A program made the translations under genes and the position numbers. This document shows positions 1 through 29,501 of a stretch of 29,501 nucleotides of DNA, piece by piece. The notes beneath the pieces were generated by a model. That model saw only the letters and a list, made by a program, of their open reading frames with translations, had not been told where the DNA came from and did no database searches. The stretch is from positions 1-29,501 of the IMG/VR virus record IMGVR_UViG_3300007519_000053. The stretch is one strand, 5' to 3'. The DNA is from a virus. How positions within the stretch are numbered: the first letter of the stretch is position 1; the number at the start of each line of letters is the position of its first letter.

Positions 1-1
1 C

Positions 2-181
2 GTCGCCTACGACGCCGCCCGCGCCGCCCGCGACGCCGCCAGCGACGCCGCCAGCGACGCCGCGGGCGCCGCCCACTACGCCCGCGCCATCGCCATCGCC
101 GCACGCGACGCTCGAAGTCGATCCTACTCCGCCTCCCTCGTCGCGTTCAAGGCGCGCGACGCGATCCGTGACCTGGCTTAG
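2..181 (+). CDS. Ala/Arg/Asp-rich helical protein, 3' end only
   Basis: An open frame enters from the left edge and stops at TAG 179-181, so the start lies outside the window. The 59 visible residues are very rich in Ala, Asp and Arg, with recurring AARDA and ASDAA units, which predicts a long helix or coiled coil. The composition closely matches the next gene (265-489), which has the same AARDAR units, so the two are probably tandem paralogues. Function is not recognised. Small genes at the left end of a phage arm are often early host-interaction genes, but that is inference from position only. Confidence 0.6.
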   Translation, partial: VAYDAARAARDAASDAASDAAGAAHYARAIAIAARDARSRSYSASLVAFKARDAIRDLA

Positions 182-189
182 CCGCGCGG

Positions 190-264
190 CCTGATCCGTT
201 GCGGCCTGCGCCTCTCGCAATGAGGCGCAGCGCGGAACTGATCCACTATCTAGGAGCACCGACT
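190..264 (+). promoter_or_regulatory. Structured leader, copy 1
   Basis: This leader of about 75 nt is closely repeated at 1584-1656. Its core is a 9-bp stem, CTGCGCCTC with GAGGCGCAG around a 7-nt loop, with partial outer pairing between TCCG/GCG and CGCGGA. It ends in CGGAACTGATCCACTA and an AGGAG ribosome site just before the ATG at 265. The hairpin sits about 20 nt before the ribosome site, so it could be a processing site, a stabilising leader or a terminator for the upstream gene. Confidence 0.6.
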
Positions 265-489
265 ATGACCGATCTTGAAGCTGCTTTCGACGCCGCGCGA
301 GACGCGCACACCTCAGCGTTTTATGCCGCGCGCGACGCCCGCGATGCGGTCATGGCGGCGGACGCTCGCGCCATAGATGCACGAGAGGCCCACCGCTTGG
401 CCGCCGTCCGCCTCACCGATGTAAGCATCGCTTACAGCCTCGCAATCAAAGCCGTCCGCGAGGAACGCGACGCCCGCGATAGCGATTGA
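265..489 (+). CDS. Small Ala/Arg/Asp-rich helical protein
   Basis: A 74-residue protein built of charged, Ala-rich helix with repeated AARDA, ARDAR and ADARAID units, likely a coiled coil. I start it at ATG 265 and not at the upstream in-frame ATG 199, because AGGAG lies at 252-256 at good spacing and because 199 falls inside the hairpin leader shared with 1584-1656. It resembles the truncated gene at 2-181, which suggests a tandem duplication. No known domain is recognised. Confidence 0.6.
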   Translation: MTDLEAAFDAARDAHTSAFYAARDARDAVMAADARAIDAREAHRLAAVRLTDVSIAYSLAIKAVREERDARDSD

Positions 490-495
490 TACATA

Positions 496-513
496 ATCCC
501 CCCTAGAGGGTAA
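496..513. repeat. 18-bp dyad, copy 1 (intergenic)
   Basis: ATCCCCC-CTAG-AGGGTAA. It lies between the stop at 487-489 and the ATG at 529, ending 15 bp before that start and just before the CAGGAG ribosome site. This leader is nearly identical to that at 966-998. Confidence 0.85.
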
Positions 514-528
514 TCAGGAGAAGAGACC

Positions 529-966
529 ATGACTGGCAGTGTAAGCAAGGGCGAGCTCAACCGGGCAATGACCAAGCTCAACCGCCGCACGGGCAGGCCG
601 GTATCGCCTGCCAAGGGCTACGAGCCTTGCGTGGGCCACCTGTTGCTTGATAATTCAAATTCAGGGATGCGTATGTGGCAGATTATGAATGTTCAGGGGT
701 TCGAGGTCGTTGCGCTAGACGGCCCGCACCGCACGAGCCGCGAAATGTTCGACCTTATCAGCGCTATGATTACTGCGCTAGACCTAGCTGGCTCCCCTCC
801 GAAGGAGCACGTGCTTGATGATAGCACGTCTCAGGTCGAGAGGGTCGCTCGCGCCCTGCACGGCAGGGCTAACAAGAGCCAGAAAAGTGCGGCGTGGGGT
901 ACTGCGTCGCCCGCCTCAAGAGACGCTTGGCGCAAGCTGGCCGTTGTCGCAATAGCAGCCCACTAA
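529..966 (+). CDS. Unknown phage protein, 145 residues
   Basis: The start is supported by CAGGAG at 515-520. The middle of the protein (about residues 40-90) looks like a compact alpha/beta domain: a hydrophobic strand, then MWQIMNVQGFEVVALDG, then a helix rich in Met, Leu and Ile. The C-terminal third is basic and probably less ordered. No catalytic motif is seen. It sits in the run of small unknown genes before the helicase. The region coding for SPPKEH (792-809) looks like an eroded copy of the 18-bp dyad. Function is not recognised. Confidence 0.6.
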   Translation: MTGSVSKGELNRAMTKLNRRTGRPVSPAKGYEPCVGHLLLDNSNSGMRMWQIMNVQGFEVVALDGPHRTSREMFDLISAMITALDLAGSPPKEHVLDDSTSQVERVARALHGRANKSQKSAAWGTASPASRDAWRKLAVVAIAAH

Positions 967-983
967 TCCCCCCTATAGGGTAA
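966..983. repeat. 18-bp dyad, copy 2 (intergenic)
   Basis: ATCCCCC-CTAT-AGGGTAA. Its first base is the last A of the TAA stop at 964-966, and it ends 15 bp before the ATG at 999. Confidence 0.85.
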
Positions 984-998
984 TCAGGAGAAGAGACC

Positions 999-1568
999 AT
1001 GACCAGCACCAACACTCGCCAGACCGTCGAGGTTTACGGGGACATCACTGCATTTGTCCTGGGAGCGACGCGCCACCTGCCCGCCGTTGTCGCCCGTTCG
1101 ACCGGCGACCTGCCTTACACGAAGCGATTCCTTGATAGGTACATAGTGCAAGCTGTCGGCCTTGTGCTCAAGGAGGCAATCAACCCTGCGTACAGCGCGG
1201 CGCTGTGGTTCGCCAGAGAAGCGGGGTTCACGACCGGCATGGAGAACACCTCTGACCTTCTGTTGGACGCCACCGACGAGGACAATAACGACCTGCTCAG
1301 GTTCTCGGTGCAGTCTGTCCTGCTTAGCATGGTGTCGCTGCAAATGCAGCGGGGCGCGCTTATTCTGGAGGACGACCTGCAAACCCTGCTCCGGCCTCTG
1401 CCCCTTTGGATTCCGTTCCACACCAGAGTTACTGACGCTGCGATAATCCAAGCGTCGCGCATGGCTTTTAATATTACCGGCGAGCTGGCGGACGTTGTGG
1501 TGATTAGCGCCGGGCTGCATAACAGCGTCGTCGAGATGCACAACGTGGAGGCTACTTCCCCTCTGTAG
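999..1568 (+). CDS. Unknown phage protein, 189 residues
   Basis: The start follows CAGGAG at the same spacing as in the gene before it, and the two leaders are near-identical. The protein is mostly helical, with hydrophobic stretches around residues 45-65 and 95-115 but no clear membrane segment. An acidic patch (DATDEDNND) lies near residue 90. The last residues, SPL and the TAG stop, are encoded within an 18-bp dyad, so the repeat ends the gene. No family is recognised. It belongs to the small-gene cluster upstream of the helicase. Confidence 0.6.
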   Translation: MTSTNTRQTVEVYGDITAFVLGATRHLPAVVARSTGDLPYTKRFLDRYIVQAVGLVLKEAINPAYSAALWFAREAGFTTGMENTSDLLLDATDEDNNDLLRFSVQSVLLSMVSLQMQRGALILEDDLQTLLRPLPLWIPFHTRVTDAAIIQASRMAFNITGELADVVVISAGLHNSVVEMHNVEATSPL

Positions 1569-1573
1569 GGGAA
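1556..1573. repeat. 18-bp dyad, copy 3 (over a stop codon)
   Basis: TTCCCCT-CTGT-AGGGGAA, a fully symmetric copy. The TAG stop of the 999-1568 gene (1566-1568) lies in its spacer and right arm. Confidence 0.9.
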
Positions 1574-1583
1574 ACACGTCGAA

Positions 1584-1656
1584 GCCTGATCCGCTCCGGC
1601 CTGCGTCTCTAGCTGAGGCGCAGAGCGGAACTGATCCACTACTAAGGAGCTGCACC
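1584..1656 (+). promoter_or_regulatory. Structured leader, copy 2
   Basis: Second copy of the leader at 190-264. The stem is CTGCGTCTC with GAGGCGCAG. The C-to-T change relative to copy 1 is tolerated as a G-U pair and the loop is shorter (TAGCT), while outer pairing CCGCTC/GAGCGG is better than in copy 1. A changed sequence with a kept stem suggests that the RNA fold matters. It ends in AAGGAG before ATG 1657. Confidence 0.6.
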
Positions 1657-1791
1657 ATGCCTGATAGCACATGGAACGAAGACTTCGCTGACGCGAGGCA
1701 GGATGGGCGACGCCAGCCGACGGTTACACCGACTCAAACCTTCCTCTTGGCGAGCCTGACTTTTGGCGAGTTTGACCAGACAGACCACTAA
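1657..1791 (+). CDS. Small acidic/polar protein, 44 residues
   Basis: A short gene with a good ribosome site (AAGGAG at 1644-1649) and a leader shared with the gene at 265. It begins MPDSTWNEDFADARQDG and ends at TAA 1789-1791, whose last base begins an 18-bp dyad. No domain is recognised. Its reality rests on the conserved leader, the ribosome site and the close fit between its neighbours. Without it there would be an unexplained gap of 250 bp in an otherwise packed region. Confidence 0.5.
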   Translation: MPDSTWNEDFADARQDGRRQPTVTPTQTFLLASLTFGEFDQTDH

Positions 1792-1808
1792 TACCCTATA
1801 GAGGGGAA
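1791..1808. repeat. 18-bp dyad, copy 4 (intergenic)
   Basis: ATACCCT-ATAG-AGGGGAA. Its first base is the last A of the TAA stop at 1789-1791. It ends 10 bp before ATG 1819, and the following AAGGA provides the ribosome site. Confidence 0.8.
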
Positions 1809-1818
1809 AGGATAGACC

Positions 1819-2217
1819 ATGGATTACTTCTCTATCATAGACGGGGCAAAGGCGGTCATAGTGACCGCTGGCGTCTACCGCCAAGTGGATGTGTTTGAGC
1901 GCGCGGGCTACCTGTATGCTGCGCGGGGCAATGGCTTTGTTCGTCTGCTGGCAAGCGGCAAGACTTCGGACCCGCGTACCTTGTGGCGCGAGTGCGACGT
2001 TGACGGAGGGCACTTGGTCCAGTCTGGGTCTTACATTGTGCGTGGTGGCGTAGTGCCGGACGCCCTGCCCGGTGTAGCTTCCCCTGTGGAGGGGATAACG
2101 AAGGACGTGGGAAGGTTCGCCCATGAGCAGCGGCGGCCGGAGGCGGTCGCTAAGGTGACGGAGGCCAGAAACAAGAGACGGGCCGACGCGAAGTCAGCAA
2201 GAGAGGGAATGAAATGA
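1819..2217 (+). CDS. Unknown small phage protein, 132 residues
   Basis: The first 75 residues look like a small beta-rich domain (VDVFERAGYLYAARGNGFVR, then LLASGKTSDPRTLWREC). The C-terminal 45 residues are a highly charged, Lys/Arg-rich helix. The two parts are joined by a linker that contains SPVEG, encoded by an 18-bp dyad. The stop overlaps the next start as ATGA (2214-2217), so translation is probably coupled. No known function is recognised. Confidence 0.6.
   Translation: MDYFSIIDGAKAVIVTAGVYRQVDVFERAGYLYAARGNGFVRLLASGKTSDPRTLWRECDVDGGHLVQSGSYIVRGGVVPDALPGVASPVEGITKDVGRFAHEQRRPEAVAKVTEARNKRRADAKSAREGMK
2079..2096. repeat. 18-bp dyad, copy 5 (in gene)
   Basis: TTCCCCT-GTGG-AGGGGAT, inside the 1819-2217 gene, read as S-P-V-E-G in a linker. 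Confidence 0.85.
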
Positions 2218-2414
2218 CTCCGACAAAGAAGACGGGCGGAGCTTATATGCCCTGCGTTGACAGGTACGATCTGACCGCAGCGCAAACAAAGCAGGCCATG
2301 CGCAACTTTATGTTGACTCTGGGCTCGGACTTGTGCGGCGAAATTACCGTCAGCTTCATGCGCGACGGGAACGGGAAAGCCTTCGCCATCGTCATTAACA
2401 GGGAGATCGTGTGA
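2214..2414 (+). CDS. Unknown small phage protein, 66 residues
   Basis: A 66-residue protein that starts in an ATGA overlap with the preceding gene and ends in a GTGTGA overlap with the next, which suggests a tightly coupled set 1819-4326. It has a predicted helix (LTAAQTKQAMRNFMLTLG) followed by two strands (GEITVSFMRDG, KAFAIVINREIV). No motif is recognised. Confidence 0.55.
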   Translation: MTPTKKTGGAYMPCVDRYDLTAAQTKQAMRNFMLTLGSDLCGEITVSFMRDGNGKAFAIVINREIV

Positions 2415-2986
2415 CTATGACCAATAGAATAGACGCTGCTGTAAATTCGCTCTACGTGAAAAACCATCGAGCGGAGTGGTCGAGGATGGGCTTTGCCCCC
2501 ATGACTGTCTCGGTGCATGATAGCGACAAAGAGCACGCCAAGGCGCTGATCGAGCTGCTTCGCTTTGAGCGGCTTATGCGTAGCATCGAGGCTGGCGATG
2601 CGGAGGTTATTGACTTTGTGGCTGGCCGCAACATGCAGCGCCTTCCCTCCAACGAGGTGCTGCGGCTGCGCCGCGAGGCTGTCCTTTATGCCATGCTGCC
2701 CAAGCCCGCAGAAAATAAGATAGTGGCCCTGCTTGATGTGGCTGCTACCTTAATGACCGACTGCATGGGCTGGCGCAGGATGATGCACGACGACCCGGCC
2801 AACGATACGGTTCGGGCAAAGTGCGTGTGCGCCAATAACTTAGCGGTCGCGCACGCCTTGCTCGCGTCTGCGCTCATGTCTGTGCATTGTGTGACGCCCG
2901 GCAAGGCACAATCCCCCGCAGAGGGTAACGCTCCCGAGCCGATGCAGGCGGTGGTGGCCAATCCGAAGAGGTTCGGCAAGCAATGA
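2411..2986 (+). CDS. Unknown helical phage protein, 191 residues
   Basis: I use the GTG start at 2411, five bases after AGGGAG at 2400-2405 and overlapping the previous stop. An ATG six bases later is an alternative. The protein is largely helical, with charged helices around residues 35-95 and a hydrophobic helix around 98-112 (ENKIVALLDVAATLMTDC). The C-terminal tail is low in order and contains SPAEGN, encoded by an 18-bp dyad. The stop overlaps the helicase start as ATGA (2983-2986), so the product may work with the helicase, but that is inference. Confidence 0.55.
   Translation: MTMTNRIDAAVNSLYVKNHRAEWSRMGFAPMTVSVHDSDKEHAKALIELLRFERLMRSIEAGDAEVIDFVAGRNMQRLPSNEVLRLRREAVLYAMLPKPAENKIVALLDVAATLMTDCMGWRRMMHDDPANDTVRAKCVCANNLAVAHALLASALMSVHCVTPGKAQSPAEGNAPEPMQAVVANPKRFGKQ
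2911..2928. repeat. 18-bp dyad, copy 6 (in gene)
   Basis: ATCCCCC-GCAG-AGGGTAA, in the 3' part of the 2411-2986 gene, read as S-P-A-E-G-N in a tail region. Confidence 0.85.
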
Positions 2987-4326
2987 TCCGCCCAACGCTC
3001 ATGCGCATCCAAGACGAAGATGCAGATAGGTTGATACAGGGGGACATCCCCAACCATAGCCTAGCGGGGACAGGTAAAACCCTGTCCACGCTAGAGGCTG
3101 TGAAGCGTGCGGGCCATGACCGGGGACTTGTTCTGGGGCCGCTAATTTCGATGGAGATGTGGAAGGAGCAGACAGAAATGTGGCTGGGCGCTAAGGCGCA
3201 AATCCTGCGCTCGGGCGCGGATAAGATCAAGCCCGACACTGATTTTGTTTTGTGTCCGTACGACCTTGCCGCAGGTAGTCAACGGGCCAGACTGCGCGCG
3301 CACTTTAACAAGGGCGCGCTGATACTGGACGAGGCGCATTATCTGCGCGGCTATGGCTCCAAGCGGTCGCAGGCTGTGTTCGGTGCAGAGTACGATGGGG
3401 ACAGGGGGTTCACGGAGCTGTTCGACCATGTGTGGTCTCTGACAGGAAACCCGGTGTGGTCGCATAGCAACGATATGTGGACGCAGCTAGTCGCCTTGTT
3501 CCCTAAAGTGTTCGCGCAGTACGGGGTGACTGAGTACCAGAATTTTGTGCGTAGCTTCTGCGTTATTAAGTGGATAAGTGTAGCTAAAAACCTCCCTAAA
3601 AGCCCAAAAATTGTGGCGAGCACGTCCTCTAGGCTGCTAAACCGCATAGTGTACCATGACATAGGCGCAATTAGAAGAGAGGAAGCGCTAGACCTACCAA
3701 TGCTGACGTTTGCCCCTCTGACTGTTAAGCCCGCCCGGCTTCCGAAGCACTATGCCGATATGCTATCAAAGATGACTGACCGCGAAATAGAGGTTGCCCT
3801 AAAATTTAGCCCGGCGGGGCCGAAAGAAGAGCTTGCCGGGCTGCAAGGCGTTTGGCAAGCGCTGGCTCTGTCGGTGGTGGGCCCGGTTGTGGAGCACATA
3901 GAGAACATATCCCGCAATAGCCCGGTGCTGGTGGGCGTGTATCATACCGCCGTAGGCGATGCGTACGTTGCAGAGCTTGAGAAGCGCGGGCTGTCTGTCG
4001 GCGTGGTGCGGGGTGGCGTGACGGTGAAGAAGCGCGAAGAGATAAGGAGTGCTTTCAACAACGGAAACCTTGACGTTATCGTAGGCCAGATGACTGCGAT
4101 GGGGGTTAGCTGGAACCTACAGGCTATGTGTCACAGGGTAGTGATAGCGCAGGACTGCCCGAGCGCATCCACCATAGAGCAGTTTTACAAGCGGGTGCAG
4201 CGCACTGGTCAGACGCAGCCTGTCATCGTGGATACAGTGATGCCAACGCATCCTCTTAGCCTGGCCATCGCTCGCATGAGGCGTGCCAAAGGCGCAGAAC
4301 AGCGGATCGTACGTACCGGAGAATAA
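2983..4326 (+). CDS. SNF2/DEAH-type superfamily 2 helicase
   Basis: A 447-residue ATP-dependent DNA translocase or helicase. Motif I is SLAGTGKT (Lys32), motif II is LILDEAH (Asp116, Glu117, His119), and motif III is SLTGNP near 152-157, where most SNF2 proteins have TGTP. A second RecA-like lobe starts near 310 (PVLVGVYHTA), with GQMTAMGVSWNLQ as motif V and QFYKRVQRTGQ as motif VI. This layout matches the single-chain SNF2-like helicases common in phage replication regions, which are thought to remodel DNA at forks or during recombination. The two lobes fill the chain with no accessory domain. It begins in an ATGA overlap with its neighbour and is followed at once by an 18-bp dyad. Confidence 0.88.
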   Translation: MIRPTLMRIQDEDADRLIQGDIPNHSLAGTGKTLSTLEAVKRAGHDRGLVLGPLISMEMWKEQTEMWLGAKAQILRSGADKIKPDTDFVLCPYDLAAGSQRARLRAHFNKGALILDEAHYLRGYGSKRSQAVFGAEYDGDRGFTELFDHVWSLTGNPVWSHSNDMWTQLVALFPKVFAQYGVTEYQNFVRSFCVIKWISVAKNLPKSPKIVASTSSRLLNRIVYHDIGAIRREEALDLPMLTFAPLTVKPARLPKHYADMLSKMTDREIEVALKFSPAGPKEELAGLQGVWQALALSVVGPVVEHIENISRNSPVLVGVYHTAVGDAYVAELEKRGLSVGVVRGGVTVKKREEIRSAFNNGNLDVIVGQMTAMGVSWNLQAMCHRVVIAQDCPSASTIEQFYKRVQRTGQTQPVIVDTVMPTHPLSLAIARMRRAKGAEQRIVRTGE

Positions 4327-4343
4327 TCCCCCTTGCAGGGTAA
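4326..4343. repeat. 18-bp dyad, copy 7 (intergenic)
   Basis: ATCCCCC-TTGC-AGGGTAA. It begins on the last A of the helicase TAA stop and ends 15 bp before ATG 4359, with CAGGAG between. Confidence 0.85.
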
Positions 4344-4358
4344 ACAGGAGAACGAGAT

Positions 4359-4673
4359 ATGTCTTGCCTCACTACGTCGGTAGCGCAAATGCGTTACGAA
4401 GCGGTAACTGAAAAGCATTTGACTGCTATGCTTAACGAACTTGGCGCGGTGGGCATCTGCCCCGAGTGCGCTTTGGATGGCTTGTTGGTCAACATGCTGC
4501 TTACCCAGTTTGCTGAGTGCGGCCAGCCTCTCACTGCCATTTTGGCGCGCCAGTATGCGCGTGCGATAGGCGATAAGGCTCTTTTGTGCGCGCTGGCAGC
4601 GGTGCGTGGCGACGTTCAGCACATCGAAGTGTGGGTGGGTATGCCCGATCCGACGAAGAAGTGCGCGCCATGA
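4359..4673 (+). CDS. Unknown small phage protein, 104 residues
   Basis: The start is supported by CAGGAG at 4345-4350. The protein is helical and Leu/Ala-rich. Four of its five cysteines are at CPEC (about residue 34-37), AEC (near 54) and LLC (near 77), but they do not form an obvious zinc knuckle pair. Its stop overlaps the start of the small membrane protein as ATGA (4670-4673). No known family is recognised. Confidence 0.55.
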   Translation: MSCLTTSVAQMRYEAVTEKHLTAMLNELGAVGICPECALDGLLVNMLLTQFAECGQPLTAILARQYARAIGDKALLCALAAVRGDVQHIEVWVGMPDPTKKCAP

Positions 4674-4804
4674 CGCGGCACCGCTCCCCCAGCCGAGGGA
4701 CGCTCCGGCGTCGCCGTGGTAGTGTTGTCGCCTTGGCGGTGCTGTCAATGTTGACAGTGTTAGCAGCGCTGGTTGGCGTTGCTGTGGCGATGATTTTGTA
4801 TTGA
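4670..4804 (+). CDS. Small single-span membrane protein, 44 residues
   Basis: The short frame opens at ATG 4670, overlapping the previous stop as ATGA. It has a strongly basic N-terminus (RHRSPSRGTLRRRRG) followed by about 27 hydrophobic residues (SVVALAVLSMLTVLAALVGV and on to the end at LY). This predicts one membrane helix with the basic end in the cytoplasm. Possible roles are a small holin-like protein or a membrane effector. No lysin lies beside it, so the lysis role is unproven. Two alternative in-frame starts upstream (the furthest at 4586) would make a longer, more basic protein but lack a ribosome site. The SPSRG codons may be an eroded 18-bp dyad. Confidence 0.6.
   Translation: MTRHRSPSRGTLRRRRGSVVALAVLSMLTVLAALVGVAVAMILY
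4742..4757. promoter_or_regulatory. Perfect palindrome upstream of the replication promoter
   Basis: CTGTCAA-TG-TTGACAG is a perfect 16-bp palindrome inside the small membrane protein gene, about 57 bp upstream of the -35 box at 4814. It could be an upstream operator, or a coincidence of the codons. Confidence 0.3.
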
Positions 4805-4813
4805 TGGCAACAC

Positions 4814-4842
4814 TTGACAACGCCTTGCGTTCTTGCTATAGT
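4814..4842 (+). promoter_or_regulatory. Strong sigma70-type promoter for the replication genes
   Basis: TTGACA (4814-4819), a 17-bp spacer, then TATAGT (4837-4842), preceded by TGC as an extended -10. The -35 box is a perfect match and the -10 differs from the consensus by one base. Transcription would start near 4849-4850, about 55 nt before the nuclease start at 4905. It is the best promoter I see in the window and would drive the rightward replication block. Confidence 0.85.
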
Positions 4843-4853
4843 AAGGCGTTGTC
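4816..4853. promoter_or_regulatory. 11-bp inverted repeat framing the promoter (operator-like)
   Basis: GACAACGCCTT (4816-4826) and its exact complement AAGGCGTTGTC (4843-4853) flank a 16-bp centre. The left arm overlaps the -35 box and the right arm starts right after the -10 box, near the start site. This is a typical position for a repressor operator. As RNA, only the right arm would be transcribed, so a terminator role is unlikely. Confidence 0.65.
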
Positions 4854-4904
4854 ATCCAGCGGTTGCCCCGCCGGTAATCACTGCCAACCAATGGGGACTA
4901 TCAA

Positions 4905-5783
4905 ATGTTCGACGCTAAAACTCTGGCGCAACCGACCAACGTGCTGCGTAGGGCACTGGACGCCAACATCCGCAAAGAGACGCGCATGTGGCCCGTGTTC
5001 GGCGGCGGGCACTTGATGCGCAAGTCCTATGTCTCATCGTCTGAAGTTGGTAAGTGTCTGCGTATGGCGTTCTTCAACAAGCGCTACGATGACTTGGGCT
5101 GCTTCATCGAGGCTGACGACTTGGAGCGTTCCCCTCTGGAGGGGAATATGGACACCCTTCCCAAAGGGTTTATCACGGGGGCAATGCCCGGTAACTGGGG
5201 GTACGCAGAGCGGGGCAACGCTCAAGAAGAATGGCTGGTAACTAAGCTACGGGGTGGCGTGCCGGGGACCAGCTTCATGTTTCTCGGCTCCAACCAAGTT
5301 AGCTTTGTGGACGGCAACAGAAGCGGCACGCCAGACGGTCTGGCGGTACGGCCCAAGGGGGACTTCACCCTTGAGTTTAAGAGCTATGATCCGCGCAAGA
5401 AAATGTCTGGTATGCCTGTCCCCGCTCACATAGCGCAGGTGATCCAGAACACCGACCTCATGCAGATCGCCATGCCAGCGCGAGACCTCGTTGGCGGGCT
5501 GCTGACCTACACAGACGCGTCTGACTTCAATAAGGGTCCAGAGTTTTGGATTGACACAAAAACAGCCGCTGCGAAAGAGTACCTTGCAGACCTCAAGGTA
5601 CGCGCCGATACCGTTTTTACCGCCTCGGCCCCGGACGAAGTGCCAGCCGAAGGCATTCACAACGGAGACTGCCAGTACTGCCCGCACACTGCGCGATGCT
5701 CAGCGGCGGGTACCATGATTAAACAGGAGAAAGAAAACCGTGACCGAGCAATCGACATCGCCCGCACCATCTTCTCTCGATAA
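4905..5783 (+). CDS. Cas4-like PD-(D/E)XK exonuclease with probable Fe-S cluster
   Basis: A 292-residue single-strand or recombination nuclease of the Cas4/RecB type. The nuclease core is visible as RGNAQEEW (103-110), GTPDG with Asp144, LEFK with Glu157 and Lys159, and AQVIQ with Gln178. One cysteine near the N-terminus (Cys51, in SSSEVGKCLR) and three at the C-terminus (CQYCPHTARC: 256, 259, 265) match the four-cysteine 4Fe-4S cluster of Cas4 and AddB proteins. No CRISPR array or other cas gene is near, and such lone phage Cas4-like nucleases usually act in replication and recombination. It is the first gene after the 4814 promoter. SPLEGN near residue 76-81 comes from an 18-bp dyad. Its 3' end overlaps the next gene by 44 bases. 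Confidence 0.85.
   Translation: MFDAKTLAQPTNVLRRALDANIRKETRMWPVFGGGHLMRKSYVSSSEVGKCLRMAFFNKRYDDLGCFIEADDLERSPLEGNMDTLPKGFITGAMPGNWGYAERGNAQEEWLVTKLRGGVPGTSFMFLGSNQVSFVDGNRSGTPDGLAVRPKGDFTLEFKSYDPRKKMSGMPVPAHIAQVIQNTDLMQIAMPARDLVGGLLTYTDASDFNKGPEFWIDTKTAAAKEYLADLKVRADTVFTASAPDEVPAEGIHNGDCQYCPHTARCSAAGTMIKQEKENRDRAIDIARTIFSR
5129..5146. repeat. 18-bp dyad, copy 8 (in gene)
   Basis: TTCCCCT-CTGG-AGGGGAA, fully symmetric arms, inside the Cas4-like gene, read as S-P-L-E-G-N between the first cysteine and the nuclease core. Confidence 0.9.
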
Positions 5784-6072
5784 CGTCAAGCCCTATCTGG
5801 CCGAGCTGTTGGAGCTACGCGCCGCCAAGGCAAAGATTGACGCCCGCCTCAAGGAGCTCGACCCCATAGTGCGCCCGGCGATCATCGGCGCGGGCTCTTT
5901 GCAGCACGCGGGCTACATCTTCAAGTGCTCAATGAAGAAGGGCGCGGTCAGCCTCGACAAAGCGCTCATCACTGCGTACCTGGAGACGCATGGCAAGAAG
6001 TACGAAGACTTCACCAAGACCGGAGCGCCGTCGTCAGTGATGACGGTGATCGAAATTCCCAAGGAAGCGTGA
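5740..6072 (+). CDS. Small protein coupled to the nuclease, 110 residues
   Basis: It starts at GTG 5740, with AGGAGA at 5724-5729, and overlaps the nuclease gene by 44 bases. Residues 18-45 form a charged helix (LAELLELRAAKAKIDARLKE) likely to make a coiled coil. Then comes a small beta region (GSLQHAGYIFKCSMKKGAVS) and a C-terminal helix and strand. The overlap suggests a partner or regulator of the nuclease. The family is not recognised. Confidence 0.6.
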   Translation: MTEQSTSPAPSSLDNVKPYLAELLELRAAKAKIDARLKELDPIVRPAIIGAGSLQHAGYIFKCSMKKGAVSLDKALITAYLETHGKKYEDFTKTGAPSSVMTVIEIPKEA

Positions 6073-6080
6073 CGATCATG

Positions 6081-6132
6081 GTCCCCAGCCGGTAGCTCTG
6101 GGGGGTAACTAGGGCGCTTCGTGTCTCCCCAG
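6081..6132 (+). promoter_or_regulatory. Competing hairpins in the leader of the 6235 gene
   Basis: CTGGGG at 6098-6103 can pair with CCCCAG at 6083-6088 or with CCCCAG at 6127-6132, so two mutually exclusive stems are possible. This is the layout of an attenuator or other leader switch. No anti-SD element or ligand-binding core is recognised. Confidence 0.35.
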
Positions 6133-6157
6133 CGCGACGGTCCACGAGCCATAAATC

Positions 6158-6175
6158 TTCCCCTCTACGGGGGAA
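6158..6175. repeat. 18-bp dyad, copy 9 (intergenic)
   Basis: TTCCCCT-CTAC-GGGGGAA, in the 162-bp gap between 6072 and 6235. Unlike other intergenic copies it is 59 bp from the next start. Confidence 0.85.
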
Positions 6176-6184
6176 CCTACCGGA

Positions 6185-6208
6185 AGCTAACACCGGCACC
6201 TGTTAGCT
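6185..6208 (+). promoter_or_regulatory. Hairpin just before the 6235 gene
   Basis: AGCTAAC (6185-6191) pairs exactly with GTTAGCT (6202-6208) around a 10-nt loop. It ends ten bases before the GAAGG ribosome site (6218-6222), so it may shape access to that site. With 6081-6132 and the dyad at 6158 it fills most of this gap. Confidence 0.4.
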
Positions 6209-6234
6209 ACAGACAAACGAAGGCTAAATGACAA

Positions 6235-7107
6235 ATGGCAAATGAAATCACTAGCCCGTTCGGCAGCGCGGTCAAGCCCCTCGACACCAAGGCGATGGCC
6301 GCACGAGCGAAGGAGAGCGCCAACGAGGCGCCGCAGCGCGGAGGCGAGAGCGAGTTTCTTAACTTCTCTGGTAAGAAAGGCGTGTACAGCGCCTTTCAGG
6401 ACGGCAAGACCGTCACTCCCGACGAGCCTTTCTTGCTGAACGTCGCGTCGTTCATGGACGGCTGGATCGCGTGGAAGGGAGGCAAGCCGGTCGCCAAGCT
6501 CTGGTACAACATCTTCACTGAGCAGCGCATCCCTGAGCCCGACCATGACCTTCATGGCCCGTACAACACCGCCAAAGGCGAGGGTTGGCAGTCACAGCGC
6601 GGTTGGCAGGCGAAGTCCTTGGACAATGACCGTCAGATCGAATTTTCGAATAGCTCTGTGTCTGGCAAAGCAGAGATGGGGGACATGCTCAAGGAAGTCT
6701 CCCGGCGCATGGCATCGGGCGAGCCGTGCTGGCCGGTGTTTGTTCACGACCTCGAACAGTTTGAGGCGCAGGGCTTCAAGAACTACAAGCCCATCTTTGC
6801 AGTGATCGGCTGGCTGGATGACGCAGCGCTGCCGGAGCTGTCGGGCGACGGAGGCTACGACCTTGACGAGCTGTTTGCTGATAGTGTCAAGCGTTTCCGT
6901 ACGGGTGCGGTCACTGGCGCACCGGAGGCCGGCGAGCCCTCGGAGAGCGAGAACCCCGGCGACGGGCTTGACGATGACGACACCGAAGACGCAGAGGTTG
7001 TGCCGGACAAGCCTGAGCCCCGTCGCCGTCGCACCAGCGAGGCCACAGTTCCCACGGCGAAAGCCGAGGCAGCAGCTACCACTTCACGCCGCCGTAGTGC
7101 GACGTAA
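6235..7107 (+). CDS. Replication-region protein with acidic linker and basic tail
   Basis: A 290-residue protein. I choose ATG 6235, which follows GAAGG at 6218-6222; the ATG at 6228 stops after a few codons. Residues 40-225 look like one globular domain rich in aromatic and beta segments (FLLNVASFMDGWIAWKGGKP, then AKLWYNIFTEQ). It is followed by an acidic stretch (about 232-258, with DDDDTEDAE), a basic RRRR patch and a Ser/Thr/Ala tail. Its place between nuclease and polymerase, together with the single domain and acidic tract, makes a single-strand DNA-binding protein a reasonable guess, but no family signature is recognised. It has its own long, structured leader. Confidence 0.6.
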   Translation: MANEITSPFGSAVKPLDTKAMAARAKESANEAPQRGGESEFLNFSGKKGVYSAFQDGKTVTPDEPFLLNVASFMDGWIAWKGGKPVAKLWYNIFTEQRIPEPDHDLHGPYNTAKGEGWQSQRGWQAKSLDNDRQIEFSNSSVSGKAEMGDMLKEVSRRMASGEPCWPVFVHDLEQFEAQGFKNYKPIFAVIGWLDDAALPELSGDGGYDLDELFADSVKRFRTGAVTGAPEAGEPSESENPGDGLDDDDTEDAEVVPDKPEPRRRRTSEATVPTAKAEAAATTSRRRSAT

Positions 7108-7109
7108 AG

Positions 7110-7158
7110 TGGTTGGAGCGCAGGGCTCGCAATCCTGTCTCGACCCTGCCTAGCAGGT
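7110..7158 (+). other. tRNA-like fragment (uncertain)
   Basis: The stretch GTGGTTGGAGCGC, then CAGGG-CTCGCAA-TCCTG, then CTCGACCCTGC reads like the 3' part of a D arm, an anticodon arm (5-bp stem, 7-nt loop with T33 and anticodon CGC) and part of a T arm. The left D-stem strand, the left T-stem strand and the acceptor stem are missing, so it is not a working tRNA. It may be a remnant, or chance hairpins. Confidence 0.25.
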
Positions 7159-7166
7159 GTTTGGGG

Positions 7167-7200
7167 TCGCCGCCGCAGTTTCCCCAGACTGCGGCGGCGA
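7167..7200 (+). terminator. Strong hairpin, terminator-like
   Basis: A perfect 13-bp stem, TCGCCGCCGCAGT with ACTGCGGCGGCGA, around the 8-nt loop TTCCCCAG. It lies 60 bp after the stop at 7107 and before the dyad at 7215. Only a weak T-rich stretch (CTACTTTA) follows, so termination could be partial, or the stem could protect or process the RNA between the 6235 gene and the polymerase genes. Confidence 0.6.
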
Positions 7201-7214
7201 TGCTACTTTAGGGA

Positions 7215-7232
7215 TTACCCTCTACAGGGGAA
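7215..7232. repeat. 18-bp dyad, copy 10 (intergenic)
   Basis: TTACCCT-CTAC-AGGGGAA, 11 bp before ATG 7244. The following CAGGTG serves as ribosome site. Confidence 0.85.
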
Positions 7233-7243
7233 ACAGGTGCTAA

Positions 7244-7501
7244 ATGACTAAGCAAACCTCATACAACGCCGCCGTGTCAGCTATTGACGCTCTTGACTGC
7301 GCGATTGACGCCCTCAGAAACGCGAGGCACCTAGTAAATCATAGTGATCTGGTTGCCCTAGAGCCGGTAGCTCCTATCATCGACAAAGCCTACAACATCG
7401 CCAACAACGCCAATGTTACGCTGCGGGGCGCTCTGCGTGATTACCTAAACGAGATCGCTACACAAGCAGAAGCCGTGCAGCAAGGGGATGATGAGGCATG
7501 A
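7244..7501 (+). CDS. Small helical protein upstream of DNA polymerase
   Basis: An 85-residue, fully helical, Ala/Asn-rich protein (NAAVSAIDALDCAIDALRNA, later KAYNIANNANVTLRGALRDY). Its stop overlaps the DNA polymerase start as ATGA (7498-7501), so the two are translationally coupled. It could be a polymerase accessory factor, but no family is recognised. The leader holds the 7167 hairpin and a dyad. Confidence 0.6.
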   Translation: MTKQTSYNAAVSAIDALDCAIDALRNARHLVNHSDLVALEPVAPIIDKAYNIANNANVTLRGALRDYLNEIATQAEAVQQGDDEA

Positions 7502-9378
7502 TTACCCAAGCTGCGTCCTACGAGAACACAGAGGCGCTGCTGTCTAAGTCTCGCGCCTCCTGTGTAATGGCTACCAGAGAGCAGGCCATGGCATGGCTGG
7601 CTACCATGGTAGACTTCGCCTTGGACTTCGAGACCACATCGCTGGACCCTCGGGTCGGGCGGGTGCGGCTCACTTCTATCTGCAATGACGACCATCACTT
7701 TATCATTGACCACGATATGTGTGGGCCGCTGTCCGACTACATTCCCCTGCTGAGGGGAAAGCCTACTGGTGCCAAGGTCGTATGGGTGTACAACTCAAAG
7801 TTTGAGACAACGTGGCTCGATCACAACGACCCTCTGTCCTTTGATAGCAGCAAGTGGATCAGGACGCGAGACGTTGACTTTCTAGCCAAGGCGCACATTG
7901 GCGGGCACCCGTCTAGCCTTGCCAAGATGGTCAAGCGCGACCTCAAGGCGATCATAGACAAGCAAGAGCAGAATAGTAACTGGGGCGATCCGTACTTGTC
8001 TCCCTCGCAGCTGGACTACGCAGGTTTCGACAGCTACTTGACGTGGCAGCTCAAGCAGCACTGGTTCGCCAAGCTGGAGCATAGCCAGATCGACGCCGCA
8101 GAGTTTGTCTTTGACTATGCCGTGCGCGGTACTACCGAGTGCGAGCGCACAGGCATAGAGCTGGACGCTGAGTACCACTCTGGCACGGTTAGCTTGTGGG
8201 AGATGAAGCACGCCACGTTCTTGCGGTACATACGCAAACTTACCCCCGAGGGGGTAATAAAGAACCTCAATAGCGACATGCAGATCGGCAAGTATCTTGC
8301 CACCATCCTACCGCAAGAAGTCATAGACCACTGGCCGCGCACTGAGAAGAAGAAGCAGATGCAGTTCGAGGGCAAGTACCTTCGGTCTATATCCAGAAAC
8401 TTCGGGTACCCGTTCTCTCGATGGTTGGCTGCGCTGGCGGGCTACAAGTATTACAGCAAGTACCTGTCCACCTACGGCGACACTCTGCTGAACAAGCAAG
8501 CGCTGAGCGGCGTAGTGACTGCGCGCTATAACATCGCGCAGGCCGCTACAGGGCGCTATTCGTCCGCTAATGTCAACAAGCAGAACATACCACGCAAGCA
8601 GGTGGTGCGCAAAGCCTTCTATGTCTCGGACCCGACACTAGAGCTCTTGTGCCTCGCGGACTACAAAGGCGTAGAGATTAGGGCGCTGGGAGAAATCTCT
8701 GGCGACAAGCAGCTGTTGTATGACGCCACGTACTCAGACGTTCACGCGGCGTCTTGCGCGGCGATTTACGACTACGCTTTGGACTGGGTGCTACAAGTGC
8801 TGAACAGCATGGGCAAGGGAGAGCTGGGAGCCAAGTACATGCTGTTGAAAGAGCAGCGCTCTAAGGCTAAGGGGTTTACCTTCCAGCTTATTTACGGTGC
8901 GGCGGCTGCCGCCCTGTCTGACGTGTTGAAGTGCTCTGTCTCCGAAGCAGAGAGCGCTCTGGACGCTTGGGTTGCTCGCTACCCGAAGGCGTACAACTAC
9001 CGTAACACTATCTATTCGCATATGCAAGTTACCCACGGCTTCATACCTATTGCCGATGGCCGCTCGGTTTACGTGCATCGTGACGACAGGACTATGCCCA
9101 TCGCCGCTAACTACGGCGTGCAAGGCATCGCCGCTTCTGTGATGTATCGGGCAGTCGGTAGGACGCACCGCCTGTTTGTGGAGAGGGACATACCAGCCAA
9201 GCTGGCTGCTACTGTACACGATGAGCTCATATCGCGCTCAGAAACATCCGCCGCAGAAGAGGCGATGGCCGCACAGATCGAGGGCATGACGCAAGCGTGG
9301 CTTGACGTGTTCCCAGGCTCCGACACTGCCAACCTGATTGACTGGAAGATCGGGACTACGTGGGCAGATAAACCGTAA
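7498..9378 (+). CDS. Family A DNA polymerase with 3'-5' exonuclease
   Basis: A 626-residue replicative DNA polymerase. The exonuclease domain has LDFETT (Asp43, Glu45), VYNSKFE (Asn99, Glu103) and DYAGFD (Tyr174, Asp178). The usual Asp of Exo II is Glu103 here. The polymerase domain shows motif A LADYKGVEIRALGE (Asp388), motif B RSKAKGFTFQLIYG (Arg454, Lys458, Phe462, Tyr466) and motif C VHDE (574-576). Motif B positions match E. coli Pol I 754, 758, 762 and 766 with a constant offset of 300, so residue 762 is Phe, as in Pol I itself. There is no 5' nuclease domain, as is normal for phage PolA. Two dyads lie inside it, in different frames (IPLLRGK near 82-88, TPEGVI near 249-254), and a third follows the stop. 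Confidence 0.95.
   Translation: MITQAASYENTEALLSKSRASCVMATREQAMAWLATMVDFALDFETTSLDPRVGRVRLTSICNDDHHFIIDHDMCGPLSDYIPLLRGKPTGAKVVWVYNSKFETTWLDHNDPLSFDSSKWIRTRDVDFLAKAHIGGHPSSLAKMVKRDLKAIIDKQEQNSNWGDPYLSPSQLDYAGFDSYLTWQLKQHWFAKLEHSQIDAAEFVFDYAVRGTTECERTGIELDAEYHSGTVSLWEMKHATFLRYIRKLTPEGVIKNLNSDMQIGKYLATILPQEVIDHWPRTEKKKQMQFEGKYLRSISRNFGYPFSRWLAALAGYKYYSKYLSTYGDTLLNKQALSGVVTARYNIAQAATGRYSSANVNKQNIPRKQVVRKAFYVSDPTLELLCLADYKGVEIRALGEISGDKQLLYDATYSDVHAASCAAIYDYALDWVLQVLNSMGKGELGAKYMLLKEQRSKAKGFTFQLIYGAAAAALSDVLKCSVSEAESALDAWVARYPKAYNYRNTIYSHMQVTHGFIPIADGRSVYVHRDDRTMPIAANYGVQGIAASVMYRAVGRTHRLFVERDIPAKLAATVHDELISRSETSAAEEAMAAQIEGMTQAWLDVFPGSDTANLIDWKIGTTWADKP
7742..7759. repeat. 18-bp dyad, copy 11 (in gene)
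   Basis: TTCCCCT-GCTG-AGGGGAA, fully symmetric arms, in the polymerase exonuclease domain, read as I-P-L-L-R-G-K, a different frame from the S-P-x-E-G copies. Confidence 0.9.
8240..8257. repeat. 18-bp dyad, copy 12 (in gene)
   Basis: TTACCCC-CGAG-GGGGTAA, the longest symmetric copy (8-bp arms around GA), in the polymerase gene between the two catalytic domains, read as T-P-E-G-V-I. Confidence 0.9.
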
Positions 9379-9395
9379 TCCCCTCCAGAGGGTAA
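9378..9395. repeat. 18-bp dyad, copy 13 (intergenic)
   Basis: ATCCCCT-CCAG-AGGGTAA. It begins on the last A of the polymerase TAA stop and ends 14 bp before ATG 9410. Confidence 0.85.
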
Positions 9396-9409
9396 ACAGG
9401 AGACTTACT

Positions 9410-9817
9410 ATGACTGGCTTTGATAAAGACCAACCGTCGTGGTTCGCTGCCGACCGGAAGGAGGTAGCTACAAGTGGCTACGCCATGCTTAACGCGGAGC
9501 AAGGGTTCTGCGACCTACTGACCAACGCTCAACGTCTGGTGGACGAGGCTTACGACACTATTCACGGGACAAACGGAACATCAACGTCCAGTGAAAAGGT
9601 AGAGCAGGCAAAAGTGGTTGTTGATACCATTACTCTGCTGTTTAGCATGTGCAGCGCTCACCATCTGGCTTATGCAGAACGTCTTGAGAGCCTGCGCAAA
9701 ATAACTGAGGCCAGACAACAGCTTTATGTTGATGAGAAGGTTGCTCGCGCAAAATATGAAGAGCTCATGTCTCAGCCTGTGCCAATGCCAGCCGGTCGGT
9801 TTCAGCGTGAGCAATGA
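9410..9817 (+). CDS. Unknown helical protein, 135 residues
   Basis: I start at ATG 9410, after CAGGAG at 9397-9402; the frame is open further upstream only inside the polymerase gene. The protein is almost all helix, with a charged coiled-coil-like C-terminal half (YAERLESLRKITEARQQLYV and onward). It lies between polymerase and RusA-like resolvase. No family is recognised. Confidence 0.6.
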   Translation: MTGFDKDQPSWFAADRKEVATSGYAMLNAEQGFCDLLTNAQRLVDEAYDTIHGTNGTSTSSEKVEQAKVVVDTITLLFSMCSAHHLAYAERLESLRKITEARQQLYVDEKVARAKYEELMSQPVPMPAGRFQREQ

Positions 9818-9839
9818 GCTTGGCGGGCGTGTATTCGGT

Positions 9840-10352
9840 ATGACTGTGCTCTCGCGCAGTATTCCAAAAGGGCGCGCCCGCGTCTCAAAGTCCGGGCATA
9901 TGTACACCCCAGAGCGAACGCGCTTGTTTGAGAAGTACATAGCGAACCTAGCAGCCATGTCTCTGGTCTATAGCATGGCGGAGTATCCCCTCAGCATACG
10001 GGTCGTTGCCGAACAGGTGCCCCCCAAGAGCTGGCCTAAATGGCATAAAGCAGCGGCGGCTGCTGGCCTAGTGTTCCCCTCTGGGGGGGATACTGACAAC
10101 CGTTTGAAGGCAATAAAAGATGCGCTTAACACCATCGTTTACGCCGACGACAAGCAGATACCGGACATTGCCATGTCTGTGCGCTATGGGGTGCGGGACG
10201 TTATCCGCATAGATTTGTACCGGGTCGGCGTCACGCTTGAAGAAGCCAAGGCGCTATACGCGGCGGGGAGGCTTAGCTATGACGAAGTTAATCGACGCGG
10301 CGTTGTCTTGGGCGGGCATGGGAGTGCCGGTGTTCCCATGCGGGACGGATAA
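9840..10352 (+). CDS. RusA-like Holliday junction resolvase
   Basis: A 170-residue protein with the RusA pattern: an N-terminal SIPKGRARVSKSGHMYTPER, then GDTDNRLKAIKDALNTIVYADDKQI at residues 83-107. The acidic residues Asp84, Asp86, Asp94 and Asp103/104, with Lys90, fit the metal-binding site of RusA enzymes, which cut branched DNA made by replication and recombination before packaging. I use ATG 9840; GTG 9807 is an alternative, and neither has a good ribosome site. Its end overlaps the primase gene by 74 bases. FPSGGD just before the catalytic DTDN comes from an 18-bp dyad. Confidence 0.85.
   Translation: MTVLSRSIPKGRARVSKSGHMYTPERTRLFEKYIANLAAMSLVYSMAEYPLSIRVVAEQVPPKSWPKWHKAAAAAGLVFPSGGDTDNRLKAIKDALNTIVYADDKQIPDIAMSVRYGVRDVIRIDLYRVGVTLEEAKALYAAGRLSYDEVNRRGVVLGGHGSAGVPMRDG
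10074..10091. repeat. 18-bp dyad, copy 14 (in gene)
   Basis: TTCCCCT-CTGG-GGGGGAT, in the resolvase gene, read as F-P-S-G-G-D in a third frame, right beside the catalytic DTDN codons. Confidence 0.85.
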
Positions 10353-12285
10353 GGCTCCGCTGGTAGCCACGGGGTTTCACGCTGCGTCCACCGACCCGGA
10401 TGCTGTACGCTCGTTGTTCGCTGGTCACGGTGAAAACATATTCATAGGCGGCGCTATGGGCGGTGACGCTGGCCTGTTCGCCTGTGATTTCGATACCTAC
10501 AAGTCGGGGGCGGCTGGTGCGTCGGCTGCTGCTTTCATGGCAGAGCTGGAAGCGCTAGATATGCTGCCGCCTACGCAGCGCCACCGGACAAAGAGCGGCG
10601 GGCTGCACCTCATCTACGAGAGCCACAACGGCTATCCCAACTGCAAGCCCGTGCCGGGTGTGGAAATCAAGGGGGAGGGCGGGTACATCATCCTGCCCCC
10701 CAGCGCTGGTTATACCATAGAGGACAATGGCGGCTTCTCTGTGGCCCCCAAGGCTTTGGTAGAGCGGCTTATCCACCAGAAGAAGCAGCACACAGCCAAG
10801 ACTGTCAGTCAGCATGAAGACGCGATCATGCGCGCGGTTGACTTTCACGATAGCGTAGCGTCGATGGTCGCAAAGCTGTTCAGACAAGGACAGCCCGCCA
10901 GCGCCGTTATGGCGCGCGTGCTCGCTGCGCTGGGCTCGTCTGTCGCAGCGTCGCCGCAGCACCCGCGACACGCTAGGTGGCTTGCTATCATGCAAGACGA
11001 CAGCGGCGAGCTGGCGCGCATGGTTGGGTCAGGACGGGACAAGTTTGACCTTAACGCTGCGACGCAAGATGCGGCTGACAGTGTGGACCCTGCCATCGCC
11101 GAACGCCTAAAGAGGGCCGCTGCCGCCGCTGGCTTTTACGCCAGCAGCGACACTGCTTATTCCCCTGCGGGGGGTATTGCTCCGCCGCCCAAAGATTACG
11201 GGGACGCTTGGCCGTTTGCAGACGATGGGTACTTTGCCCACGAAGACATAGACGTTGCTAACCAGAAGTTTACCATCTACCCGGTCTACTGCGAGAACGA
11301 AAGCGTTGTCATCGCAGCGGACCCGAAGGCAGGCAAGACCGCGATCAGCCTCAAGCTGGCGTTTGCTCTTGCTTTAGGCAAGTCGATGGGGCCGTTCAGA
11401 ATTACCGAGCCGCGCGGGGTTTTGTACTTCTCGCTGGAGGGTACGAGAGCGGTTAAGCTGCGCCTAGAAGCAGAGAAGCGCTTTCGAAGAGACGCTGGCG
11501 AGACGTTGCCGGATAAAATACCGTTCTTCGTCATAGAGAAGTCTGCTAATTTTATCACGCAGCAAGACGAGCTGGTCGGCAAGATAGTGGCTGCGGACAA
11601 GTGGTACACCAAGGACACGGGGCAACAGCTCGGGCTTATCGTAGTGGACACGTTGACTAAAGCCATGCCCGGCGCAGACCAGAATAGCGTGGACGATACG
11701 TCAAAGCTGTTTGAGCTAACGTCTAAGCTGCGCGACCATGGGGTCACTGCAACGGTGGTCTACATCCACCATACAGGAAAGGATGGCAGGACAAGAGGCT
11801 CATCTAACATCGAGGCGGAAGTCGATGTCGTTCTGAAAGTACACAAGCAGGAAGACGGCTCATCGCTGCTGTCTATCTTCATGGCCCGCAGCATTGACGA
11901 CGTAGGCATGTACAGGTTCGAGCTGCAAAGCTACGATCTGGGAGAGACCACGCAAGGTATCAAGCAGACAGCGCCCGTCGCTGTGCTGACAGAGACCAAG
12001 GAGGCGCAGGGTGAGGTCACAGAGGACGCTAGGCGTGCCCACGTCATCCGCCCGTGGCTCAAGATGCTGGTTAGCGCTGGTCCCGGCAGGTATGACATGG
12101 GCAAGCTGCTAGTGCTTGCTAAGACTGCTCGCCTAATGGCTGGCCGACAGCGGCGTGCTGACATGCTCAAAGTGCTGGATACGATCTTTAACAGGGAGAC
12201 TTCGGTGGTCCACGCTGGGCATGTTATGTCTGTGGAAACGGACGGCGACAGCTACGTAGCCGTCACCGTCCAGTCGATAGGTTGA
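10279..12285 (+). CDS. Primase-polymerase fused to RecA-fold helicase
   Basis: A 668-residue two-domain replication protein. Residues 1-160 match the prim-pol (bifunctional primase/polymerase) domain: GVPVFP, DKAPL, ACDFD (Asp70, Asp72), SGGLH (His110) and GGYIILPPS. Residues 335-530 are a RepA/AAA_25-type ATPase: Walker A ADPKAGKTA (348-356), Walker B LGLIVVDTL (Asp457), then IHHTGKDGRTRGSSN (496-510). It would prime and unwind DNA at the fork with the polymerase encoded upstream. I start at ATG 10279, after GGGGAGG, inside the resolvase gene; 10237 has no ribosome site. SPAGGI in the linker between the domains (near 295-300) is encoded by a dyad. It is the last + strand gene. Confidence 0.9.
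   Translation: MTKLIDAALSWAGMGVPVFPCGTDKAPLVATGFHAASTDPDAVRSLFAGHGENIFIGGAMGGDAGLFACDFDTYKSGAAGASAAAFMAELEALDMLPPTQRHRTKSGGLHLIYESHNGYPNCKPVPGVEIKGEGGYIILPPSAGYTIEDNGGFSVAPKALVERLIHQKKQHTAKTVSQHEDAIMRAVDFHDSVASMVAKLFRQGQPASAVMARVLAALGSSVAASPQHPRHARWLAIMQDDSGELARMVGSGRDKFDLNAATQDAADSVDPAIAERLKRAAAAAGFYASSDTAYSPAGGIAPPPKDYGDAWPFADDGYFAHEDIDVANQKFTIYPVYCENESVVIAADPKAGKTAISLKLAFALALGKSMGPFRITEPRGVLYFSLEGTRAVKLRLEAEKRFRRDAGETLPDKIPFFVIEKSANFITQQDELVGKIVAADKWYTKDTGQQLGLIVVDTLTKAMPGADQNSVDDTSKLFELTSKLRDHGVTATVVYIHHTGKDGRTRGSSNIEAEVDVVLKVHKQEDGSSLLSIFMARSIDDVGMYRFELQSYDLGETTQGIKQTAPVAVLTETKEAQGEVTEDARRAHVIRPWLKMLVSAGPGRYDMGKLLVLAKTARLMAGRQRRADMLKVLDTIFNRETSVVHAGHVMSVETDGDSYVAVTVQSIG
11160..11177. repeat. 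18-bp dyad, copy 15 (in gene)
   Basis: TTCCCCT-GCGG-GGGGTAT, in the primase-helicase gene, read as S-P-A-G-G-I in the linker between the two domains. Confidence 0.85.
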
Positions 12286-14613
12286 TTATTCCCCTTTCAG
12301 GGGGATATTCTGCCCGAAGTTCATCTGGTCCAGCAGCATGGCCTCAGACGGTCCGACCATAGAGCCCATGTAGGCTGCAAGAGGGCTGCTACCTCCTGCG
12401 ATACCGGGCCTCATGTTTGGCGCTTGACTAGCGTTTGTCAGCGACACGTTCATCTTATCCACAGCCTCGCCGGCTGGCGAGCTCAGAAAGTTGGCGCGGT
12501 TGGCGTCCACTCCAGCCAGCCCTTTGATAGACGCTCGTGGCAGCTGCCTACGGAACGCGCCGGCAGCGATTGCGTTTGACATAGCGCCAACGCTACCTGC
12601 GGCGATCATAACGCTGTCGCTGAGCGCTCCCCAAGGATTCCACGGCCTAGATGGAGCCGTAGCGGTGGGTTTGTACATATCGGCCACCTCAGCCTGTCGA
12701 GAGTAATCGCGCAATGCTTTCTGCATGGAGCGCACCATCTTCGGCTCGAACACCTCGTTGAGCCTGCCCAAACTGGCAGACTCATCGGAAAACATAGCCG
12801 CCAGCTGAGCAGGGCTCTTGTTTCTGGTCGCGTCGTACAGCGCCGACTTGACCCCTTCCTGAAACGCGGCGTGCTCCGACGCACTCTTGCTGGTTGACGT
12901 GACAAAGATGTCAAAGGGCAAGCTATCCGTGTCCGCTTTGAGGTATGCGTCGCGACCTGCCTGATAAGCGTTCTGCGTCATAGACACACCTCCGAACGAG
13001 GCGTCAATGTCTTTCAGCTCGGGGGCTACTTGATGCAGCCGCTTGTTAAGGCGGGCGCGCAGTGGCAGCAGCATAGTCACCACCTCGGCCTTTTCTTGCG
13101 AGCTCATGTTTGAAAACGCGCTGCCGTCGCGGGCGCTGCCCGTCATCAGGGAGTCCAGCTGCTTTCGCAAGTCGAGCAAATCAGACGGCGCGTAAGTGCG
13201 CTCTATGCCCTTTCTAGGTTTGCCTGCTTGCGGCCCTTTTGTATGTGGCTTCGGCGAGGTGCGGGCGGCACCTAGTAGATTGTTCTTCAGCTCTCCGTAC
13301 ATGGCAAGGGCGCGCGGTGTCTTTGGCTTGCCGCCGCCGGGACGCACGAACCCCCTGTTTAGCATCCTGTGCAGGGCTACAACAGGGGTGACGTTCTTTA
13401 CATTGGCGCGGAGTGCCCGGTCGTATTGGGGGGTAAGCTCTTCAAACTTCGCTCGGCTAGCCGCGTGCATAGATATGGGGCTCTGCACTGTGGATGAGCC
13501 GAACACCTCTACCATAGTCCTACGCGGACCTTCTTGCGCCGACTCATAGCGGTTGCGCAGCATAGTGCGCAAAGGCTCTACGGCGTCGATCCTTTTGGTA
13601 TCAGTCTGCGCCATAAGGTCGTCTATCTGCCCCTTAACGCGGTGCGGCATAAGGTCTGCCAGCACTGCGCCGGGGGGCAGGTCTAGCAGCTTGGCAGTTT
13701 CGGCTATGGCTTCTGCGTTGATCCCAAGAACACCGCTCGGCAAGACTTCCATAAAGGCATCACCATCGTTTTGCCGAATACTGTCGCGCACGGCAATAGC
13801 AGCCGTGTTGTCAGGATCGCGCAGCCCCGCTTTGCGAGCTACGTACTTGACGCCGTGGTCAAACACCGCCTCAGCTGCGAGCGTGCCTACAGCGCCCGCG
13901 CCAAAGCCATAGAGGGCTGCGACGTATGGATTTCCCTGCTGCGTGGCAACCGAATAGGCGGCGCTTTCCCCAGCACCGACAACGCCCATACCAAGCGCCC
14001 GCGTGACCATGTTGTTCTTGAACAGGCCAGCGCCGTATTGCGTCAGGGCGTTTATGCCTTTCACCCCTGCTATGCCCACCCGAGCGGGAATACCGCCGGG
14101 GGTCAGCGCTCCTGCTAGTTCCCCGACCAGATTTGACGAACTGTTCAGCCCTTCACTGACCGCTGCCATCCGCTTTCCCGGAGGCCCTGCGAAGGGGTCG
14201 CGGGCAATGGACGCAAGGCCCAGCACAGGGTTGAGGAGCCCGCCAGTGTATCCCTGCGCTACGCCAACAGCTGTGCCCAGAGCTATTCCACCGTCAGAGT
14301 CGTCGGGGCCTCTGCGGGCAAAGTAGTCAGCAGTCGCACCGAGCGCGCCCACGGTGGTTCTGCTCATCATATCGGTCCATGCCGTTGCCAGCTTTCCCCT
14401 CTTGGGGGTATTCTCGTAGACCCTATCCTCGTCGCGCTTCTTGTCGTAGGCAAGGTCTTCGCCCCGATCAAGAGCTTTGAAGAAGGCGGCTTGGTCTGCA
14501 AGCCGCTGCATATCTTGCTCAGCGGCTTGCGGGACCAGCGCAGGAAACGGCTGAGACTTGGGCGATGGCGCAGGCGCAGTGGCGGGCATTGGCTGGGGAG
14601 GGCCGGGCATCAT
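12286..14613 (-). CDS. Probable ejection (internal virion) protein, 775 residues
   Basis: The last gene of the structural operon. A Pro/Ala-rich N-terminus is followed by a charged region, then several long Gly/Ala-rich hydrophobic stretches at about residues 105-260 (GGIALGTAVGVAQGYTGGLL and GNPYVAALYGFGAGAVGTLA are examples) and one near 690 (SVMIAAGSVGAMSNAIAAGA). The rest is helical and charged. Large helical proteins with hydrophobic, membrane-compatible stretches at this place in the operon fit the T7 gp14-gp16 class, which are injected to build a channel across the cell envelope. It starts in an ATGA overlap with the 1261-residue gene. It ends N-I-P-L-K-G-E on a dyad, directly against the stop of the + strand primase gene. 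Confidence 0.6.
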   Translation of the reverse strand: MMPGPPQPMPATAPAPSPKSQPFPALVPQAAEQDMQRLADQAAFFKALDRGEDLAYDKKRDEDRVYENTPKRGKLATAWTDMMSRTTVGALGATADYFARRGPDDSDGGIALGTAVGVAQGYTGGLLNPVLGLASIARDPFAGPPGKRMAAVSEGLNSSSNLVGELAGALTPGGIPARVGIAGVKGINALTQYGAGLFKNNMVTRALGMGVVGAGESAAYSVATQQGNPYVAALYGFGAGAVGTLAAEAVFDHGVKYVARKAGLRDPDNTAAIAVRDSIRQNDGDAFMEVLPSGVLGINAEAIAETAKLLDLPPGAVLADLMPHRVKGQIDDLMAQTDTKRIDAVEPLRTMLRNRYESAQEGPRRTMVEVFGSSTVQSPISMHAASRAKFEELTPQYDRALRANVKNVTPVVALHRMLNRGFVRPGGGKPKTPRALAMYGELKNNLLGAARTSPKPHTKGPQAGKPRKGIERTYAPSDLLDLRKQLDSLMTGSARDGSAFSNMSSQEKAEVVTMLLPLRARLNKRLHQVAPELKDIDASFGGVSMTQNAYQAGRDAYLKADTDSLPFDIFVTSTSKSASEHAAFQEGVKSALYDATRNKSPAQLAAMFSDESASLGRLNEVFEPKMVRSMQKALRDYSRQAEVADMYKPTATAPSRPWNPWGALSDSVMIAAGSVGAMSNAIAAGAFRRQLPRASIKGLAGVDANRANFLSSPAGEAVDKMNVSLTNASQAPNMRPGIAGGSSPLAAYMGSMVGPSEAMLLDQMNFGQNIPLKGE
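12289..12306. repeat. 18-bp dyad, copy 16 (at the arm junction)
   Basis: TTCCCCT-TTCA-GGGGGAT. It encodes the last residues of the - strand gene and begins 3 bp after the + strand primase stop, in a third frame. It marks the exact point where the two arms meet. Confidence 0.85.
14394..14411. repeat. 18-bp dyad, copy 17 (in gene)
   Basis: TTCCCCT-CTTG-GGGGTAT, in the N-terminal part of the 775-residue protein, read on the - strand as T-P-K-R-G-K. Confidence 0.85.
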
Positions 14614-17600
14614 TTAGCCTCTCTTCTGATAGACTCAAGGCGGGCGTCAAGTTTCTTGGCCGTCTGGTAGGTAATAGCGCCGTTGTTGCTGACGACCTTG
14701 ATAAGCGTTGTATCGGTTATGTTTCCGCTGGCACGGTCAGCAGTGTACTTATCGTATAGGGCGCGGCTCTTCGTCGGGTCTCCAACAGTCCCAGCACCGT
14801 CGAACGTCGGGATGAGGTCAGGTGCTTTCTCATGGATTGCGTTGCTGATAAAGTCACTCATGCGCTTCGGATCAGACAACAGCGTCGGATCATTTTCGTA
14901 GAGCATCATATACTCTTGCTTTGCGTCGATAGCAATGCCTTCGATGATAGACATACGAACAATACGCTGAGCGAGCGCGTGCTGAGTGGTGACAGGGTCC
15001 GTAGTTGAGGGCATAGGCTGCAAGTACTTTGCGCCTTCCCAGTCAGACTGCTGGCCGACGCCGATAGTGCGCATAGCGCTGATAAACTGACCTTCGGCGG
15101 CGTCCACCATAGCAAGGTAGATGCGGGACGGTTCCGTGAGAATAGCGTCCGCAGCGCCTTTACCAAGCACGTCGTTGGCAAAAGACGACAGCGGCGCTAG
15201 TACTGCCGCAGTGAACGGGCCAGAAGAAAATTCTCCCTCTGCGGCCATAGTGGCGAGACCGTCCATAGCCGTAACCATGAGCGAACGGTTATCGTGCGTC
15301 TCACGCTGCGCCACAAGGCCGTCGGCCATCCCTTTCCGCAGGGTCGTGGCGATCTCTAGGCCGAACCCGCCCGGAAGCGCAGACATTTCCTTGGCGATGC
15401 GGAACACGTCGTCGTCTTTGATATACCGCTCAAGAGTCTTGATGCCCTCTGGCGTGCCGTACTCGTCATTGACGCCGCGCAGGACGTTCTTAAACTCCTC
15501 TGGCGTCGCCGCAGTCTGCAACGCCTCACGCACCGCGTCCCGCTTATCCGCAGGAAACAGCATACTCATGCGGTCGCCCATCTGGAACATGCGCTCCGTC
15601 TCGGCTGCGATAGCGTCAGACTCAACCTTGGCCGTTCTACTGGCCGCTAAGTCGTTTCTATCAAACTGTACAGTAGCGGCGTCAGTATCAGCGACAATAC
15701 GGCGATCTTGCGCCGAGACATTGTTAGCATTGGCAAGTTCCGCAGCCGCAATCTGCGCAGCAAAGCCATTTGCTTGCAAAGCGCTAGCCGTGCCAAACCC
15801 GAGCTCAGAGTCCCTAACAGCAGCATCGTCCGCAATCTTAGCAGCTTGCGCCTGTCGTGCCGCGTCTGTCGCAAGCTGAGAGGCGCGCGACCGTGCATCC
15901 GTTAGGTTGATCCTGTTTTCTGCGTTCTCATTGTCAAGATACGCCTGCTCGGTCCGCGCCAAAGATGCGGCAGCAGCAGCAGCGTCGCTGCGCGCCTTGT
16001 CTACCCTGAGCTGGTTTTGGGCGTCGCGCTCTGCGTTGACCGCCTCAGCGGTCATGTTGAGGTCCGCGTCCAGACGCAGGCGGGCCTCAGTGGTCTTGAG
16101 CTCTGACGCCTCGCGCAGCGAAGCGTTGAGCAGGGCGAGTTTAGTGGCGCTCTGGTCCACAGCATAAGCGCGCTTTGCATCCGACACTCTATTCTCAGCT
16201 GCTTGTGTGCGGATACGCGCCTCGTTTACCTTGATTTGGGCTGCGGTGTCGATACCAGAAGTCTCCGCAGCGGCGGTGCTCGCGGTTTGTGCGGCGGCTA
16301 GGCGCACCTCTTCGTCGCGCGCAGCCTGGCTCACAGCAGCGGCTTTGGTGCCCTCTCGCACAGAGATAGCAGCAATGGCTTCGTTCATAAGGATAGGGTT
16401 GCCAGAGTTTATGGCTTCCTTCTCTGGGTCCGTAGCGGTCTTCAACGCAGCGGCAATCATCCCCTCTGTAGGGTAACTTGCGTTCACAGCGGGCAGATTT
16501 GTACCTTGCAGTGCCTCACGCAGAGCCTTAACAGCGTCCGTCGACGGGTTGGCGGTTGCCGCGCTTATCAGCGCGGCAACCGCTGGGTTAGCTCCCTGCT
16601 CTACCAGTGAGCGGGCGTTGAACCACTCAGAAATTGCGCCAACCTCGTTGCGGTTAGCTCTGTTCTCGATGGCGGCAGCTCGGTACGCCATCACAATCCC
16701 GTCGGCCTCATTAGGGCGGGTAAGCTGATCTGCAAGCTCTTCCGCTGTAGCGTCGGGCATAGCTGCGCGCAGCGCTTCCTTAGCCGCTTGTTCACTGGTC
16801 GCCATGCTGACGGGTCGGTTAGGCTGCTCTTTTGCCAGCTCGTCCGTGCGCGCTTTGGCAGCGTCGTAGGCGGTTGGGTCTGCGGCGGGGCCAGCTCGCA
16901 GAGTGGCTGCGTCTGTGGAGCGCCCCATGCGATCAAGGATTGCGGACCACTCAATGTCTGACCCGCGCTGATCTATGGCGCTAAGCCCGGTCGCCACTTG
17001 ATCGCCAAAGCGACTAGAAATAGAAGCGTAGCTGTTGGGGTCTTTGTCCAGACTGTCGGCAGCGCGGAGCATAGCAGCACTGACGCTAGGGCCGTACAAG
17101 GCGGCAGCAGCGCGCAAGTCTGCGGCAAAGCCGGGGGCTGCGGCAATGTTCTGATCTCGCGCCAGAGAAGCGCTGGCTGCGTTGTCGCCACCGGCTTTCG
17201 GCTTAGACGCATCTCTGTATATCGCGCCCGCCAGCTCGGTGTTGTCATTGAGGGAAAGATTGGCGAGGTCGGGAAACCCCATGGCGGTGTACATATCCGC
17301 AGTCGCTTGATTTTGCGCTACTCTGGCGCGCTGCTTAGCCGCTGCCAGCTTCTCTTCAAGCTTGTACTTGCGTTCGGTGTCTGCCCGAGACAGGTCGTTG
17401 CCAAACTGGTCTTTCATGTACTGGCTGGCAACACCCATGGCGGCGCTAGAACCCTCGTCGCCACCAAAAGTCACCATAGCCGCTAGGGCTGGCTTCCCAG
17501 CTTTCTTGAAGTGCTCTGCCAATGCTGACCGCTGCTTCACTTTCTGCGCCTGCGCAGCTTCTTTGTCGGCTTTGTTCTGCGCGGCTGCGCGGCGCTCACG

Positions 17601-18395
17601 CTGAGCGCCGATAACGCCGCCCACGTTGACAGGCTGATTGGAGCCCATCTGACCGAGGCCAACAGACAAGATTTCAAGCATGTCAGCCGCCATCAGGCGG
17701 CGCTTGGTGGTATTCGGGTCGGTCTCATCTTTCGAGGCCTGCGCCGCCTGCGCCACTTCTTGTATGGTGCTGAACCCGTCAGACGGGTCGAGGCCGTGCT
17801 TACCGGCAAGAAAGCTGTTTGCCTCGCCCACAGCGCCGTTCAGGATTGCAGACGCAGGAGTGCCGTCCTCTCCAGCAGGGAGCGTGCTATTGATCTGCTC
17901 GTCGGTAGCGCCGCCCACTGTACGCACAATCCCCTCCACAGGGGAAGCTGGCACATGCTCAGCGCCAGTCATCGCAGCGTAAACCTGCCCGCCGTAATCG
18001 GCGCGCTTCGGGATGTGTTTCGCTGCTGGGCGCTCGTAATTCTGGGCAACGTCTAGCGCTGCGGTACGCGGGTTATCAGCGTTCTTGAACGTGTCGTACG
18101 CTCGGGACTCGGTGCCACCAAACTCACGGACCATGAAACGGGCCTGCGTCATCAGGTCGTCAGCGCTTGCCCCTTCTTGCTCCGCAAACGCTCGCAAGTC
18201 GTCCGCGCGAGAGCCGCGCCATTGTGCAATCCCAACCGCTCCCTCACCCTCATTGACGGCCATAGGGTCGCCGTTGCTTTCGGCCAGCACGTTGCCCAGA
18301 AGGCCAGAAGCGCCTGCGGGGGACATGCCCACGCCTGCGCCAGTGAAGTACTTGTACAGCTCGTCAAAGTTGTCTCGGTTAGGAAGTTTTGCCAT
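14610..18395 (-). CDS. Large ejection protein with N-terminal tail lysozyme
   Basis: At 1261 residues this is the largest product in the window. Residues 1-145 match the phage tail lysozyme type (Phage_lysozyme2): PAGASGLLGNVLAESNGDP with probable catalytic Glu39, then EGAVGIAQWRGSRADDLRAF. It should cut peptidoglycan during DNA entry. A linker containing SPVEGI (encoded by a dyad) joins it to a very long Ala-rich region, with coiled coil strongest at about residues 640-900 and dense in Ala, Glu, Arg and Asp. In T7 the muralytic domain is in gp16, at the N-terminus of a similarly large injected protein, so this is probably the functional counterpart, with a different enzyme fold. A GGGAGG site precedes ATG 18395. 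A second dyad encodes YPTEGM. Confidence 0.75.
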   Translation of the reverse strand: MAKLPNRDNFDELYKYFTGAGVGMSPAGASGLLGNVLAESNGDPMAVNEGEGAVGIAQWRGSRADDLRAFAEQEGASADDLMTQARFMVREFGGTESRAYDTFKNADNPRTAALDVAQNYERPAAKHIPKRADYGGQVYAAMTGAEHVPASPVEGIVRTVGGATDEQINSTLPAGEDGTPASAILNGAVGEANSFLAGKHGLDPSDGFSTIQEVAQAAQASKDETDPNTTKRRLMAADMLEILSVGLGQMGSNQPVNVGGVIGAQRERRAAAQNKADKEAAQAQKVKQRSALAEHFKKAGKPALAAMVTFGGDEGSSAAMGVASQYMKDQFGNDLSRADTERKYKLEEKLAAAKQRARVAQNQATADMYTAMGFPDLANLSLNDNTELAGAIYRDASKPKAGGDNAASASLARDQNIAAAPGFAADLRAAAALYGPSVSAAMLRAADSLDKDPNSYASISSRFGDQVATGLSAIDQRGSDIEWSAILDRMGRSTDAATLRAGPAADPTAYDAAKARTDELAKEQPNRPVSMATSEQAAKEALRAAMPDATAEELADQLTRPNEADGIVMAYRAAAIENRANRNEVGAISEWFNARSLVEQGANPAVAALISAATANPSTDAVKALREALQGTNLPAVNASYPTEGMIAAALKTATDPEKEAINSGNPILMNEAIAAISVREGTKAAAVSQAARDEEVRLAAAQTASTAAAETSGIDTAAQIKVNEARIRTQAAENRVSDAKRAYAVDQSATKLALLNASLREASELKTTEARLRLDADLNMTAEAVNAERDAQNQLRVDKARSDAAAAAASLARTEQAYLDNENAENRINLTDARSRASQLATDAARQAQAAKIADDAAVRDSELGFGTASALQANGFAAQIAAAELANANNVSAQDRRIVADTDAATVQFDRNDLAASRTAKVESDAIAAETERMFQMGDRMSMLFPADKRDAVREALQTAATPEEFKNVLRGVNDEYGTPEGIKTLERYIKDDDVFRIAKEMSALPGGFGLEIATTLRKGMADGLVAQRETHDNRSLMVTAMDGLATMAAEGEFSSGPFTAAVLAPLSSFANDVLGKGAADAILTEPSRIYLAMVDAAEGQFISAMRTIGVGQQSDWEGAKYLQPMPSTTDPVTTQHALAQRIVRMSIIEGIAIDAKQEYMMLYENDPTLLSDPKRMSDFISNAIHEKAPDLIPTFDGAGTVGDPTKSRALYDKYTADRASGNITDTTLIKVVSNNGAITYQTAKKLDARLESIRREAK
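16459..16476. repeat. 18-bp dyad, copy 18 (in gene)
   Basis: ATCCCCT-CTGT-AGGGTAA, in the middle of the 1261-residue gene, read on the - strand as Y-P-T-E-G-M. Confidence 0.85.
17929..17946. repeat. 18-bp dyad, copy 19 (in gene)
   Basis: ATCCCCT-CCAC-AGGGGAA, read on the - strand as S-P-V-E-G-I, exactly at the end of the tail lysozyme domain. Confidence 0.9.
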
Positions 18396-18399
18396 GACG

Positions 18400-19092
18400 T
18401 TACTTGCCTCCCAATGCCGCAGACCCGAGCCCGGTGGCTAGGCTCAAGTAATCAAACATACCCGGCTGGCTTCGCGAGGTCTTTGTCACGTTTTGATTCA
18501 GGGGGCTACCGCCAAGCCCAGCCATAATCAAGTCGAGCATCTGCTGCGGTCGCGCTGCGACCTGCTGGTACTGAATGTCGCCTGCGTCAAGGATGCCCTG
18601 AGCGGACTGCTGCTGCTGTGAGCCGAACGCGGCCTGCCCACCAGAAATCTGCTGGCCTAAGCCGAAGCCCTGCATACCTGCGCCTTGCAGCCCACCCAGA
18701 CTGGCTAACCGCTGTTGCCCGGCAGCCTGCGCCATGTTCCCTGCGGTCTGAAAACCTTGCTGGTACAGGTTGGCAGAAGTTTCAGCGGTTGTGCGGCCAT
18801 AGGCGTCCATAACCTGCGACTCTACCAAGCCGTGCCGTGAACCGCCAAACGCGCCAGCCTGCGCAGCCTGACCGCGAACATTGTTGAGGTCCATCCCACG
18901 CTGCTCGTCTATCCTGCCAAGCGCCTTGTTAAGCACGTTCTCTTGGTAGGGAGACGCATAGGAGTTCATGCTGCGGCGGAACGCTCCGGGCGCAGACATA
19001 CCAGAGAACCCCTGACCAGCGCCTTGCAGCGCACGGCTGCTTGCCCCGTAAATGTTCCCCCCTTGAGGGGAATAGCCTGCTCCACCGCTCAT
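18400..19092 (-). CDS. Probable ejection protein, gp14-like
   Basis: A 230-residue protein rich in Gly, Gln, Ala and Ser. Residues 40-90 include NSYASPYQENVLNKALGRID and GAFGGSRHGLVES. The pattern of a Pro-Tyr near the N-terminus, a helix, and then a GAFGGSR segment is one I associate with short phage ejection proteins next to the large lysozyme-bearing ones. The C-terminus has a short hydrophobic stretch (YLSLATGLGSAALGG) that could touch a membrane. It starts after AAAGGACA, 11 bp after the preceding stop, and ends 4 bp before the 1261-residue gene. SPQGGN near residue 8 is encoded by a dyad. Confidence 0.6.
   Translation of the reverse strand: MSGGAGYSPQGGNIYGASSRALQGAGQGFSGMSAPGAFRRSMNSYASPYQENVLNKALGRIDEQRGMDLNNVRGQAAQAGAFGGSRHGLVESQVMDAYGRTTAETSANLYQQGFQTAGNMAQAAGQQRLASLGGLQGAGMQGFGLGQQISGGQAAFGSQQQQSAQGILDAGDIQYQQVAARPQQMLDLIMAGLGGSPLNQNVTKTSRSQPGMFDYLSLATGLGSAALGGK
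19055..19072. repeat. 18-bp dyad, copy 20 (in gene)
   Basis: TTCCCCC-CTTG-AGGGGAA, at the 5' end of the gp14-like gene, read on the - strand as S-P-Q-G-G-N. Confidence 0.9.
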
Positions 19093-19103
19093 TATAATGT
19101 CCT

Positions 19104-19739
19104 TTACTTTGAGCCAGGCTCGCCACTGGTGCCACCTAGGCCGTAATCGTCTGGGCCGAAACTACCAGAGTTGCCGCTGTCGCTGCCACCGCTGTCCATG
19201 CTGCCGTAATCGTCTGGGCCGTCGTAGTCGTAGTTGCTGTTGTCGCTGCCACCGCTGTCCATGCTGCCGCTGCTTTGTTGCCCCATGACCTGCTGCGGCT
19301 GTTCGCCGTTCATGCCCTTGCCGCCACCGTACACTGGCTGATACAACGGCGACTGCTCATCGTAGTACTGTCCGGTTGTAGGGTCTGCATAAAGCAAGGC
19401 AAGAGACCGGCGCATTTCCGGCGACATAGACTCGTTCATGTTGCGATCAAACACACCAGCTGGGGAGTACCCAAGAAATCCGGCGGAGTCGCGCTGAGGT
19501 GCAGGCATGTAGCCGTCAGATGGCGAAGCCTGCATACCCAGCGCCGAAGCAGCGCTTTGGTTGTTGTTGCGCGCGTCGATCTGCCCCGGAGCCTCTGCCG
19601 CGAACACCGTACCTCGGTTGGGCATGTACGGCAAACGTGCGGCAAGCGCCCCATAGTCTAGGGCGTCCACACTGGCCTCGGTAAGCCGGGGGTCAATTTT
19701 GGTTTCAGCAGTGTCCTTGCCAGCTTTGCTCGACCCCAC
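19104..19739 (-). CDS. Low-complexity virion protein with Gly/Ser/Asp repeats
   Basis: A 211-residue protein. I start it at GTG 19739, because AAGGAG lies seven bases upstream and the preceding stop ends at 19741, leaving one base between genes; longer starts lie within the previous gene. The first 150 residues are polar with no clear domain. The last 60 are low-complexity, with two copies of a 21-residue Gly/Ser/Asp/Tyr unit (GSMDSGGSD, then GPDDYGS) encoded by a 63-bp tandem repeat. It sits among ejection protein genes. The acidic, flexible tail could help order in the virion or be a passive spacer. Function is not recognised. Confidence 0.6.
   Translation of the reverse strand: MGSSKAGKDTAETKIDPRLTEASVDALDYGALAARLPYMPNRGTVFAAEAPGQIDARNNNQSAASALGMQASPSDGYMPAPQRDSAGFLGYSPAGVFDRNMNESMSPEMRRSLALLYADPTTGQYYDEQSPLYQPVYGGGKGMNGEQPQQVMGQQSSGSMDSGGSDNSNYDYDGPDDYGSMDSGGSDSGNSGSFGPDDYGLGGTSGEPGSK
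19141..19266. repeat. 63-bp tandem repeat, two units
   Basis: Units 19141-19203 and 19204-19266 share CCGTAATCGTCTGGGCCG at one end and TGTCGCTGCCACCGCTGTCC near the other, and differ in the middle. 63 bp is 21 codons, so the frame is kept and the copy number can vary without breaking the gene. Confidence 0.8.
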
Positions 19740-19740
19740 G

Positions 19741-20352
19741 TTACAGCTCCTTATACATTGTAGACATGACGTGCTCCCAACCGCGCGGCTTGAGCTCACG
19801 AGCCCACCCAGTCCGACCAGAAATAGTCAGATGCTTACAGCCCATGGAGCGTGCCTGCTGCGCTATGTACTCTTCGGCGTCTTTTATGGTCTGCATGTCA
19901 CCCGCAGCGATGAAGCAGTGATAAGTAGAGTACTGAGGGAACACGCAGTACTGCATCAGGACAACAGCATCGTCGTATTCGTAGACGTGTATCTGACGGG
20001 CAGCAACCTTAGCTACAACGTCGTCAAAGACGTACTGGCCTTTTGCGTGGCGCAGGGCCTCGTCAATCTGCTCCTTCCACTTGAGCAGCACAGCCATGAT
20101 GACCGTGACGTACGCAGCTGCGTTGTCGCGGTTGTGGTCTATGGGCTTCAACATACCCTCTGTAGGGGAAGGTGCCGCCTGAGCGCTGGTCGCTATGTCG
20201 ATGCGGCGCTTGGCAGCGTCGTCCATAGGTGCCTCGTCTGCAAGTGACCTGCGGGCTCGATCTGCCAAGCGGTGATGCGCGGTCCAGGTATTCTCGGACT
20301 GAAGCCTGTTCTGCATACTGGACAGATAGTCAGTTTGTGGCGCGCCGCTCAT
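19741..20352 (-). CDS. GNAT-fold protein, T7 gp13-like internal virion protein
   Basis: 203 residues. The N-terminal 75 are polar and helical, with a linker carrying SPTEGM from a dyad. Residues 80-203 look like a GNAT acyltransferase fold, with a long central region and the ending AEEYIAQQARSMGCKHLTIS, then GRTGWARELKPRGW. That GR-GW-R-LK pattern is one I know from phage proteins related to T7 gp13, an internal virion protein. Whether it still binds acetyl-CoA is unclear. It overlaps the upstream gene by four bases (20349-20352) and starts after AGGAG. It heads the ejection gene cluster. Confidence 0.6.
   Translation of the reverse strand: MSGAPQTDYLSSMQNRLQSENTWTAHHRLADRARRSLADEAPMDDAAKRRIDIATSAQAAPSPTEGMLKPIDHNRDNAAAYVTVIMAVLLKWKEQIDEALRHAKGQYVFDDVVAKVAARQIHVYEYDDAVVLMQYCVFPQYSTYHCFIAAGDMQTIKDAEEYIAQQARSMGCKHLTISGRTGWARELKPRGWEHVMSTMYKEL
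20153..20170. repeat. 18-bp dyad, copy 21 (in gene)
   Basis: ATACCCT-CTGT-AGGGGAA, in the linker of the GNAT-fold protein, read on the - strand as S-P-T-E-G-M. Confidence 0.85.
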
Positions 20353-21059
20353 TGTGTAACTCCTGTTAGGCGCACGGTCAGCGCGCTTAGTTTGCTCTCT
20401 ACGCCTGTGATTGTCGTTGGGGCGCCAAAGAACGAGGCCCCAGTCACAGATGTCATAAGAGCATAGGTACCGCCGTCAGCTGGGACTTCCAACGTGCCGG
20501 ATACTGGCACATGGATTTGCGATTGCCCAGCCTTGCATAGCATCTGACCCATACCACGCCCAACCGGAGTTGTCAACGCTGACGCTTCTGCGATGTAAGA
20601 CGCTGCGGTCACAGCGTCTCCTGACGACACGTACAAGGTAAAGTATCCTTCAAGCAGGTACATTCCCCCTAAGAGGGTAATCTCGTAGGTGCTGGCGTTA
20701 AACGATCCCCACACAGGGTCGTCACTGAGCGACGTAGGTAGTGGCACGCGGTTCGCGCCCACAGAAGCGGCGAACGTGGTCGAGACAGTGTTGGTGACAA
20801 ACAGCCCTGCGCTGACAGTCTCTTGGTTAGGGATTACCCAAGACGCTCCGTCAGAGTGTACTGGCACACCCACTGCAGGGTCGTACAACAGCACCCCGGC
20901 TATTGACGCACGCTCAATAAGGTCCGTCATGCGCCAGCGAAGCAGAGGTGACACAGGCCGCAGGGTCTCCTCTGCGTACCCTCCTCCGGCCACGTCTGCC
21001 TCGTAGACGGCGCGCGCCCACGCATCAATGGACATCAGCCGTGGGTTGGGAATACTCAT
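20349..21059 (-). CDS. Probable tail or virion surface protein, 236 residues
   Basis: Residues 1-60 are helical and charged (MSIDAWARAVYEADVAGGGY). The rest is beta-rich with many Thr, Val, Gly and Ser, ending in alternating strands (TYALMTSVTGASFFGAPTTI). It has four-base overlaps with the neighbours at both ends, so it is coupled with the tail/nozzle gene upstream. An 18-bp dyad encodes ITLLGGM. The beta-rich fold and place in the operon point to a tail component. No specific family is recognised. Confidence 0.55.
   Translation of the reverse strand: MSIPNPRLMSIDAWARAVYEADVAGGGYAEETLRPVSPLLRWRMTDLIERASIAGVLLYDPAVGVPVHSDGASWVIPNQETVSAGLFVTNTVSTTFAASVGANRVPLPTSLSDDPVWGSFNASTYEITLLGGMYLLEGYFTLYVSSGDAVTAASYIAEASALTTPVGRGMGQMLCKAGQSQIHVPVSGTLEVPADGGTYALMTSVTGASFFGAPTTITGVESKLSALTVRLTGVTQ
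20663..20680. repeat. 18-bp dyad, copy 22 (in gene)
   Basis: TTCCCCC-TAAG-AGGGTAA, read on the - strand as I-T-L-L-G-G-M. Confidence 0.85.
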
Positions 21060-22573
21060 CGCCCAGCTCCGGGAGTTACCACAAGGCGCATAGTGCCTAC
21101 TCTGGCAGAGCTAGACAACAGGTCTATGCGCAGCCTGATCTGTCTGCCAGAAGCGCGGACGCTGGTGGGGTTGGCATAGGCATAGGGGCCGTAGGCGTAC
21201 TCAGTAGCCGTCGGCATGTCTCTGCCGTAGAGGGTCATAGACACGTCCCCAACGTCAGCTGTGTCGGGCAGGACAGAGCCCACGCACAGTACACGCTCGC
21301 CGGAACCAATCTCCATCGGACCAGTGGCGCAAAACACTGTGCCGTCAGGCATTACCCCGTTGACCTCGTGGTTGTATATTACCCCGTCTGGGGTAATCAT
21401 CAGCGGACTAGCTACAGGGTCAGCGTCCATGGCAGCAGTGCGGCTTAGCGATCCAGTCATCCAGACGTTCTGGACATAATTCCACGAAACGTACTTGTCG
21501 ATGCTGGCGCCATCATTGCTTTGGTACAGCCACCAAATTTCACTTGAGGCATGAGCAGATGTTCCAACAACCGTGCTAAGCTGCGACTTGTCCATATCTT
21601 CGATCAGGTAGTCCAGCACCTCACACGGCAACGGTTGCAGTGTCCCGTCATAGACCCAAAACGTCTCTTTGCCCAGCCACACAGCGAACGTGTCCGTAGC
21701 AACCACGGCGTCAGCAGCCACAGTACCGCATTGTGTGCCGACCTGCGCAGTACGATAGACGTAAGGAGGGCCGATGTAGGTCGCCAGTACAGCGTCAGAC
21801 ACTCCAACAAGCAACACGCCAGATGCGATTTGCACAGCGGTCAGCAGCTTACCATCACCAGCCAGAGTTCTTGACCCTGCCTGATTGGCTTGGGCGGGTG
21901 CCCAGACAGCTCTGTTTTCTACCTCAGAAAACGCAATGGCACGGGGCTCTCCGTTCACACCAATGGCAAAGACTTGGCGCTCTTGGGTGACAATAATGTC
22001 TTGCGTGTGCTCGGGGGCGTTTGTCACAGCAGACAGCGCCAAAGTTACTAAGTTGAGTTCGTAGATAAGGCCAGTGCCTCCTGCGTCGTTCCTCTGCACA
22101 GCAAGCAACAGCTCTCCAAACGTGGCAAACGCCCACCGCAATGGTGGGGTCGGATCTACCCCGGCCAGATTGTTAGACACTCCGTAAGCGCCTAGACCGT
22201 ATGGGCTACCGCCGTAGCCTACGTTAATGACGGGACTCTTGGCAGACGTTGACCCCCCTGCCGGAGTAATGTCAGTGATAGCGCCAGCCTGACTCATGTG
22301 GTACAGCTTCAGGTTGCTGCCGAACACGACATTTAGCGCGCCGTCTAGCGCGCGCCATCCGAACACATCGCGGACAGCTTCCGCAGCACTGTCAGAAAAC
22401 AGCGCAGGAATGTCTACACCAAACGTGTCTTGTCTGCGCAGCCAGCCGCCAATAGGGCGCACAGTGGCGTCCCTCCATCGGACTAGGTTCCCATCGGTCC
22501 ATCTGCCGGTGCTGCTGTACGGCGTGTCATTACGCTGCAAGCCCGGAGGTAGCTTGAGAGGGATCGGCTTCAT
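21056..22573 (-). CDS. Tail protein, probable nozzle/tail hub
   Basis: 505 residues. The N-terminus, LKLPPGLQRNDTPYSSTGRW then GNLVRWRDATVRPIGGW, is a typical start for a large beta-rich phage tail protein found in many podoviruses. Repeated short strand segments with conserved Trp and Gly (RALDGALNVVFGSNLKLYHM, LRWAFATFGELLLAV, AVWLGKETFWVYDGT) suggest a beta-propeller, as in podovirus tail nozzles. It lies between tail fibre and a further tail gene. A dyad 3 bp upstream of its ATG also supplies the ribosome site (GGAGGG), and a second encodes ITPDGVI. A weaker copy encodes ITPAGGS. Confidence 0.65.
   Translation of the reverse strand: MKPIPLKLPPGLQRNDTPYSSTGRWTDGNLVRWRDATVRPIGGWLRRQDTFGVDIPALFSDSAAEAVRDVFGWRALDGALNVVFGSNLKLYHMSQAGAITDITPAGGSTSAKSPVINVGYGGSPYGLGAYGVSNNLAGVDPTPPLRWAFATFGELLLAVQRNDAGGTGLIYELNLVTLALSAVTNAPEHTQDIIVTQERQVFAIGVNGEPRAIAFSEVENRAVWAPAQANQAGSRTLAGDGKLLTAVQIASGVLLVGVSDAVLATYIGPPYVYRTAQVGTQCGTVAADAVVATDTFAVWLGKETFWVYDGTLQPLPCEVLDYLIEDMDKSQLSTVVGTSAHASSEIWWLYQSNDGASIDKYVSWNYVQNVWMTGSLSRTAAMDADPVASPLMITPDGVIYNHEVNGVMPDGTVFCATGPMEIGSGERVLCVGSVLPDTADVGDVSMTLYGRDMPTATEYAYGPYAYANPTSVRASGRQIRLRIDLLSSSARVGTMRLVVTPGAGR
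21379..21396. repeat. 18-bp dyad, copy 23 (in gene)
   Basis: TTACCCC-GTCT-GGGGTAA, fully symmetric arms, read on the - strand as I-T-P-D-G-V-I in the tail/nozzle gene. Confidence 0.9.
22252..22269. repeat. Degenerate 18-bp dyad in the nozzle gene
   Basis: ACCCCCC-TGCC-GGAGTAA. One arm base breaks the G run. It still reads I-T-P-A-G-G-S, like the better copies in this frame. Confidence 0.45.
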
Positions 22574-22576
22574 GGT

Positions 22577-22594
22577 TTACCCTCCAAGGGGGAA
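22577..22594. repeat. 18-bp dyad, copy 24 (intergenic, over a ribosome site)
   Basis: TTACCCT-CCAA-GGGGGAA. Read on the - strand, GGAGGG in this copy is the ribosome site of the nozzle gene, three bases plus spacing before ATG 22573. Binding here could directly affect translation or transcription. Confidence 0.85.
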
Positions 22595-22605
22595 CGTGGA
22601 AGAGG

Positions 22606-23688
22606 TTAGGCAAGTCTTTCAATTTCGAGGTGGGCGTAGAGCTCGCGCTCGCCAGTCTCACCAGAGTTACCAAACCCAGCGCCTGCGTGTGAAGTTTTGC
22701 AGTCGTGCTGGAACTCAATCACAGTTGTTGCGCCTAGCGTGAAAATGCCAACGACCGCGCTCTCAACGCAACCGTTGTCGGTAGCAGACGCAAAGTTTGA
22801 GCTGCCGATTAAGAGCGTAGCTGACGCAGTGATGCTGTATAGGCGCGCTGCGCTGCTGTTCACTCTGTAAGCAACCGCGCCGCCGCGAACGCGATAAGTC
22901 CCCGCTGGCAGGGTTACTCTTTTGCTGGTAAGGGAGGCTCCAGCGATGCTGTTATGCTGGACGGTGTTCAAGTCTCGCGTGCGCCACGCTCCGGAGTCAA
23001 ACGTGCCGCCGTCGGTGTTTGCGTCCTGCGTTTCCTGCACGATAAAGTGACCAAGGTAACGGGCAGTAACAGCCTGCTCAGTTCTCAGGGGCGTCATAGC
23101 CACAGTGTTGGAGGTACCAGCCAGCGCCTCGGCTTCGCTGGCCGCGACCATTTTGTTGACGCCAGTAAGAGCTGCGCCGCTCCCTGTGAACGTGGTAGCC
23201 GCAACCTCGCCGCCGAAGGTCACGTCGTCTGCGTAGTTGTTATAGAGCATGGCTTGCCATGCACCGGCAACGCGCGCCTCAAATTCAGTGAGGTTGGCGT
23301 TGGCGAACCCGGCGAACCGAAGTTTACCGTTGCCAGTGCCTTGCAAGTAGGCGTATGGGGTATCTACACGAAACTGCGCGATGTCTGCGCCGGACGCGCC
23401 GTCAGTGTCTTGCACTGAAATAGATACCGTACCTGCGGCGCTGATGATGGCACCAGCAACAGAAAGCGAGGTGGCAGTGAGTGCCGTAAAACTACCCGTA
23501 GACGGGGTGACGGCACCAACCGTGGTATCTTCAATAACGCTGCCAGTGACATCGAGCCCGGTCAACGTAGTGTCGCCAGACAGCAAGCTATCCAGCGCCG
23601 TGAAATTGTCGTTAAGCAAGGCTCCCCATGTGTTGAGGTTTCCGCCTACCGTCGGCAAGTTAAAGCTGTAGTCTGTGGTGACGGCCAT
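22606..23688 (-). CDS. Tail fibre protein
   Basis: 360 residues. The N-terminus, TDYSFNLPTVGGNLNTWGAL then NDNFTALDSLLSG, is the standard virion-anchoring start of phage tail fibres. It is followed by short Gly/Thr/Ala repeats (FTALTATSLSVAGA, TTFTGSGAALTGVNK) typical of a trimeric beta-helix shaft. A helix with AASEAEALAGTSNTVAMTPL near 185-205 precedes a C-terminal, beta-rich head (residues 240-360) that should bind the cell surface. It is moderately short for a fibre, and no intramolecular chaperone is seen. It ends 12 bp before a dyad. Confidence 0.85.
   Translation of the reverse strand: MAVTTDYSFNLPTVGGNLNTWGALLNDNFTALDSLLSGDTTLTGLDVTGSVIEDTTVGAVTPSTGSFTALTATSLSVAGAIISAAGTVSISVQDTDGASGADIAQFRVDTPYAYLQGTGNGKLRFAGFANANLTEFEARVAGAWQAMLYNNYADDVTFGGEVAATTFTGSGAALTGVNKMVAASEAEALAGTSNTVAMTPLRTEQAVTARYLGHFIVQETQDANTDGGTFDSGAWRTRDLNTVQHNSIAGASLTSKRVTLPAGTYRVRGGAVAYRVNSSAARLYSITASATLLIGSSNFASATDNGCVESAVVGIFTLGATTVIEFQHDCKTSHAGAGFGNSGETGERELYAHLEIERLA
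23492..23509. repeat. Degenerate 18-bp dyad in the tail fibre gene
   Basis: CTACCCG-TAGA-CGGGGTG. The G and C runs are kept but the outer and inner arm bases differ. Read as T-P-S-T-G-S, it may be an eroded copy. Confidence 0.35.
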
Positions 23689-23713
23689 TGTGCTGCCCTT
23701 TCAAAAGCAAATA

Positions 23714-23731
23714 ATCCCCTTGGCGGGGGAC
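23714..23731. repeat. 18-bp dyad, copy 25 (intergenic)
   Basis: ATCCCCT-TGGC-GGGGGAC, in the 52-bp gap between adaptor and tail fibre genes. The last base departs from the consensus. Confidence 0.8.
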
Positions 23732-23740
23732 TGTCTGCGG

Positions 23741-24409
23741 CTACCAGCGGCGACGGATTGGGTGACGGTGTACTGGTGTGACGTGCAGAGGAGAGCCGCC
23801 GTACTCGACTTCCCACAGTGACTCATCGTTTGCGCTGGTGAGGGCTGCTTTGTAGAGGCTCTGCCACAGGCCGACGCGCTCGTCTTCGCGCAGAAACGGG
23901 GCAGTGTGCATAAGCACGCCGTACAAGTAGACATCAAAGTACTCGTCGGCTACCCAGCTGGCATCAGCGTCAGCAAAGTTAGGGATGCCTTTGCGGTAGG
24001 TAATAGCCATGTCGGCGGGCAAGTCCGCAGATATGTTGCCTGCAAACAAGATAGTGTCCTTGCTCAGCATGGCATAGGTGTCGTATATTCCCCCCGGCAG
24101 GGGAATGATCTGTTTGCTGCGCACGGTGGCAACAGTGGCAGCACTCATCGGGTTGCGACCGATAATCCGTGTTGGGTCGTTAAGCACAATAGACTTTATG
24201 GTGCGCAAAGGTGAGGTGAGCGCTGACGTAAGGAAGGTAGTACTAGAGACAGAAACAACCTCGCTCACATTGCGGTGAGAAAGGCGCAGCTCTCGCTCTA
24301 GGTCAGCGTTAGCCAGCAGGATCAAGTTGTCGAGGTTGTCAATCAGCACACTGTCATTCTGCTTCCACAGAAAGGTACTGATGAACGTCTTAAACCCTGC
24401 GTAGTTCAT
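23741..24409 (-). CDS. Head-tail adaptor protein
   Basis: 222 residues. The N-terminal helix (ILLANADLERELRLSHRNV) is followed by a beta-rich centre and then AITYRKGIPNFADADASWVA and DEYFDVYLYGVLMHTAPFLR. The pattern of a tyrosine strand, a Trp near the start of a helix, then a PDLYLYG-like helix and a final RVGLWQSLYKAAL helix is that of phage adaptor proteins, which sit under the portal and connect it to the nozzle. It starts after GGAGG two bases downstream of the preceding stop. A dyad encodes IPLPGGI in the central strand region. Confidence 0.7.
   Translation of the reverse strand: MNYAGFKTFISTFLWKQNDSVLIDNLDNLILLANADLERELRLSHRNVSEVVSVSSTTFLTSALTSPLRTIKSIVLNDPTRIIGRNPMSAATVATVRSKQIIPLPGGIYDTYAMLSKDTILFAGNISADLPADMAITYRKGIPNFADADASWVADEYFDVYLYGVLMHTAPFLREDERVGLWQSLYKAALTSANDESLWEVEYGGSPLHVTPVHRHPIRRRW
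24088..24105. repeat. 18-bp dyad, copy 26 (in gene)
   Basis: TTCCCCC-CGGC-AGGGGAA, read on the - strand as I-P-L-P-G-G-I in the adaptor gene. Confidence 0.85.
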
Positions 24410-24411
24410 CG

Positions 24412-24831
24412 CTAACCTCCGATCTTGAAGGCGCGGTAAGCGCCGTCATCCTTGATCCGCTTAGCGGCCCGCTTGCCAAACTCGGCAGACCCAACAGCGC
24501 ATCTCCACTCTTTGGCCCAGTTGGTGGCGGTGATAGGATCAATCGACCCCACCAGCCGCGCTCCGGCTACTTTGTCGTTGCGCTTCTTGCCCAGCATCTC
24601 AGAGTACGCTTTGACGGCAGCAATAACTGGGTCTACAGTATTACTGCGCTTGATAGATACGTTGCCGTACTCGTCGCACGACACGACCTCTTTTGGCTTT
24701 GAGTGCAGCCGCCGAGAGCACTCGGCAGACAGCTCTTCCTCAGCCACAGACAGCGGGAGCCCAAGCGCCCACTTGCGCTTAATAGGCTCCAGCGCTGCTC
24801 TCAAGTAGGCTGCTTGCCTACTCGGCGTCAT
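24412..24831 (-). CDS. Unknown head-region protein, 139 residues
   Basis: I start it at ATG 24831 (TPSRQAAYLRAALEPIKRKW), which overlaps the end of the upstream gene by 14 bases; the frame is open further upstream, but only inside that gene. The protein is basic and helical, with a short beta piece (VVSCDEYGNVSIKRSN) in the middle. It lies between capsid and adaptor genes, so a head-completion or connector role is plausible, but no family is recognised. Confidence 0.6.
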   Translation of the reverse strand: MTPSRQAAYLRAALEPIKRKWALGLPLSVAEEELSAECSRRLHSKPKEVVSCDEYGNVSIKRSNTVDPVIAAVKAYSEMLGKKRNDKVAGARLVGSIDPITATNWAKEWRCAVGSAEFGKRAAKRIKDDGAYRAFKIGG

Positions 24832-25105
24832 CTTCTCCAACGTCCTCAGAGGCGTAAGGATCGGTTTTGCCGCCACCCGAGTTTGCATAAAGGGTCTCCA
24901 AATCCATCTTGACGTAGCCGAGAGAGTGGAACAAGGCAGCGTGTGCCTTGTTGAGCATGGCGGTCTCTCCGGGGTCGCAGTACACGCCGCGAGAGTCACA
25001 GACTCGCGTGCGGGTGACTTCAAACGGGCGGAGCTCTTCCGGGGTTTTCTTGGCCGCTTGAGCGTCAGCATAGGCGGCGGATCGGGCAGCGCGACGAGTG
25101 ACCAT
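24818..25105 (-). CDS. Small head-region protein, 95 residues
   Basis: 95 residues, with AGAGGT before ATG 25105. A basic N-terminal helix (VTRRAARSAAYADAQAAKKT) is followed by a segment with VYCDPGETAMLNKAHAALFH then GYVKMDLET, and an acidic tail (ASEDVGEDDAE). The small-protein layout next to the capsid gene resembles minor head proteins, but I cannot name a family. Confidence 0.55.
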   Translation of the reverse strand: MVTRRAARSAAYADAQAAKKTPEELRPFEVTRTRVCDSRGVYCDPGETAMLNKAHAALFHSLGYVKMDLETLYANSGGGKTDPYASEDVGEDDAE

Positions 25106-25136
25106 GTGGTGTACCTCTGTTTACGGTGTAGTGACA

Positions 25137-25154
25137 TTCCCCCTAGCGGGGGAA
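25137..25154. repeat. 18-bp dyad, copy 27 (intergenic)
   Basis: TTCCCCC-TAGC-GGGGGAA, fully symmetric arms, in the 67-bp gap after the capsid gene, 18 bp past its stop. Confidence 0.9.
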
Positions 25155-25172
25155 TGTTTGTCGGTGTGCCGG

Positions 25173-26180
25173 TTACGAAGGAGCGTTTGTGGTGTCGCGG
25201 CGGATGCCCATGGCCTTCTCGTTGTCCACCTGCAAGCCGTACTCGCACCACACAAGCACGCTGTCGGCGTGGCCGGTCTTGGCGAGCGGCTTCTGCTGCA
25301 CAGTTTCGAGGTAGGCAACAGCAATGTACTCAGGGTCCATCACGAAGACGTTGTAGCTGTCGTTGTCGCTAGCGGGGTTGTTGGTCGGCTGCAATCGGTT
25401 TGGAACAACCGTAAGCTGCCCGAAGTCGCTGTCGTAGATGTCGATAGCGTTGACGATGCTGCGATCCACAGTATCCTTGTACCGCGTCGCGTTGCCGGTG
25501 AACGCCTGCGACACGCGCCGCTTGTTGCCGCTGTTCACCATGATAATGGAGGGGTTGCCACCTTCGTTCCAGATGTCTTCGATCAAAGAGTTGAGATCGG
25601 CTTCCGCAAAGAGGACCGCCGTGGTGCCCGGCGTGGCAATGGCGTTTGGGTAGCCCTCAGTGGTGCCAGAGAGGGTGGGGTTTGCGCCACCAGACTCAAA
25701 CACGACGTTGGTACGCAAGAACGCAGGGAGACCAGCGGTAACGCGCGCGGTGCCCGACGACCCAGCGGCTGCGGCGACGTTCGACAAAAGCATCGTCTCT
25801 TTGTCGCGCTTCATCTCACGCATCTTGAGCGTGATCTGCGTTGCAAGCCGCTGAATGTTCTGCGCTGCTGCGGTGACGGCATCAGAAGTATGCGACACGC
25901 TGACGACTTTATCAGAAATCTGCGTGAAGTTTGACAGACGCAGCGCAAGGTTGCCGGTGTTGAGTGCAGGAGCGGCCTCGCCCTCAATCACACGGTTGCC
26001 AGCATCAACTGCGGCCAGCTCGACCACGGGCCACTCGAACAGCACGTTGTCGGCGGTGTCTGACCGGATGACTTGCTGGAACGGGGTCTCCTCGGGAGAG
26101 ATCATCACGTACGCCTCTTGCAAGTCCTCTCGGATCACAGAGTTGTCGTAAGTCTCGACAGTGTTGGCAAGCACAGCCAT
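25173..26180 (-). CDS. Major capsid protein, SU10 (DUF5309) type
   Basis: 335 residues. The start, VLANTVETYDNSVIREDLQE then SPEETPFQQVI, and VLFEWPVVELAAVDAGNRVI then EGEAAP are the hallmarks of the DUF5309/SU10 major capsid family, with an HK97-like fold. The middle has TQISDKVVSVSHTSDAV, and the C-terminal part includes VFVMDPEYIAVAYLETVQQK. It forms the icosahedral shell with the scaffold protein encoded just upstream. The ribosome site is AAAGGA. It is one of the few genes with no dyad inside; a copy follows closely after the stop. A highly expressed gene in which every residue matters may tolerate fewer insertions. Confidence 0.85.
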   Translation of the reverse strand: MAVLANTVETYDNSVIREDLQEAYVMISPEETPFQQVIRSDTADNVLFEWPVVELAAVDAGNRVIEGEAAPALNTGNLALRLSNFTQISDKVVSVSHTSDAVTAAAQNIQRLATQITLKMREMKRDKETMLLSNVAAAAGSSGTARVTAGLPAFLRTNVVFESGGANPTLSGTTEGYPNAIATPGTTAVLFAEADLNSLIEDIWNEGGNPSIIMVNSGNKRRVSQAFTGNATRYKDTVDRSIVNAIDIYDSDFGQLTVVPNRLQPTNNPASDNDSYNVFVMDPEYIAVAYLETVQQKPLAKTGHADSVLVWCEYGLQVDNEKAMGIRRDTTNAPS

Positions 26181-26182
26181 GG

Positions 26183-27226
26183 TTATTTCCTTTGGGTGAT
26201 GAGCGTTGCGGCAATGTCTGAGACTTTGCCGCCCCTCGTTCTGGCGCGGGTCGTAGCTTCCGTTGTTGCGGCAGCAGCAGCCTTGGCGGCGGTAGCACGG
26301 GCAGCGGGTCCGGCGCTAAGGCGACGGACGGTGCGCTGCTCGACAGCCTCAACCAGACTTGCAGCGGCGGAAGTCTTTGCGGCCAGACGGGCAGCGTGGA
26401 CTTGCGCTAGATCGTTCATCATCCGATACATGCGGTGATCCTGAGCAGCAGAGATTTCAGCAGGGGAGTAGCCATAAATCTCAATGGCGACTCTCCGCAT
26501 CATAGCCAGCCGTGCTTTCCCCTTCACAGGGTCTTTCAGCACGGGCAGAGCTTGCACGACCAGCGCGGCCTGCTCTCTGGTGTAGCGATCACGGAGGGCA
26601 AGCATACCCGCCGCATGGTCAGTGACCAATTTCTGCACAGCAGCCCGACCATTGCTGACGCGGTTAGCGTCGGCAGTGTAGGCGTCCAGCGCCTCGATGT
26701 AGGCAGCAGGGTCGCTGCGCAGAGAGTCTGCTGGCATAGCAACAAGAGGCGTGTACAGCACCGTCTCAAGGTCGCCCAGCAAACCGATCATACCAGTACT
26801 TGCGGCGTCGAACTCAGCAAGCAGCCGGGTATGGTCTGCTTGATAGGCGTTCTTGGCTTCGGCGGCTGCTTTGAGCCGGTTTTCGATGCCGCCTTCGCCG
26901 GACAACGCCTGCTTTGCTTCACGGAGACTGCGGTAAACCACCACGCCGTCAATTTTGACTTCGATCAGATCGTCGTCGCTGACGGAGAGGACAGCACCAG
27001 TTGCGTCATCTTCCGGGGTAGTAAGGTCACTCGACAGGGGCGCTAAAAGCAGAGCATCCCCAGCAGACGTGCCCAGTGTGGCAGGAGCGGGTGCCTCGGC
27101 AGGGTTGAGAGACAGCTCGACTGCCTCGAGCGGCGCGGCCACAAGAGCGGCGTCAACATTCCCCTCAGCGGGGGAAACTTGAGCAAGCAGTGCGGCAGCA
27201 ACCTTCTCTTTATTTGACTCAACCAT
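26183..27226 (-). CDS. Capsid scaffolding protein
   Basis: 347 residues. The N-terminal 85 are Ala/Pro/acidic and disordered. IEVKIDGVVVYRSLREAKQA near residue 85-107 is the small beta piece and helix seen at the head of many phage scaffolds, followed by a long helical region and a highly basic, Ala/Thr-rich C-terminus (KAAAAATTEATTRARTRGGK), which fits a capsid-binding tail. It is located between portal and capsid genes, as in most podoviruses. Dyads encode SPAEGN near residue 18 and DPVKGK near 232. It overlaps the preceding gene by 8 bases. Confidence 0.75.
   Translation of the reverse strand: MVESNKEKVAAALLAQVSPAEGNVDAALVAAPLEAVELSLNPAEAPAPATLGTSAGDALLLAPLSSDLTTPEDDATGAVLSVSDDDLIEVKIDGVVVYRSLREAKQALSGEGGIENRLKAAAEAKNAYQADHTRLLAEFDAASTGMIGLLGDLETVLYTPLVAMPADSLRSDPAAYIEALDAYTADANRVSNGRAAVQKLVTDHAAGMLALRDRYTREQAALVVQALPVLKDPVKGKARLAMMRRVAIEIYGYSPAEISAAQDHRMYRMMNDLAQVHAARLAAKTSAAASLVEAVEQRTVRRLSAGPAARATAAKAAAAATTEATTRARTRGGKVSDIAATLITQRK
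26517..26534. repeat. 18-bp dyad, copy 28 (in gene, imperfect)
   Basis: TTCCCCT-TCAC-AGGGTCT, in the scaffold gene, read on the - strand as D-P-V-K-G-K. The last two bases of one arm differ from the consensus. Confidence 0.65.
27159..27176. repeat. 18-bp dyad, copy 29 (in gene)
   Basis: TTCCCCT-CAGC-GGGGGAA, at the 5' end of the scaffold gene, read on the - strand as S-P-A-E-G-N in the disordered N-terminus. Confidence 0.9.
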
Positions 27227-27428
27227 TGGCCTTGACCTTCCTCATAAGCGCATCTGCCAGCTTGTGGCGTCGATACGCAACCTCTCGCCCGGCTACATCA
27301 TCGTCGGATGTGGCCATTAAGTCCTTGATACATTCTTGTTTTTCGTTTGTCAAGAAGATTTCAAAGTCAGGATTTCTTGCTAGACGCCTCGCTGCGTCCT
27401 GCACTCGCTGTTGGCTCAGACTGGTCAT
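27219..27428 (-). CDS. Small post-portal protein, 69 residues
   Basis: I start at ATG 27428 (TSLSQQRVQDAARRLARNPD), inside the portal gene's end, with AGGAT before it; the longer frame from 27452 lacks a site. The helical pattern (an R-A-R-L-A-NP-F core, a long helix, then a GREVAYRRHKLADALMRKV ending) is one I recognise from small proteins directly after the portal gene in many podoviruses. Its role is not established. It overlaps the portal end by 62 bases and the scaffold start by 8. Confidence 0.6.
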   Translation of the reverse strand: MTSLSQQRVQDAARRLARNPDFEIFLTNEKQECIKDLMATSDDDVAGREVAYRRHKLADALMRKVKANG

Positions 27429-29501
27429 TGTTCTTATCCTGTGCTGCGGCAATTTTGGCGGCTAGAGTGTCCGCTTTGAGCTGATTGGCTGCAATCATCG
27501 CCTCTTGCACCAGCTTGTCGCGGGCGATGTCTTGAGTGCCTGCGGCGATGCGCGCTTTGAGAACGCGCTCCTTGGCAGCGTTTTGAGCGTCTGCGGTAAT
27601 CTTGAGCTGCGATACCTGCGCGTCTATGCCCTTCATCTGCAAGAGAGCCTGCGAAGGGTCCATAGGAGTATTCTGTTTGCCAGACTCAGCAGCCGCAGCT
27701 TCGTCCTGCGCTTGGCCGTCCTTGATGGCCTTCTCGACTTCGGGAGTAACCACCTTGAAGTACCTGCCGGGGTTAGTCAGACCAAACAGCATAGTCAAGT
27801 CTTCGATGGTGTTGTAAATCTGCTCCAGAGACGTGAACGGATTATCAAGCCCCATGGTCGCCATGATTGACTCTTGTTTCTCCAAAACAAACTGCAAGCC
27901 AGCAAGCCGCTGCTCCGGGCTGGTAGTCCCAAGTCCGACGTTGGGAACAGCAGCAAGATCGCAGCTGAACCCGGTCAGGTTGACCGGCAGCACTACGCCC
28001 TTCGTCTGGATAACCTGAATAGGGTCAAGGTGAGATATGCTGAGGCGCAACATCTTCTTAAAGATGCCGATAATTGCTGTTTGCACGATGTTGCGCACCA
28101 TCAGCTCTGCTTGGCCTTTTGCCATGGCGATAGTGTTCTGCACCGCTTGCGCATCCGTAGACTGCATCGCATTAGCGTCAAGACCAGTTGACGCCTTTGT
28201 AAAGCCGGTGCGCTGTTCCGTGTCTTGCTCGATGTGCAGGACAAGCGGAAGCAGGCCAGCAGCAGTAAACGGGATGTCTACCACCTGAACAGGCCCGCGA
28301 CTTTTGATCGGAGCGCCAAGCGCGGGGTTCATAAGGTCGGCAAAGTCAATCAGTGAGGGGTCGCCAGCAAGCCTAGGGTTGTTTGAGGCATGTGCGTTGT
28401 CCAGCATTGCCCTAAGCAGCGACGTTTCAATGTCTTGCTTGTCTTCTGTTATGTCGCTAATAGACCTGCCGATAGCTGAGAACGGGATAGGGTCGTGCTG
28501 TAGCAAGTCGATTTCATAGTCGTCAATTTCTTCGTGGTGCAAGTACTCGTAGGCATTGCCGCCGAAGTAGAACAAGTACAGCTGAGGATAGCCCAATTTT
28601 TTTATGTCGAACCAGCAGTAAGTCTCAGTCAGCATAATATCAACAGCAGTAATGTCTTTGCTGTCGGCCATGTCCTGCGTCGGTTGGTAGCCCCGACGGG
28701 TACGCGCAACGTCAGAGTAGTCGCCGGTCTCTTTGCTCGTAGCGGTAAGCGAACGCCAGTCATCGTGGTCAAGCCCCATCTCGATTGCCTTGGCAACCGT
28801 GACGGTTCGTTGCAAGCCGTGTACCTTGGCGTCCTCGATCTTTGTGGCTTCGCTGTTGATGAAGAAGTTGTAGATCGGAAACGCCTCAGTGACAATCGAG
28901 CCATGAGGAAACGTTTGCGTCGCAAACACGTTGTACAACGGCGGAACGTCCATATCCCCCTCTACAGGGGATTGTTCTGGCTCAAAGTACGTGATTTTGT
29001 TGATGTCCACGTTGGGGAGCTCTTCGATGTCTGAGACTTGAGACGCAGTGACACCGTACATAGTGAGCTGTCGTGGGGTCGGGCTCTCGACCCAAGTGGT
29101 CCTGATTGGACCAGCTTTCAGGCGAAGAGACTCTTGGATAGCGTTCTGCAACACAAAGTAGCCGCCACTGGCGGCAAAGCGCTGCTGCACAAACAGCTCT
29201 TGCTGCTCAATAACAGCAGCGTGGCTGATATTTGTGGGTATGTAATTCACAGGGCGGTTGGAGTGCATAAGCGTGCGCATGATTGACGGCAGCGCAGTCC
29301 TTATGGTGTCGGCAACAACAGTCTTGACCGCTGTTGACCTGCCCGCAGCCGTGGGAACAGAAGACCCGCCGTTTATGTAATCCTCGGCCACCGCCCAATC
29401 AACGCTGAACTCTGATAGCATGAACGCCACCGCCGTCTCGGTGTTGGCTTTGGCCTCTAAAGTGGCGGCTTCCAGCGTGATGCCGATTTTTCGCTTTGCC
29501 A
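27367..29501 (-). CDS. Portal protein, P22-like type (5' end outside the window)
   Basis: The frame is open to the right edge, so the true start lies outside the window and GTG 29430 is not the real start. At least 710 residues are visible. The sequence HSNRPVNYIPTNISHAAVIE, then QNAIQESLRLKAGPIRTTWV, and IGRSISDITEDKQDIETSLL followed by RAMLDNAHASNNPRLAG, matches the portal family in which a dodecamer forms the DNA entry ring. The C-terminal 100 residues are helical and charged (MKGIDAQVSQLKITADAQNA onward), a likely barrel and tail. SPVEGDMD near the visible residue 180 comes from a dyad. The terminase is not in this window, so it probably lies further right. Confidence 0.85.
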   Translation of the reverse strand, partial: AKRKIGITLEAATLEAKANTETAVAFMLSEFSVDWAVAEDYINGGSSVPTAAGRSTAVKTVVADTIRTALPSIMRTLMHSNRPVNYIPTNISHAAVIEQQELFVQQRFAASGGYFVLQNAIQESLRLKAGPIRTTWVESPTPRQLTMYGVTASQVSDIEELPNVDINKITYFEPEQSPVEGDMDVPPLYNVFATQTFPHGSIVTEAFPIYNFFINSEATKIEDAKVHGLQRTVTVAKAIEMGLDHDDWRSLTATSKETGDYSDVARTRRGYQPTQDMADSKDITAVDIMLTETYCWFDIKKLGYPQLYLFYFGGNAYEYLHHEEIDDYEIDLLQHDPIPFSAIGRSISDITEDKQDIETSLLRAMLDNAHASNNPRLAGDPSLIDFADLMNPALGAPIKSRGPVQVVDIPFTAAGLLPLVLHIEQDTEQRTGFTKASTGLDANAMQSTDAQAVQNTIAMAKGQAELMVRNIVQTAIIGIFKKMLRLSISHLDPIQVIQTKGVVLPVNLTGFSCDLAAVPNVGLGTTSPEQRLAGLQFVLEKQESIMATMGLDNPFTSLEQIYNTIEDLTMLFGLTNPGRYFKVVTPEVEKAIKDGQAQDEAAAAESGKQNTPMDPSQALLQMKGIDAQVSQLKITADAQNAAKERVLKARIAAGTQDIARDKLVQEAMIAANQLKADTLAAKIAAAQDKNNDQSEPTASAGRSEASSKKS
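28955..28972. repeat. 18-bp dyad, copy 30 (in gene)
   Basis: TCCCCCT-CTAC-AGGGGAT, in the portal gene, read on the - strand as S-P-V-E-G-D-M. The second base departs from the consensus. Confidence 0.8.

Follow-up and report, generated by a model that had tools for sequence, protein, structure and literature searches.

Among described phages, the closest counterparts of the locus analysed here are found in the LUZ24-like podoviruses. The annotated sigma-70 promoters of LUZ24 and tf include internal ones on the early strand that are built like the promoter reported below (CTTGACA-17-TATAAT with TG), and one of them stands in a comparable place, at approximately 4.8 kb between the early and middle genes. 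The promoter positions of tf match LUZ24 promoters identified by experiment, and temporal regulation in LUZ24-like phages awaits identification of their transcription factors (PMC3517423). In the temperate relative phiM5, a P22 c2-like repressor gene is found in the early region next to a TTGTGTATAATACACAA dyad that lies over a -10 box. Two other systems are geometric precedents for widely spaced arms, and are cited here as such and not to claim membership. According to the passage of PMC4016012 that cites Streaker & Beckett (1998), a BirA dimer binds a 40-bp operator; this operator, bioO of E. coli, has two distant arms over a promoter, is bound by a winged-helix dimer and equals in overall length the element described here. 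AbiEi binds inverted repeats in its own promoter as two cooperating monomers, and AbiEi-type operators have 23-bp arms that are 3 or 13 bp apart (PMC7319586).

The DNA analysed here, referred to as the window, is the whole 29.5-kb stretch of a viral contig whose end lies within the portal gene or close to it. In its portal, major head and scaffold proteins and in a 505-aa structural protein, the phage is related to LUZ24/phiM5-type podoviruses, of which many are phages of alphaproteobacteria. A tail module and convergent replication and structural blocks, which also characterize this group, were found as well, and the order helicase, exonuclease, polymerase A, primase is that of phiM5. Judged by its sequence, the phage is distantly related to this group. 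Since the contig is without the terminase and flanking genes, it is incomplete. The features of the locus and of the genes around it are the following, all on the forward strand.

2983-4326, Snf2-type helicase gene, upstream of the promoter
4359-4673, 104-aa frame between the helicase gene and the 44-codon frame
4670-4804, 44-codon frame directly upstream of the promoter, with one predicted hydrophobic helix; holds the palindrome at 4742
4742-4757, palindrome CTGTCAATGTTGACAG (CTGTCAA-TG-TTGACAG), coding, not beyond chance
4814-4819, -35 element TTGACA, 6/6 match (sequence and promoter scan)
4815-4826, left arm of the inverted repeat, TGACAACGCCTT, overlapping the -35 element (repeat search)
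4834-4842, extended -10 element, with TG at 4834-4835 and TATAGT at 4837-4842, 5/6 match (promoter scan)
4843-4854, right arm of the inverted repeat, AAGGCGTTGTCA, beginning directly after the -10 element and containing the predicted start (repeat search)
4848-4904, predicted 5' untranslated leader of approximately 55 nt (inference and folding)
4905-5783, first downstream gene, Cas4/RecE-like exonuclease (weak PHROG matches)
5740-6072, frame with a weak RecE-like match
6235-7107, nucleotidyltransferase-like gene
7498-9378, family A DNA polymerase
9726-10352, RusA resolvase
10237-12285, Prim-Pol/AAA helicase

The near-perfect sigma70 promoter with extended -10 described in an earlier note on this DNA was confirmed by our promoter scan. 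The sequence of 4809-4860 is acactTTGACAacgccttgcgttctTGcTATAGTaaggcgttgtcatccagc. TTGACA at 4814 is followed by a 17-nt spacer and by TATAGT up to 4842, with TG before the -10 element, which amounts to 11 of 12 matches. The sequence elements of a sigma-70 promoter are present, namely TTGACA, a -10 element of the TATAAT type, a spacer of 16-18 nt and the optional TG. This promoter ranks first among the eight candidates in 1-15000, the others scoring 9/12 each, in a number explained by chance. Among 200 dinucleotide shuffles of the window, one contained a promoter with an extended -10 and 11/12 or more matches; in the window itself, the promoter at 4814-4842 is the sole one of such quality. A candidate on the minus strand, TTGTCA-16-CAAAAT, reached only 9/12 and was rejected as chance level. 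The promoter sits in a 100-bp gap between genes, with its -35 element beginning 10 nt past a stop codon. From the spacing, with sigma-70 starts expected 5-9 nt past the -10, transcription is predicted to start at approximately 4848-4851, within the right arm; the predicted leader (4848-4904) shows no unusual folding by itself (z -0.23). The assignment of 4814-4842 as a sigma-70-type promoter is well supported and very likely correct, with its activity being predicted from sequence.

The promoter had also been said to precede the replication genes, which holds for part of the block. The host housekeeping RNA polymerase (sigma-70 type) would start a message at approximately 4848-4851 that encodes the exonuclease and then the polymerase, resolvase and primase-helicase. 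The exonuclease, the product of 4905-5783, is 25-29% identical to alphaproteobacterial phage exonucleases, and the rest of the downstream block spans 5740-12285 on the forward strand. The helicase gene (2983-4326), however, lies upstream of the promoter on the same strand. As the promoter serves most of the replication block without the helicase, only a part of the block would be gated. The structural genes are oriented oppositely, from 29430 to 12286.

The promoter is framed by an inverted repeat. Its arms, previously given as 11 bp, are one base longer each (12 bp); they are 100% complementary, 16 nt apart and 40 bp in overall length. The placement that had been noted, with one arm over the -35 box and its complement just after the -10 box, was borne out at 4815-4826 and 4843-4854. 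Perfect repeats with arms of at least 12 bp and a spacer of at most 40 occur three times in the window (4815-4854, 7167-7200 and 16552-16583), compared with 1 in 30 shuffles, and a free-standing 12-bp repeat in 29.5 kb is borderline. The promoter could be real and the repeat a functionless chance match, as such a repeat turns up in about 1 in 30 window shuffles, only one example is at hand and no relative of sufficient distance to reveal selection was found. Against this stands the position of the repeat. When the 80-bp neighbourhood was shuffled everywhere but in the promoter boxes, arms of at least 11 bp appeared in a fraction of 0.0001, and arms of at least 12 bp in none, of 20,000 trials, which gives a conditional probability below 1e-4 for a chance repeat over the promoter. 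This test was applied after the dyad had already been noticed. A 12-bp repeat lying exactly over the promoter by chance is very unlikely, and we regard the reading with a functionless repeat as rather unlikely.

An operator is expected to be a dyad overlapping promoter elements, and here the 12-bp arms lie over the -35 element and the start. This arrangement suggests that the repeat at 4815-4854 is likely an operator. We consider it probable that a promoter for the host polymerase, which serves the exonuclease-polymerase-primase genes, is combined at this locus with an operator that is present once and would be covered by a repressor. The 40-bp repeat would then be bound by a dimeric repressor, or by two cooperating monomers, one on each arm, covering the -35, the spacer, the -10 and the start. 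RNA polymerase would be excluded by the repressor bound over 4815-4854. The repressor may be encoded by the phage, in the roughly 10 kb that are absent from the contig, or may derive from the host. The suggestion in the earlier note of an operator gating the replication block is in line with the placement of the dyad over the -35, the -10 and the start, whereas its host regulator gained no support, and no repressor was recognised in the window. Searches with Pfam, PHROGs and NCBIfam identified no gene for a DNA-binding repressor in the window, from which the terminase side is missing. The predicted structure of the 104-aa upstream protein, considered as a possible regulator, is too poor for a judgement on this role (mean pLDDT 58). 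The repeat is present in single copy, with no second site in the genome and no arm repeats beside the site; this may count against an operator, as many phage repressors use several sites.

Comparison with the precedents indicates how far the likeness extends. The arms of bioO are of the TTGTAAACC type. Here, the arms are TGACAACGCCTT, replication genes are located downstream and biotin genes are absent, so that the likeness to BirA-type operators is geometric only. Similarly, no abiE-like genes accompany the repeat. The phiM5 dyad is short and lies between divergent genes beside the c2-like gene, whereas the repeat described here has no repressor gene beside it and the genes run one way. None of the 17 annotated promoters of LUZ24 and tf is framed by a repeat whose arms lie on the -35 and past the -10, unlike the promoter at 4814. 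Across six related phage genomes and three viral contigs, we found no promoter of at least 10/12 with a framing repeat longer than 7 bp. The absence of the frame from the 17 LUZ24 and tf promoters makes it particular to this lineage and no family trait, a point against the operator reading. The site could represent an unusual phage operator, with 12-bp arms 28 bp apart from centre to centre over the -35 and the start, bound by an undescribed type of repressor and gating only the exonuclease-polymerase-primase part alongside a separate genome-wide system of 18-bp dyads in this phage; we hold this to be decidedly doubtful.

The element at 4814 is the likely point at which an uncultured lineage of podoviruses controls its DNA replication. 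If it is an operator, it provides a defined 40-bp bait for a transcription factor of a LUZ24-like phage, and may point to a state of repression, either temperate or delayed. At present, it is best described as a strong promoter of the ordinary kind that likely carries an operator.

The 80 bases of the locus at 4804-4883 are identical in IMGVR_UViG_3300037325_000089, which is the sole relative with the locus and is approximately 95% identical overall. The reading in the earlier note would be refuted by relatives with the promoter but without the repeat; the one relative available for this comparison has both elements unchanged and is too close to show selection. At this distance, approximately two changes are expected per 40 bp, and longer unchanged runs are found elsewhere, so the 80 bases are not exceptional. 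No relatives of the flanking genes more distant than this one were found in IMG/VR, and there was no DNA match in phage records. Sampling of one class (385 genomes) and of one order (296 genomes) likewise yielded no distant relatives, an empty result that shows little. Among viral contigs, the exact 12-bp arms occur in the near relative only. With 9-bp arms at a spacing of 18-22, 20 viral stretches matched; in about 85,000 genomes, the pattern GACAACGCC-N18-22-GGCGTTGTC matched at least 120 stretches, and many of the matches resemble terminator hairpins. Among the viral and genome matches listed, only the window and its relative have the promoter within the repeat, with a -10 properly placed after the left arm. 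A host regulator that uses the same repeat upstream of host genes, for which the earlier note proposed a search, was not supported by this genome scan, as judged from the matches listed.

The repeat might instead act in RNA, the promoter being real. A hairpin in read-through RNA could serve for processing or stabilising, or hide the region from translation, between parts of the operon. The read-through RNA of 4805-4904 has a predicted folding energy of -37.2 kcal/mol (z -3.2, a value equalled by none of 200 shuffles) and contains a 14-bp stem, and the upstream genes on the same strand end 10 nt ahead of the -35. A plain terminator is contradicted by the lack of a U run past the stem and of a terminator call at the site; the post-stem sequence, TCCAGCGG, is not the run of T that follows the G+C-rich hairpin of an intrinsic terminator, and the scan made no such call. 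The read-through hairpin had no Rfam match. A role in RNA would make the coincidence of both arms with the promoter boxes accidental, and we judge it unlikely. Alternatively, the whole element could be a chance promoter-like match within a structural or replication-origin dyad, without a transcription start. The site precedes replication genes, and origins commonly hold dyads. Nevertheless, boxes of 11/12 with TG are improbable in themselves, the arms are not repeated beside the site and the cumulative skew does not turn at 4.8 kb; we judge this reading very improbable.

Three other candidates were rejected for this locus. The nick site of phage tf, TACTRTGMC, occurs once, elsewhere in the window (9406), and TACTATAGC at the -10 (minus strand) matches it at only 7/9 positions. 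An N4-type hairpin promoter (AACGC-CTT-GCGTT, 5-bp hairpin) is not indicated, as the window's genes include no giant virion RNA polymerase. The LexA-type site of alphaproteobacteria is GTTC-N7-GTTC, of which only half matches were found.

The perfect palindrome reported at 4742, CTGTCAA-TG-TTGACAG, is present. It lies inside the 44-codon frame (4670-4804), and the TTGACA within it has no promoter context. Palindromes with 7-bp arms and spacers of 0-4 nt number 24 in the window, against a shuffle mean of 11.9 (range 5-21); because it is one of 24, this palindrome is not remarkable. It is no part of the promoter-repeat element.

That the framing repeat differs from the 18-bp dyad of the same window was confirmed, as none of the 29-30 dyad copies lies over the promoter at 4814. 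The 18-bp dyad, TTCCCC-N6-GGGGAA, is found in 29-30 copies in the window with at most two mismatches, compared with 0.9 in shuffles, or approximately one per kb. It occurs in both gene blocks, within and between genes (e.g. at 1556, 5129, 6158, 7742, 19055, 24088, 25137 and 27159). It is also found in the near relative (20 copies in L003, 20 in L006 and 10 in the 10.3-kb L005), and is absent from LUZ24, tf, phiM5 and other relatives. Dyads of a similar kind, 17 bp long and in 34 copies, are known from Cluster O mycobacteriophages (PMC4351075). The 18-bp dyad looks more unusual than the promoter-repeat element at 4814.

Several minus-strand promoters of LUZ24 (30312, 44882 and 45080) and tf (31670, 45521 and 45783) have a palindromic initially transcribed sequence just past the -10, namely ACCTATAGG, GGTTCTATAGG and similar. 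The 4.8-kb promoters of LUZ24 (4834) and tf (4763) have AACCTTAAGG in common. These shared sequences might represent a conserved regulatory element of LUZ24-like phages. Within the window, the perfect 13-bp inverted repeat TCGCCGCCGCAGT/ACTGCGGCGGCGA at 7167-7200 separates the nucleotidyltransferase-like gene from the frame that follows; it shows no T run behind it and is possibly an RNA hairpin. Early-gene modules with the common leader AATCCCCCCTAGAGGGTAATCAGGAGAAGAGACCATG are repeated (189-531 and 1579-1650, compared with 1-355 of the related contig L003). Their number differs between the window and L003, and both contigs appear to break there.

Follow-up and report, generated by a model that had tools for sequence, protein, structure and literature searches.

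The nearest match that we found in a limited search of the literature on dispersed phage dyads, which is no proof that closer ones are absent, is the repeat of the Cluster O mycobacteriophages (Corndog, Firecracker). Corndog carries 34 copies of a 17-bp dyad throughout its genome, about a third of them in coding regions; the repeat, TGTTCGG-N3-CCGAACA, has arms that are invariant in 34 sites and is denser at one end (PMC4351075). In the sections of that paper that describe the repeat, no integrase is reported, a dimeric binder is predicted and the function is left open (PMC4351075).

Repeated sites of other kinds are described in the relevant sections of several further reports. The stoperators of Cluster A mycobacteriophages (L5, TipsytheTRex) number more than 20 per genome and are 13-bp asymmetric sequences bound by a monomer (PMC9283540, PMC6550527). 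They are oriented with transcription, and their reversal abolishes silencing (PMC9283540); the phages are temperate, with a known repressor, and the motifs of related phages are similar but not identical (PMC9283540, PMC6550527). The SPbeta repeated element (SPBRE), a 15-bp motif of prophage promoter regions with about ten binding peaks, was recognised in silico well before the identification of its binder MrpR, a protein with a tyrosine-recombinase fold (PMC10516654). Microbacterium Cluster EG phages contain 8–10 copies of 18-bp inverted repeats, GATCAACC-N2-GGTTGATC, at the right genome end and typically 14–22 bp upstream of starts (PMC7302621).

The window considered here (the whole stretch of DNA that was analysed) is the entire IMG/VR virus record IMGVR_UViG_3300007519_000053, 29,501 bases in length and probably a genome fragment. 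Genes called with a simple gene-calling script lie only on the + strand through position 12285 and only on the − strand from 12286. PHROG matches in the + arm correspond to replication genes (helicase, Cas4/RecE-like, DNA polymerase, RusA-like and primase/helicase), and those in the − arm to virion genes (major head protein, scaffold and portal). Among the 20 listed of 292 matches to phage records, the portal protein displays 25–29% identity to those of phages of Sulfitobacter, Rhizobium, Vibrio and others. Positions 10237–14613 have no near DNA match among 50,697 phage records.

The two arms end in a primase/helicase-like gene (10330–12285, +; phrog_906, 1.1e-20), for which a longer ORF begins at 10237, and in a 775-aa ORF (12286–14613, −) that matches no PHROG family at 1e-3. 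As the first-pass annotation had stated, they converge with zero gap, the TGA of the + strand gene (12283–12285) directly adjoining the TAA of the − strand gene (12286–12288), and a dyad, TTCCCCTTTCAGGGGGAT (12289–12306), occupies the final codons of the latter, where it encodes the last six residues, IPLKGE. The annotation noted that the junction leaves no room for ordinary terminators, and none is seen there: a scan of positions 11500–13100 identified three terminator-like sites (12201–12219 and 12208–12220 on the + strand, 12812–12798 on the − strand; shuffled sequences gave 1.0, sd 1.1), none of them at the junction, and the T run that would follow the GC stem of an intrinsic terminator as its U tract is absent after either side of the dyad.

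The same annotation had singled out this copy of the dyad as a possible roadblock between converging polymerases. The dyad is a selected element, and a protein bound to it could in principle block polymerase, but a job specific to the junction finds no backing, since this copy is one of about 30 sites distributed over both arms. With sites this dense, any chosen point has about a 6% chance of a site centre within 30 nt; given this density and the enrichment of sites at gene ends, the presence of a dyad at the junction is unremarkable. The dyad falls where the C-terminal end of the − strand protein cannot be aligned. In the distant relatives G011 (IMGVR_UViG_3300009002_000070, 19,786 bases; polymerase 60–61%) and G001 (IMGVR_UViG_3300019849_000002, 42,745 bases; head protein 71%), which possess arrays of their own, the convergent genes overlap by 7 nt (8360–10360 and 10354–12501) and 17 nt (35093–37156 and 37140–39080), respectively. 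The array sites nearest to these junctions start at 10071 in G011 and 37360 in G001, more than 200 nt away in both, and a search for perfect dyads with arms of at least 5 bp within 60 nt of the junction returned none in G011 and a single, unrelated one in G001. The convergent junction is common to these genomes and the dyad at the junction is not. Because the gapless or overlapping junctions of G011 and G001 have no family dyad, a junction-specific roadblock is unsupported, and we rejected a junction-specific role for the dyad; convergence without a gap is seen again in relatives that have no dyad there, and thus requires no special element at the junction.

The pattern WWMCCC-N6-GGGKWW has 27 strict matches in the 29.5-kb contig, compared with 0.06 expected from shuffles. 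A half-site matrix built from these 27 sites scores 30 places above 13, with a reversed control that tops at 8.3, and the remaining listed scores above 4.1 are solely one-base-shifted copies of the same 30 sites. The three additional sites (at 23714, 26517 and 28955) miss the strict pattern and are counted in later window totals (n = 30) unless stated. A search with.T[AC]CCC and its complement at gaps of 4–9 bp gave 28 sites with a gap of 6 bp, one with 7 bp and none with any other length. Mismatched arms are common among the window dyads. We rejected chance or codon usage as the source of the family (27 observed versus 0.06 expected, together with the matrix and the control words described below). 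The corresponding copy numbers are 32 strict sites in a close relative, G005 (30.2 kb), and 50 sites in G001.

Ten of the 30 window sites are located between genes, though noncoding DNA makes up 4.3% of the window: 496–513, 966–983, 1791–1808, 4326–4343, 6158–6175, 7215–7232, 9378–9395, 22577–22594, a weaker site at 23714–23731 (matrix score 17.1), and 25137–25154, just past the major head protein gene. The other 20 are centred inside genes. One covers the stop of gene 999–1568 (1556–1573); others lie in the Cas4/RecE-like gene (5129–5146), the DNA polymerase gene (7742–7759 and 8240–8257), the RusA-like gene (10074–10091), the primase/helicase gene (11160–11177), the scaffold gene (27159–27176 and a weaker site, 26517–26534, with a matrix score of 13.7) and the portal gene (28955–28972, matrix score 23.9, off the strict pattern). 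The junction dyad is found by both pattern match and matrix score, and further intragenic sites are present at 2079–2096, 2911–2928, 14394–14411, 16459–16476, 17929–17946, 19055–19072, 20153–20170, 20663–20680, 21379–21396 and 24088–24105. Apart from the three exceptions, all follow the strict pattern; none is assigned a strand.

We compared the two halves of each dyad for evidence of base pairing. At position 3 (C or A) the halves pair across the dyad in 16 of 30 window sites, with 16.8 expected from shuffled halves, and in G001 position 6 pairs in 20 of 50 sites versus 26.3 expected. Paired halves are not significantly overrepresented at any variable pair in the window or in G001 (smallest P 0.22); at two they are underrepresented (P 0.04 at window position 1 and P 0.03 at G001 position 6). 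Folding of seven strands gave z values of −2.54 (junction, + strand), −0.70 (junction, − strand), −2.15 (16452–16482, − strand), 1.03, −0.56, 0.01 and −0.12; hairpin strength is not general among the array dyads, though the junction copy ranks with the stronger ones. In the window, no Rfam match reached the gathering score of its family. Judged from the sequence, the dyads form a discrete family with near-fixed half-site spacing and independent halves. A near-constant gap between half-sites that vary independently is what a protein dimer on double-stranded DNA would produce, and we consider it very likely that the dyads are sites for binding of a dimer to double-stranded DNA.

The core of the dyad is conserved, and its centre drifts freely. 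G005 (IMGVR_UViG_3300037325_000089) is a relative at ∼94%, being 93–96% identical to the window over the main blocks. With gaps counted as changes, one of 240 core positions (positions 2, 4–6, 13–15 and 17) differs between the two genomes, as compared with 21 of 300 non-core site positions, 178 of 3323 positions in the flanks and 1619 of 28,236 positions everywhere outside the sites. The control words T.CCC and GGG.A, taken outside the sites, show 25 changes in 424 positions and 17 in 360, respectively (together 42 of 784). By a one-sided Fisher test the conservation of the core corresponds to P values of 4e-5 versus the flanks and 1e-4 versus the control words. The sole core change, at position 2 of site 24088, is synonymous. 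Substitutions within intragenic sites, a small set, comprise 10 nonsynonymous and 7 synonymous changes (9 and 7 by codon, in our recount), and the changed codons genome-wide are 496 nonsynonymous and 892 synonymous. The junction copy in G005 has an intact core and two amino-acid changes in its centre (L to P and K to Q).

The spacing of the sites is markedly even. The CV of the gaps between sites is 0.49 in the window, 0.54 in G001 and 0.41 in G011, versus approximately 0.93–0.97 for random placement (0 of 5000 simulations each), and evenness is unchanged for the 27 strict window sites alone (CV 0.493, 0 of 5000). With a minimum distance imposed (2000 simulations each), the P values for the window are 0.0005 (100 bp), 0.004 (200 bp) and 0.0085 (230 bp), and those for G001 are 0 (100 bp) and 0.0015 (160 bp). 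The motif for G011 was refined after a first count, in which the 18-bp form yielded 12 sites and no evenness (CV 0.79, P 0.37); when gaps of 6 or 7 bp were allowed, 20 sites were found (a gap of 7 bp in 16 and of 6 bp in 4), with the CV of 0.41. The rise of P to 0.0085 under the 230-bp minimum and the uneven first count of G011 both weigh against the explanation proposed below.

Site positions are also biased toward gene ends: 12 of the 30 window sites are no more than 30 nt from the start or stop of a gene, versus 2.8 expected, and 18 are farther away. When this preference was built into simulations for the window and G011, evenness equal to that observed arose in 0 of 5000 and 1 of 5000, respectively; gene-end preference does not explain the even spacing in these two genomes. 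The sites are spread evenly over both arms, occupy genes as well as intergenic DNA, and favour gene ends. Orientation, as read from the asymmetry at position 3, shows no clear bias (8 C/T versus 6 A/G among 29 sites assigned to a gene).

The arrays of the distant relatives differ from that of the window in base preference or half-site spacing. (Contigs were called piecewise by the same script, so a few G001 genes are cut, and the first 4.2 kb of the G005 calls are unusable.) G001 contains 50 GTCCCY-N6-RGGGAC-like sites (at most three mismatches), with outer bases that differ from those of the window. Six of these are found in a divergent region (11893–13803) between a − strand gene beginning at 11848 and the terminase gene. 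Over 13 shared genes, sites coincide to within one residue at 6 of 11 places between the window and G011, 3 of 9 between the window and G001, and 2 of 14 between G011 and G001, where the denominators are alignable places (one window site was unalignable versus G011 and three versus G001). With further genes added, as the union of two comparisons, the window–G001 figure is 4 of 13. By our own arithmetic, coincidence by chance is ∼1%. The window sites at 5129, 10074 and 19055 align with sites in both G001 and G011, those at 7742 and 17929 align with G011 sites, and those at 20153 and 27159 lie within one residue of a G011 site and a G001 site, respectively. The three pairwise alignments of the Cas4-like gene disagree: the site of the window coincides with that of each relative, and the sites of G011 and G001 miss each other. 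These alignments suggest that some site positions are old, with a shifted base preference, and that others have turned over.

Gaps in the protein alignments fall within a 9-residue stretch around intragenic window sites in 8 of 12 cases versus G001 (3.1 expected in the same genes) and 5 of 12 versus G011 (3.3 expected). Relative to G001, such gaps occur more often close to sites than in the rest of these genes, so insertion, or a tendency to settle in indel-prone loops, may account for the location of some sites. The gaps near intragenic sites are a further point against our main explanation.

Array-bearing relatives are few (G005, G001 and G011). Among the loci compared, the exact motif occurs once in one other locus, L052. 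When loci of 9 kb or longer were searched for 4+4 palindromes, the contigs of the window, G005 and G001 were the only ones flagged, apart from a tandem repeat in L018/L093; L005, a near-identical 10-kb piece with 9 sites, escaped this search, in which short loci can be missed. A second candidate dyad array, GCCAG-N7-CTGGC in L016/L018, was rejected as a tandem repeat. No palindromic array was found in G002, G003 and G004, the pieces of each being searched together. G002 and G003 are sister genomes, and their lack of a palindromic array also counts against the main explanation.

The window array is of the same kind as the Cluster O array and works most like it, and is not a member. The two share dyad symmetry, a variable centre and copies throughout the genome, both intragenic and intergenic; like the Cluster O type, the window array consists of a short dyad in about 30 or more copies. 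They differ in that the window half-sites are degenerate and evenly spaced and that related phages shift the base preference and the half-site spacing; the arms themselves are WWMCCC/GGGKWW around a 6-bp centre, rather than TGTTCGG/CCGAACA around a 3-bp centre. We measured the array of Firecracker and found it not to be even (34 exact sites, CV 1.02, P 0.69). That this best precedent is not evenly spaced is likewise an observation against the main explanation. The array belongs to none of the Cluster O, stoperator, SPBRE and Cluster EG families. It resembles Cluster A stoperators in having many sites across a phage genome and a motif that shifts between relatives, but its sites are two-fold symmetric with no clear orientation, whereas stoperators are asymmetric and oriented. 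It resembles SPBRE/MrpR as a site repeated in a phage genome, but is not confined to promoter regions (20 of 30 sites being in genes), and it shares with the Cluster EG repeats a length of 18 bp and dyad symmetry in multiple phage-genome copies, but differs from them in number and placement. Nor is it located at translation starts, as start-associated (SAS/ESAS) sequences are.

We searched the encoded proteins for a candidate binder. No significant match to a DNA-binding regulator was obtained with PHROG, which covered 28 of the 32 genes called in the window and 11 of the 56 called in G001, or with Pfam, which covered 10 window and 20 G001 proteins; alignments of shared proteins (A3–A6) and PDB sequence searches yielded no candidate. 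Two matches were sub-threshold: phrog_20051 (‘DNA binding protein’) for the gene at 4359–4673 (E 0.23), and the H-NS N-terminus for a G001 protein (E 0.07). Among the scanned proteins, which represent part of the genes of a fragmentary window, there is no repressor with HTH and stoperator domains and no integrase, and the PHROG and Pfam scans of part of the genes gave no tyrosine-recombinase-like repressor. The lack of a significant binder match is again a result that stands against the main explanation.

The explanation we favour, with a probability of about 0.5, is that the array comprises approximately 30 dimer-binding sites that would be occupied by a predicted phage-encoded dimer, which organises and perhaps quiets the genome. 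The predicted protein would bind double-stranded DNA as a symmetric dimer at ∼30 sites, ∼1 kb apart, each formed by two (A)WT(C/A)CCC(T/C) half-sites separated by roughly one helical turn (own arithmetic). Occupation of the whole array by this candidate dimer, which is probably encoded by the phage, would generate a regularly spaced nucleoprotein ladder; the ladder would organise, and perhaps quiet, the phage genome, and any effect on polymerase at the junction of the arms would be a by-product. Because the spacing is even through genes, orientation shows no clear bias and both the early and the late arm are covered, action on the whole genome, by organising, insulating or silencing it, appears more plausible than action at single promoters. 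For a mainly architectural role of the array we would offer slightly less than even odds.

The rival that survives best, although we think it unlikely, is that the sites act in the manner of stoperators, with a phage repressor at each one that stops elongating RNA polymerase, silences the genome and incidentally separates the arms. The spread of sites through both arms resembles that of stoperators, which, in the account given in PMC9283540, end elongation at many sites, and it would agree with the enrichment at gene ends and with a junction that has no terminator. Known stoperators, however, are asymmetric and oriented and the window sites are symmetric, with the 8-versus-6 split at position 3 among 29 sites; the scanned proteins include no repressor or integrase, and in the two distant relatives with arrays no site is present at the corresponding gapless junction.

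We judge it improbable that the sites are operators or start-associated signals that set transcription or translation initiation of nearby genes. The excess of intergenic sites (10 of 30 in the 4.3% of the window that is noncoding) is of the type that operators would produce, as are the six sites of the G001 divergent region and a leader subset in G005, in which five repeats combine the dyad, a Shine-Dalgarno-like AGGAGA and ATG. But most sites (20 of 30) have their centre inside a gene, 18 lie farther than 30 nt from the closest gene end, and operators would not be expected to be regularly spaced. The gene-end enrichment and the six divergent-region sites do also fit gene regulation, and to that extent count against the explanation we favour.

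Quite improbable, in our estimation, is exploitation by the phage of sites for a host protein, such as a nucleoid or partition factor. Base preferences that differ between related phages, as if their hosts differ, and the absence of a phage binder among the scanned proteins point in that direction, but no cellular array was seen in at least 118 genome-contig loci that have one exact site form (at most three copies per listed 8-kb locus). RNA hairpins that serve as terminators, processing sites or mRNA stabilisers are dismissed as extremely improbable, having been rejected on covariation, folds, the terminator scan and the Rfam scan: GC arms and two of seven folded strands with low z are offset by halves that do not covary, commonly mismatched arms, the other five folds, a junction copy with no adjoining T run, the absence of an Rfam match at gathering score, and a core that stays fixed while the centre drifts.

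A more ambitious form of the favoured explanation, which we regard as speculative and rather doubtful, would be that an uncultured tailed-phage lineage carries a ladder pitched at about a kilobase, whose evenness is kept by selection while positions, base preference and half-site gap drift, as a phage-encoded chromatin-like system that packages or insulates the whole genome rather than a gene-by-gene regulator; in sister phages the ladder may have given way to a dense asymmetric word, CTGACT. Dispersed dyad arrays have already been reported in phages; this second lineage adds measurable even spacing, conserved cores and a preference that has shifted in relatives. The comparison that this allows favours a DNA-binding dimer active over the full length of the genome, speaks against terminators, and makes the question posed by Cluster O testable.

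The sister contigs G002 (loci L092 and L093) and G003 (L094–L096) have replication genes in common, and no palindromic array was seen in either. The hexamer CTGACT, counted on both strands, occurs 156 times in G002 and 163 times in G003 (39–42 kb), with some of the copies forming tandem clusters. Elsewhere we counted 12 to 20 copies in the window, in its relatives G005, G001 and G011 and in G004, and none in loci L007 and L009. The G002 copies are placed 74 on the coding strand, 48 on the template strand and 34 between genes; the corresponding figures for G003, from L094 and L095 only, are 73, 44 and 32.

In the distant relative G001 (locus L087), six array sites lie within a divergent region adjoining the terminase gene (positions 11893–13803). 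All six are intergenic according to the gene call, and the region was judged by eye to be the densest 2 kb for array sites in that genome.

One MAG of Roizmanbacteria and one of Ectothiorhodospiraceae (genome contigs L159 and L180, L191, L196) contain near-identical copies of GGATTCCCCTNTCCAGGGGAATGA, which is probably a separate, longer repeat.

The window contains additional repeats. Its left end (1–181) is a GCC-rich, low-complexity coding repeat, the product of which, from a translation read by eye, is rich in alanine, arginine and aspartate. Two direct copies of a 38-nt sequence (19169–19206 and 19232–19269; 95% alike, with starts 63 nt apart) are located within a 211-aa ORF.

In locus L090 of G005, a ∼94% identical relative of the window, a leader consisting of the dyad, AGGAGA and ATG is found in five near-identical copies (at 319, 1009, 1328, 1798 and 2166). 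The window has two leaders of the same type (494–538 and 964–1008) and a weaker third (4324–4368). In both genomes, these leaders look like gene-cassette boundaries.
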